Position numbers and translations under genes: made by a program. 64,000 bases of DNA from Fragum whitleyi (taxonomy: Eukaryota > Mollusca > Bivalvia > Cardiida > Cardiidae): NCBI GenBank assembly GCA_948146395.1, contig OX411544.1, positions 96,397,232 through 96,461,231 on the forward strand, in the 5' to 3' direction. Positions within the stretch are counted from its first letter, which is position 1. The number at the start of each line of letters is the position of its first letter. Below the pieces are notes generated by a model. That model searched no databases and was not told the origin of the DNA. It saw nothing but the letters and a program-made list of their open reading frames with translations. Below, piece by piece: positions 1-64,000 of the stretch.

Positions 1-218
1 AGATGGTAGCCCGCTATCTGAGAGATACTCTGAGACAGCGGGCTTCCAGTTTATTCCCGGGACAGGATCCGGTCCAGAAATGAGTTGCCCCCGTACGGAA
101 ATTTGAGATTGTAAAATGCCATATGTACGTGCAAGCAGAGAAGAATGTGTCGATCCAAACTAATCCGTATGATAAAAGAGATATAATGACGTAGACAACG
201 TCAAAATATCGCACTTTA

Positions 219-889
219 TTAGTTATACGGTTTCTTGCCGGGATATATGACGATTTATTCACGGCTGGAAAAAATGATGTCACCCGAGCCGTAGGCGAGG
301 GTTGACATCACTTTTACTTCCTGGAATAAATCGTCATAATACCCAGGCAATAAACCGTATTACGACTTTATTATACTTCAAAGTTTAAGGGCTAAATATC
401 TGTCTTTTTCCTATTAAAGGCGTTGGTATAAACCGATTTCTTTTAAACCACCAATATCCCTTAATGCGCCCCTATGAAAAGTAAACATGTACAAAGTGAC
501 GTCATATATGGTTGTGACGTCACACTACTACACTCTGCGCTGTTGTGTGATGAAAGCGTTTGTTGGCTGAACCTGCGAGAAACTTGGCATTTTAAATGGA
601 CATATTTGTAAAAAATTAAGGTATTTATTGACATCTATATCATTTTTTATTTGCACATTATGAACTGACATGCTTTTCAACTGTATCCTAGTGTGTATTT
701 TCGGATCGTGTTATCGGCGAAGCGAGAGAATCATGGCTGCCATTACCGTTTCGATTTTTCGTGTATGTTCACGGCGAGGCGCCTTAATGAAACATTAAAA
801 GTTATACCGGAGCGGCCGTTGATATCAATGTTTGTCAGGTCAGTATTAACCAATGAAAATGCTAGAATTTTCTTTGCAGTATGATAATA
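219..889. mobile_element. Repeat A, copy 1 (DNA element, filled site)
   Basis: A 671-bp dispersed repeat beginning TTAGTTATACGGTTTCTTGC and ending TTTGCAGTATGATAATA. Further copies occur at 36460-42224 (split by a LINE) and 62967-63447. Copy 2 of the segmental duplication has the uninterrupted site near 58422 (CGCTTTACGTCAACG), so this is an insertion rather than an ancestral sequence. The first 150 bp form an imperfect hairpin: ACGGTTTCTTGCCGGG is mirrored by CCCAGGCAATAAACCGT. The target duplication is only 2-3 bp and ambiguous. No coding capacity was recognised. Confidence 0.75.
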
Positions 890-1317
890 CGCCATCGCAT
901 TGTGATTAGCCGACCATCTTCAAAATAAGATGTACCATTTGACAAACTTTCTTAATCTCTAAAATCATTTATAAATTGAAAGACGTAAAAAATTGGAATG
1001 ATGCTTTAAAATTATATGTTAAGTACATAATAAGTGCTAAGTGAAACATCCTGGGCGCAATAAGTTTCGCTGTTTTCTCTCCATTGCTGTATCTTTCAAA
1101 TTCTTTGAAATTCAATTCTAGTTCAGACCCATTAATGTCCGTTCATTCTGATTGGCTTAAATTTTTGCTCCATTACGCAATGAACACAATTTTGCGTATG
1201 CAGCTATTTTGAAAGCTTCCGCGTAAAGTAGTCCCATGAAAAATCTATATTATTATGAACAAATCTTAACGAATTCTGATTCATATGAGTAAATTTTTGA
1301 GAAATGGACATAGTTTA
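890..1317. other. Non-coding stretch of the segmental duplication
   Basis: I see no gene here. The sequence aligns with 58437-58700 of the second duplication copy, with many small differences, so it is old shared flanking DNA. Confidence 0.6.
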
Positions 1318-1430
1318 TGTGATTTTATGGAGATATGAAACAAAATGCTTATCACAATGTATGAGCACGCAAACCGGTGTGATTAGGTGTGTAGTTTCGT
1401 ACCTCCATGAAATCAATAAATACTTTCTTC
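1318..1430. repeat. Foldback MITE, family H, copy 1
   Basis: An imperfect hairpin: GATTTTATGGAGATATGAAAC at one end is mirrored by TTTCGTACCTCCATGAAATC at the other, with a loop containing AATGTATGAGCACGC. The same architecture recurs at 2040-2165, 34730-34855 and 58745-58855, which defines a small family. Confidence 0.6.
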
Positions 1431-1767
1431 ATAACTTATAATATAATAAAATGATGTAAAAGTGGGAACATTTCTACAAATGAATACGATTTATTTAATG
1501 CTTTTCGGTGGTTTATCGAGAAATAACGGTAGATTATCACTTGATAATCTCACCGCAAAAGCAGTGAAATTATCAAAATTTTATACCCTGTTTTGTGCAT
1601 TTCAACCTATCTGACGTCATCTATGCGGGGCGAAATAAGTGACGTCACAATGAACGTTGCATAGCAATCACGTGCAAAATGACGCGCTAAACGAAAATAT
1701 GTCCTAGAAATTTCACATATTGTCTCATTTTTGCATTAGAAGAAATAGAATATTTGTTTGTTTTTGG

Positions 1768-1882
1768 AGTAAGATCGATTGATATTTCATTTCGTGAACA
1801 ACAAAAGCTATATTTTTCTGCCACTCGTGAAAATATAGCGTTTGTTGTTCACTCAATAAAAAATAAATCGATCTTAGACTGA
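1768..1882. repeat. Foldback MITE, family P, copy 1
   Basis: An inverted repeat whose outer arms are TAAGATCGATT and AATCGATCTTA and whose inner arms are AACAACAAAAGCTATATTTT and AAAATATAGCGTTTGTTGTT. A diverged relative lies at 31853-31975. Confidence 0.65.
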
Positions 1883-2039
1883 ATCAAACGATTATCCTCT
1901 TTTTCTTTCTGGAAGCTCACAATTTAGCTGCGTACTCAAAATTATTTTTTTTGGAGAATGAAACTTATTTTCAGCCAATCAGAATTCACGAAAATTAATG
2001 GGATTAACCAGAATTAAATCATTAAGATATGAAAAGAAA

Positions 2040-2165
2040 ATATTTGTTGATTTCATGGAGGTATGAAACTTAAAACCTAATGTATGAATCCGCTTCGCGT
2101 ATTCATACAGTGTGATTATGTTTTTACAATCATACCTAAATGAAATCAACAAATAATCTCTTCAT
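2040..2165. repeat. Foldback MITE, family H, copy 2
   Basis: A hairpin running from TTTGTTGATTTCATGGAGGT to its mirrored end ACCTAAATGAAATCAACAAA, with a central GCTTCGCGTATTCATAC. It matches the element at 58745-58855 in the second duplication copy. Confidence 0.65.
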
Positions 2166-2715
2166 CCTTTAACCTAGTATTTTTAAAACCTTGTCATGCT
2201 GAACTAAGACTATTATCCTTTGTGAGGAAAATAATAAAGATCAACATGCACGAATGCGCATTTTGATCTTACTTTGATCCACTTTTATTCCTTTTTAATC
2301 AGAAAATTAAAAAAAAAACTTTTAAACCGCGACCAATGTGTTTGTGTACAAAATAAATAACGTGCGTACATATAGATCATTATCATAAACGGACGTCCAT
2401 TAGGTCTTTTTTTTTCTTTTGGACGATCTTGGAACGCCGTAAAACAGATATTTGAATGTCTTATTCGGTATGAAAATAGATTTCAGACTGTTTTAAGTTG
2501 AATGATTACAGCACAAATCCACTACTCCTTCATTCCAGATAGAAAAGGTTTTTCCTTTGCACGTGTACGGGTAACAACGTTTGAAACTTTAGGGAAACGT
2601 TTTTCATGTTTTTCATTTTAATCACAGGACAAATCACTTTTTTACTCCTCAGATGGCCCTTTTCATGCAACGGACTACAGCTACAGTATTTACAAACTTA
2701 AAGAATATTTAAAAA

Positions 2716-4003
2716 TCAAAGTGCTGTCAGCACTGTAAATCGGACATCATTGAGAGGCTGGGATAGTGCAATAGTTCGCCAATCAAAAGGGCTCAAATTT
2801 GGACAATAAAAGTTGGTAAAATATTTGCCCAATTTGTGAGTTTCTTGTCTTAACACTTCATCTTTTCGAGGGCATCGCCAGCTCATCCAACCTCGTGGGT
2901 CCGATTTTGAAAGTTTGCTGATTCGATAGCCCTCTGCTAGTCTAAATTATTTCTAAACAGATTTTTTTTACGTTGTTATAATGAGCACACGCCAAGATAA
3001 AAGCTTGTCTGTTAATATTATTCCTCTCTCTAGAGTTTAAAAGCCTGTTTAGCAACAATACATTTTTCATTCAACTATTTACAATTTTGATTACCAACAT
3101 GTTTGTTTTTCAAGCATTGGGTTTTCCCAAATACTATAAATGCATTTTCCCTCAAGAAACACGTGAAATCGGCAACTATGCTATTTATATCTTTCTGACC
3201 AATCGATTAAATCTAGCAGCACTCTATGATTATTCATGAGTTATTCTAAAAATAGATCGCTCTTACTGCTATCCTATATCAGTTTATCGTATGTTTTTGT
3301 CGGTTTATTTGTTGTTGAATAATTTTTCTTCATACTCAAATTTGAATTTATTGTAAATAGGATTGGAGCGTGATCAGAGTGCTAATTGAAATCAAATATT
3401 TCAAAATTACAAAATTATTTCTATTTGTTAACGCATAGTTAACAGTACCCACCATGCGAACAAAAAGTAAACTTCCCACGCTCCCTGTTTGAGTGCAGAC
3501 GACTATTGACCAATGACAAACAACTTAATTGACACATTTCCAGCAGACGATGTCCATTGCATCATCTACCACGAGGTGTGAATTTACGCGTGGGTTTTGA
3601 CCGAGTGATAATCATAACAGAATTTGATTGGTTGTCAGCCCTACAACTGGTAAATGACCGTTCGAGAAAAATATCAGAGTAGTAATATTGTAAGTGCTAC
3701 AAATTTATTTTACAGTTAACCTATTGTACGTTTCAACTCCTTTACTCAACCGAAAATCTGCTATAAACACTGAAAATACTAACTGGTAATTACTAAAAGC
3801 GAAAATTACATCAAATTTTGTATTAGCATCTTCTCTATTTGTCGAAAAGTAAATAAGATAAAAACAAAGTTTGTAGATTGTGTCTTCGGTGTTTGAAAAC
3901 ACATTATTTGGTTTGAACACATTGCTCAGAAGATAAAGGTAAAAATGTAGTGGGTCAAACAGACTGGATTTCTGGAAACCGGTATAAATCTCCGATTTAA
4001 AAA
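2716..4003. other. 1.29-kb block present only in duplication copy 1
   Basis: Bounded on both sides by the 8-bp direct repeat TTTAAAAA (2708-2715 and 3996-4003). Copy 2 has a single junction at this place, near 59400. Either it is an insertion with an 8-bp target duplication, as hAT-type transposons make, or copy 2 lost it by recombination between short repeats. No long open frame, transposase motif or clear terminal inverted repeat was seen inside. Confidence 0.6.
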
Positions 4004-4301
4004 CTAACGTGGTCTGGGTCGAAAATGTCGTTACTTAAACTTCATTCAAGCTGTGTTTACGACATCTTGGTGACTCTGAGAAAATAAGCTTCTAAATCAG
4101 ACTAGTTGATCATTCCACAAAAATAAATTACTTGACACACAGACTATCTAAATATCAATTGAGCATGTTCTGAAAATAAAACGATATACCATAACCTATC
4201 AAATCTACATCTAGCCGTAAATAATAAAGTATTAAACGACAAGTAATCTTTATAATCATTGTTTGCTATTTACTTTTACCTGACAGATTGTGGTTTCAAT
4301 C

Positions 4302-4757
4302 CATTCGGAACATCGCTCGGACATTTCCGTGAACTGGAAAGTGCCTCGGACGTAAGTGTTGTAATTTTTGGTCCATTTTAGGTAATTCGGCTCCTGGTGG
4401 TACTTTGGTTAATACGCTTGAAGAAAAGCAAACTCCTTTAATGCTTTCAGATCGTCTACAGAGATTATTTCGCATATCATGAATTGAAACCAAAACGCAG
4501 TAAAACACTGCGTTTTGTTTTCAAATCATAGTATGCCCGATTTTTGCCTTACGTCGATTTTGTTTTTTGGAGCGTCATTCTCAGTTATATTTGTGACGTC
4601 ATATAAACCCACGTGCGAAATGACGCGTTTTCATGGATGCGCCCGTATTATTCCCGAGGTCTTTTCCGTAGAAACGCCGAGGGTTCCCGATTGGTTTCAA
4701 TCCCCCGCGATTCTACGGAATATTTCAAGGAAAAGTCCGAGGGATATTCCGAATGGG
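4302..4757. mobile_element. Foldback element R3, forward orientation
   Basis: The ends are imperfect inverted repeats: ATTCGGAACATCGCTCGGAC on the left, and on the right the mirrored GTCCGAGGGATATTCCGAAT. The middle contains a strong hairpin (CAAAACGCAGTA and its mirror, 4494-4518) and the marker GGTAATTCGGCTCCTGGTGG. The segment 4302-4703 lies in reverse orientation in the second duplication copy (59788-60186). Fragments of the family occur near 12240-12400 and 50010-50250. Confidence 0.7.
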
Positions 4758-5285
4758 TATTGTTCGTGACATAATTCGACGAGTTCACTGGTTTACAGAA
4801 AAGAAGATTTTTGAATATTTGTCTATTTTCAGCCTTCGAGCGTTTTCATGGATGCGCCCGTATTATTCCCGAGGTCTTTTCCGTAGAAACGCTGAGGGTT
4901 CCCGATTGGTTTCAATCGGGATTCCCCGTCGATTCTACGGAATATTTCAGGGAAAAGTCCGAGGGATATCCCGAATGGGTATGGTTCGTGACATAATTCG
5001 ACGAGTTTATTTGTTTACAGAAAAGAAGATTTTTGAATATTTGTCTATTTTCAGCCTTCGAGCGTTTTCATGGATGCGCTCGTATTATTCCCGAGGTCTT
5101 TTCCGTAGAAACGCTGAGGGTTCCCGATGGGTTTCAATCGGGAATCCCCGTCGATTCTACGGAATATTTCAGGGAAAAGTCCGAGGGATATCCCGAATGG
5201 GTAAGGTTCGTGACATAATTCGACGAGTTTATTTGTTTACAGAAAAGAAGATTTTTGAATATTTGTCTATTTTCAGCCTTCGAGC
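4626..5285 (+). repeat. Minisatellite, three units of 215-222 bp
   Basis: Units start at CGTTTTCATGGATGCGC (4626, 4841, 5063) and end at CAGCCTTCGAG. The second duplication copy has essentially one such unit (60190-60270), so the array expanded in copy 1. Because 222 is a multiple of three, a 181-codon open frame (4753-5298) runs through it. It has no recognisable domain and merely repeats the same 74 residues, so I do not call it a gene. Confidence 0.8.
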
Positions 5286-5960
5286 TCAGGCGAGCTAGAA
5301 AGGAATGCATTTGGGTGGTACCTAAATAGAGTCATGATATGAACAAACTTGGCAGAGGTCCACTAGATGCTGCTACATACCGAATATGAAAGCTGTCTGC
5401 CTTCTGGTTTCCCACTTAGAATCTCTGTTAAAAGGAATGTACATGGGTGGAGCCAAAATGTCACCCAAGGGTCTTGATATGAACAAACATGGTAGAGTTC
5501 CACTTGATGATGCTACATACTAAATATGAAAGCTGTCTGCTATTTGCTTTCGGAAAATGAAACTTTTTTAAGATTTTCCGATTTTCACCCTTCGTGCCCA
5601 GGTGAGCTAAAAAGGGATGCGCCCGCCTGGGCCCAAATATGACACCAGGGTCTTAATACGAACAAAAATGGTAGAGATATTAGATGATGCTAAATACAAA
5701 TTAGGAAAGCTGTCTGCCCTTTTGTTTCAGAGAAGAATATTTTAAAAGATTTTTGGTCTTTGATTATAAGTAAAAAGGGTTGCGCCTGGGTGAAGCCCAA
5801 ATATGGCCCAGAGTCTTGATATGAACAAACTTGGTAGAGGCCCACTAGATGATGCTTCAAACCAAATATGAAATCTGTCTGCCCTTCGGTTTCAGAGAAG
5901 AAGATTTCTAAAGATTTTCCTATTTTCACCCTTTTTGTTTAGGGTTAACTGAGAGTTAAG
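5286..5960 (+). repeat. Mollusc-type tandem repeat, about 160-bp units
   Basis: Four degenerate units share GAACAAACTTGGTAGAGG, CCACTAGATGATGCTACATA and GAAAGCTGTCTGCC. The same unit forms the body of the larger element at 46876-48007. This copy lacks the AAGAGGACC start, so it is truncated. It aligns with 60270-60690 in the second duplication copy. Confidence 0.7.
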
Positions 5961-6284
5961 GGTGGATTTCGTTATTTCGTTCCATTTGTTCGTCTTATTT
6001 CCCTCGCAAAATAATGATAACCTCCTTGGGTCATGCATTTCAGAGCCCCGATGTAGTGCTTGGTATGTGAATAAGAGAAATTCACAGTGATGATGACTCA
6101 AACATCGTTAAAAGCAACGTAAAATGTCAACTCTGATCAAATTAAATAAACTGATTCACAGTTTTACATTTCAGTCGCCACATTTAAAAGTGACGTCGGT
6201 TTCAAAAATCAGCGTTTTATGTAGCAAGACAGGGAATGAAATGAGATACCGCGTAAAAGATAAACATCATGATACTTCAGGTAT

Positions 6285-6440
6285 TGGGCCCGTAAAATTT
6301 CCGCAATATTTCGAGACTCATAATCTTTCACAATGTTAACCGAGGTTTCCTAATGAAACCTTTAGGAAATCTCGGTTGACACTGTTAAAGTCGATGACTT
6401 CCGAAACGTTGCGGAATTCTTACGGATCTACGGCCTTAAC
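6285..6440. repeat. Foldback element with GTTAACCGAGGTTTCC core
   Basis: The central palindrome (TTAACCGAGGTTTCCTAA mirrored by TTAGGAAATCTCGGTTGA) sits inside wider inverted arms containing GTAAAATTTCCGCAA and TTGCGGAATTCTTAC. Related copies lie at 31490-31600 and, diverged, at 60695-60790. It lies just downstream of the THIK exon stop. Confidence 0.65.
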
Positions 6441-6454
6441 ATGATAAAATATTA

Positions 6455-7341
6455 TCATACTTCCTCTTGCCCAAGCTTTCTATTTAAAATCGCGAGAGGA
6501 CCTACTCCACCCTGGAATGCATTGCCATTTGAACCACTTTGTGCACGCTGAGCAGTCTCCCAAAGCTGTTTTTGCATCATAGCCAGGGTTATTTTATTTG
6601 CTTTCAAAAAGTCTTTCATTGATATCATTTCCCCTGAATTTCGTCTTTCATCCGAATCACTGTCATTATCGACGTCAACCGTGACGGCGTTTGCACGTTT
6701 ACGTTGTAAATGACCCGGCGTAATTGCATTACGTCGACCAGGTGGCGGACGACGTCGACGGAACCGACATTCACAGTTCATCTTTTTGATAATCCAGTTC
6801 AAAACTTGTTTTATCACAATTGACGTCACGTTGAATAAACTATAAATACAGCAACAACCTAGAACTATGAAAATAAAATTCCCTAATCTATAAAAATGAA
6901 CGTTTTTGTAATTTTCTTGTTGACTAACTACGTAATCCCCGAATCCTATTGTAGCAAATGTAACAAAACAGAAATAGATTGCTTCGAAATACGTCCAATC
7001 CTCGACGGGATAGTACATGGCCGAGGCACAACACGCGACTATAACGGCGCCTAATAATAGAATCAGCATGACCCAATAAACCGACGGTTTCCATTGGTCG
7101 AGCACTTCGTCATCCATTGACGCGGATTCCTGTTTATTTTGGTCCTGATTGTTGTTGTTATTATTCCCGGATTTCCGTTTCACTTCGCGTTCGTGTAAAG
7201 CACGTAGGACGTAAGCTAAGAATGTGATAATTCTTTCTAGAAATAGGTTGAAGAATAAAATAGCACCGGCACAGCCGAAGAACCCGTAGAATATCAACGT
7301 TATCTTGCCACCGGTAGTTCGAGGCGTCGTCATGCCGAAAC
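6455..7341 (-). CDS. THIK-type two-pore K+ channel, terminal exon (copy 1)
   Basis: This exon encodes the C-terminal two thirds of a two-pore-domain potassium channel of the THIK (KCNK12/13) group, a plasma-membrane K+ leak channel. Reading starts inside pore loop 1: the acceptor is followed by GT-TTC-GGC-ATG, giving the GFGMTTP junction of the first selectivity filter. Counting the ATG as residue 1, TM2 spans about 10-45, then a basic and poly-Asn linker (57-62), WKPSVY at 81, TM3 about 86-106, the second filter TIGFGD at 128-133, and TM4 about 150-172. After these come RRNAITPG, a DSDSDERRNSGE acidic stretch and the conserved SGEMISMKDF segment. It ends with a normal stop after 292 codons, as THIK proteins do shortly after such a tail. 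TM1, the cap and the start codon belong to an upstream exon that I cannot find. The encoded protein differs from copy 2 by one residue (Thr/Ser at 250). Family assignment is very secure; whether this copy is expressed is unknown. Confidence 0.93.
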
Positions 7342-7362
7342 CTGAAAATATAAAAATAAAAG
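7342..7362 (-). promoter_or_regulatory. Splice acceptor of THIK exon copy 1
   Basis: On the minus strand a T-rich tract ends in CAG directly before the partial glycine codon of GFG. The identical arrangement precedes copy 2, which fixes the exon start and the reading phase. Confidence 0.85.
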
Positions 7363-7451
7363 TTTCAACGTATAATTACTCTCTTTACGAAAATTCGAAA
7401 TTGGTCTAATATCAGTGTGTCATATCAGGTCTCGTGGTATCTCGGTGTCTT

Positions 7452-7456
7452 TTTTT

Positions 7457-7487
<31 letters not shown>

Positions 7488-7489
7488 TT
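7452..7489. repeat. (TTTA)n microsatellite
   Basis: Seven or eight TTTA units within duplication copy 1. The corresponding place in copy 2 (near 63490) has only a short T run, so the array expanded or contracted after the duplication. Confidence 0.85.
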
Positions 7490-7604
7490 TGACGTCAGTG
7501 TCATATTGGCGCGTAATTGTCGTTAGTGTCTCCATGATGTGTGGGTACTTACGACAAAACTTACGCACCAAGACGCCGCCAAATTTACAAAGAGGAAAAT
7601 GTTT

Positions 7605-7955
7605 GTATGAGTAAGATCGATTTATCATTCATTATGGGTGAAGGACAACAACGATATTTGAGCCTGCGCGTGACATTTCCAACAATTTCACATCTGCGAG
7701 ATATAAAATTGTTGAGTAGTGTTGACAATGACACAATGTCATTATAATATTTGCTGACCCGATGAAGCTGGATTAAGACCTCATCAATCTATATAACGCA
7801 TTGCGAAGATGCCGGTCAGACTGTGCAGTTGCACAGGCTGGCCAGAAGCTTTGCTTTGCGCACATTTGAAATTGTTGGAAATGTCACGCACAGGCTCATT
7901 TAGCTTTTGTTGCCACAAAAAAAGATTTATCGATCATACAGACACAAAAAACTAG
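7605..7955. repeat. Foldback element with ~90-bp arms
   Basis: The left arm (AAGATCGATTTATC, CAACAACGATATTTGAGCC, GTGACATTTCCAACAATTTC) is mirrored by the right arm (GAAATTGTTGGAAATGTCAC, AAAAGATTTATCGATC). Between them is a second hairpin (GCCGGTCAGACTGTGCA and TGCACAGGCTGGCC). A full copy recurs in duplication copy 2 at 63615-63955. Confidence 0.75.
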
Positions 7956-8062
7956 GGGTATTCTTAATCTTAAACGCAAATATGAGAAGATTTTTTTTTT
8001 TACAAAATTCCTAAAAGCGCGTCATTTTGCGACAAACGTTATGACGCCATGTGTATTTACAC

Positions 8063-8161
8063 AGGGTATAACGTGCCACGCCGACACCAGAAGGTTCATG
8101 GACACCTGATCGATTTTTTCGATACGGAACCTTCTGGTGTCGGCGTGGCACGTTATACCCT
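8063..8161. mobile_element. Short element with perfect 35-bp inverted repeats
   Basis: The sequence starts AGGGTATAACGTGCCACGCC and ends with its exact mirror image. The two 35-base arms are free of mismatches and enclose only 29 bp. Perfect arms suggest a recent insertion or a hairpin kept by gene conversion. No target duplication was obvious. No other copy was noticed in the window. Confidence 0.75.
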
Positions 8162-9130
8162 ATGATTTAGGAGTCACACACTCAGTCAACGCAAACTAAG
8201 GTGAAAGGACTAAAGCATCGAATAGTTTTGCATTATTTCCAACTATTTGACGGTGAAACTACCAAACTTTTATCAACAGATTTATTTTATCGTATACCGG
8301 AAATCATTAAAAGATGCCTCATCCGGCGAAATCCTGACGTTGGACTGATTTTAAAGTTCCAAACTAAGGATGTTCTACCTTAAAGCAGTGCCTGACATTT
8401 TCAACTTTTTTTGTTTCAAGTATAGAAACATGACTTGATCGAATTTCATCAAAATTAAATTGATTACTAATTGGCACCCAGTATAATCCATATAAAGTAC
8501 AATTCCGGCATTGCCCTGAACAAAGTAGGAATCAGAACATTTCCGGCATTGCTCTGCGCAAAGTAGGAATTTTCACTTTGTCGGGCATGGTAAGAATTGA
8601 TACTTTGTGCAGTACACTTCCAGAATTGTCAGTGCGCTAAGTAGGAATCTGGAAAAAGTAAGAATATTTGTAATTGTTTCATCGTTAACCAAGACTTCAT
8701 GACTTTGTAAGTCGACATCTGCAACTTGGTCGCTCTTGTATGTGAACAAACATGACATATATGAGACCTATCATACGAAAATGAACCATCTGGGCTCTCC
8801 ATAAAATAGATAATCTGTGATCCGTCTCGCGGAAAAGGACCATCTGTGAATCTCGTCAGATAGATATTTTAAACAGGGAACCAGCCAACCAGAGATTATC
8901 GTAATTCTAGATTCAGAAAATTAGTTAAGTGCAAAAAGTCTACACCCTAGTCGACCTGCGCAATCCGCGCATTCTGATAAGGGGCAACACTCTACGCTTT
9001 TCCCAGATGGTCCCTGACAGGTCACAATTTTATTATCTGAAAATGAGATTTCATCCAGCAAATTTCAACATTGGTTGCATTTCAAAAATCTTATCCGAGA
9101 AGGTAGAATAATATTTTAAGACACATTTTG
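8162..9130. other. No gene seen
   Basis: Unassigned sequence with only short open frames. Two small degenerate direct repeats of CCGGCATTGC..AAAGTAGGAAT occur at 8505-8650. The stretch near 8930-8990 (GCAAAAAGTCTACACCCTAG) resembles the hairpin family at 54992-55042. Confidence 0.5.
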
Positions 9131-9176
9131 GTTGAAGAAAGAAGAAGAAGAAGAACAAGAAGAAGAAGAAGAAGAA

Positions 9177-9218
<42 letters not shown>

Positions 9219-9222
9219 AAGA
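9131..9222. repeat. Compound (GAA)n(GAT)n microsatellite
   Basis: A GAA/GAAG tract passes into about 14 uninterrupted GAT units. On the minus strand it reads as a poly-serine open frame (9116-9424), which is an artefact of the triplet repeat. Confidence 0.95.
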
Positions 9223-10212
9223 AGTTTAGAATAGCATGTTTTCGTGAAACAAGGAGAGAGTATACCACAGTTTCGATAAAATCGAGTATTGTTTGAAAAA
9301 ACGGGTATAATAAAATGAAGTTTAATCTAATTCTTCTAGACCCTAGAATAGCCTGTATATATTGTTGACATGGCAACGAATCAGATAAAAAGCAGGAAGT
9401 ATTGATGGGAAAATCAAAAGACATGAAACCTTTGTCATTCTACACAATATCGATGGTCGGAAAACCCGCGGAACGTCAGCATAGAACACGGTAGAGTTAC
9501 GATGTTTTGAGTGCCAATTAATCGTTAAGAGTTTAAACTATACCATGGCTTTAATGGAGCAAAGCTTTATTGCTGCCAGCTAACTCTTTGATATTTCGTG
9601 GTCGAAGGACGCATATGTGAAAGTGAGCATTTTGTACTGTAACGATATCTAACCGTTGGGCCTAAAAATATTCAATTCTAAATCTCTATATAGAATCGTA
9701 ATTAAGAGATAACACAAGAAATCGTCTTTTGATGGCTTAATATTGGTAAAATGATAACCACTTGGTATTATTACATTGTGATACCCGGAATGCAGAAAAG
9801 TATAACATCTTGGAACTAAGTAAAATGGGATTTATGAACGCCTCCAATTTTGGATTTTCTATGCCCGGTGCAATAGCTCAAAGCCCGGACTTTCTAAGCA
9901 ATTTTAATGTTATTCAATTGCAATGTAAGTGTATACGCAAAACACACATGTATAATGATTCGCGTACAGAAACATAGAAACGTAGGAACGACGTGGAAGA
10001 ATTTTGCGTGCGTTTCAAACAATTCTTCTCTGGATTTTCTGTTTCTAAAAACTAACTTTTATTTTATCTTATATTCACATTTCTTCTAACGTATTTGTTT
10101 GCGTAATGATACGCAGGTTTGTATGGGAAACGTGGATGAATTGATTAAAATACGCGTATCATTCTTCAAAAAATCCATGAGAAATATGTGCGTGTAATAA
10201 ATAATCAAAGAT
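9223..10212. other. No gene seen
   Basis: Short open frames only, without recognisable domains. There are no strong repeats apart from recurrent TTACGCG/CGCGTA-like words near 9940-10200. Confidence 0.5.
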
Positions 10213-12016
10213 AGTTTTTAGAAGAAGAAAGTCTTGAGAAGAATAGTTTGCGAACGTATGCACAATTTTTCCACGTTGCCCTTACAAATCTGCGTATCTT
10301 TAGGCAAAAAAATCCAATCTGTACGCGAAACATCAGTTCCGTGAATTTTGTATTACATGTAAAACGTAAGTGAATAATGCTCAGTATCTCTACGCAGAAA
10401 ATCCGGGGATGGAGCTGTCGGAACAGTTCATACCTGAATATGGATATTTATAAAAGAGATTGGGTCCGTAGAGGTCAACCGGAGTTCGCATTTCAAAAAA
10501 TCCTGCAGAAAGATAGAATAATTATATCAAATTCAGACGTCAGCTAAGTGTGCAAAAATTTCGACCCTAGTCAGCCTATGCGTACTGCACAGTCTGGCTG
10601 GTATCGGAATGTAACACACTACCCAGACAACCATCTTCATGGAAAGACACAGATACATATAATAATCGAAGACTTGCAATCGATCAAACTGACTTTGTAT
10701 ACAAAATATTGACCAAGATCAATGCCCTGGCAGGGCGGAGTCTAAGTATCGGTTCATTGCATTTAAGGTTAAGGTAAGTCAGCTTTTATGTATAATTACT
10801 CAATTTAAAAGGTAGTCGCATTCTCTAAATCGAAAATTTGCAACCAAACCCTCGTAACTTCAGCTTGTACAAGCTGAATTTACGAGGGTTTGGTAACCAA
10901 ACGGTGAAATGTGTTCACTTTCGCTTAGCACGCGTATTCTCTTAGTTTTAAGATACAGTTATTTTCACGCGTTAACGACAAATGCCAACTTACGTTTGAG
11001 AGAACCCAAAATATTGAAAAGTTATTTCGCCAAATTACGTCACGGCTAAGCCACGCCCTGCCAGTTAAATAATTATACAGAATACACTCACTTAAGATAG
11101 TATTAAATTCGCTTCTAGTTTTTAGAAGAAGAAAGTCTTGAGAAGAATAGTTTGCGAACGTATGCACAATTTTTCCACGTTGCCCTTACAAATCTGCGTA
11201 TCTTTAGGCAAAAAAATCCAATCTGTACGCGAAACATCAGTTCCGTGAATTTTGTATTACATGTAACACGTAAGTGAATAATACTCAGTATCTCTACGCA
11301 GAAAATCCGGGGATGGAGCTGTCGGAACAGTTCATACCTGAATATGGATATTTATAAAAGAGATTGGGTCCGTAGAGGTCAACCGGAGTTCGCATTTCAA
11401 AAAATCCTGCAGAAAGATAGAATAATTATATCAAATTCAGACGTCAGCTAAGTGTGCAAAAATTTCGACCCTAGTCAGCCTATGCGTACTGCACAGTCTG
11501 GCTGGTATCGGAATGTAACACACTACCCAGACAACCATCTTCATGGAAAGACACAGATACATATAATAATCGAAGACTTGCAATCGATCAAACTGACTTT
11601 GTATACAAAATATTGACCAAGATCAATGCCCTGGCAGGGCGGAGTCTAAGTATCGGTTCATTGCATTTAAGGTTAAGGTAAGTCAGCTTTTATGTATAAT
11701 TACTCAATTTAAAAGGTAGTCGCATTCTCTAAATCGAAAATTTGCAACCAAACCCTCGTAACTTCAGCTTGTACAAGCTGAATTTACGAGGGTTTGGTAA
11801 CCAAACGGTGAAATGTGTTCACTTTCGCTTAGCACGCGTATTCTCTTAGTTTTAAGATACAGTTATTTTCACGCGTTAACGACAAATGCCAACTTACGTT
11901 TGAGAGAACCCAAAATATTGAAAAGTTATTTCGCCAAATTACGTCACGGCTAAGCCACGCCCTGCCAGTTAAATAATTATACAGAATACACTCACTTAAG
12001 ATAGTATTAAATTCGC
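10213..12016. repeat. Direct tandem duplication, two 904-bp units
   Basis: AGTTTTTAGAAGAAGAAAGT begins at 10213 and again at 11117, and every later landmark recurs with the same 904-bp offset. Reading both units side by side I found only a couple of substitutions, for example GTAAAACG/GTAACACG, so the event is very recent or is an assembly artefact. Each unit contains a 50-bp nearly perfect palindrome (10844-10893 and 11748-11797). No gene is evident in the unit. Confidence 0.9.
10844..10893. repeat. 50-bp palindrome in first 904-bp unit
   Basis: Arms CCAAACCCTCGTAA and TTTACGAGGGTTTGG enclose CTTCAGCTTGTACAAGCTGAA, so almost the whole 50 bp is self-complementary. The second copy is at 11748-11797. 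Confidence 0.8.
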
Positions 12017-12239
12017 TGATCAATGAGTAGCAGCCATTAGTAGTCGAGTATAAATCAACAGAGGGGGCGGCTATACGTAAAATGACCCTAATGGAACTCG
12101 TAAACACTGTAAACTAGTCTGCCACTTTCTACTAGCCTGTCTATTCCATTCAACTATTCAATATACTGGGTTCCAAAAAGAGTGTGCAATTTCATGTTTT
12201 GCTTTTCTCTCATTTTGGGTCTATAATACTTCACAAGTA

Positions 12240-12400
12240 AAAACCATTCCGCTAAGGATAACGTTGCATAACCGACAAAAACAACGAAAGACTAAAGTCG
12301 GCAAATTATAATTTGCTAACTAAACGCTGTGTTTTACTGCGTTTTATGATCATATTATAATATGACAAAAACACTTCTCTACAGACGATGGGAAAGAAGC
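12240..12400. mobile_element. R3-family fragment
   Basis: Shares with the elements near 4.5 and 60 kb the run CCGCTAAGGATAACGTTGCATAA, the hairpin around ACGCTGTGTTTTACTGCGTTTT and the following AGACGATGGGAAAGAA. The CTCGGAC-type ends are missing. Confidence 0.6.
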
Positions 12401-13304
12401 CGAGTCACTTAAAAATGGCCCAAAATAACGGACGTCTTGATGTCAGAACAAAAAAAGAAAAAAACAAAAAAAACCACCATATTTTGCAGTTACATAACAC
12501 CGCCTATGTTACGATGCCTTCTACACAAATAGATGTTCAAGCATTAGGGTGCCATCAAATATCAATTATGATCTTTGTCACTCACTTAGACTTGTAAATC
12601 TATTTATAAGTAAAATATGCACTCGTCAAAATACGTCCCAAGATGTAGCTTCTGGAAGACCAAAACATTGTATCGACTCTTCCCGGCATGATAACGAAAT
12701 TACACAAAAACGTTTAAAGAGATATTGCTTGGCCGTGAAACTGCTGTTGTGAGACTGCAAGTTGAGAATATATCCATTTAGTAAATTGTCTAACACCTTT
12801 TATAATGGAACACAAACAATGAGTATTTATTGTTATAACACATGCTGTCTAACCATATCTAAAATCTTCCCTGTTTGTCTGTCTTAGACTTATTCTACAG
12901 CATCTTACAGCTGCCACTTAAATTTCTCAATTTTACTCCTACAAATTCCGAAACGCTCCTCATTTTTATTATTATACACCATAAGTGCCATATGAATACA
13001 AACTGTTTTTATTTTGATTATTTAATGCAGATCAGCAATCAATATATCAGAAATTAATCTGAATAGTAAATCCACAAAGCTCGAGTAAAACGAAAAGAAA
13101 CCTGGAGTACCAGTCTCACCATAACAATTCGATATGTGCCATTTTGGATATTTGTTTTTATTGTAAGGAAGTAGGGAAATTAATGCATTTTATTTTCATA
13201 ATAACTGAAACAGTTTGAGTCCATTTTCATTAGCTATATTAATTGCATTCCTTTTCATCAACCTAATTGATCAAAACGGAAAATATGTACATTGTATTTC
13301 ATTT
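12401..13304. other. No gene seen
   Basis: Unassigned AT-rich sequence with short open frames lacking recognisable domains. Confidence 0.5.
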
Positions 13305-13634
13305 TATCTTATAACTATACAAATATCCGTGTGAAAACATCCCGTATGATATTTTTTATGATATCACATAGATATTTTTAGAACAATAATATATTGCGGT
13401 TTTTTTTGTTTTTTGTTTTTTTTAACTTGCATTACTGTTCGAAACATCGACGAAAACAAGACAAATAGGGGTTATAAGATAAATATAATACATACTAAGT
13501 GTATTGTATGAAAAAAATATCTGACTCGGTTGTGAGAATTGATAATTGCCTCGGCAGAGCCTCGACAATGATCAATTCTCCCAACCTCGTTAGATATATT
13601 ATTTCATACAAAACACTAAGAATGCATTTTATTG
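13305..13634. mobile_element. Palindromic MITE, family M, copy 1
   Basis: Begins TTATCTTATAACTATAC. It contains a smaller hairpin (ATGATATCACATAGATAT) and then a ~160-bp palindrome: TAAGTGTATTGTATGAAAAA and GAGAATTGATAATTGCCTCG are mirrored by CGACAATGATCAATTCTC and TTCATACAAAACACTAAG. Copies M2 (50669-50995) and M3 (62690-63478, opposite orientation) share the layout. No coding capacity. Confidence 0.75.
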
Positions 13635-13887
13635 TAGCGACTCAAAACATTCCAATATATTACTGACCGGCATAAATTTGGAGGCGCGCGATATATTTTT
13701 TCAATTCTAAATGTCGATATTATATAAGGTCGTTTTTGCATCTAATTTGAGTCCACTCATTCAACATCGTTCACACATTATTCAAAAATTATTTCAAGAT
13801 ATTCTTAACTGAACAGACGACATTGGAAAATACACCAACAAAAAAAGCTACTGGCTACTGTCATTTTGATATCATACTAAGTACTAA
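13635..13887 (+). repeat. Dispersed repeat R2, copy 1, left part
   Basis: Begins TAGCGACTC and runs through CTGACCGGCATAAATTT to ATCATACTAAGTACTAA. It is collinear with 17106-17208 joined to 18053-18199. The repeat resumes at 14972 after an inserted element. No coding function is recognised. Confidence 0.75.
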
Positions 13888-14967
13888 CAAGAGGCCCAAG
13901 AGGGCCTGTATCGCTCCACTGGATTAAAAATCTCAAGATTTGAAAGAGAGATATTGAAAATAGAAGGTAATGAAAGTGAACAGCATTCAAAAGGAATTCT
14001 GACTTTTTCTAAGTTGAAACTAACTTATGAAGAAATGAACTTATTTAACTGATATGTAAAATTACAAGGAACAAAACTATGTAGATGTCACTTTGAAACA
14101 AGAGGACCAGAATGGTCCTAAACCGCTCACCTGAATTTTATTGATCGAGTGGATCTAATCCAATCCAAATTTCTTGAACAACTTTAGAAGAGGGTCACCC
14201 AAGGAAAATTCTGGTAAAGTTTCATTGAAATAAGCCTATTGGTTCAGGAGGAGATGTCGTTCAAAGATTTTGGGGTCAAAATAAGCCCTGCCCTACCACA
14301 CCCATATTTGGGGGTCAATCCAAATTTCTTGAACAACTTTAGAAGAGGGTCACCCAAGGAACATTCTGGTAAAGTTTCATAGAAATCAGCCCAATGGTTC
14401 AGGAGGAGATGAGGTTCAAAGATTTCGGGGTCAAAATAAGCCCCGCCCTGCCACGCCCTTATTTGGGGGTCAATCCAAATTTCTTGAACAACTTTAGAAG
14501 AGGGTCACGCAAGGAACATTCTGGTAGAGTTTCATTAAAATTGGCCTAATGGTTCGGGAGGAGATTCGGGGTCAAAATAAGCCCAGCCCTGCCACGCCCA
14601 TATTTTGGAGTCAATCCAAATTTCTTGAACAACTTTAGAAGAGGGTCACCCAAGAAACATTCTGGTAAAGTTTCATTGAAATCGGCTCAATGGTTCAGGA
14701 GGAGATGTCGTTCAAAGATTTTGGGGTCAAAATATGCCCCGCCCTGCCACGCCCATATTTGGGGGTCAATCCAAATTTCTTGAACAACTTTAGAAGAGGG
14801 TCACCCAAGGAACATTCTGGCCAAATTCCATCAAAATCCACCCATTGGTTCAGGAGGAGAAGATGTTTAAAGAAAAGTTTACGCACGCACGGACGGACGG
14901 ACGGACGGACGCACGCACGACGGACACCTAGCCATGACAATAGCTCGCTGGCCTTCGGCTAGTGGAG
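13888..14967 (+). mobile_element. Mollusc-type element with five ~145-bp tandem units
   Basis: Opens CAAGAGGCCCAAGAGGGCC, contains a second AAGAGGACC-type start near 14098, then five tandem units (GAACAACTTTAGAAGAGGGTC, GTTCAGGAGGAGATG, CCCTGCCACGCCC). It closes with a CGGACGGACGGACGG stretch and GCTGGCCTTCGGCTAGTGGAG. It splits repeat R2 and is flanked by CTAA on both sides (13884-13887, 14968-14971), the likely target duplication. The frame through 14690-14962 is a translation of the repeat. Confidence 0.8.
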
Positions 14968-14971
14968 CTAA

Positions 14972-15600
14972 AAACCGACTGTTCAGAATACTATATATCA
15001 TCTTCCTTTGATGCTTAATATTGTTCTTTTCTGGTCATATCTATAGGGCTTCACGAACCTTTAATACAAACAACATTTTGTTGGACCAATCTAATTATGT
15101 TGCAGACTTGTTCGACATCGTACAACATAACAACGAAATTATTTCCGCCAATTACTCCGTCCCTGGACTGTTATGGTCGTGTAACTCTAAACATAATTAT
15201 TAACGGTTTGTTTTTGTGGCATATTTCTACCAAGAGATAAGACATAGTAAAAAGCTATGATTTTGAACTATAAATAAAATCGCGAAAATAGGAACTGTCA
15301 AAATAAAATCAAATTTGTGCTCACAGAATACAAAACTTCATCGAAGCAGCATCTCAATCTGTGTGTAGATGCTTATATGTTGCTAGAAATCTCTATGTTC
15401 CTTGACCACTATTGGCGCATCGCTCAGACTTTTCCGTAAACTGAAAAAGTACCTTGGACGTAAGTGTGGTTTTTTTCGGTAGATTTTTAGGTAATTCGGC
15501 TCCTGGTGGTACCTCGGTGAAAAAAATATTTTACGGTCTTCTATAGAGATATTATGGGCATATAATAATAAGATGACAAGACGTTTCCAAATTATGGTAT
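14972..15600 (+). repeat. Dispersed repeat R2, copy 1, right part
   Basis: Collinear with 29954-30800, apart from a MITE present only there. It includes a 60-codon open frame (15021-15203) whose counterpart at 30025-30207 is also intact with a few residue changes. Intactness over 60 codons is weak evidence. The end contains GGTAATTCGGCTCCTGGTGG, a block shared with element R3. Confidence 0.75.
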
Positions 15601-16111
15601 ATGTACACTTGGCCTATGTTCTAACACCGTTTTTAGATCTGGACTTTTCTCACATACATCACCCGATTTCATTGAAAATTTTACTAAGGCCCTCCGACAT
15701 AAATGACTTTTGATTAATGCTAATTATAGCGTGTCAACGTGTTTTTGTTGCTCGTTTACACAGAGGAGCTTGAAAACAGCAATGGCTCACGTGCATGCTG
15801 AGTTGTTTTTTCAGTAGTAAAGTTAAATAACCAATGTGTAGCCTGTCGATTAAGAGTCCGAAAAAACAAACAAAAACTGTTTAGATATCAATAGAAGACA
15901 GAGTAAAAGACTTTCGATCGGATCTGAGGTTGCTCCACTTGCTTATGGGTCGCCAGTCGAAAAGGTTCTGTTAAGGTAATTAGGTTATATTCAGCAACAA
16001 ACACAGAGTGGATATCGACGAAACTTCTGCTCACATTCACAAGGCGTTAGTTGTCTCAAAGCCATCACAAATCCGAGATATTGACTCTCTTGAAATCCAG
16101 AACAGACAACT
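15601..16111. other. No gene seen
   Basis: Unassigned sequence without recognisable coding or repeat structure. Confidence 0.5.
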
Positions 16112-16270
16112 GACGTACAGCCATCGGTAGAGCGTTAGCCTGCGAATCACAGTATCAGCAGCCTGACTCGAATGAGTGCTTCATACTTTAAGGCGATTTA
16201 AATGTTCATTTGCCTCTCGCTAATAGGCAAACAGTGTTCTAGGTTGATCAAGACGCTGAAGGATAGGATA
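16112..16270 (+). mobile_element. tRNA-derived SINE fragment
   Basis: CAGCCATCGGTAGAGCGTTAGCCTGCGAATCACAG resembles the A-box and anticodon arm of a tRNA, and a decayed B-box-like TGACTCGAATGAG follows at the expected distance. It then continues into non-tRNA sequence. It is too degenerate to be a working tRNA gene. Confidence 0.5.
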
Positions 16271-16816
16271 GTGTTTTCTTGTTGAACTAGGGTTAGGAAT
16301 GTTAGGAACTCATAATTAGGTGCTCAACACGCCTGCAATATGGCTGTATACAGTAAATATACCGCTTAACATTTTAAAAGCAATAGATTGAAAAGCGCTC
16401 TGATAAATGAGGGTGGGTGGGGTAACTGAAATATTCAAAGGGGATAATCGTGAAAAACTTTTGGTTATCAAGAAAAGGATCAAATTCGACCACTCTCTGC
16501 TTCATAACTTTACACCCTATCGGACACATTTTTGTCAAAATTTAAATTGAATACACGTAGTTCGTGCCATTTGTTCGAAATTGATAAAACAGGTGTGAAT
16601 AGCGCATTAAGAAAGTTTAATTTGTTTTGAATGGGTTTTACGCCGCTTTCAACAATTTCGCAGTTATGTAGCGGCGGTCGGAGCACCTAACAATGGATTC
16701 CTGGTATTTCTTTCACCTGTACTACCATTACACCCTTTCCTAGCCTCCGACTGCTATCTCACATAGGTTTACGTTTATCTACCCATTGGTGAGAGACAAA
16801 CGTCGAAAAGGATATT
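16271..16816. other. No gene seen
   Basis: Unassigned sequence; nothing recognisable. Confidence 0.5.
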
Positions 16817-16892
16817 TGCCGCCACCGGGGATCGAACCCACGACTTCCAGATTGGAAGTCTTATGCCTAACCAACTGCGCTATGGTGGCGGC
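16817..16892 (-). tRNA. tRNA-like gene or SINE head
   Basis: On the minus strand a 75-nt segment opens GCCGCCA and closes TGGCGGC, a perfect 7-bp acceptor stem followed by A. The B-box GGGTTCGATCCCC and an A-box-like TAGCGCAGTTGGTTAGG are present. The D-arm and anticodon arm do not fold canonically: ACTTC/GAAGT closes a loop lacking the usual U33, while an alternative pairing would give a weak UCC anticodon stem. I therefore favour a tRNA pseudogene or SINE promoter over a working tRNA. Confidence 0.5.
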
Positions 16893-17105
16893 AAAGAAAG
16901 TTTAAAATTTACCTTGTAAAACAACATTATTGATTGTCTTAAAACGTAAGGTTCACTCAAACGTGTACTTTCATAAATTCAGTGAAGTGGTTAGTTTCAA
17001 TTCCTATCATTTGCCTTTTAAATACACCCGATTTACCTATGATAATGGACTCAGTGCCTACGTCAGAGCTCAGTTAATACACCTATAAGTATGTATTATA
17101 TATGT

Positions 17106-17208
17106 AGCGACTCATTCCAAGATATTATTGACCGGCATAAATTTTGAGGCGCAAGACCTTTTTTTTCAATTCTAAATGACGGTATTATACGAGTTCGTTT
17201 TTGCATCT
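17106..17208 (+). repeat. Dispersed repeat R2, copy 2, left end
   Basis: Begins TAGCGACTC and is collinear with 13635-13743. It is interrupted by a LINE fragment after GCATCT. The repeat resumes at 18053. Confidence 0.8.
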
Positions 17209-17895
17209 GTCCTAAATATTACTAAAAAGAAGAAAAAGATTTCTTTTGATTACAGGCTACACGGACAAGTGCTAGAGACTGTGGACAATGCCAAATACCT
17301 AGGTGTTACTATATCTGAAGATCTTTCCTGGAACAAGCATATTGACAATATAACATCTAATGCAAATAAAACTTTAGGTTTTCTCCGCAGAAACATCCAG
17401 ACCAAAAATAAGAAGATCAGAGAAACAGCATACAAAACACTGGTTAGACCCCAGGTAGAATATGCATCAACTGTTTGGAGCCCATACACAACATCCTATA
17501 TCAACAAAGTAGAAAAAGTACAACGTAGAGCAGCAAGATGGGTTCAAAATAATTTTTCTCATTATGACAGTGTCACCTGCATGCAGAAGGATCTTGGCTG
17601 GCAAACTCTTCAATATAGACGAGACATCACCAGAGTCACCATGTTTTATAAAATTGTGAATTGTTTTGTTGCAGTACCCATACCAACTTATCTTGAAAGA
17701 CCAGTTAGGATCACCCGACATACGCACACAAAATCTTTTAGACAGATCCACACAAATGCTTCCTACTTTAAATATTCTTTTTTTCCTTATACAGTGATAC
17801 TTTGGAACAGCCTACCAGAAACCATCATACAGCAACCTGATATTGCCGCATTCAAGAAGAGTCTTGATTCTTTTCAGATAGTGAGCCGTCCCTGA
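17209..17895 (+). pseudogene. LINE reverse transcriptase C-terminal fragment
   Basis: An open frame joined to flanking codons encodes the region just after the polymerase fingers and palm of a jockey/CR1-like reverse transcriptase: AKYLGVTISEDLSWNKHI, LVRPQVEYASTVWSPYT, VQRRAARW and LWNSLPETI, all typical of this class. The catalytic motifs upstream are absent, so the protein cannot be active. The frame is free of stops, which suggests the insertion is fairly young. The visible ATG at 17176 lies in the target repeat and is accidental. Confidence 0.85.
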
Positions 17896-18052
17896 ATAAC
17901 CAAAATTGTTTTACCAGATCTTTTAATCTAACACTCACAATACTTTTAAAATTTGGCACCCTAACCAATGACTAACAGTTTTTATTCCAGCACAGACGCG
18001 CACCTGCCAGTAATACCCGAAAGGGGAGTCAGGCAGTATATATAGATAGATA
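17209..18052 (+). mobile_element. 5'-truncated LINE, 3' end only
   Basis: An 844-bp insertion flanked by GCATCT on both sides (17203-17208 and 18053-18058), with the empty site preserved at 13738-13743 in the other R2 copy. It ends in an ATATATAGATAGATA tail, as non-LTR retrotransposons made by target-primed reverse transcription do. The insertion occurred on the plus strand and only the last ~230 codons of the polyprotein survive. Confidence 0.9.
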
Positions 18053-18199
18053 GCATCTAATTTGAGCCCACCAATTCAACGTCGTTCACACACCATTCAA
18101 AAATTATTTCAAGATATTCTTAACTAAACAGACGACATTGGAAAATACACCAACAAAAATAACTACTGGCTACTGTCATTTTTTGATATCATACTAACT
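18053..18199 (+). repeat. Dispersed repeat R2, copy 2, middle part
   Basis: Continues R2 from the LINE insertion to CTAACT (18194-18199), where the large foldback element begins. Confidence 0.8.
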
Positions 18200-18684
18200 T
18201 ACGGACTCCTTTTCCCGCCGGCCTATTTTCGACCTAGCTACAGGTAGAAAAATCGAGATTAGTTCCACTAATTTCGTTTTTATAGCTAAAATATTACCTC
18301 GAAAAGTCGAAAAGTCGCCGTTTTTCACCTGACAATTGTCAAAGAAACAGCGAGTATTCGACCTAAAACTTACTTAGAAAATTCGAGATTAGGGCCACTA
18401 ATTTCGTTTTTTCTTAGTAAAAAATTACCTCGAAAAGTCGAAAAGTCGCCGTTTTTCACCTGACAATTGTCAAAGAAACGGCGAGTTTTCGACCTAAAAC
18501 TTACCTAGAAAATTCGAGATTAGTGCAACTAATTTCGATTTTTCTAGGTAAAACATTCTCACGAAATGTCGAAAAGTCGACGTTTTTCACCTGACAATTG
18601 TCAAAGAAACGGCGACTTTTCGACCTTAAACTTACCTAGAAAAATTGAGATAAGGGCCATTAATTTCGTTTTTTCTAGGTAGGA
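18200..18684 (+). repeat. Left terminal inverted repeat, hairpin ladder
   Basis: About four subunits of ~115 bp. Each contains one hairpin built on CGCCGTTT...TGACAATTGTCA...AAACGGCG inside GTCGAAAA/TTTTCGAC arms, and a second built on CCTAGAAAA..GATTAGT..ACTAATTTCG..TTTTCTAGG. Individual quirks, such as the ACATTC.CACG in the third spacer, recur in the matching position of the right repeat. The two ends are therefore homologous along their full length and not merely made of the same satellite. Confidence 0.85.
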
Positions 18685-21600
18685 CAATCTAGACGGGGTT
18701 TAGTGCATAGCACCGGTTGAAGCGGTGTAACAGTAAAAACTCTCTACACACCGGTAATTTCGTCGTAAACCTAAAAATCCAAAGCGTTTTGGTCGTAAGA
18801 ATTCTAAAGAGGTTGTATTAAAGTAGTTCCGGCCGAAAATGTACCGGTTTTCACCGATCATTTTCATATGGCGTCCATGGCCAAGAATTTGCCCCGCATC
18901 TCTGGCGATCGCTAGGCAGGTTACCAAATCTCGAACGGCGATTTTGGACTCAGTAGTCGTTGCTAGGCCGGCAGTGGGCCGATCGCGCCGAGGCGAAATG
19001 TTCACGGAGGTGAGACACTCGGTGCAGGGCTCGAACCTATACACCGATCCCTATGTTGTAGGTACCCTCGTGTTGCTCTAGTCAAGCCCTACAATCGTGG
19101 CGAGTTTGCTTGGGCTGCCGCTCAGTAAAAGCAGCGGAGCTAGAGCGATTCGCGCTGGAGCCGCGCCTCGCCCCGGTCGAGCCGCTATTTTAGTGGCGCA
19201 GCCGGAATGCAGCTCTGCTCTTTGCTCCGATCACCCAAAATTTGCCGCGGCCCGCATCTCTATCGATCGCTAGGAAGGTTACCGGCCCTCGAGCGGCGAT
19301 TTTGGACGGCTCAGTAGCCGTCGCTAGGTCGGCAGTGGGCCGATCGCGCCGAGGCAAATTTTCACTTGAGTGAGACACTCGGTGCAGGGCTCGAACCAAT
19401 GCACCGATCCCTATATTGTACGTACCATCGTGTTGCTCTAGTCAAGCCCTACGATCGTGGCGAGTTTGGTTGGGCTGCTGCTCAGTAGGCCTACGGCAGC
19501 GGAGCTAGACTGATTCGCGCTGGAGCCGTGCCTCGCCGCGATTTTAGCGGTGCAGTGAATGAGGCTCTGCTCTCGAAGCGTAGTTTTGCTTTCAGCACCA
19601 AGAACGGGTTAGCCCCGCATGTCTGTCGATCGCCAGGCAAGTTTCGGGCCCTCGAGCAACGATTTTGGATGGCTCATAACCGTCGCTAGGCGAAATGTTC
19701 ACGGGAGCCTGAGACACCCGATGCGGGGCTCTAACTAATGCACCGATCCCTTTGTAGGTAGGCTAGTGTTGCTCCACTCCAGCACTACAATCGAGGCTAG
19801 CCTAGTTGGCAGGGCTTTTAGCGGCCGCTCTAGATCGATTCGCGCTGATGTCGCTAGGACTGATGCCTGCCGAGCTGGATTATGCCTGCCGATCTGGATT
19901 TTTTAGAGGCGCTACAGCCGTAGCTCGGCCCCCAGTGGGCCGATCGGGACAATCTTGGTGTCTACGCGTTCATCTCGACGAGCTATACGATCGGGGAGAG
20001 TTTCGCATCTCCATCCTTCTCACAGGCGAAAATCGTGTTTTCGGCGCCCCGACCAAAATGTACAGTTGCTGGGTCTGAATTGCTCGACGTCGATCGCCTC
20101 TGGATCTCGGTCTCTTCCATCGAGGCTAGTTTGGCGGACCGAGCTCATCTTTGGTCGGAGAAACGCGAATACGGGTCCTGGGGCGCATGAGCATGGTGGC
20201 CGTCGCTGGGTATCGTCTCTTGGCCGAGCCAAAGCGCCGATCGAGTCGATCATTGTACGCTCTTGTTGCTCCCCTCAAGCACTACAATCGTGGCGAGTTT
20301 GGCGGGGCTGCTGCGATTAGCGGCCGCGCTAGGGCGCTCTAGAGCGATTCGCGGGAATGTCGCAAGGGTGCCGGCCGAACGGCGCTTTTCAGAGGCGCTA
20401 GGGCCGAATCTCGGCCCCCTGTTGGCCGATCTGGACAATCTTGGTGTCTACATGTTCGTCTCGACGAGCGCTGCGATCAGGAAGAGATTCGCACCTCCAT
20501 CCCATCCACAGGCGAAAATCGTGATTTCGGCGCCCCGACCGAAATGTGCAGTGGCTGGGTCTGGATTGCTAGACGTCGATCGCCCCTAGATCTCGGTCTC
20601 TTCCATCGAGGCTAGTTTGGAACGCGAATACGGGTCCTGGGGCGCATGAGCATGGTGGCCGTCGCTGGGTATCGTCTCTTGGCCGAGCCAAAGCGCCGAT
20701 CGAATCGATCATTGTACGCTATTTTTGCTCCACTCAAACACTACAATCGTGGCGAGTTTGACGGAGCTGCAGCTATAAGCGGTCGCTTTAGAACGATACG
20801 CACTCATGTCGCTAGGGTGCCGGCTTAGCGGCGCTTTTAAGAGGCGTAACGGCCGAAGCTTGGCCCTCAGTGGTCCGATCGGGACAATCTTGGTGTCTAC
20901 GCGTTCATCTCGACGAGCTATACGATCGGGGAGAGTTTCGCATCTCCATCCTTTTCACAGGCGAAAATCGTGTTTTCGGCGCCCCGACCAAAATGTACAG
21001 TGGCTGGGTCTGAATTGCTCGACGTCGATCGCCTCTGGATCTCGGTCTCTTCCATCGAGGCTAGTTTGGCGGACCGAGCTCATCTATGGCCGGAGGAACG
21101 CGAATACGGGCCCTGGGGCGCATGAGCATGGTGGTCGTCGCTGGGTATCGTCTCTGGGCCGAGCCAAAGCGCCGATCGAGTCGTTCATTGTACGCTCTTG
21201 TTGCTCCCCTCAAGCACTACAATCGTGGCGAGTTTGGCGGGGCTGCGGCTATTAGCGGCCGCTCTAGAGCGATTCGCGGGAATGTCGCTAGGGTGCCGGC
21301 CGAGCGGCGCTTTTCAGAGGCGTTACGGCTGAAGCTCGGCCCCCTGTGGGTCGATCTGGACAATCTTGGTGTCTACATGTTCGTCTCGACGATCGCTACG
21401 ATCAGGGAGAGATTCGCACCTCAATCCCATCCACAGGCGAAAATCGTGTTTCCGGCGCCCCGACCGAAATGTGCAGTGGCTGGGTCTTGATTGCTCGACG
21501 TCGATCGCCTCTGAATCTCGGTCTCTTCCATCGAGGCTAGTTTGGCGCACCGAGCTCATCTATGGCCGGAGGAACGCGAATACGGGCCCTGGGGCGCGTG

Positions 21601-22261
21601 AGCAGAGTTTCCGTTGCCGGGTAACGCCGCTGGGTCGAGCTAAGGCGCCGATCGAGTCGATCGTGGTACGCTCTTGTTGCTCTCCTCAAGCACTACAATC
21701 GTGGCGAGTTTGGCAGGGCTGCGGCTATAAGCGGCCGCTCTAGAGCGATTCGCGGGAATGTCGCTAGGGTGCCGGCCGAACGGCGCTTTTCAGAGGCGCT
21801 AGGGCCGAATCTCGGCCCCCTGTTGGCCGATCTGGACAATCTTGGTGTCTACGTGTTCGTCTCGACGATCGCTACGATCAGGGAGAGATTCGCACCTCCA
21901 TCCCATCCACAGGCGAAAATCGTGTTTTCGGCGCCCCGACCAAGTGTACAGTGGCAAGGTCTGGATTGCTAGACGTCGATCGCCTCTGGATCTCGGTCTA
22001 TTCCATTGAGGCTAGTTTGGCGGACCCAGCTCATCTATGGCCGGAGAAACGCGAAAACGGGTCCTGGGGCGCATGAGCATGGTGGCCGTCGCTGGGTATC
22101 GTCTCTTGGCCGAGCCAAAGCGCCGATCGAGTCGATCATGGTACGCTATTGTTGCTCCAACAATCTTGGTGTCTACGTGTTTGTCTCGATGGGCTCTACA
22201 ATCGGGGAGAGGCGAGTTTGGCGTTCCCAGCTCGTCCATGGCCGGAGAAACGCGAATACGG
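18685..22261. repeat. GC-rich tandem array inside the foldback element
   Basis: The block ACAATCGTGGCGAGTTTGG recurs near 19091, 19451, 19787, 20284, 20743, 21218 and 21694, giving units of about 336-360 bp at first and 459-497 bp later. Other shared words are CTCTAGAGCGATTCGCG, GACAATCTTGGTGTCTAC, ATCTCGGTCTCTTCCATC and CGAGCCAAAGCGCCGATCGA. It is strikingly GC-rich in an AT-rich window. Several overlapping frames of 60-150 codons exist on both strands, but they repeat with the array and match no family I know. I treat it as non-coding. Confidence 0.75.
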
Positions 22262-24420
22262 GTCATAACTTGGAGTCCATAAAATACTTCTTTCAATCTG
22301 TACCATAACCATTTAGAGTGCTAATAGGATTAGTTTAACGTTCTTTAACAATTTGGAGTCTATAAAAAAGTTCTTTTAATCTTTACTATCATATTAAGGG
22401 TACAAATTTGATTAATCCAATGTTTTTTTTTTAAAGAATTTGGAGTCCATTCAATACTTTTTTATACCTGGGCCATAACTCTTTAGAGTACTAAATTGAT
22501 TATATCAATGTTCTCCAACAAATAAGAATCATTAAGATACTTCTTTAAATCCGTTTCATCACTCTTTAGAAAATTAATTTGATTATTTCAATGTTCTTAT
22601 AGAATTTAGAGTCCTTAAAATATTTCTTTCAACCTGTACCATAACTCTTTTGAATGCTTATTTGATTATTTCAATGTTCTTTGATAACTTGGAGTCGATG
22701 AAATGTTCTTTAAGAATTTGGAGTCCATTCAATTCTTCTTTATATCTGGTCCATAACTCCTTAGAGTACTAAATTGATTATTTCAATGTTCTTCAACAAA
22801 TAAGAGTCAATAAGATACTTCTTTAAATCTGTACCATCACTCTTTAGAAAACTAATTTGATCTTTTTTTATGTGATTATTTCAATGTTCTTTAACAATTT
22901 GGAGTCCGTAAAATATTTCTTTCAATCTGTACTATAACTCTTTGAGTGCTTATTTGATTATTTCAATGTTCTTTGATAACTTGGAATCGATTAAATACTT
23001 CTTAAAATCTGCATCGTAACTCTTTATAGTACAATTTTGATAATTTCAATGATCTTTAACAATTTGGAGACCTTCAAATTTTTCTTTCAAACTGTACCAT
23101 AACTCTTAAGAGTGCTTTTTTGATTATTTCAATGTACTTTTACAAGTACAGGTCGATTGAATTCTTCTTTGAATAAGTACCATAACCCTTGAGATTACAA
23201 ATTTGATAATTTCAATGATCTTAAGCAATTTGGAGTCCATTAAAAACTTCGTTCAGTCTTTACTGCTTAGAGTAGTTATTTTATTATTTCAAAATTCTTT
23301 AAAAATTTAGAGTCCATAAAACACTCTTCAATGTGTAAAATATCTCTTTAGAGTACGTTTTTTATCATAATGATGTTTTTTACCATTTCGAGTCAATTTT
23401 ATTCTTCTTTCAATCTCTACTATAACTCTTTAGAGTGCTTATTTGATTAGTTTAAAGTTCTTTGATAATTTGGAGTCCATTAAAAAGTTCTTTTAATCTG
23501 TACCATCATTCTTTAGAGTACTAATTTGATAAATTCAATGTGTTTTAACAATTCGGAGTCCATTGAATACCTCTTTCAATCTTTACCATAACTCTTTTGA
23601 GTGCTGTTTTGATTATTTCAATGTTCTTTATTAACTTGGAGTCCATTACATACTCCTATCAATCTGTACCATAACCATTTAGAGTGCTTATTAGATAAGG
23701 TTATGTTCTTTGATAATTTGGGGTCCATTAAAAAGGTCTTTTAATCTGTACCATCACTCTTTAGAGTACTAATTTGATGTGTTTTAACAATTTGGAGTCC
23801 ATCAAATACTTCTTTATATCTAGTCCATAACTCTTTCGAGTTCTAAATTGATTATTTCAATGTCCTACTACAACTAAGAGTCATTAAAATACGTCTTTAA
23901 ATCTGTATCACCACTCTTTAGAAAACTAATTTTATTATTACAAAGTTCTTAAGCAATTTGGAGTCCATGAAATACTTCCATCAATATGTAAAATAATTCT
24001 TTAGAGTACTTTTTTTTATCATATTGATCTTCTTTTAAAATTTGGAGTCAATTTAATACTCCTTTCAATCTGTACCATAACTCTTTAGAGTGCTTATTGG
24101 ATTATTTCAATGTTCCTTTACAATTTTGAGTCTATTACATACTTTTTAATTTTATACCATAACTCTTTAGAAAACTGATTAAATTATCCTATCGTTCTTA
24201 AACCATTCGGAGTCCGTTAAATATTTCTTTCAATCAGTACCGTAACTCTTTGGAGTCCCTTGTTGATTATTTCAATGCTCTAAATAACTTGGAGTCCATT
24301 ACATACTTCTATCAATCTGTACCATAACCATTTAGAGTGCTTATTAGATATGTTTTTATCTTCTTTGACAAGTTGGAGTCCATTTTTATCTGTTCAATCA
24401 TATTTAGCGTACTAAGGACG
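22262..24420. repeat. AT-rich satellite, ~84-bp units, about 25 copies
   Basis: The motif AATTTGGAGTCCATTAAATA followed by TCTTTCAATCTGTACCATAA and CTCTTTAGAGTGCTAATTTG recurs at roughly 80-86-bp spacing, with occasional partial units (for example near 22720). Units differ considerably, so the array is old or was spread slowly. No open frame of note. It directly abuts the GC-rich array. Confidence 0.85.
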
Positions 24421-25809
24421 GGTCTCCATAAGGGCCTTTTCGTGGCTAGAATAGATTTCTTTTATACTTTTGCCATACGTTCTATGATATAATCTGCGTG
24501 TATTGACAAAATATTGGCATCTCAAACTTATTGGTTTTAGCTGTGCCTTGTGTTAAAAGTGGGTGGGGCAATTTACTTCGAACTTGAATTTCATTTTAAA
24601 ACTTTTTTATCACCCAAATTATTTACTTTTGAATTTGATGCTGCCACACTCCCCTTTTTTGTCTTAAGGGAATTTCTTTGTTTTATTTCCTACCAACTTT
24701 GCGGGTTTGCGCAACACGTTTACAAATAGCCTTGAATATCAAATTTCTTTTATTGATTGCAAAGAAAATACAAAACCATTGCCCCAAGGTTTTTTTCCGC
24801 GGAAATCAATACATTAGTTTTGGAGTTATCTGCCCCTGAATATGAGAAATTAGCAAAATTTAGCTTTAAACTGGCATTATCAAGCCAAAGTAAGATAGAT
24901 TTCAATGATATTTGGAATATTTGTTCCAACACATGAACTTATATGTGATTTAAACTGATATGTTTAAAAGGTCAACTTTCAAGGTCACATACCAAGGTCA
25001 AAATTAGCTCAAATTCGTCTTGTCAAGTGCATAACTAATTTATTTATCATTAGATTTTAAAGATATTTAGCACAGTTGTAACCCTTGATAAGCTAAAACA
25101 TATTTTGAAATGAACTTTTTGATAAGTTCGAGTTCAAGGCCAAATTTCAAGGTCAAATGTCAAAATAAGAGTAGTATATGCTATTGTAGATCCTAAAATG
25201 ATTATACAAGAGTGCCTCCGTTCATCAGCAAAAATGTGATACAAGAATAAAAATGCGATATGTCTAGGCTCAAGGTCACACATGAAGGTCAAATGTCAAA
25301 AAAAGCACAAATTCATCTTTACGATTGCATTTTTCATTAATTCATTGACAGACTTTAACAAAATTTGGCACAGGTATTACCAATCATATGTACACAGATA
25401 TTTTTAAATGAATTTAGTGATATGTTGATATTCAAGGTCACATATGAAGGTCAAATTTCAAAATAAGCATAAATCTGGCTTCACAAGTGCATTAATCATT
25501 CATTTATTGACATACAATCATAATATCTAACATAGTGGATACCCACATCAAGCAAAAAATATTTTGCAATGAATTTAGTGATAACTTGAAGTTGTGGTTG
25601 GTATCAGCTGTGTCAAATAGTGTTGAAATATATCAATAAATGAATGAGTAATGCACTTTTCAAGCCAAATTTGTGCTAATCTTGACATTTGACCTTCATA
25701 TGTGCCCTTGAACTTCAACATATCACTTAATGTACTGCAAGAAATTTTTGTGCATGTGATTGGTAAATATCAGTGCCAAATATTGTTTAAGTCTGCCATT
25801 AAATTATTT
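24421..25809. repeat. Degenerate 'AAGGTCA' tandem repeat region
   Basis: From about 24960 several ~180-bp units share TTCAAGGTCACATATGAAGG, TCAAAATAAGCACAAATTC and a TGACAGACTTTAACA-like stretch. A unit in reverse orientation occupies 25630-25800 (TTGACATTTGACCTTCATAT). This too is a repeat style I associate with mollusc genomes. 24421-24960 shows nothing recognisable. Confidence 0.6.
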
Positions 25810-26240
25810 GATAAGAGGACCATGATGGTCCTAGATCGCTCACCTGCGTCTCTTTGACCCCTGGGTCATCACATTAATTAAATAGACAGGTGTCAAAAAG
25901 GAGATAATTTATATAAGATCAACACCATGGAAATTTCTCAGCAAAGAACAAGACCGATATGTCTTTTTGCTCTTTGATTCTTTGTAAAAATACTGGTTTC
26001 AGAGAAGAAGATTTTCGAAGATTTCATATTTTCGACCTTTTTGTTAAGGGTAAAGGGAAAGGCAAGAGTGGATTTCATTTATTTGAACAACTTTGGTAGA
26101 GCTTGACCCAAGGAACATCCCTGCCAAGTTTCATCAAGATTAGTTTAGGAGGAGAAGATAATTTTAAGAAATTGTGGACGACGATCGACGCACGACGGGC
26201 ATTGTACGATCACATTAGCTCACCTTGAGCACTTCTAAAA
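25810..26240 (+). mobile_element. Short AAGAGGACC mollusc-type element
   Basis: Opens GATAAGAGGACCATGATGGT and ends near CTCACCTTGAGCACTTCTAAAA, with GACGACGATCGACGCACGAC before the end. It splits the reverse-orientation AAGGTCA repeat, whose remainder resumes near 26240 (GACCTTTGACCTTTATG). It is a short deletion derivative of the element at 46876-48007. Confidence 0.65.
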
Positions 26241-26379
26241 ATGCACTTGTTAAAATGAATTTGTGCTTATTTTGACCTTTGACCTTTATGTATGACCTTG
26301 AACCTAGACATATCACATACTTTTTTACTTGTATTACATATCTGAAAAATAGTCCCTTATGATGAAATATCTAAAAACT

Positions 26380-28600
26380 CCTTCTCTTAAACTACTCAAA
26401 ATCGACGAATTTTCACAGGAATGATGCTAAGGACATGCTTAGATATCTTTGATATCTTTAATTCCTAATAGGGCTGATGACATGGACTCTACTGACTGTC
26501 GTTTCGCGGAAAAATAGCACATTATGATGAGATATGAAATCAAAGCGCTAAAAGCGCTGAATGCCTGGTTTATAAAGAGACAAGGTGACGTTTGAAGGCA
26601 TGCACTCCAATTTTTTTAATCTTTTTAGCAAGGCTTTTTAAGGCGAGGGAAACCAAGGGATCGTAAGCCAGGGATCGTAAGCCACATTCATAACCCACTT
26701 CAAAGTGAAAATGTCGAACGGTATGCTCACTATATAGCACCCAGTCCGCAAAAAAAATAATTCCCAAGGTAAAGATTACCACGCCCGATACCGCTTTGCA
26801 GCCAGGTGCAACTAGCGTTTTCATAATTCTAGTTGAGTAGATTGGTCTTACAATCGTAGTAATGCTGTTTTTTCTAGGAGCACAAGCTCGTCGGCTCTTT
26901 CTTTTACATCGAATTGAATTCCATAAAGAAGTTGTATTTTACTGTGGGAACACAAGAAATTGATAGGGTCAATTCCTCCCTTTACCACAATATGGTCCAC
27001 CTTATACTCATACCCCATCATTTTTTAATTTCTACCGTAGATATATATTAAATTACAACCATGTTGATTTATTGTCTTCAACCTGTTCCAGGTTGGCCCA
27101 GTCTAAAATTTCATCGTCTGTTGAAGCGTTTTAAGATGGGACATCTATTAGATTAATCCATTACAAGACAACAAATGTTTAGACAAATCCAAATAATAAA
27201 GGGTTTCAGGCTACATGCAATATGTGGGCAAATTAGTAATATTTGTAGCAGAACAGGTAGATAATATTAGGAAGAAAGGAGAAAGTGTTTGTTAGCAGCA
27301 TTTTCTTCTTTTCCCTATTATCAAGGTCATCAAGATCAAATTTAAAAGCTATGTATCTTTAACACAGCTGTGAGTTTTGGCAGTGATAAGTAAGAAAATA
27401 TCTGGTTTACAGGACAAGGACATGGTGAATGATCAAGGTTATATTTCAGAAAATTGACCACGTGTTGTTTCGCCTATTCAGTTCCCTCGCCTTCAGTGCT
27501 ATCAGTACTTTGATTTAAGCGTAGTGATATGAAAGCACTGCGTTGAACACACAAATTACTTCGTGTCGAACAAACGTTGATGACGTATACTAGAACTATT
27601 TTTGGGCGCGTATGGGCACAAAAAGGCTACGTAGTACATACGTTGTTCGGTTTTTGACTCCATTATCTTTATCCGAGGCAATTTCCAGGATACAGGATTG
27701 TTTCCTATGGCCTGCTTAACCAGGCCAAAAACCTTCTTCTCTGACTATTGGTCAGAATTGGTCAAAAATTTTGGTTAGACTTTACCCTAACTGCACAAGA
27801 ATGTTCCTTTGGACATGCTCTTTAAACCGTCAAGGAAAAGGGGACTTTGTGATGCAAGAATTATTTTTATCACAACATGTAATGACAGATTTTCACGAAA
27901 CTTAAATGAAATGTTGCTCATCATATGGCTATAGGCATATTAAAGCTGCTTGGAAATATCATTCGATGTCTTAGAAAAGAGGGCATTCTATTGAAATTGA
28001 TGATATATGCTTATAAATAGATTAAATCTTAACTTAATATGTGTAAATACAATTAAGTTTTCAAGTTTCAATAATCATCTAGGAATTAAATGCCAAATAT
28101 TTTGATTGACCCCTAGTATGGGTGTGACAGTTTTTGACCCTGAAACATAAAACATCACTGCCGCACAAACCAGTCAGCCATTTTTAACCAAATTGACCAG
28201 AATGATCGGCCTGAATGGTCGACCTGAATGTTCGGTAGATGACCCTTTTTGATAATTGTTCATCAAACTATGATAGGCGCCAAAATATGCGGGTGGCAGG
28301 CAAGGGTATCTTTTGAATTTGAAACAACTATTAAACGTCACTCTCCTCCCAAACTCTTTGGCCAATTTTCGTCTTTTCAAAAGCTAGTTACTTCTGATTC
28401 ATTTAATATCATTCAGGTGAGCAATAAAGGACAATTAAGACTCCATTGTTTCAGTCTGTTGCCATTGCGACCAAAGTTCTGCAACAATTCCAATTCTGTG
28501 AAGTATTTATATCCATCAATTAGTTTCTGAAAAAATCCACCTATTACCATATATGGAAATTAGCCACGCCAACTACAGCCATGATTTTAAACCGATTAAA
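26380..28600. other. No gene seen, interior of foldback element
   Basis: Unassigned sequence. Open frames up to 93 codons (28249-28530) lack recognisable domains and are no longer than expected by chance here. Confidence 0.45.
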
Positions 28601-28795
28601 AATCTTTGCAGGAATCTGATAGAGGGTCACCCAAGGAACATTCCTGTAAAATTTGATTGGAATCCATCCAGTACTACTTTATGAGGAGAAGATTTTTAAA
28701 CTAAAAGTTTACGGACGGACGGACGCACGGACGACGGACACCCCGCCATGACAATAGCCCGCTGGCCTTTCGGCCAGTGGAGCTAAAAAGCGACT
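28601..28795 (+). mobile_element. Truncated GGACGGACGG-type element, 3' end
   Basis: Contains GAGGGTCACCCAAGGAACATT, the GGACGGACGGACGCACGG stretch and the terminal GCTGGCCTTTCGGCCAGTGG followed by AGCTAAAA, the same end as the element at 13888-14967. Only about one tandem unit is left. Confidence 0.7.
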
Positions 28796-29463
28796 GAGGT
28801 CAGTCTATTTTTCTCCTGTTCTTCCAACGTTTCAAAGCGGGACCCGTGGTAATTCTTTCAACTTGGAAAACGTTATTAAATTATAAAACGGAAAGATTTT
28901 CTATGATCGAAATTCTAAGTTTCCGAGATCCAGGTGAATAATAACAATATGAAAATATCAATGAACGATACCCGGGGAATACATGTATAATCTATTGTGG
29001 AAGTACAATCTGAATTGGACCTGGGGTAATTCTAGTATCATTTGAATCGCCATGAACTTAACCCGTGATTTTCTCTTTTATGGAAACACTAACTTTATGG
29101 GAACAGGGGTTATTTTAGCATCATTAAAATCGTCTGAACTTACCCGTGACGGGAATCTTCTCTATGAATGAAACACTAATCTTGGGCGTTTTTATGGAAT
29201 ATTCTGGCAATCTATAAGTGCAATTCATATTTTTTTCTCAATCAAAAGAGATATCTTTATTTGTATTCCACAAAAAAAAACGCAATTATATACGACATAA
29301 ATATGCATCGTTTATTAATAATTATGTTTCCCGGGGTATTCTCCGAGTTCCCGGGTTTTCCTGAGGTTTCCGGGTAAATAGTCAGTCCACATTTTAACGG
29401 TGTTAATGTCAAATATATTCGCGATTAAAAGGTACCGTACAAGTAGTCCTACCGAAAATATAT
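28796..29463. other. No gene seen, interior of foldback element
   Basis: Unassigned, with two degenerate repeats of AACTTACCCGTGA..GGGAATCTTCTCTATG-like sequence near 29040-29190. Confidence 0.45.
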
Positions 29464-29947
29464 CCTACCTAGAAAAAACGAAATTAGTGGCCCTAATCTC
29501 GATTTTTCTAGGTAAGTTTAAGGTCTAAAAGTCGCCGTTTCTCTGACAAATGTCAGGTGAAAAACGTCGACTTTTCGACTTTTCGTAAGAATGTTTTACC
29601 TAGAAAAATCGAGATTAGTTGCACTAATCTCAAATTTTCTAGGTAAGTTTAGGTCGAAAACTCGCCGTTTCTTTGACAATTGTCAGGTGAAAAATGGCGA
29701 CTTTTCGACTTTTCGAGGTAATATTTTACCTAGAAAAAACGAAATTAGTGGCCCTAATCTCGAATTTTCTAGGTAAGTTTTAGGTCGAAAACTCGCCGTT
29801 TCTTTGACAATTGTCAGGTGAAAAACGGCGACCTTTCAACTTTTCGAGGTAATATTTTTGCTATAAAAAACGAAATTAGTGGAACTAATCTCGATTTTTC
29901 TACCTGTAGCTAGGTCGAAAATAGGCCAGCGGGAATAGCATTCCGTA
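29464..29947 (-). repeat. Right terminal inverted repeat, hairpin ladder
   Basis: Mirror image of the left repeat with the same order of four subunits. The inner boundary is CTAGGTAGGA on both sides. The arms differ by scattered substitutions, so they have not been homogenised recently. Confidence 0.85.
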
Positions 29948-30800
29948 CTAACTACTAAAAACCGATTGTTCAGAATACTTTCTGAGCAGTCGATTTTAAG
30001 TCGATATCATCTTAATGTTAAACATTGTTCTTTTCTGGTCATATCTATAGGGCTTTACGAACCTTTAATACAAATAACATATTGTTGGACCAATCTAATA
30101 ATGATGCAGACTTGTTTGACATCGTACAACATATCAACGAAATTATTTCCGCCAATTACTCCGTCCCTGGACTGTTATGGTCGTGTAACTCTAAACATAA
30201 TTATTAACGGTTTGTTTTAGTGGCATATTTCTACCAAGAGATAAGACATAGTAAAATGCCATAATGCCATAATTTTAAACGATATATAAAATCGCGATAA
30301 AAAAAGTTTCCTATCAAATTTGTGCTCATAGAATACCAAATCTCGTCGAAGAAGCATCTCAATCTGTGTGTAAATGCTTATACAGTCAAACCTGTCTTAA
30401 GCAAGCACCCAAGGGACATTCAAAAGGTGCTTGCTTAAGACAGGTGCTTGCTTAGTATAGGTCAATTTCAGTGCAATTGGTTTATTTGGGAACGCAGCGA
30501 TCGCTTGCTTAATACAGGTTGCTTGTTGAATACAAGTGGCCACTAAGAAAGGTTGGACTGTATGTTGCTAGAAATCTCTATGTTCTTTGACCACTATAGT
30601 ACACCGCTCGGGCTTTTCCGTAAACTGAAAAAGTACCTTGGACATAAACGTGGTATTTTTGGGTTGATTTATAGGTAATTCGGCTTCTGGTGGTACCTCG
30701 GTCAATACGTTAGAAGGATAAAAAAATTACGGTCTACTATGGAGATATTGTGGGCATATTATAATTGGATGACAAAACGTTTCCAAATTATACTATTTGT
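29948..30800 (+). repeat. Dispersed repeat R2, copy 2, right part
   Basis: Resumes R2 after the foldback element with CTAACTACTAAAAACCGATT and is collinear with 14972-15600 except for a 178-bp MITE. The 60-codon open frame at 30025-30207 corresponds to that at 15021-15203. Confidence 0.75.
30383..30560. mobile_element. Tc1/mariner-type MITE with TA duplication
   Basis: The 178-bp insertion starts CAGTCAAACCTGTCTTAAGC and ends AAAGGTTGGACTG, flanked by TA on both sides. The other R2 copy has the empty site GCTTATATGTTGC. Inner direct and inverted GGTGCTTGCTTAAGACAGG words recur. There is no coding capacity, so it must have been moved by a transposase encoded elsewhere. Confidence 0.85.
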
Positions 30801-31489
30801 AGTTTTAATCTGCAGAAGCTGTTGTTATTATTCTTGTTGATGTTGTTGTTTTGTTTTATTTCAAAGTTTTCTTGGTGCTATTAACTCTCTGTATATATAT
30901 AACCATCGCCATTACCACACATATATATGCGCCTTTTTATCATTCTCGAGGTCAATTCCGTAGAACATTCGAGGGTTCCCGACTGCCTTGACCACTCAAT
31001 CAACATTCTCTTTCGCTTAACTTGGCATCTTAATTAATATAAGTATTCTTTTCCGAAGACATTTACTGATTCGGCTAATTTAGACATGTCTACCTAGGCA
31101 AAGGACCTAAAGAAATTTTATTACAAGAAAGAAAACCGATTCCCAGTGAATTTCCAAATAATTCGTTTCCTGTAATGCGCCTGTAATTGAATGATTTAGA
31201 TTAATGCTTCTACTAGGACGCGGTGAAATGATTTAGACGCAAATTAAAAGGCATGTTCTTCCAATTTGAAACAGGGGATAATAGCCATAGGACACAATCC
31301 GGAGAACTGACAACTCAAAACAGGATAGAAAATACGCTTTAGGGAACATAATGAAAATAATTTACACAGAAATTCATGGCACTTTTGTAAGTCAAAATTT
31401 AGAAAACGTTCAATGTCCTGATTTAGATTGACCAACTTAAGGTGGTGGACCTGGAATAGTTCTGCAATGTTTCGTAGGTTATGAACTAT
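30801..31489. other. No gene seen
   Basis: Unassigned, except for a short R3-like piece CATTCTCGAGGTCAATTCCGTAGAA near 30940. The open frame at 31244-31513 (minus) has no recognisable domain. Confidence 0.45.
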
Positions 31490-31600
31490 AACAGTGTTAA
31501 CCGAGGTTTCCAAATGATTTTCATTTGGAAGCCTCGGTCAACATTGTGAAAGTTTATGAGGTCCGAAATGTTTCGGAACTATTTAGGGCTACTACCTTGA
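31490..31600. repeat. Foldback element, GTTAACCGAGG family
   Basis: GTGTTAACCGAGGTTTCCAA is mirrored by TTGGAAGCCTCGGTCAAC with an 8-12-bp loop. The outer sequence GAGGTCCGAAATGTTTCGGA resembles that of the copy at 6285-6440. Confidence 0.65.
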
Positions 31601-31852
31601 TAGCGCAGCTGGTTGCTATCGTACTCTGAAACATCGGGCCATAGGCTCTATTCTACATGTTTGGGGTGAGTAGCTGTAGGTTGAAAAGGAAGTTTCGGCA
31701 ATACTGGTGAGAGAAATACCAGAAATCCGGTGAAAGGTGTTCCAGCCACCGCGATACAACTGAAAAAAATACTAAAGCTGCGTTAAACCCAATTTCGATT
31801 TAACCAAAGATTTATTTTTGACGTCGTAATTGTTGGGGTGATCGTTTGTTTC

Positions 31853-31975
31853 AGTGTAAGATCGACCTATCTTCCATTAATTGAACAACAACAGCTATAT
31901 TTTCATGAGTGATTGAGCCAGAAATGAAAACATAGCTTTTGACGATCACGAAATGAAAGATTACATGATAATCAG
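31853..31975. repeat. Foldback MITE, family P, copy 2
   Basis: GTAAGATCGACC, GAACAACAACAGCTATATTTTC and the mirrored GAAAACATAGCTTTTG correspond to the element at 1768-1882, but the arms have diverged. Confidence 0.5.
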
Positions 31976-33959
31976 TTGGAGGCCCAGGTCCATGATTATA
32001 AATCTTCTCTTTTTTATCATATTCAAACGACAATTTACTTTAAAAAAATCAAAGTTGAATTACACATATATTCTAAACTCAACATTGCTGTACTTGCAAA
32101 ATTTGATATTTTAGTAATATCATCTTAGAGTTCAAAAGCTTCCTATCTAAAGAGTTAACACATAAGTTAATCGATTATTCATACTTCGGGTTGAGTAAGC
32201 AAAACAACAGTTTTATAATCTTTTGTTCTTGTGGCTAAGCGTCACATTCCTTTTCGGTGATAGTAAGTTACAGCCAATCAGAATGCACGAGTCTTGGTGA
32301 ACACTACTAGAAGTTAATTCTTGCACTTCATAAAAATCAAATTAAATGCCTATAAATATTTAGGCACTTACAATAGTATTACACTGACCCCAAACTATAG
32401 TTATTATAGTATTACAACAATATTAAAGCGATTATCTCAAGTTAAGCTCTGACCTTGAAGTATTTACTCATAACATATCTTTAGAGAGCGACTGTAGACT
32501 CCAGACTGTGTTGCTGTATAAACTGATCTTTTCTTTTATGTACTTTTGGATGTTTTTGCTTGAAATGCAACTTCTCGATTGATGAATAGTTAAGGTATTT
32601 CGAAATCCTGAATATATCGGTTTATTATCCAAACATTCATTTGTTCAAGTAATGGTTCTGTAACTGATCGAAATGAGGAGTTTGAAAAGACAATTATTTC
32701 CGATGCTGCTTTAAGAAATCCGATTTAAAAAACTTTAAATTTGCTCTAAGCTACTTATGACGGATAAATGTCAGATTCTATTCAGAATTTCTTTCTCAAT
32801 TTTGTATTTAAAAGATTTGTTGTCAGTCAACACATCGTGCAATTGCCAATTTTAATTTTACAAATTCATTTTTCCAGAACTAAAAATGCATGTTACATTT
32901 GGAGCCTGAAGTTGGATTTCAAGCGTTAATCTTGGAATCTATCATCCATAACGTTATTTCCCTCATAGGAGTGCGCTCCTTAAATGTATCTCCCGTTACT
33001 TCTTTTCAAATATTTTTTTTTTCATTCTAGATTAGAATTAGAATACTTAATTGTATTACTTTTTATGTCTTTTCTTTATTTGCGATAAATGTCCTCTAAA
33101 CAATCATTTACACAATGTTTTTGTTTTGGGAACAACAACAACAACAACAAACTCGTTTTATAGACTAGCAATTTTCAAGTGAGTGATCAGAGATCAATTC
33201 TACATCGAAAATGATAGAAGATAAAGGTTTCTCGAACCTCACTCTTGCTTGCTGGACTTTACTTTATAACATGAAAATTCAAGTAGTTTCTAAAGATAAA
33301 CGACCTGATATCAAATGCACGCGATGTCAGTTCTAAACAGCCCTGCGTTCAGGATGACTAATCATTGATTTTTTTTTGTCATTTTTGACGTTTTAAACGT
33401 GCACTTGTGTGCTAATTTGGGTAAAATTGGCAAACACTTTTCACCGTTTTGTCATCCAGGACTGGTCTTATTGTATGACAAGCTACAACCATGCGAATTA
33501 TTTAGAATCAGAATTCCTTAAAAAGCTCGTTTTTCAGCAAGTAAGTTCGCAAAGTTTTGACAACGTCCTCTACGAAGGACCACATTTACGGTATTAATGA
33601 GGTTTAAATAATTTACTAAGGTAATAAGATTTTAACGAAGTTAAAGCAGGTGCGTTATATATAATTACAAATGATCAAAGGTGTATTTTACGTGACCTGG
33701 TTGAATACATCACAATAATGATCTAGTCAAGGACAACAAATAATGTATGTTGTGAGATGTTCTGACACTATCGTTTGATGGTTATAAAATATGCATGACA
33801 TGTATTTGTGCTGCTATTATCAGCAATTTAAGCAAACAGAATCAAGCACGCTATTAAAATCCTCTATTGAGGGATGATTTTGTTATGTGCGCATGATTAG
33901 AGGTAAAGCTACTAAGGGATAAGGCCATGGAAAAGGGTAAATGGGACGAAAGTTTATAC
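31976..33959. other. No gene seen
   Basis: Unassigned AT-rich sequence. A short (CAA)n tract lies at 33133-33152. Open frames of about 60 codons have no recognisable content. Confidence 0.5.
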
Positions 33960-34480
33960 TAACATCGTGAGAATGACATTTACCGTGATCAAAACCACTC
34001 GCTCATCACTCCAATCGTTCATTCCAAACACTTACTCTAACCATTCAAAAACGCTTACTTAATATTTTAAGATCAAAAACTGCATTCAAAGTAAAAATCG
34101 GTAGAAAAAAATCAACGGTTTTACTGACATATTTTAATTTGGTAAGCGTATAACACGTTCGCGAAGTCATCGAAAGCTATTCAAAAACCTCGTATGCACA
34201 TATTATTAAAGGAAGGTAATAAATATTGTTAATTATGTTATACCTGAACAAAATTAGCGATATTGGATTACAGCCCTTTCAGTTCACTCAAAAACCCACG
34301 CATCGTACTGATTCAATTTCATTCCAAAATCATTCACATTGTCAATTTCACGATATTGTTAACTGTAAGACTTCATGGGACGAACGTGCATTAGAAAGAC
34401 TTGCCCTAAGTTACATGACTAAAGCTAGTTTAAGTAGACGGAGTCGACCCATTTAGGATTGAGGATCCTTTTCTCTGAAT
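33960..34480. repeat. Dispersed repeat F, copy 1
   Basis: Shares CATTCAAAAACGCT, ACTGCATTC(A/G)AAGTAAAAA, GGTTTTACTGACATA, TTAAAGGAAGGTAAT and TAGCGATATTGGATTAC, in order, with 55440-55870. The second copy has a tight palindrome in the middle that is opened out here. Confidence 0.65.
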
Positions 34481-34729
34481 GGACCACGTCTGTCTTACAC
34501 TCGATTCGTCACACCTTATAAATCAGGCATTTCTTGGTGATTCATTTTTTGATGTGTCAAGCAAGAATTGTGCATTATGACTGGCTGAAAAATGGTTTTG
34601 TTTCTCAATAAAAAGAGTTTGAGAAAACATCTATTTTTGTAAAGTTGTGCACAAAGCAGTCCCAAAATAAAGCAGTCTATTATGGAGATCTATCTATTGT
34701 TGCTTGTGATATGAAGAAATATTTGTTTT

Positions 34730-34855
34730 TGAATTAATGGAGGTACGAAACTTAAAACCTCTTGAGCTTGGATGAACCAACTTCGCGTATTGATAAAGTA
34801 TGATTGTGATTTGAGTTTCATACCTCCTAATTTTGGGTTTACATATGAATTATGT
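34730..34855. repeat. Foldback MITE, family H, copy 3
   Basis: AATGGAGGTACGAAACTTAAAA is mirrored by GAGTTTCATACCTCC, with the central ACTTCGCGTATTGATA. This is the family signature, diverged. Confidence 0.55.
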
Positions 34856-34904
34856 AGCCTCGTATTCTAACGAGTACACACAACATAGTGTTTGTTGCGT
34901 TATC

Positions 34905-35085
34905 ATTTATGAAATAATTTCATTTTCGCGTTGATGTGTCCATAAATAAAGTCTGATGGAGCAGGATTTATTTGGAAAAGGTAAAATTTGAGGGCGGAGC
35001 CCGAGGATTTTGCTTTGCATATAACCCCCCCCCCCATCAGACTTTTTTCACGAACAAATCATCGTGAAAACGAAATAATATCCAT
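34905..35085. repeat. Foldback element with poly-C interior
   Basis: Outer arms TTTCATTTTCGCGTTGATG and the mirrored ATCATCGTGAAAACGAAA, inner arms AAAGTCTGATGG and CCATCAGACTTT. A run of ten C lies next to the right inner arm (35027-35036). Confidence 0.6.
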
Positions 35086-36459
35086 TTTAATACGATCTCA
35101 ATTAAGAAATTAGTTTTATTATCCTTTTCTGGGTGCCAAAAAGTAACAACACAATTTTCTGGGTGTAAAATTAATAAATACATGTAAGTAATGAAATTGA
35201 CGTTTAGAATTTCAGAGAAAACGAAGCGAATTTAGCACGTGGGGTCATATAAAGTCAAAAGCATCAACGGTCCCACTAAAGATCAGTAAATAAGTTTCGT
35301 TCATACGGGATATTAAATGAGGAGTCATGCAATACTGAATCTATTAAAATTGTCTTTATAATAACATATATACACAAAAACGAGGCTCTGTCGACTTTTT
35401 ATCTGCTTAAAAGGACATGTTTTATAAATTTGGATTTTTAACGAACACAAATTTTATATTTGTTTTTAAAGTATGACACAAACTCTTGCCAAAAAATCGA
35501 CAAAATTCTTGGAATTCATGGGTCAGTATTTAACATATAATGCCATTTGTAAAATGACCTAATAACGTCATTTATGATGTCATAATCACGGTAACATATA
35601 CGCTATACACTCCAATCTTATTTGTATAGTTATTTCACTATTAAAAACTATCAAAAACATTCAAATATTCACTCCCGCGACATAGGTCATATTATAAATA
35701 GAATCATTATTTTGGACTTATCAAAACGCATAAAAACAACTAAGCTTTTCGAACCTGTCAAAAAAATTGAAATGTTTTCAATGATGCCATCGAAATGATT
35801 TATTTGTACGTAAACGTCTGGTAATAGTACTATAAATGTGTAGATTGATACCCTTAGACAAACGATAACATACGAGACGGTAATATAGCCAATAATGACC
35901 CATTAATGGAGCGTAATAAACCTTAGACTTTTTATAACAAATGAGGGTTATTCAGTTATCCAGTAGAAATCTATGGTGGTATTATCTGTCACAAGACGGT
36001 AATATCATAATAAATTGACGTCTTCTACGTTGGAGACAAACAGTATTTTTTTATTTTCCGTGTTAGTCACAAGCACGCACCTTATTGCGAAATTCATAAT
36101 CGAAAAACTTCACCCGCGATAACATTTATGGTATTTTTCGTCCGATTTGTCATTTTAATTGCTACTTAATTCGATTCAACTTCTTCGAACGATTGATAAA
36201 TCTCCTCATAATTTGTAAACTTAGTCGTCCTCCCCTCAGAAAGTTCTAGGGAATATTTTAGGATAGTGATCTTTTAGGAATGGACTATTTACAATACACC
36301 TTTTTATCTAAGCTATTGTCCACCGTTGTTAATAAGGGGTACGAACAACACCAATGCGAAGTAGGTTTGTAAAATTTAATCTATACGTTACATTTCCAAC
36401 ATTTTAGCCGCCTAGATAGTCACAATGTGTACTTTGAAGATTTCCTTTTGGGCGCTTTA
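35086..36459. other. No gene seen
   Basis: Unassigned AT-rich sequence without recognisable genes or strong repeats. Confidence 0.5.
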
Positions 36460-36654
36460 TTAGTTATACGGTTTCTTGTCGGGGTATATGACGTTTTATT
36501 CCCGGCAGGAAAAATGATGTCACCCGAGCCGTAGTCTAATTCGTCATATACCCAGGCAAGAAACCGTATTACGAATTTATTATACTTCAAAGTCGTAGGG
36601 CTAAATATCTGTCTAATGCCTATTTTAGGCGTTCGCATAAACCGATTTTTTTTT
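36460..36654. mobile_element. Repeat A, copy 2, left part
   Basis: TTAGTTATACGGTTTCTTG through GCATAAACCGATTTTTTTT matches 219-445, with one internal shortening. It is broken by the LINE. The right part is at 41904-42224. Confidence 0.75.
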
Positions 36655-36916
36655 AAAACCGATTGATTGATTCTTTTATTACCTCCACAGTAGGAGAGCT
36701 CAATTTTACAACAATACAAATTACAACATGAAACAACACATATACAATACAAATGCTAGACTCAATAAACTATTTACAATATAAATTGTGAAAGTTATAG
36801 CTTCGAAAAAGAGGTACAAAATTTAAAGTCAACATGTATATAGAAGGGCATAGCGGAAATAGGATGCTGATAGATAGATAGAACCACAGATACATAAGAC
36901 ATATACATTCAGAAAA

Positions 36917-37145
36917 GGGTGGCCTAGTGGTAAATGCACTCGACCCGTGACCTGGAGGTCCGTGGTTTGAGCCCCACTGTCACCGTGGTGTGTTTATGGG
37001 CAAAACACTTAATAGCCAGCCCCAGTTCACCCAGCTGTAAAAATGGGTAGCAGTGGGTTAAAACCACTGTCTCTCTCTCGGGAACGTGAAAACATCAGGA
37101 TTTAGCGTTCGAGAGCGATTCTATAAGCTTAAGCTTTCGTCGCAA
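36917..37145 (+). mobile_element. tRNA-derived SINE within the LINE 3' region
   Basis: A tRNA-like head (A-box TGGCCTAGTGGTAAATG, B-box GGTTTGAGCCC) is followed by GGGCAAAACACTTAATAGCC and CAGTTCACCCAGCTGTAAAA plus ATGGGTA. This kind of central block is shared by several metazoan SINE families. It lies between the LINE stop codon and tail, on the opposite strand. It is either nested in the LINE 3' part or marks where the LINE 3' region was captured. Confidence 0.65.
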
Positions 37146-37169
37146 TCGAACTACAATCATTTTACATAG

Positions 37170-39582
37170 TTACAGCATTTTGTGAATAGATGAATATATG
37201 AGAGATACTGCTTGATTACTTTGCTTGTTGTTGTCACAGTACTGTACAAGGCCACCGAGCATATCTATCAACTGTTCAGATGGACTCTTCTGTATTAGAA
37301 GTTTATATCTTACGAGTCCTGTGATCGTAATTAACGACTTCCAGAGACGAGTACGAGTTTCATCATTTTTATGACAATAAAATACCTTATGCATGGTATA
37401 GTGATCAACGGGTAATTGACACTTACTACAAGTTTGACTACCGTCAAAGGAGCAAATCATACATAAAACTTTGGCAGCAGAAAAAACATAACTCTTAGAA
37501 AGGCTAGAGCTATTTAAATTTTTCCACACACTGCTTACTCCGTTTGGAAAAAATAGAATATCGAACTGTTCAGGATATATAGTTGTCGACATTTTGACGT
37601 AGTGATGATTCGTTATTACTTAGAACCTTACATTTTACAATAGACCTCCAGGCTTGTTTAGATGGGAATAGCGAAGTTCGAATATACGATTCAAGATATT
37701 CAAGAAGGCTGTACTTAGAAAGAATTTTACAAACATCGGGTATAAAGCCTTGGTAGGAACACGAATGGTCGTTAAGGTATCTAACCGTTCTATGCACGAA
37801 AATATTTTTGGCTAGGTATTGACATGATAGTCTACATAACTGTCCTAAGAAAATCATTTTTCTGTATTCGATTTCAGAATTGATTGTGGATAAACCAATT
37901 GCAGCGCGAGATACAGCATTATTGCATCTGATTGGTAATCTTTGAATTGTTTTTACACAAAAGGAATGTGCACGTTCAAGCATAAGAACGTTTGTTCGGG
38001 AAATATTACTCCACAATTCACAACCATATAATGCCGAGTTAAGAACTATTGACGTAAACATGGTGCGTAGAGATATCGGACTAAAATTGCCAGAGTTCAA
38101 TATAGTAAGAGTTTCTCCCCTTAGCCTTTTACAGGCTATTTTAATACTGTCATCGAGTGAACCTGAGTTTTCAATGAAACAACCTATATGTTTGTAGCTA
38201 TCAACCTCTGTTATTTCGCCACTTCCTAAATACCATTTTCTTTCTACTCTTCTATTAAATTGCTTTTGTTCGCCAAAAACCACAACTGAACACTTTGTAG
38301 GATTGTAATCGTATCTCCATTTACGTGAATAACGAAAGCAAATATCAATCATTTTGTCTAGTCCAACTTTGGAAAAACTGACAAGAAGCATATCATCTGC
38401 TACGGTTGGACTGCAGATATTCTTACTAAACATACATAAGCCTAATTTTGACGATTCTAGTTCTTTAATAAGCCCGTTAATAAACAGGAGATAGCATAGT
38501 GGAGAACTCTTCCCCCCTTGTCTGGTTCCCTGCTTGATACGTACATCATCGGAGATCAGGGAGCCATAACGTACTCGACTTACCATAGATAGATATATAT
38601 TCATAAAACTGCGAAGAGTTAAAGGATCTAAACCACATTCTTGCATTTTGTAAAAGAGGCCGTTATGCCAAACGCGATCAAAAGCCTGTTTGGCATCTAA
38701 AAAACAGACAAACACTTTACTTTTATTTTCTATAGCGAAGTTTATAGTTTCGCGCAAAATATATGAGGTCATCATGCAACCTAAATTTGCTCGAAACCCG
38801 CCTTGTTGGGGACTAAGAGAATGATTAATCTTACTTTCTGAGCGCTGAAGCAGAATACCTTCAAATATTTAAAACTGATGACGTTAGCGTTATTGCCCGG
38901 TAATTGTTGGGATCATCTTTACGCTTATTACCTCCCTTATGTAGGGTTATGATTATTCCGCGATTCATCTTAACAGGTATGTGACCAATATTTAACATGG
39001 CGGAAAATAATCTCGACAAGATAATGTATATAATGCTGCTACCGTAAATAAGGTGTTCGTAATAAATGCCATCTTCTCCACACATTTTGCCCTTCTTACA
39101 CGATTTTATTACGGCTTCTATATCAGAGGGCAAAATATTTGCATTATCTATAGGATAGTTTCTGATATAGAATTATCTACATGCACTTTCCACTCATTAT
39201 CGTATGAAGGACAATCTGACATGGAATACAAATCCGTAAAATATTTTTGCCATTGATCCGTAATATTTGCCGAATCTCTGTATACGACATTATCGAACCG
39301 CATCTCCGTTTTTATTGGCGCATTAGTTTTTCGCCTTTTATCATGAATAAGTGACCAGAATCTGTTTCTGTCGATTTCTGCGGTTCTATCTATTTCTTCA
39401 TCATTTTTCTGTAAAAACGATTTAACCGCTTTTCTGTGTTCTTTTCTAAAGGTTCGCCTGGCTTCTTTATAATCTGAATAAGCACTACAGTTATATAAAC
39501 GACCCGAGCGAATCCAAATTTCCCGCTTTGATTTTGACAAACGAGACAAATCTGTAAGCACATCATTCCAATATGGTTTCAA
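37170..39582 (-). pseudogene. LINE reverse transcriptase region, frameshifted
   Basis: Four consecutive open segments in different frames (39582-39148, 39133-38861, 38775-37570, 37592-37170) form one broken coding region. The first holds the endonuclease-RT linker (FRKEHRKAVKSF, RNRFWSLIHDKRR). Next come HKGGNKRKDDPNNYRAITLT, then motif A FLDAKQAFDRVWH, motif B GTRQGGKSSPLCYLLF and motif C ADDM preceded by valine instead of the commoner Tyr or Phe. The YKHIGCFI stretch follows. The last segment contains CSKCQLPVDHYTMHKVFYC, a Cys/His cluster that could bind zinc. The protein would reverse-transcribe element RNA at the nicked target, but the breaks prevent this. Confidence 0.88.
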
Positions 39583-40581
39583 GAAATGTCGAAACTTTGT
39601 ATAAGGAAAACATCTCCTAGACGTTTCGAGTACCCCTGTGAAAAAAAATCGTAAACTTTATCAATGTCATGTGTAGAAGACAGTGGATGGAATCGAGCTG
39701 ATAGTAGATCATTTGACGATTCAAGCATGTCTCGGTATCTATTTATATGACTCGAGTCTACCTTGCGCCAATTAATTCGTTTCGTATCAGCCGAATTATT
39801 ACCCCCCTTTAATGAACCTGTTGTTTGTACGGATAACAACGTCACGATTGGTCTATGATCAGACACGTTTATACTACTGTCATCTAAAATTTCGCAGCTA
39901 GATATACAATCAATCTTTTCGATGGGAATTATGATATAATCAACATAACTAACGTTGCGTTTATCACGTGAGACGTAAGTATTTGTCGCACCGGTACAAA
40001 ACGGCTGAGTATTTACTGGAATACAGTTATTCATTTCTAATAAATCAAAGATCTCCCGTTGTCTAGGGGAGCTAGCAAGTGCTCGTGACGTAACAATTTT
40101 ACAATTTAAATCACCCATTATTATGACTGTACCGATTTCTGAGTAAACATGCCATAGGTCGTATAATTTAGCTATGTAGTCACGATACTTGTTAATGGAA
40201 TGATTCGTACATGGCATATATACTTGTATGAAAAAAAACGAATTCGTCAGGTGATAATTGATATTGAATGCCTATTATTCGGTCGTCGTCAATTGGTAAA
40301 GCGGAGATGCGATTATTGTGTTTTTTATGCCACATAATAGCAACGCCCCCTTTCCCAACTCTTCTGCTACGAGACTGCATATCTAAATCTTTATCAGTTA
40401 CAGCAAAGGCATGATAATTAGAGTCAATTTCGTTCAAAAAAATGGATATTTTGGGCTCCAACCAATGCTCTGATATCCCACAAATGTCTATAGATTTTTC
40501 AACAAAAATATCACTCAAATATGAAGAGCTAGACATATCTCCTGTAACATTCCATGTCATTATATTCAAGTTTATGATCAT
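39579..40581 (-). pseudogene. LINE APE-type endonuclease, frameshifted
   Basis: Two overlapping open segments joined across an A8 run encode an exonuclease-endonuclease-phosphatase fold that nicks target DNA. Visible motifs in order are NIMTWNV, DICGISEHWLEP, GGVAIMWHKK, then after the frameshift IIMGDLNC, YVDYIIIPI and NVSDHRPIV. All the usual active-site motifs (the Glu, GDLN, SDH) are still present, so the frameshift is probably the main defect. Confidence 0.87.
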
Positions 40582-40602
40582 TAAAATTGTTACTGAAAAA
40601 TA

Positions 40603-41903
40603 CTAATCTGCCTCATAAAGACTTGCGTATGGATTCAAGTCTATTAAGTTTGAATAGTTAATGCCGTAAAATTCACCCTCTGAATACCCGATCAAAGGCT
40701 GTGATCTACGATATTTACTATTCTGCTGGTAGTTTCTAGCTCTACTAGCCTTTCCTGATTGTTTCCACTGTGTACACTTAATGTTTAACGGCCAAAAGCC
40801 CCTGGACTCTAACAGACTACTGTCCTCATTATTTTTGACGTTAACACGGAAAGTCACATATCTTGGATCCTTTCTTGAAACAAATCGCCTGATAGTCACT
40901 TCAGGACCTCTGCGGCTCACATACGAGAACAATTTATCTTCAGTCATATCGCTTTTGTATCCTGATACATGATATTTTATGGTACGTTTACGTGACGGGT
41001 TATGCTCTGTAAAGTTATGTTTACTGTAATAATCATCCTCTCGATTTGTAACATGAACAGAGATATTGTAGAGGGCCAAGATTCGCATATATCTCTGCAA
41101 AGGTTACCCGGTGTTCTCTATGTGAACCACTGGCAGACTGATCTAAATCCACATTATCTAATTGTTCGGAGCAAAGATTACACATATCCGTCGATAAACT
41201 GCACTGAACACCTTTATCTACAAAATCAAACTCATTGAGAAATAGATTCAGTTCGTTTTGATTAATACACTGGAAACATGTACTGGGTTCAAAATTGTTA
41301 ATTTGTACTAGCTTATTGTTAGATTGGTTACTCATCGTACTTGACCCCTGGGGTGAAGATGGTTGATATATAATGTCATTTACCGGCAAAACGGGTGAAC
41401 AAATACCGTTCTGGGTAGGGGTAAGGCATGACCCGTTTCTTGTCACGTCACATGTTAAGTTGTAGGAACACGATAGCACATCACCTGAAGCGTCCTGCAC
41501 TATTGGTGGCGGAAATGAAGATAACGTAAGAGAATTAACGTCTTGATTGGCGTTGTTCTCCGCCGACACAGAATCTTGTATACAAGAAGTTTGATGAGTC
41601 GAATTATTGCGTAGAACGTTGAGTTTAGATTCGAAATCAAGCATTCGATGTTCCACATTTGTCAAAAGATGTATTATCCCCACGTTTTTCATAGTTTTAA
41701 ACGATTCGTCAATGAAGCAACTTATTGATTCAACCTAGCCTTTAAACTCCTGAGACAGTAGTTTCACTGATTGCGATACACTACATAGTTGTTCGGCCCA
41801 GCTAGCCTCACAAGCAACACGCTCCTGTTTCATCATCACAATTTCACTTTGGAGCGATCGGACACAATCTTTAAGAATCTCTATTTCATTTACACATGCA
41901 CAT
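40603..41903 (-). pseudogene. LINE ORF1 region, frameshifted
   Basis: Three open segments. The first (upstream of 41735) is predicted coiled coil (EIEILKDCVRSLQSEIVMMK). The second (41692-41033) is a Ser/Asn-rich linker. The third (41100-40603) contains VSGYKSDMTEDKLFSYV and DPRYVTFRVNV, the shape of an RRM-like RNA-binding domain, followed by RGFWPLNIKCTQW. That is typical of ORF1 proteins that coat element RNA. The last two segments overlap in different frames near 41050. The first frame appears to extend to 42016, but those extra codons come from flanking repeat A. Confidence 0.75.
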
Positions 41904-42224
41904 TGAAACTGCGAGAAACTTGGCACTTTAAATTGACAGATTTGTACAAATTTAAGGTATTTATTGACATCTATATCATTTTTTATTTGCACATTATTAA
42001 CTGGCATCCTTTTCAACTGTATCCTAGTGTGTATATTCGGGTCGTGTTATCAGCGAAGCGAGAGAAACATGGCTGCCATTACCGTTTCGATTTTTTGTCT
42101 ATGTTCATGTCGAGGCGCCTAAAGGAAAGATTAGAGGTAATACCGGAGCGGCCGTAGCTATCAATGTTTGTCAGGTCAGCATTAACTAATGAAAATGCTA
42201 GAATTGTCTTTGCAGTATAATAAT
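41904..42224. mobile_element. Repeat A, copy 2, right part
   Basis: TGAAACTGCGAGAAACTTGG through TTTGCAGTATAATAAT matches 565-889. About 110-120 bp of repeat A between the two parts is missing at the LINE insertion site. Confidence 0.75.
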
Positions 42225-42920
42225 GAGATCTATCTATCTGCATAGTGCAAATTGATTAGTTTGGTCAGACCTTACGGACGCACAGCCTAGTAGGAGGCTT
42301 TGCTTGGATCACATTTAAACTGTTATAAACGTTTTTAAAATTGCCCAATCTCGCATTTTTGTGACGTTTCGGACAATCTAAATACTAGTTTACACATGAA
42401 TCCGTATATATTTACCGCAGTGGAAATTCACGCAGTACATTATGACTATTTTTACCTACCAACAATGTTTGTGCCATCTTTCACCTTGAACCACCCCAAA
42501 CACTTGTAGTCTGATGATTGGTGAAACAAGAAATACAATACAATAGAAAGCATTACAGTTATAATCCACTGATTAATAAAGGTCCAAGGACCTCTGTTTA
42601 ATTATTCATCAAACTTAATTGAATTAAAGATTCTATCTTGTCTCAATGAATGGCGACTAAAAGTCCTAACCGACCGTTGATAGTTTTCTATCGCCCTGTC
42701 ATGTCGAAAAACGCTTTGAAATATACAAGACGAATTTGAGCTTACACAAGTTTTTTTTTCTTGAAAACAGCGGTGACTTGATCACCAAACCATGTGTTGC
42801 TGGTATTTCATTTAACGTTACAGCATTACCAAAAAGTCCCTTCCGAGTCTCAAGATGTACATCCCGATGAGGCTTATGATTATCAAGCAATGGTGAATGA
42901 CAAATTTCGAAGAGGATGAG
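42225..42920. other. No gene seen
   Basis: Unassigned sequence; a 63-codon open frame on the minus strand is not recognisable. Confidence 0.5.
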
Positions 42921-42975
42921 TGCCGCCGCCGGGGATTCTACCCGTGACCCCCTGATTAGGAGGCCGAGACATTAC
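42921..42975 (-). mobile_element. Degenerate tRNA-like fragment
   Basis: On the minus strand GGGTAGAATCCCCGGCGGCGGC resembles a decayed B-box and acceptor end like that at 16817-16892. The preceding CTCGGCCTCCTAATCAGG fits an anticodon arm. The D-arm region is missing or decayed. Confidence 0.45.
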
Positions 42976-43195
42976 GGCTATGAATAATTGACATGATTCC
43001 GAGCTCAGATATTCCTGTTGTAAAATAACATATCATTGAGTCGATGTTGGACCTGGAAATATTTGAAGATAGTTATTTAGATTTTTTTTTAAATGTACAA
43101 TGCTTCTCGTGATATCGCCTTCTACAATGATCCGACTTTCATCTTAAGGAATAAGTTTTCAAAAAATCTCGCGTTAACTAGTATCGTAAAGCTTA

Positions 43196-45394
43196 CACAA
43201 ATAATAACCTAGTTAAAAATTAGGCAAGTAATTTCCCAACATAATAGGTTCTTTACCATAGCCCATAAAGAACGATGTGTTACTCACCTAAGTGACACTT
43301 TGAGGACAAACCAAGACAGAACTGATACGTTTATCACTATTACTAAATATTATGGATCTGAAATAAAGAAAGTCACACGACTAAGATTTTGGGGCTGTTT
43401 TTCTGTAAACGAACATGCTGTTTTGACGACTTTAAATGATTTTGTACGTTGTTAAATTGTAGTTCACAATACATACGTCTTGTGTAAAAACTTTCATTTT
43501 AAAATAAAGATTTTCAATTAACATCATTCGTATCTGGTTTCTTCCTTATCTTATAACATGAACTTAGATACGTGTTTCCAACTCTAATGGGAAATAAATA
43601 TTACGACAAATTCAAAAAAGTAAAATTTGTGTTGCCTTAATAGCCATACAGTCCAGGTTTGTTTTAGACATTATCTATCTACAGATCACATAGTGAAGTC
43701 TCCTTTTAAGACTGTGCATCTGATCAGCCCTACGATCAGGACCACCAGAAAATGCAAACAGTATTCGAATTATACCTCGCTTTGCACGCAGGTGCACGTG
43801 AAAAGCGTGGTACAATTCGAAACTTGATTGCACCGTTTGGTGATCATGGACGCTGGGCTGAGTTACTTTTTTAGTCAGTGCTTCGTTAACACGCAGGTTA
43901 TAGTCAGGTTCAAATTAATGGTATATGTAACACAATGACTAATTGCTCGATGAAACTTGTTCCCCTTTAGCAGAACTAGAAATTTTCATTTACAATGGGA
44001 ATGGATATTTTGTTATTTTGTCAATTTGTATTCCAAGGCTATTTGTTAGAATCCTATTTTTGCTCCAATTTAGGCCTTATTCAATTACAGTATCTCTTTT
44101 ATTTGGATATTTGTAGATTGAATTTATTTACACAGTCAGGATGGATTTCGTAACTGGCTGTCACAATGACGTGTTGTCACGAATACAAAACAATTATGGG
44201 TAAAAAAAAAAAAACCAAAAAAAAACTATTACAAAGACCTTAATCCTCAAGATAAGAGAGTTACTTGTAAGTAAACATTGTGGAAATAAAGGAAATAAAT
44301 TATATTGTCTAGACTGAGTTACGACAGAAACAGATGTCTTGAAATAATGTCAAAAGGCTTTACTGATAATGTAGCATCAGATCAATCCACGGCTTTAATA
44401 TTCGACTATGAGTATGGTGGAATAGTAGAAAGTGTTTACTCTTGGTTTCGGAGGGAACACAGCGTTTGTAATTTCGAAACCAATTATGGTCGTATCTAGA
44501 TGATACATTTTAGCGTGGTTGTTGACAAACAATCCTCAATGTTCCTGTCGATTTGCCCCCCCCCTCCCCTAAGAAAAAAGTAGACCTCAGAGAGAGATTA
44601 ACGCGCTTTAAATCGCTTGTTTATCGTCTTAAAGCTAAGAAGAATTCCCTTCAGACCTGGGATATCTTCGAGGGAAATAACTTAGATATAACTCGAATAC
44701 GATATCACCACCTATTATAACTCACCTGTAGATAAATAATGTATTTTCTGCATATATATTTCGATAAATTTCGTTTTTTCAGAAAAATAGTCGTTAAAAA
44801 GAAGTCCTACATATGAAGTCCTACATATAACACTGCGATTGGGTAGTACAAATCGTTATATCCGGAAAAGGAAATATCAAACCAAGATACCTTTTCAGTC
44901 ATTACAATTGACGATTCTTAAACCAGGTAGTCAGATTATAATTCACCGATATTTCACTTATATTTTGTTAACGATAGGTGTATTAGATCATATTAACGGA
45001 GAGTAAAGTATATGTGAAACTCTAGATCAAGATATAATAATTTTTAACAAGGATATTAAACGTTGCACGAGAAGACTTTGTATGACGACCGGGATTCAGA
45101 TGTATTTTCCTTTTCGATAATAAAAATATCCAGATCATTTGGGAAGAAATTGAAGGCACAAAAGCTTGATTTCAGAATTGAATGAACAACACCCAAAATA
45201 TATATCCCAGTCGTCTGACCTTTTTGTTTAGAGCCATTATATTGAGTAATGGCGATAAACGTATTAGTTGTGTCTTGGTTTGTCCTAAAACTGTCACTTA
45301 GGTGAGTAATACATCGTTCTTTATGGTCTACGGTATGGAAACCTATTATGTTGGGAAATTACTTGCCTAATTTGAGTTCAGGATATTATTTGTG
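43196..45394. mobile_element. 2.2-kb TIR element, no recognised transposase
   Basis: The left ~162 bp (CACAAATAATAACC, AATTAGGCAAGTAATTTCCC, CATAAAGAACGATGTGTTAC, AGGACAAACCAAGACAGAAC) is mirrored at 45229-45394 with good identity. The interior has no long open frame; the best is 64 codons (44305-44499), unrecognised. There are runs of A near 44206-44226 and of C near 44558-44566. No clear target duplication at the edges. It is presumably a non-autonomous DNA transposon derivative. Confidence 0.75.
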
Positions 45395-46875
45395 AATGTT
45401 ATAGAGGATTATTTTAGTTGGCATGGACGAGCACCTTATAGTTTAGGAGTGTGTAGAACGTAACATTTTTATGGTAATGAAGTTCACTCAATCAGCTTTG
45501 GATCACGCATGTTGTATTTTGGAAAATCGAGGCGTTTCGGTATAGTCAATCAAAGTTCTGAAAGTACTGCGATGTCATAAGACCGCCGCGCATAACAATA
45601 TTCAATTGAACTTATACAGACACATATCTACGTTAACAGCTGAAGACCATCATGTCTGTAAGGTAAGCATTATTGAATCCATGTGCCTGTATGAAACCAA
45701 CAGAATGATGTAAGGCTCTCTTCTACAGTGATGCGGCAAAATATGACAAAACACCAAATCAGGTAATTTGAAACATTCGCTGAAAAATTATTGAAATCTG
45801 ACCTTAAATGTAGAAGAATTGAGTTCGCACGGTTTTATTGGCATCTTTATCCAGGACATTGACTGGGAATATTCTGTGGAATGTTTTGGTTTTTTTGAAA
45901 TCTGACCAGTAGAAGGATAAGTTTCGGTCACAAGATTGTTGGTATAAGGACTTCTTTTCCTGTGATACAGCCAGATACATCACAAAACCCCGACAATATG
46001 CGCAAAGTCATGTGACAAGAACTCATTCTGTAAAAAAATCATACAAATTTACCATAAATGTTGGAGGAGTTGCGTTCACAAAATTCTTGCAGACGGACGG
46101 ACAGACAGATTGATACCAAATGTACGACCACATTCGGCGGCATATAAAAATGGGACATTATACTATGCTCACAGTGTTATATCTTTGGTTATAACGATTG
46201 CTTTTGAATAATAGTGTCAATTTTGGAGCTCTGCATCTCTATAACTAAGGTTTTAACAGCGTACAAGACTAGTCACTTACACTTATCATATAATGATTTT
46301 CGAATGTCACACAATTTTTTATCTCTTAGACTTTTATTGAAAAAAGAGGAACAAACTGTTATAATTTCATAAATTGTATCTTCGATTAAATTCATTCTTA
46401 AATGGTAACGAATTTACCAAAAGTATTTACAGTGTCTTTAAATCACAACTTGTCATAAAGCTTTACTTCGTTTATCAAAGAATCTTATGTTTTTTGTTTG
46501 TCCAGAGTGCTATATACTTAAACTTAGGACTGATTTATCATTTTTATAGGCTGATTAGTGATTAGTGAAAGTACTAAACATTCAACGCTTGGTAAGTTGT
46601 AAAAAGATTAATGTTAATATTTTAGCGAATCCCAGTCATCCACAATATACCAGTCATCCACAAAGTAGGACTTACATCGCAACATAAGTTATCAAAAGGT
46701 GAAACAACCATTTCTGGCTAAAATCGTAGAACAAACAGCCTTTAACTCGAGATAAGGATTACGAATCTGACCGTAGCCTTAAATTAGTCCCAAAATGCTT
46801 TTAAATTTCTGCACAAATTGTTCTATGATAGAAACTGATGTTGATTTTTTTTCTGTTTCAAGACGAATATTATAT
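45395..46875. other. No gene seen
   Basis: Mostly unassigned. Near 45740-46110 two degenerate repeats share TGATGCGGCAAAATATGACAAAAC or TGATACAGCCAGATACATCACAAAAC, and GAAAAATTATTGAAATCTGACC-like words. They end in a GACGGACGGACAGAC stretch, so this is probably another decayed mollusc-type element. Confidence 0.5.
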
Positions 46876-48007
46876 CAACAAGAGGATCATGATGGTCCTA
46901 GATCGCTGAGTCTTTTTGACTCCTGGGTCACATCAATTAAATAGATAGATATCAACAATGAGATGATTTCTACATAAGATCAATAACGATGAATGTTTTT
47001 CAGGTAAGAGCAAAGAGTAAATGCCTGGGCACATCCCACATATGGGGCATGTATTAAATATACTTGATGAAATTCAATTAAATGAAACTGTTAAGAAAAG
47101 CCCCTTTCTGCTGGTTTCAGAGAACAAGTTTTTTAAGATTTGCTCTTTAGTGTCTATGTAAAATAGGGGTTGAGGGCCATTCAGATGCCAAATATGAACC
47201 AAGAACCATGATATGAACAAAGTTGGTAAAGGTCCACTAGAAAATGCTACATACCAAAATATAAGGGCTCTTTCGTTCTGGTTTCCGAGAAGATCATTTT
47301 TTTTAAGATTTTTGCTGATTGATTCTATATAAAAAGGGATGTACCCGGGTGGAGCCCAAATAAGACCAGGGATCTTGATATGAACAAACTTGATAGAGGT
47401 CCACTAGATAATGCTACATACCAAATATGAAAGCTGTCTGTCTTCTGGTTTCAGGGAAGAAGATTTTGAAGATTTTCGCTCTCTGTTTCTATGTAAAATG
47501 GGATATGCCCGGTCTGAGCCTAAATATGACCCCAGGGTCTTGATATGAACAAACTCTGTTAAGTCTCACTAGATGATACTACTTACTAAATATGACAGCT
47601 GTCTGCCTTCTGGTTTCAGTGAAGATTTTTGAGGATTTTCCTATTTTCGTCCTTCGTGCTCGGATGAAATTAAAAGGGATGCGCCTGAGTGGATCCCTAA
47701 TACAGCCCCAGGGTAGTTATATGAAAAACTTGGTAGAGGCCCACTAGATGATGCTACATACCATATATGAAAGCTGTCTACTATCTGGTTTCAGACCTTT
47801 TGTTAAGGATACAGGGAAAGTAAGGGTAGATTTCTTTTATTTGAACAACTTGATAAGAGCTTTACCCAAGGAACATCCCTGCTAAGTTTCATCATGATTT
47901 GACCATCGGTTAAGGAGGAGAAGATGTTTAAAGAAATTGTTGACGACGGATATTGGACGAGCACAAAATCTCACCTTGAGCACTTCGTGCTCAGGTGGGC
48001 TTAAAAC
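46876..48007 (+). mobile_element. AAGAGGACC mollusc-type element, full copy
   Basis: Opens CAACAAGAGGATCATGATGG, carries about five ~160-bp tandem units (GATATGAACAAACTTGGTAG, AAAGCTGTCTGCCTTCTGG) and closes with CTTCGTGCTCAGGTGGGCTTAAAA. The units also occur at 5286-5960. No coding capacity was seen. Confidence 0.75.
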
Positions 48008-48375
48008 AATTATACCGAAAGAATCCACTTAAATGAAATGTACTTTGTGACCTTTGACCCCGATTCTGAACTCCCTCATGATTTTTCTTTTGGATAACAG
48101 AGCAAAATCTGTTCGGTTATGGCTGCCGAAGCTTTAAGCCTATGTATGACACAAAAGTGCCCACATTTCGAAACATTTCGGTCTTAACTGCCAGTATAAA
48201 GTTCTAGAAAAATGGGTGGATTTATCTTGAGTTCACAGCATGATTATTTGTGTGGTATATTGAAGGCAAAGCTAAAATGAATGCTTTTAAGTCTCTAACT
48301 CATGAAACAGAGCTTCTGTAAAGCAAAAACGGGTACCACATAAAACCTTTTTAGCTTTTTTATGTTGATGGGTTT

Positions 48376-49535
48376 AAAAAATGTAAAAATGGCCATAAAC
48401 CGCTCACCTGAGTTTGTTTGTTTTTTTTTTTTTTCATTTTTTTTTTTTTTTTTTTTTTTTTGAAAGGCTGATCTCGACTGAGTAACTTAATGGCAAAGTC
48501 TCATTTACATTTGCCTATTTGTTGATGAGGAGTTGTTATTTCAAAAATTTGAAGTGAAAATAGGCCCCATATTCGCCCTGCCACGTCCAAGACCAAAACA
48601 AGCTTATTGCAACGCCCATACTTGTGGGGTAAATCAAAATTCCACAAACATGTTTTGAGAAGGGGCACACAAATAATATTTCTTCCAAGTTTTGATGAAA
48701 TCCACCCATTGGTTGCTAAGCAGAATATGCTTCAAAATGTTGGGCTTGAAATAAGCCCCGCCCATATTTATGGGCCAATCAAAACTTCGCGCGAACAATG
48801 TTTTAAGAGGGTCACCAAAGGAACATTCTGGTAAAGTGACATTGAAATCGGCCCAATGATTCAGGAGGAGATGATATTTAAGGATTTCGAGCTAAAATTA
48901 GCCACGCCCAAACTTATGAGACCATCAACATTTCGAGAACTTTTTTTAAAGAGGGTCACCCAAGGAACATTCTGGTTAAGTTTCATTGAAATAGACCCAG
49001 TGGTTCAGGAAGAGATATCGTTCAAAGATTTTGGGCTCAAAATTAGCCCAGCACTACCACGCCTATATTTATTGGCCAATCAAAACTTCACTAACAGTTT
49101 TTGAAGAGAGTCACCAAGGATCATTCTGGTCAAGTGTCAGTGAAATCGGCCCAGTGGTTCTGGGGGTAGGGGTGGGGGTGGGAGTCCTTTAAAGATTTAA
49201 GGCTCAATTTAAGCCCCACCGTGCCACGCCCATATTTATGGGCCAATCAGGATTTCGTGAACAATTTTGAAGAGGGTCACCTAAGGAACATTCTGATTAA
49301 GTTTAATTGAAATCGGCAGTGGTTCAGGTGGAGATGTCGTTCAAATATTCCAAAATGAAAAATGCCACGCTCTACCACGCCCACATTTATGGTTCAATCA
49401 GAATTGGTAAAGTTTCATTGAAATCGGCCAAGCGGTTCCGCAGAAGAAATAGATTTTAAGATTGTTGACGACGGTTGACGGACTCAGAGTGATCCCTAAA
49501 GCTCCCTTTGAGCATGTGTGCTCAGGTGGGCTAAA
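48376..49535 (+). mobile_element. Related tandem-unit element with poly-T tract
   Basis: The start TAAAAATGGCCATAAACCGCTCACC is followed by a ~45-bp T-rich run (48422-48462), then six degenerate units of the 13888-14967 type (GAGGGTCACCCAAGGAACATT, GGTTCAGGAGGAGATG, CACGCCCATATTTATGGGCC). It ends with TGTGTGCTCAGGTGGGCTAAA. Confidence 0.75.
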
Positions 49536-50668
49536 TATATGACATTGCCAATATATTGTTGTCATACCACAAAGCCGCAAATTGTTTTGCCATCTCAGGA
49601 ATGATCTATGCAATTGATAGATAATTTAATCGATACCTTTTTCTCGACGAGATCTCTGTGTAAACATGTCATTTTTTTAATCATAATTGAATCATTAACG
49701 TAGTATATAAGTTTTTAAGTTAAATTTCACTTTTAACCAGGCAATTTTAACGTTTACTTGACAAATTAAAAAAAAATAAGGAAGAATCAGTATACATGTA
49801 TAACCTAGGTTTTACCTGAAGCATTTTAAAATTGTTTAAGTGGTTTAGAAGATGTCGATCAAAAAATTCTAAGTGAAAAACCCCACGCTCTGCCACGCAA
49901 ATGATTCTTGGTCAATCAAAGAAAAAAAGTGCGATCATTTTTTGAAAAGGGTCCCCCATGGAACCTTCTGGTAAAGTTTCATTCAAATAGTGGTGCAGTG
50001 GTTTCAGGAGATCACTGCGTTTTGTTATCAAATTATAAAATGCCCAGTTTTAACCTTTCGTACATTTTGTCTTTCTCAACGCCATCTTCAGATAATGTTG
50101 TGATATAGATAAAAACCGTTCAAACGACGCACTTTCATTATTGCGCCCGTATTATTTCCGAGGTCTATTCCGTAGAATCACCGAAGGTTCCGGATTGTTT
50201 TTGTCCAATACGCTAACCACTGAGCGGAAAGAATGTACTCTTCTTCGGCTCAGTAGTAAAGCCCATTGGTCTGGTAAACTTACTCTTTCCGTATTTCTTT
50301 ATTTTTATTCCTTGTGGCTTTGACTGCGGCCCGTGTAGTGTAAATTTCAGCTATGTCCTATCTAGTAAAAATATATAGAACTAGATAGGACATGGATGTT
50401 CTTTACAGTAAATAAATGTACATGTATTATTTCTACCCTTCAGGTATTCTGTCATTTGCAGATTTTGTCCGAATCAAAGCGTTTTTATTTTGTTATAGAA
50501 CCCTTTACAAAGACATGCACCAGGAGTTTTATTTATTGCCATTTCTTTTCTTTCCCCTGTACTCTGTCAATCTTATTGGTTCGTAAATGGATTCATTAAT
50601 TCGAATTTATTTCACTTATCGGCCTCATATTGAAAGTTTATGTTCCAGCTGTCTGTAAAATTGTTTTT
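49536..50668. other. Unassigned, with element fragments
   Basis: 49870-50010 is a single decayed unit of the preceding element type. 50010-50250 is an R3 fragment (CACTGCGTTTTGTTATCAAA and CCCGTATTATTTCCGAGGTC). A short palindrome GTCCTATCTAGT..ACTAGATAGGAC lies near 50352-50393. No gene seen. Confidence 0.5.
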
Positions 50669-50995
50669 TTTATCTTATAACTTTATAAATATCCGTGTTA
50701 TAACACCCCATGTGATATTTGTTTATGATATCACATGGATATTTTCAAAACAATGACATTATGAGGTTGTTTTTAGAAACATGGCAAAAAACTTGTATAT
50801 CTGTAAGAACCATCGAAGAAACAAGGCTAACAAAATTATAAGATAAATATAATACGGACTTAGTGTATTAGGGTAAAACAATATCTAACTCGGTTGTGGG
50901 AATTGATAAATGTCTCGATAGAGCCTCGACAATTATCAAATCCCCCAACCTCGTTAGATATTTTTTCATATAAAACACCAAGTACGTAATAATAT
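50669..50995. mobile_element. Palindromic MITE, family M, copy 2
   Basis: TTATCTTATAAC, ATGATATCACATGGATAT and TTATAAGATAAATATAATAC, then the palindrome around CTCGGTTGTGGGAATTGATA. The order and size are those of copy 1. Confidence 0.7.
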
Positions 50996-51240
50996 ATATT
51001 TACAAAGATTATGAAATGTTGTTCCAGAAATACATGTGTGAGCTAATATAAACAAGTGTGTGTTAAACGCATGTTACAAACTTGTGTAATTGGATTCAGG
51101 ATGCAACCGCCTTTGGGAGTGATTGGAAATTGTACCCGGCGAAGAGAAAAGACAACTGGACAAGGTGTAAATCTGGCCCTGCGCTAATTACAGGTAAACA
51201 CCTACGAACTTTAGCGTGTGTTTTCCTATTCTTAACAATG

Positions 51241-51395
51241 TGCTTTCATGGGGCGCTTTGCAATAAACAAAGAGCAATCCGACAAGACCTGCGTTCGGTC
51301 ATACTAATACTCTTATTTGCTTTCATGGGGCGCTTTTAAATAAACAAAGAGCAATCCGACCAGACCTGCGTTCGGTCATACTTATACTCTTACTT
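51241..51395 (+). repeat. Direct tandem duplication, 77-bp unit
   Basis: TGCTTTCATGGGGCGCTTT..AATAAACAAAGAGCAATCCG and GACCTGCGTTCGGTCATACT occur twice with a 77-bp offset. An 85-codon open frame ends inside it; it is unrecognised. Confidence 0.8.
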
Positions 51396-53593
51396 ACTTA
51401 TTTCTTATACACCCTTTGCACGTGATTACTCATGCATATCGGGATAACAATTTCATTAACGTTTTATCTTAAACAGAGGGTATGTAACCTGAAAAGCAAA
51501 GGAAAGGGGCGTTCACATAACTTTCATCGATTGCGTTTTCTTTTTGTGTTTTGATAGCGAAAAAGGAGTAGGATCTATAGGCCTAAATAAAATTTATTCA
51601 AAATTAACTTCAAGTATAGATCTAACATTATTTTCTTTTATACACTCATTTCGTTTGCTGTATATATTTGTACAAAATGTATACATGACACATATTTTAC
51701 TGTGAGATTCCTTGCCTTCGTCAGCTGATAACATATGAGTCGAGATAATTTCCGTTGAAAGATCTTAACTTGTCGAGAATATAAGCCGGTCACTGATAGA
51801 TAGGTCTAATACAGCTTGGCTGACACCGCTCTTCGGAATCAGAGAGAGGAATCGAATCTTTTTCGACAGTTTATGCCAGAGATCTTGTTACCGTGGCTTT
51901 CAATTTACGAACCTGTGTTGAGGTAGGCCGACGTCACTAGGCTCTTGTTCCAATCTTAAATAAATATATTTCGTAGAGTGTACCTTTACGATAAATTTAC
52001 CAAAAACACACCATAGCTTTGAATGCAAATTTTTGAAAAATACATTTTTTTTTCCATCAAAAATTTCAAGAAGGGAGCCATAAAAACCCTGATGGTAACC
52101 GTTCTCGTTTGTGAAATGGTATATTGGTAAAAGGTGAGCTTTTTACATTATTAGAAAATTAAATATTGGTTAGAACCAGAGTCTTCTCACTTTTCAACAA
52201 AATATCCCGATTCTTCAAAATGTGAGTTATGAATAAACGTTCGTCATTTCAGCTTCTGTGTCTTTGAAAACCAAGCAATGACCTTGTTAAAACAAGAACT
52301 TGTAGCGTTGGAAAGAAAAAATTGCCTGTGAGTCAAAATTACACAATTTTCAAAAGGGTTTAAAATTTTATAACCAAATGATTTTAGCTTCTGTAGAAAA
52401 TATATTTCCTTTCATTCCAATATGATTTTAAGACAGAATAACAAAACAGTCAAAATTCCAAATCGCACGAACCTCTAATATAAAAAAAATACGAAGTGGA
52501 TAAACTTTTATTTAAGGGAGGGAATATGTTTTCGTTTCTTTTGTTAAAGAGAGTTAAGGTTTTAAATGGTGTCCGATAGCCTTAAGGATAAAGAAGCGCT
52601 GGTGAGCATCTCTGAAATGGTACTGTATTAATACCAAGTGAAGGTTACATAACGCGCTTGATACATTTACGAACGCTTTTCTAGTCTAATCGAAGGACAG
52701 AGTTTAATCGATTTTCAACATTGTTAACTTACATTCACAAACCTTTGTACGTGCAAAATGGAATTCCACCTTTTAACGTAGACTATTCAGTACTTACACC
52801 CAGAACGCAAAGCTGGGGTACCTCGACATTATCTGTAAATTTAACAGCAGGTTGTAAAGATAGCAAATGTTTGCCAGGTAAGCTTTCAAACAAGGCAGAT
52901 TATTTGAAGAAAAAAGATTAAGAAACCTCAATAACTTCAAAACAAAATATTTTATTTTCAAATTTTGGCATTTTTGACTCTGGGGAAACTATTGGGAAAC
53001 ATCTACGTTCTTGTAAAAGATGATATTGTGTACAAAATCAACGATAACTAAACTTGGTATGCCATAATTTGATTTAAAAATTCACTCACGAGGCCAGTGT
53101 CGAACAACCTGTTTTACAGACCGACTCCTCATAGTTTCGTGCAAAAAAGTAAATAAAGCATAAAGTATCACCTTCTTAAAATATAATAACTAGCGCAATT
53201 TATTTGTGCATTCGTTGGCGAAGGAAGGAAGTGTCAATGGTCATATCCCTAAGATTGATAGCGAAAGACAAACTGGGCGTTTATGAATATTTTGTCGACT
53301 CATATAACGACAGAAATGAACAATAGTCTGCTCTCAAAATCGACTTTGATAAAACGAAATAATTTTGATCAAAAAAGCAAATCCTACCTGGCGACAAATT
53401 ACCTACAAATTAAATTGCCATTCAAGAAAAACATCCCGAAAGACCGAGTTCAATTGAATTTCAATGATTCTGAGAGGAATAGAGATTTCTAGGAAATATG
53501 ACATTCTAGAAAAGACTAAAACCTTGGAAAGGTTTGGTTCTTACAAAATCCATTGACATTAACACTATTTTTAAACAAGATAAAACCCTTTTT
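51396..53593. other. No gene seen
   Basis: Unassigned AT-rich sequence. Open frames of 66-69 codons (52721-52921, 53283-53492) have no recognisable domain. Confidence 0.5.
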
Positions 53594-54717
53594 ATACGCC
53601 GCCGGAGGCGGACGTATATTGGCGATTCTGCGTCTGTCCGTCCGTCCATCCGTCCGTCCGTCCATCCGTCCGTACGTCTGTCCACTTTTCTTGTCAACGC
53701 AACTCCTCCTAAGTTTCTGGCTGGATCTTCTTGAAACTTGGTCAATGTAATCAGCTCAATTGGTAGATGTGCATGAAGGAAAGATTTTATGGTTTGTTGA
53801 TTTTTGCCTCAGTTATGCCCCCTTAAAATTTAGTCTCTTGGTCCACTTTTCTTGTCAACGCAACTCCTCCTAAGTTTCTGGCTGGATCTTCTTGAAACTT
53901 GGTCAATGTTATCACCTCAATTGGTAGATGTGCATGAAGGAATGATTTTATGGTTCTTTGATTTTTGCCTGAGTTATGCCCCTCAAAAACTTAGTCTCTG
54001 GGTCCACTTTTTTTGTCAACGCAACTCCTCCTAAGTTTCTGGCTGGATCTTCTTGGAACTTGGTCAAAATTATCACCTCAACTGGTAGATGTGCATGAAG
54101 GAAGGATTTTATGGTTTGTTGATTTTTGCCTGAGTAATGCCCCTTAAAAACTTAGTCTCTGGGGCTTATTGCCTCAGTTATGCCCCCTTAAAATTTAGTC
54201 TCTGGGGCTTATTGAAATTGCAGCCTTGTGAATGCAACTCTTCCTAAGTTTCTGGCTGGATCTAAATGAAACTTGGTGGATGTTATAACCGAAATTGATA
54301 GATGAGCATGAAGTAAGGATTTTATGGTTCATTAATTTTACCCTAAATTATGCCCCCTTAAAACTTAGTATCTAGGGCTTATTGAAATTGCAGCCTTTTG
54401 AACACAACTCCTCCTTACTTTTTGTCTTCATTTAAATGAAAGTTGGTCTATGTCATCGCCATAATTTGTAGATGTACATGGATCAAGGATTTTATGGCTC
54501 ATTTATTTCCCTGAATTATGCCCCCTTAAAACTTAGTGCCTGGGGCTGATTGAAATTGCAGCCTTGTGAAGGCAACTCCTCCTAACTTTTTGTCTTGATT
54601 TAAATGAAACTTCGTCATTTTCAATTTGGTTCTGTCAAAATAAGTAGTGTCTACAATTATTTTCGTGAAACAGCAGCAAAGTGGCGGCGTATTTTGTGAC
54701 GATGGCACTCTTGTTTA
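53594..54717. mobile_element. TIR element with GTCCGTCC tract and tandem units
   Basis: Starts ATACGCCGCCGGAGGCGG and has the mirrored GGCGGCGTAT at 54683-54692, shortly before CACTCTTGTTT. A CCGTCCGTCC tract follows the start. Then come five or six ~160-190-bp units (GCAACTCCTCCTAAGTTTCT, GGTAGATGTGCATGAAGGAA, ATTTTATGGTTTGTTGATTT, TGCCCCTTAAAACTTAGTC). This is a mollusc-type family distinct from the AAGAGGACC group. Frames through the CCGTCC tract on both strands are translations of the repeat. Confidence 0.75.
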
Positions 54718-54991
54718 ATATTATAAGTATTTAGTTATAAAATTTCACGGACTTCATTCAATATCAGAGTCTTAAGTACGACTTTTATTTAAGGCCGTAT
54801 GAATCTTTAAGAACTGCATTCATTCTATAACATACGCAGCATTAGGAAGTTTGATAACCCTGGCGTAAAAGTTAAGTCACAAAAGAAGAAATAGAAAATA
54901 TATCGTGAACGTTAAAAGTGAGCTACATTTTCTAAACGTTCACAATTGTGGCCCGTCAGGCTAAAAAAGACCGTCTGTGTGGTACGTAAAG
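54718..54991. other. No gene seen
   Basis: Unassigned short stretch. Confidence 0.4.
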
Positions 54992-55042
54992 ATTCGACCC
55001 TAGTCAGACTGCGCGGATTGCGCAGACTGACTAGGGTCGAAC
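54992..55042. repeat. 51-bp palindrome, TTCGACCCTAGTCAG family
   Basis: TTCGACCCTAGTCAGACTGC is mirrored by GCAGACTGACTAGGGTCGAA around a CGGATT loop. Diverged, partly opened relatives precede similar sequence near 10555, 11459 and 8935. Confidence 0.75.
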
Positions 55043-55439
55043 TTTTTCGGACTAGACAAATTTTCTGAATCTATAATGTAGAATGATCAACTAACGTTTC
55101 TGTGAAAGAATTTTTGAAATGCGACCTTTGGTTGACCAGTTTTTGTTTTTTCAAAAATCCTTTTCGCGTATTTCCCAGTTAGTCCTTTATCGCGTGTCGG
55201 ATCACAAATATTTTTGCATCCTAAACTTAGGACTGCTATAAGGATGGTTTAGAATTGATAGATCTTACACGACTTCGATGACTTATTAATTACTGTGATT
55301 TAATCAGTCACTGAGAGGCTTCCTGTGATGGTAATAAATGTCTTGGGAAGGCATGACTTAGTTATATTGAACTCTTTCTACATTTTCTCCGATGTTAGAA
55401 ACCTTTAACGACATTTTTCTGGACGGTAAGATTGAAACA

Positions 55440-55870
55440 TCGTGCTTATTATCGTGCTCAGTGCTCCAATCATTCATTACAGACACTCACTCAAACCATT
55501 CAAAAACGCTCCGAAATTACTAAAATTCGTAGGATCATCAACTGCATTCGAAGTAAAAAGCGGTAGAACACATCCACGATTTTACTGACATAATTGAATT
55601 TTGAAAGCGTTGTGTGGGTTCGCGAAGTCATAGAAAGCAAACTATAGAACCTGTATGCATAATTTTATTAAAGGAAGGTAATGAATATCGCTATTTTTGT
55701 TTAACAAATAGCGATATTGGATTACCTTCCTTTAATTCCACTCAAAACTCGACACATACTCATTCAAACTAATTCCAAAATCATTTCAAAATCACCCATC
55801 TTGTCAATTTAGCGATGTTTTAAACTGTAGTTTTATGCATGTGACAAAAGATGAATGCCCCCTACCCGCT
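55440..55870. repeat. Dispersed repeat F, copy 2
   Basis: Collinear with 33960-34480. Its middle is a near-perfect palindrome: TTAAAGGAAGGTAATGAATA and CGCTATTT are mirrored by AAATAGCGATATTGGATTAC and CTTCCTTTAA. Confidence 0.7.
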
Positions 55871-55895
55871 CTCCTTTTCTATAATTTCAGCGCTG

Positions 55896-55978
55896 GTGAA
55901 TAATCAAAACATCGTAACTACAGCTTGAATTACAGCTTGAATAAGCTGTAGTTTCGATGTTATGATCATTCATCAACG
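55896..55978. repeat. Palindrome around CAGCTTGAATAAGCTG
   Basis: GTGAATAATCAAAACATCGTA and ACTACAGCTT are mirrored by AAGCTGTAGTTTCGATGTTA and TGATCATTCATCAAC. A short direct repeat (TACAGCTTGAAT twice) lies in the loop. Confidence 0.7.
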
Positions 55979-56800
55979 ATATTTTTCAACAGGTGATTAT
56001 TTCTCTTACGCACTTGCGTAATGAGAGTTACGCCCTTGTGTAGGGCCGGCCTCTAAGTGACAGATGGTGTTCTTACGATTCATCAAATTTAGCTCAATAT
56101 TATGGCTAATATTCCAACTCCTCTTAAGATTTCATAAATTTGGTACAAGGTACACGTACATGTATAATTGTCAATAAAGAAACAAATAACATTTAAAATT
56201 GAATAACATTTTTATTCGACAATTATTGGTTTTAAACAATATAAGAAAAACAAATATATGTTCACATATTTAGACTGGTTCTCCCCTATGTACAGATAGA
56301 ATACTGATAAGACAAGAATGTAGTGAGAATCATTAAACCCGTCAAAAAACCTAAATTACAATACAACGACTAGAAACGGAACAAAGTTAAAGAAATCATT
56401 TGTTTACGAACCTTATAGCGCGGTTTTATTGACCCGAACCTAACCCTTGCATTTCGATGAATAAAAATCTGATTATTTCCACTTGGCTTTGCACGTGCTT
56501 TCATAGGAATGAATAACAAACGGTATTGAATGTAATATTTATTTTGTTAATTTGTAAAATATGTCTGTAAGTGTAATTTAAACATTTTTTTTTCTCAGAG
56601 GTCAAATTCGGGCCAAATAAACCAAGGTACACCTGCTAAATATAAACTTTGAAAAAGGATAGTAAACTCTATAGTGACAAATTAAATGTTGCATGCATTT
56701 GTATTCGATATTTTTAAGTGTCGCATGTCTCTCGATTTACACAGTTTTTATACTAAATTTAAATCATCGCGAGGAATAAGTGAAACCCGCAAATAAATAT
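55979..56800. other. No gene seen
   Basis: Unassigned AT-rich sequence. Confidence 0.5.
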
Positions 56801-56878
56801 TCGACTCCATCGGGATTCGAACCCGGGACCTCTACCACGTCATTATAAAAGCTAGCTTGTACGGCAAGGCAGTAAAAC
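56801..56878 (-). mobile_element. tRNA-like sequence (SINE head or pseudogene)
   Basis: On the minus strand CCCGGGTTCGAATCCCGATGG is an excellent B-box and T-arm, and GTGGTAGAGGTCC precedes it. The 5' half does not form a clear acceptor or D-arm, so a functional tRNA is unlikely. Confidence 0.5.
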
Positions 56879-57050
56879 ATCCCTTATAACTCAACCCGGC
56901 TACATAAGGAGTCAGATATTTGCGCCAGAAATGTCGTACATGTGTTTCTAGAAATATATATTATTTCTTCCGTGACCGATACACAAACGACAGATTTGTA
57001 AAATGTGTCCTCGCCATCGAGGTTAAATCTTAATATCGATACCGTCTATG

Positions 57051-58010
57051 TATAGGATAGAAAACGAGTGCCGTGGTATATGGGAAATAGACACGAGCTT
57101 CAGCGAGTGTCTATTTTCCATATACCGTGGCATGAGATTTTCTATCTGACTTAGACCACGCTTTTCCAATTTTGTCTGTATTTTTACCAGAACATCTGGG
57201 CAACGAAAACGAGTAACACTCGCTATAATATTACTGTAATTTTGTGTAATTATGTCGAAACTATACTTATGAATCTTTTATCGTTACTTATTGCAGCTCT
57301 TTTGCATGTATGCAACTGTAGAAAGTCTTTTGGAAAAAGCGATCAAATAATATGCCCGACACATTCTTAAAATGACACGACACACAAAATCTGTCAAGAT
57401 TCACGTGCACGACACATTTTCATTGTATATCTGTAAATACAATGCTAGGAGTTGTATCTGTGATTTATATTTTTGAAATACTGCTCTCTGATTGACCGAT
57501 TCGCTTCAAGCGTAGTCTAACTTCGGTGTATAAGTATAGGATAGAAAACGAGTGCCGTGGTATATGGGAAATAGACACGAGCGTTAGCGAGTGTCTATTT
57601 CTCATATACCGCGGCACGAGATTTTCTATCTGACTTAGACCACGCTTTTCTAACATTATCTGTATTTTTCACTCGAACCTCTAAATAATGAAAAAGAGTA
57701 AATCTCGCTGTGATATTACTCTCATCAAGTGTGAATATGCTGAAATTACTTATGAATCTATTTTCGTTACCATTTACAGATATTTTGCACTTTTGCGACT
57801 GTCGAAAGTCTTTTGGGAAGAAAAAACTGGATAAATTGCTCGTCATGTTTTTGAAATGACTCGGCCCAGAAACCTGTCGAGATTCACGTGCTGGGCACAC
57901 TTCCACCGTATATCTGTAAATACAACGCTCGGAGTTGTATCTGTGATATATATTTTTGAAATACTGTTCTCTGATTGGCCAATTCGCTTCAAGCGTGGTC
58001 TAAGCTGATT
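57051..58010. repeat. Tandem pair of 484-bp palindrome-bearing units
   Basis: TATAGGATAGAAAACGAGTG begins at 57051 and 57535. Each unit opens with a ~90-bp hairpin (GTGCCGTGGTATATGGGAAA, AGACACGAGC and its mirror GCGAGTGTCT, CATATACCG(T/C)GGCA) and closes with TTCGCTTCAAGCGT(A/G)GTCTAA. The units are visibly diverged between the hairpins, so the duplication is not recent. Minus-strand open frames of 63-103 codons are unrecognised. Confidence 0.75.
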
Positions 58011-58143
58011 TTATCCAACTAGAATACATTGACACACAGTGCGACCAATCGTGCGTATAGAAGTGCAAGATGAGAGACATGAGACATATATTGGCCAACT
58101 GATTTCTGACCTGGCTCCAACTCGGGCATAGAATTTTCCAACT

Positions 58144-58196
58144 GTCGACTAACAAAATAGCAAAATAGCATATCCTAGGCTATTTTGCTATTCGAC
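58144..58196. repeat. 53-bp palindrome at the edge of duplication copy 2
   Basis: GTCGACTAACAAAATAGC and AAAATAGC are mirrored by GCTATTTTGCTATTCGAC. It lies just before the point where homology to position 1 onward begins. Confidence 0.6.
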
Positions 58197-58744
58197 ATTA
58201 GGACCAGTCTAATCGGGGCGATAGATAGAGATACTCTAAGGCAGCGGAATACCAGTTTACTCCCTGGCCAAGATCCGGTCCAGAAATCAGTTGCCCCATA
58301 CTGAAATTCGATATAGTAAAATGCAATATGTATGTACAAGCAGAGGAGAATTCGTTCGCATATGATGAAAAATATGTAATGACGTAGTTATTTGTCATTG
58401 CAACGTCAAATATCACGCTTTACGTCAACGCATTGTGTAGTGCCGACCTTTTTTGAAACAGATGTTACATTCGGTAAACCTTTTCAAACTCTAAAATTTA
58501 TAAATTGAAAGACGTCAAAAAAGTGGGAATGGTGCTTTAAGATTATTTGTTCATTAAGTAAAAATAAGTGCAAAGTGATATTATTATACATACTGCGCGC
58601 AAAAAGTTTCGCCGTTTTATCTTTATTGCTGATCTGTAAAAAAATTATAATTAAATTCTACTTCACTCCATCAATGTTTTCTCATTCTGATTCGAAATTT
58701 GCTTCATGATATCAAATTATTGAGAGATAAAGAGAGTATTTATT

Positions 58745-58855
58745 GATTTCATGGTGGAATGGAACTAAAAAATTAATCACACTGTATGAATACGCGAAGC
58801 GAAATCCTACATGAGTGTGATAAGGTTTTAAGTTTCATACCTCCATGAAATCTCT
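58745..58855. repeat. Foldback MITE, family H, copy 4
   Basis: Counterpart of 2040-2165: ATTGATTTCATGGTGGAATG mirrored by TTTCATACCTCCATGAAAT, with TGAATACGCGAAGCG in the loop region. Confidence 0.6.
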
Positions 58856-59787
58856 ATCCTTTAAATATGCCCTACTAACTAGTATTCTAGTATTTTTTTA
58901 CAAACCTTGTCATGCTGAACTAAGAATATTTTTCTGTGTGAGGAGAATAGATAAAGATCAGCATACACGAATGCGCATTCTGATCTTACTTTGATCCACT
59001 TTTATTCCTTTTCAATAAAAAAAAATATGAAAAAAATCCTTTAAAACGCGACTAATCTGTTTGTGTACAAAATACATAACGTGCGTACATATGGATCATT
59101 AACACCAACGGACGTCCATTAGGCCTTTTTTGGACGATCTTGGAACGCCGTAAAACAGATATTTGAATGTCTTATTCAGTAAAAAATATAGATTTCAGAT
59201 TGTTTTAAGTTGAATAATTACAGCACAAATCCACCACTCCTTCATTCCAGATGAAACAAAAAGATTTTCCTTTGCACGTTGAAAACGGGTAACAACTTTA
59301 TCGTTTTTCGTTTTTTCATTTCAATCACTTTTTTACTCCTCAGATGGCCCTTTTCATGCAACGGACTACATCTACAGTATTTACAAACTTAAAGAATATT
59401 TAAAAAAAAAACCCTAACGTAGTCTGGGTCGAAAATGTCATTTTTTAAGCTTCATTCAAGCTGTGTTGACGACATCTTGCTGACTCTGAGAAAATAAGCT
59501 TCTAAATCAGACTAGTTGATCATTCCACAAAAATAAATTACTTGACACACAGACTATCTAAATATCAATTGAGCATGTTCTGAAAATGAAATGATATACC
59601 ATGACCTATCAAATCTACATCTAGCCGTAAATAATAAAGTATTAAACGACAATTAATCTTTATAATCATCGATTGCTATTTACTTTTTCCTGACAGATTG
59701 TGGTTTCAATCGGCAATGCCCGGCGATTCTACGGAATGTTTCACGGAAAAGTCCGAGGGATATTCTGAATGGGTATGGTTCCAATCG

Positions 59788-60186
59788 GGACCCTCGGCGA
59801 TTCTACGGAAAAGACCTCGGGAATAATACAGGCGCAGCCATGAAAGCGCGTCATTTCGCACATGGGTTTATATGACGTCAGAAACATAAACGATCCCGCT
59901 AAGGATGACGTTGCATAAAACAAACTCAACGAAAGAATAAAAATGGGCATATTATAATTTGATAACAAAACGCAGTGTCTTACTGCGTTTTGTCATCAAA
60001 TTATTATATGCTAAAAAGACTTCCAAAGACGATTGGAAAAGAATTAACAAAATGTGATTTTCTTCATGCGTATTAACCGAAGTACCACCAGGAGCCGAAT
60101 TACCTAAAAATGACCAAAAATTACTACACTTTCGTCCGAGGTACTTTTCAAGTTACGGAAAAGTCCGAGCGATGTTCCGAATGGGT
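59788..60186. mobile_element. Foldback element R3, inverted relative to copy 1
   Basis: CCAATCGGGACCCTCGGCG at the left and GAGCGATGTTCCGAATGGG at the right are the mirror of 4302-4703. The marker GTACCACCAGGAGCCGAATT (60088-60107) is the reverse complement of that at 4380-4403. Both outside flanks (TGTGGTTTCAATC on the left, TTCGTGACATAA on the right) keep the copy-1 orientation, so only the element has flipped. Confidence 0.75.
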
Positions 60187-60189
60187 AAG

Positions 60190-60690
60190 GTTCGTGACAT
60201 AAGTCGACGAGTTTACTGGTTTGCAGAAAAGAAGATTTTTGAAGATTTGTCTATTTTCAGCCTTCAAGCTCAGGCGATCTAGAAATGAATGCATTTCGGT
60301 GGTACCCAAATATTGAGTCTTGATATGAACAAACTTGGCAGAGGTCCACTAGATGCTGCTACATACCAAATATGAAAGCTGTCTGCTTTCAGAAAATGAA
60401 ACTTTTTAAGATTTTCCTATTTTCACCCTTCGTGCCCAGGTGAGCTAAAAGGGATGCGCCCGGCTTGTGCTCAAATATGACACCAGGTTCTTAATAAGAA
60501 CAAAAATGGTAGAGGTCCACAAGATGATGCTAAATACAAATTAGGAAAGCTATCTGCCCTCTTGTTTCAGAGAAGAAGATTTTTAAAGATTTTTGGTCTT
60601 TGATTATATGTAAAAAGGGTTGCGCCTGGGTGAAGTCCAAATATGACCCCAGAGTCTTTGTATGAACAAACTTGGTAGAGGCCCACTAGG
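60190..60690 (+). repeat. Single minisatellite unit and mollusc-type repeat
   Basis: Counterpart of 4760-5860: one CAGAAAAGAAGATTTTTGAAGA unit, where copy 1 has three, then about three of the GAAAGCTGTCTGC units. Confidence 0.7.
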
Positions 60691-60797
60691 TATTGGGCCC
60701 GTAAAATTTCCGCAATATTTCGGAACTCATAATCTCTCACAATGTTCACCGTAGTTTCCTAGTGCCATTGGGTCTTACGGGTCCACGGTCTAAACAT

Positions 60798-60955
60798 GAT
60801 AAATAGAGAATAGATGGTTGGTGACTTGAGATGGAAAAGTTTATCGGGCAAGGCGTAGGAATTTATCTGGTGAGCCGGAGGCGAACCGGATAAATTCCGC
60901 AGCCGAGCCCGATAAATTTTCCATCTCAAGTCACCAACCATCTATTCTATTTATC
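60798..60955. repeat. 158-bp near-perfect palindrome
   Basis: GATAAATAGAATAG-type arms continue through TGGTTGGTGACTTGAGATGG, AAAATTTATCGGGC and GGAATTTATC. They are mirrored by GATAAATTCCG, GCCCGATAAATTTT and CCATCTCAAGTCACCAACCA, around a short GGCGAACC-type loop. It forms the left end of the insertion 60804-61747, present only in this duplication copy. Confidence 0.8.
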
Positions 60956-61747
60956 CTGTTACAAGTTTTTTTTAAAGTCTATTCGTTATTTATTTACGAA
61001 AAATTAATCTGATCACGATTTACAACTCCGATACTCAGCGAGTCCTCAACATAAGGGTGAATGTGTGGAAGAGGTGGGGTGATCGCTTACGGCTAAGGAA
61101 CTCGAACATTGAGAGGATTTCAAATGCTGTAGCAAGAAAATATTCAACAAAAGAAAACTTGAGTCATACGTACATACCTTAATGATTAAGAAGATATGAA
61201 CCGGGTGATTTTCGCAATCTCAAACGTCCTTTTTTCTCCGAAGTTTTGATGTCATGCAGCTAAAAGCAAATCTCAATTCAATGCCTTCCTTGCTATTAAT
61301 CAGAGGATGGACATAGATTGAGATCAGATGCAAAGCTACTATATTCGAAATCTTCCTCGGTCGAATAATCCTGCGTTAAATCCATTAAGGTAAATGTTTT
61401 TATAAATCCTGACAGTTTTCGAGGTGGAATGTAAACACCGAGATAAGCTTCGTCACAATTTTATAGATTACGTCATCAATCATGAATTACGTCATCGATA
61501 TGGTCGCGATTTGATTTTAAAAATATATGAGAATCGAGTGAAATATTTTTAATCTGGAAAAGATACTCAAATTCAAAAGAGAAAAATGTTAGAGATTACT
61601 GTTTTCAGACCTAATAGCCACAAAAAAGAAGATCCGGCAGGCCACGTGACCAAGTGACATGACAAAGCTGTCACGTGATCAATTGACCTGATATCAACAA
61701 GTTTATCATACCCCCTTTTATCAGGCAATATTTATAGCTAGTGACAG
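60804..61747. mobile_element. ~0.95-kb insertion specific to copy 2
   Basis: Copy 1 has AACATGATAAAATATTATC as one junction near 6438-6456. Here the two halves are separated and GATAAA occurs at both edges (60798-60803, 61748-61753). Apart from the palindrome, the interior has nothing recognisable. It lies directly downstream of the THIK stop codon and so would fall in the 3' untranslated region. Confidence 0.6.
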
Positions 61748-61759
61748 GATAAAATATTA

Positions 61760-62646
61760 TCATACTTCCTCCTGCCCAAGCTTCCTATTTAAAATCGCTA
61801 GAGGACCTACTCCACCCTGGAATGCATTGCCATTTGAACCACTTTGTGCACGCTGAGCAGTCTCCCATAGCTGTTTTTGCATCATAGCGAGGGAGATTTT
61901 ATTTGCTTTCAAGAAGTCTTTCATTGATATCATTTCCCCTGAATTTCGTCTTTCATCCGAATCACTGTCATTATCAACGTCAACCGTGACGGCGTTTGCA
62001 CGTTTACGTTGTAAATGACCCGGCGTAATTGCATTACGTCGACCAGGCGGCGGACGACGTCGACGGAACCGACATTCACAGTTCATCTTTTTGATAATCC
62101 AGTTCAAAACTTGTTTTATCACAATTGACGTCACGTTGAATAAACTATAAATACAGCAACAGCCTAGAACTATGAAAATAAAATTCCCTAATCTATAAAA
62201 ATGAACGTTTTTGTAATTTTCTTGTTGACTAACTACGTAATCCCCGAATCCTATTGTAGCAAATGTAACAAAACAGAAATAGATTGCTTCGAAATACGTC
62301 CAATCTTCGACGGGATAGTACATAGCCGAGGCACAACACGCGACTATAACGGCGCCTAATAATAGAATTAGCATGACCCAATAAACCGACGGTTTCCATT
62401 GGTCGAGCACTTCGTCATCCATTGACGCGGATTCCTGTTTATTTTGGTCCTGATTGTTATTGTTATTATTTCCGGATTTCCGTTTCACTTCACGTTCGTG
62501 TAAAGCACGTAGGACGTATGCTAAGAATGTGATAATTCTTTCTAGGAATAGGTTGAAGAATAATATAGCACCGGCACAGCCGAAGAACCCGTAGAATATC
62601 AACGTTATCTTGCCACCGGTCGTTCTAGGCGTCGTCATGCCGAAAC
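61760..62646 (-). CDS. THIK-type two-pore K+ channel, terminal exon (copy 2)
   Basis: Same exon as copy 1: an acceptor followed by GT-TTC-GGC-ATG (GFGMTTP), TM2, a poly-Asn linker, WKPSVY, TM3, the second filter TIGFGD, TM4, RRNAITPG and a tail ending in KLGQEEV and a stop. It has 292 codons from the ATG. Against copy 1 I count about 23 nucleotide differences over 876 bases, only one of which changes the protein (Ser for Thr at residue 250), so the coding sequence is under strong constraint or was homogenised. The first exon (start codon, TM1, cap helices, first half of pore loop 1) should lie beyond the right edge of the window. This copy sits nearest to that position and is the more likely functional exon. 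Confidence 0.93.
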
Positions 62647-62667
62647 CTGAAAATATAAAAATTCGAA
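62647..62667 (-). promoter_or_regulatory. Splice acceptor of THIK exon copy 2
   Basis: T-rich tract ending in CAG before the GFG codons, as in copy 1. The intron homology ends about 45 bp further upstream at the MITE insertion. Confidence 0.85.
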
Positions 62668-62689
62668 ATTGGTTTAATATCAGCGTGTT

Positions 62690-63478
62690 ATATATATATA
62701 ATACGTACTAAGTGTATTGTATGAAAAAAATATCTAACGAGGTTGGGAGAATTGAAAATTGTCGAGGCTCTGCCGAGTTTGATATTTTTTCATTCAATAC
62801 ACTAAGTACGTATTATATTTATCTTATAACCTAAATTTGTCTTGTTTTCGTCGGTGTTTCTAACTGAAATGCAAGTTTCTAAAAATAACCGCATTGTATC
62901 ATTGTTCTAAAAATAACTATGTGATATCATTAAAAATATATACGGTGTGTTATCACACAGATATTATAAGTTATACGGTTTCTTGCCGGGGTTTATGACG
63001 ATTTATAACCACCAATATCCCTTAATGCGCCCCTATGAAAAGTAAACATGTACAAAGTGACATCATATATAGTTGTGAAGTGACATTACTACACTCTGTG
63101 CTATTGTGATATGGAAGCGTTTGTTGGCTGAAACTGCGAGAAACTGGGCACTTTAAATGGACAGATTTGTACAAATTTAAGGTATTTATTGACATCTATA
63201 TCATTTTTTATTTGCACATTATTAACTGACATCCTTTTCAACTGTATCCTAGTGTGTATATTCGGGTCGTGTTATCAGCGAAACGAGAGAAACATGGCTG
63301 CCATTACCGTTTCGATTTTTTTGTCTATGTTCATGTCGAGGCGCCTTAAGGAAACATTAGAGGTAATACCGGAGCGGCCGTAGCTATCAATGTTTGTCAG
63401 GTCAGCATTAACCAATGAAAATACTAGAATTTTCTTTGCAGTATAATAATTGTATAGTTATAAGATAAAAGACCTTAT
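62690..63478. mobile_element. Palindromic MITE family M, copy 3, split by repeat A
   Basis: Reverse orientation relative to copies 1 and 2: the palindrome (AATACGTACTAAGTGTATTG mirrored by CAATACACTAAGTACGTATT) comes first and the GTATAGTTATAAGATAAAA end last. Copy 1 of the duplication has the uninterrupted site near 7425-7440, with TATA-like sequence at both joints. Repeat A sits inside it at 62967-63447. Confidence 0.7.
62967..63447. mobile_element. Repeat A, copy 3, nested in MITE M
   Basis: ATAAGTTATACGGTTTCTTG through CAGTATAATA, lacking about 170 bp of the left half present in copy 1. The MITE copies at 13.3 and 50.7 kb give the empty site (GATATTTGTATAG in this orientation), suggesting a 3-bp ATT duplication. 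Confidence 0.7.
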
Positions 63479-64000
63479 ATATCGGTGTCCTTTTTTATTT
63501 TGACGTCAGTGTCATCTTGGTGCGTAATTGTCGTTAGTGTCTCCATGATGTGTGGGTACTTACTACAAAACTTACGCACCAAGACGCCGCAAAATTTACA
63601 TAGAGGATAATGTTTGTATGAGTAAGATCGATTTATCTTACATTATGGGTGAACGACAAAAACGATATTTAGCCTGGGCGTGACATTTCCAACTTTTTCA
63701 CATCTGTGAGATGTACAGATGTTGAGTAGTGTTGACTATGACACAATGTCTTTATAATCTATGCTGACCCCATTAAGATTGATTAAGACCTCACCTATCT
63801 ATATAACGCATTGCGAAGATGCTGGTCAGACTGTGCGGCTGCACGGGCTGGCCAGAAGCTTTGCTATGCGCACATTTGAAATTGTTGGAAATGTCACGCA
63901 CAGCCTCATTTAGCTTTTGTTGCCACAAAAAAAAGATTTTTCGATCATACAGACACACAAAAAACAGGGGTATTCTATATCTCAAACGCAAATATGAGAA
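63479..64000. repeat. Duplication copy 2, end portion with foldback
   Basis: Counterpart of 7440-7990, including the foldback with GTGACATTTCCAAC/GTTGGAAATGTCAC arms (63615-63955). The homology continues to the window edge, so the duplication extends further. It would be intronic if the THIK first exon lies to the right. Confidence 0.7.

What the first reader, a model, noticed from the sequence alone, without database searches (positions are those of the whole stretch)
18200..29947. Giant 11.75-kb foldback element with precise ends, target duplication and empty site
Seen directly: inverted ends beginning TACGGA, ~485-bp terminal inverted repeats, CTAACT on both sides, and a second genomic copy of the host repeat (R2) without it. 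The interior is almost entirely satellite-like, with no recognised transposase. Known elements with tandem-built long inverted ends (Foldback/Galileo, sea-urchin TU) are the nearest architectural analogues. A mobile unit carrying kilobases of two unrelated satellites would be an efficient way to seed satellite arrays around a genome. That last point is inference.
Basis: partly seen in the sequence, partly recalled or inferred. Interest (0 to 1): 0.87.

Follow-up and report, generated by a model that had tools for sequence, protein, structure and literature searches.

The report
IS3EU-like foldback transposon carrying satellites
An 11.7-kilobase stretch of a eukaryote genome is an inserted piece of mobile DNA whose mirror-image ends are built from repeated hairpin-forming units, whose tips match a little-studied transposon group (IS3EU), and whose inside holds two unrelated blocks of repetitive 'satellite' DNA; only one copy could be examined, so whether it spreads those satellites is unknown.

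Summary
The element is real. Positions 18200 and 29947 are the tips of 485-bp terminal inverted repeats (TIRs), 94.65% identical, flanked by CTAACT on both sides. A paralogous host repeat in the same window (R2, 13617-15605) lacks it and has the target once, as CTAAGT, 4.3 kb upstream. R2 is not a clean empty site: an unrelated 1.08-kb Helitron-like insert starts 5 bp beyond the target. The interior is at most 53% satellite, not 'almost entirely'. None of its 83 ORFs of 50 aa or more has a convincing Pfam match (best E 0.01). Best reading: a non-autonomous IS3EU-like transposon with foldback-type TIRs, moved in trans. Satellite seeding remains untested, because all 15 genome searches did not complete.

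The parts
18194..18199 (.). left target-site duplication CTAACT
   Evidence: read directly; single copy CTAAGT in R2 at 13877-13882
18200..18684 (+). left terminal inverted repeat: 24-bp cap beginning TACGGA, then ~3.3 tandem 131-bp units, each with two dyads
   Evidence: (DNA fold z = -12.75, 0 of 100 shuffles as good)
18690..22265 (.). satellite A block, GC 57.4%; units of 449-486 bp within 19758-22158, more diverged repeats before
   Evidence: no match at E<=1 outside the element in this window
22266..24415 (.). satellite B block, ~83-bp AT-rich units, median pairwise K2P 0.35
   Evidence: best match outside the element 22 bp, E 0.027; abuts satellite A directly
25234..26339 (.). palindromic module, interrupted by the next item
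25813..26236 (+). nested Helitron-like insert (AAGAGGACCATGATGGTCC ... AGCTCACCTTGAGCACTTCTAA)
   Evidence: relatives at 46880-47013 and 47789-47986, 76-77%; interrupts one palindrome arm; Helitron label recalled
28219..28789 (.). diverged Helitron-like minisatellite pieces
   Evidence: 68-77% to the minisatellite in the R2 insert, in both orientations; 3' end AGTGGAGCTAAAA shared with it
29463..29947 (-). right terminal inverted repeat
   Evidence: 94.65% to left TIR; alignment
29948..29953 (.). right target-site duplication CTAACT
   Evidence: read directly
13617..15605 (+). R2: paralogous host repeat without the element (carries its own insert 13888-14971)
   Evidence: matches 17086-17208, 18053-18197, 29955-29979, 30004-30382 and 30561-30801; junction

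Best explanation
One non-autonomous cut-and-paste DNA transposon of the IS3EU kind (TACGG...CCGTA termini, 6-bp TSD) inserted into one of two neighbouring copies of a host repeat. Its TIRs are of foldback type: a short cap, which I infer is the cleavage site, followed by a tandem array of 131-bp units each with two near-perfect dyads, which I infer are repeated transposase-binding sites, as reported for Galileo. A transposase supplied in trans would pair the two arms and move everything between them, so the element tolerates a large non-coding interior with two unrelated satellite blocks. Shown: ends, TSD, paralogue without it, TIR structure, terminal signature. Inferred: superfamily, trans mobilisation, binding-site role, arrival of the satellite blocks as cargo.
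For: TIRs; TSD; paralogue aligned across the junction, 70 of 76 columns. [quoted passage not shown] C. gigas satellite CgiSat47 (129 bp, Repbase label IS3EU, 7 of 10 and 9 of 10 chromosomes in two assemblies; PMC8268682, passages) shows that a satellite of about this unit length with IS3EU similarity exists in a bivalve. Each left unit is closest to the right unit of the same rank (93.9, 95.5, 94.7%), so the array existed before the arms last shared identity. Median satellite B K2P 0.35 exceeds R1/R2 K2P 0.066-0.144 and TIR-arm K2P 0.051, so most of that array is older than the insertion if rates are equal, i.e. it arrived as cargo.
Against: Only one copy seen; no transposase (83 of 83 ORFs of 50 aa or more scanned, best Pfam E 0.01 and 0.014, unrelated families; shorter fragments not scanned). 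No IS3EU sequence could be compared directly. The signature is five bases per end, and 7- and 8-bp TSD parses exist. The sequence of CgiSat47 was not seen; its AT content is 69.8% against 63% in these TIRs. The youngest satellite pairs (A 0.041, B 0.042) are as young as the TIR arms, so some array growth may post-date insertion. The cap differs between arms at 4 of 24 sites against 20 of 460 in the rest (Fisher p 0.025), so conversion between the arms may make the TIRs look too young. Left unit 2 is nearly as close to right unit 1 (93.2%) as to right unit 2 (95.5%), and right unit 1 is about as close to left unit 2 (93.2%) as to left unit 1 (93.9%). No compensatory change supports the dyads (0 of 39 pairs).
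Confidence: 0.66

Rival explanations
1. A much smaller foldback element inserted first; satellites A and B, the palindrome and the Helitron-like pieces arrived or expanded inside it afterwards, so the 11.7-kb unit as such never moved. (This overlaps with the best explanation: same transposon, different history of the interior.)
For: The piece at 25813-26236 is nested inside another module; youngest satellite A pair K2P 0.041 and youngest B pair 0.042, similar to the TIR arms at 0.051; the host copies also collected other inserts.
Against: Median satellite B divergence (0.35) and 5 of 6 satellite A pairs (0.10-0.15) exceed TIR-arm divergence; B also exceeds R1/R2 divergence. No other sequence separates A from B.
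Confidence: 0.25
2. A foldback element of the Mutator or P kind (as Tetris or Galileo), with a 7- or 8-bp TSD and one or two bases missing from one TIR tip.
For: Tandem-unit TIRs, no conserved ORF and a variable middle are Tetris anatomy (PMC4079207, abstract and two sections read); the longer TSD parses exist.
Against: It needs an asymmetrical tip; the symmetrical parse gives 6 bp and the IS3EU pentamer.
Confidence: 0.12
3. A decayed Polinton/Maverick, which also makes 6-bp TSDs and has TIRs of several hundred bp.
For: TSD length and TIR length fall in, and total size just below, the range given for intact vertebrate Mavericks (12.7-24.6 kb, TIR 46-1447 bp; PMC8097293, passages).
Against: End motifs reported there for vertebrate Mavericks ((AG)3 or (AGT)2) are absent; no polymerase, integrase or capsid match in 83 of 83 ORFs.
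Confidence: 0.03
4. Assembly artefact: two unlinked satellite arrays joined by a misassembly.
For: Satellite-rich stretches are prone to it (general knowledge); no reads were available.
Against: The two outer junctions form one continuous target found joined in R2, and left and right TIR units correspond rank by rank.
Confidence: 0.03

Closest known systems
IS3EU / GingerRoot DNA transposons
   Same: TA..TA termini, TAYGG..CCRTA pentamer, 6-bp TSD (PMC10045372, PMC12730594, passages); Styx, related to IS3EU, is about 7.9-8.2 kb with 6-bp TSDs (PMC10853768, passages)
   Different: no transposase recognised in this copy; 485-bp TIR built of tandem dyad units; large satellite interior. The passages I saw describe no IS3EU element of that build.
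Tetris (Drosophila virilis foldback)
   Same: long TIRs with internal ~220-bp tandem repeats, non-coding variable middle; repeats that became satellites (PMC4079207, abstract and two sections)
   Different: TSD 8-10 bp and suggested to be Mutator; its satellite grew from the TIR repeats, whereas here the two satellites are unrelated to the TIR unit
Galileo (P superfamily, foldback-like)
   Same: long internally repetitive TIRs; tandem repeats hold multiple transposase-binding sites (PMC3688188, abstract)
   Different: P-element transposase; different ends (recalled)
Oyster CgiSat47 satellite
   Same: 129-bp unit labelled IS3EU, on most chromosomes (PMC8268682, passages)
   Different: its sequence was not seen, so homology is untested; AT 69.8% against 63% here
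Bivalve Helitrons with central satellite arrays
   Same: mobile elements carrying satellite arrays between conserved ends (PMC8268682, PMC12628747, passages)
   Different: rolling-circle elements; this one has long TIRs and a TSD

Membership tests
IS3EU | TA..TA termini, TAYGG..CCRTA in published fungal families | tested here: met
   TACGG...CCGTA at 18200 and 29947; criteria
IS3EU | 6-bp target-site duplication | tested here: met
   CTAACT both sides; single CTAAGT in R2; 7- and 8-bp parses not excluded
IS3EU | IS3EU DDD/E transposase, in the element or in an autonomous relative with the same ends | tested here: inconclusive
   no convincing Pfam match in 83 of 83 ORFs of this copy; relatives could not be searched (15 unanswered genome searches; protein database off)
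IS3EU | sequence homology to a named IS3EU family | not testable with these tools
   no library of eukaryotic transposons on hand
Foldback-type architecture (Tetris, Galileo) | long TIRs containing tandem subrepeats | tested here: met
   485-bp TIRs with ~3.3 units of 131 bp
Mutator foldback (Tetris) | 8-10-bp TSD | tested here: inconclusive
   6 bp with symmetrical TIRs; 8 bp only if one tip lacks 2 bp
Polinton/Maverick | (AG)3 or (AGT)2 end motifs | tested here: not met
   ends are TACGGA; motifs from PMC8097293, stated for vertebrate Mavericks
Polinton/Maverick | polymerase, integrase and capsid genes | tested here: not met
   no match in 83 of 83 ORFs of 50 aa or more; heavy decay not excluded

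The most novel reading that the evidence does not exclude
A family of IS3EU-driven foldback elements in this lineage uses arrays of palindromic 131-bp units as transposase-binding ends and moves kilobase blocks of unrelated satellites as one unit. The ends themselves also escape as a dispersed satellite (of which oyster CgiSat47 would be a relative), so one transposon family seeds three satellites at once.
Probability: 0.2. Interest if true: 0.75.

Novelty: new variant of a known kind. Interest (0 to 1): 0.5.

Why it matters
How satellite arrays get dispersed is open. In oyster the described vehicle is mainly the Helitron (PMC8268682). An IS3EU element with foldback ends carrying two unrelated arrays would be a second, mechanistically different vehicle, and would extend foldback architecture beyond Mutator and P. 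It also makes a direct prediction about oyster CgiSat47 that can be checked in public assemblies.

Tried and rejected
Rejected or inconclusive. Coding interior: all 83 stop-to-stop ORFs of 50 aa or more in 18200-29947 were scanned against Pfam in two lots, 47 and 36; best E 0.01 (Imm32), 0.014 (DUF4395) and 0.017 (clitocypin-type inhibitor), taken as chance; pieces under 50 aa were not scanned. RNA gene: 11 weak Rfam matches in 17000-31000, none at its gathering score; one tRNA-Gly at 16817-16889, outside the element. Polinton: ends do not fit. Compensatory change in the dyads: 0 of 39 pairs in 6 units, too similar to tell, so the dyads rest on folding. Higher-order structure of satellite B: lag 14 was lower (mean 0.254, 8 pairs), not followed. 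Exact-pattern scans for TIR and satellite A motifs: 0 hits in genome contigs and viral contigs; these hold prokaryotes and viruses, so this says little.

Papers. Search with 'palindromic subrepeats' and related terms, 4 of 5 required: 0 papers. IS3EU with mollusc, satellite DNA, oyster: 5, 3 and 3 papers; I saw passages of PMC8268682, PMC5844308 and PMC9587614 and only the listing of the others. IS3EU with tandem-repeat and TIR terms: 101 papers holding 4 of 5 terms, 12 listed; of these 12 only PMC10853768 holds IS3EU. None of the passages I saw describes an IS3EU foldback element; the library is partial, so this is no proof of absence.
Full report
WHAT IS THERE. TIRs at 18200-18684 and 29463-29947 match as inverted repeats at 94.65% over 486 columns (alignment). 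CTAACT flanks both. Among the hits printed (the 120 longest of 227) no further inverted homology links the two sides inside the TIRs. Each TIR has a 24-bp cap and about 3.3 copies of a 131-bp unit. Each unit has two dyads; the left TIR folds as single-stranded DNA at -109 kcal/mol against a shuffle mean of -50.3, z -12.75, 0 of 100 shuffles as good. No compensatory changes were seen in six units (0 of 39 pairs), so selection on the dyads is not shown.

PARALOGUE WITHOUT THE ELEMENT. R2 (13617-15605) and R1 (17086-30801) are neighbouring copies of one host repeat. R1 carries three inserts: one at 17209-18052 (target GCATCT duplicated at 17203-17208 and 18053-18058; I read it as a 5'-truncated non-LTR retrotransposon from its ORF and TAGA tail, by recall only, as its ORF has no Pfam match), the 11.7-kb element, and a small CAGTC-ended insert at about 30383-30560. 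R2 has the target once (CTAAGT, 13877-13882) and, 5 bp on, its own 1,084-bp Helitron-like insert (13888-14971). With both inserts left out, R1 and R2 align across the junction at 70 of 76 columns. The insertion is therefore real and unitary at its outer ends; R2 is not a pristine empty site.

CHANCE AND ENDS. One TAYGG...CCRTA pair with equal 6-bp flanks, 60 bp to 20 kb apart, exists in the window, and it is this one; 20 shuffles give 0-4 such pairs each but at most 13 of 20 mirrored tip bases, against 16 of 20 here. TSD length is 6 bp if the TIR tips are symmetrical; 7- and 8-bp parses exist if they are not.

INTERIOR. Satellite A (18690-22265, 57.4% GC, units 449-486 bp) abuts satellite B (22266-24415, 27.5% GC, about 83 bp) with nothing between. 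CpG observed/expected is 1.22 in A, 0.45 in B and 1.7-1.9 in the TIRs, against 1.06 for the window. Outside the element the best matches in the window are chance-like: none for A, E 0.027 for B, E 0.25 for the TIR. From 24416 to 29462 there is a palindromic module, two stretches of Helitron-like sequence and otherwise unmatched sequence. The Helitron label rests on shared ends, a 3' hairpin and a CTAA end; that these are Helitron traits is recalled. None of the 83 ORFs of 50 aa or more gave a convincing Pfam match.

ORDER OF EVENTS. K2P: TIR arms 0.051 (0.034-0.072); R1/R2 0.066, 0.077, 0.140 and 0.144 in four blocks; satellite A 0.041-0.148 over six pairs of four units; satellite B median 0.354 over 231 pairs of 22 units, minimum 0.042 (4 of 26 stretches between 27 anchors were dropped for length, 112, 98, 43 and 41 bp). 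With equal rates most of B is older than the insertion and was carried in, while one A pair and a few B duplications are about as young as the TIR arms. The caps differ more (4 of 24) than the rest of the TIRs (20 of 460), p 0.025, which hints that the arms exchange sequence and look younger than they are. The confidence interval of the TIR arms overlaps that of R1/R2 in 2 of 4 blocks, so the order of those two is weak.

WHAT IT IS. Tips and TSD match IS3EU as published: TA..TA termini and usually 6-bp TSDs (PMC10045372, passages); TAYGG..CCRTA with 6-bp TSDs in families from seven rust fungi (PMC12730594, passages). GingerRoot shares the TSD and mostly the TA..TA ends. Foldback elements have mostly been placed in Mutator, with exceptions (PMC4079207, section read). 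In oyster, CgiSat47 (129 bp) and CgiSat35 (690 bp) carry the IS3EU label (table text), and CgiSat47 lies on 7 of 10 and 9 of 10 chromosomes in two assemblies. I did not see its sequence, and its AT content (69.8%) is higher than that of these TIRs (63%). [quoted passage not shown] I infer the same role here.

LIMITS. Copy number is unknown: 15 identical genome searches did not complete. Host assignment (bivalve-like) is my recall from the Helitron-like motifs and is not tested. That the element disperses satellites is therefore a hypothesis. The confidences given to the best and rival explanations overlap, since the first rival shares the same transposon.

Noticed in passing
13888-14971: Helitron-like insert with a 155-bp minisatellite, in R2 only 5 bp from the target that the 11.7-kb element used in R1: two unrelated inserts at nearly the same spot of two paralogues.
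   Followed up: partly
17209-18052: Insert with a TAGA-type tail and GCATCT duplication in R1; looks like a 5'-truncated non-LTR retrotransposon (recalled), though its ORF has no Pfam match.
   Followed up: partly
30383-30560: Small insert with CAGTC...GACTG inverted ends next to TA, absent from R2.
   Followed up: no
6458-7375 and 61763-62707 (minus strand): Two ORFs (306 and 315 aa) matching Ion_trans_2, in DNA 97.5% identical over 919 bp and 55 kb apart: a recent duplication.
   Followed up: no
37573-38868 and 39582-40271 (minus strand): Reverse transcriptase and endonuclease matches in broken frames: remains of a non-LTR retrotransposon.
   Followed up: no
22265/22266: Abrupt change of GC (57.4 to 27.5%) and CpG ratio (1.22 to 0.45) at a satellite-satellite junction.
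   Followed up: no
10212-12017: 902-bp direct repeat, 99.8% identical, head to tail.
   Followed up: no
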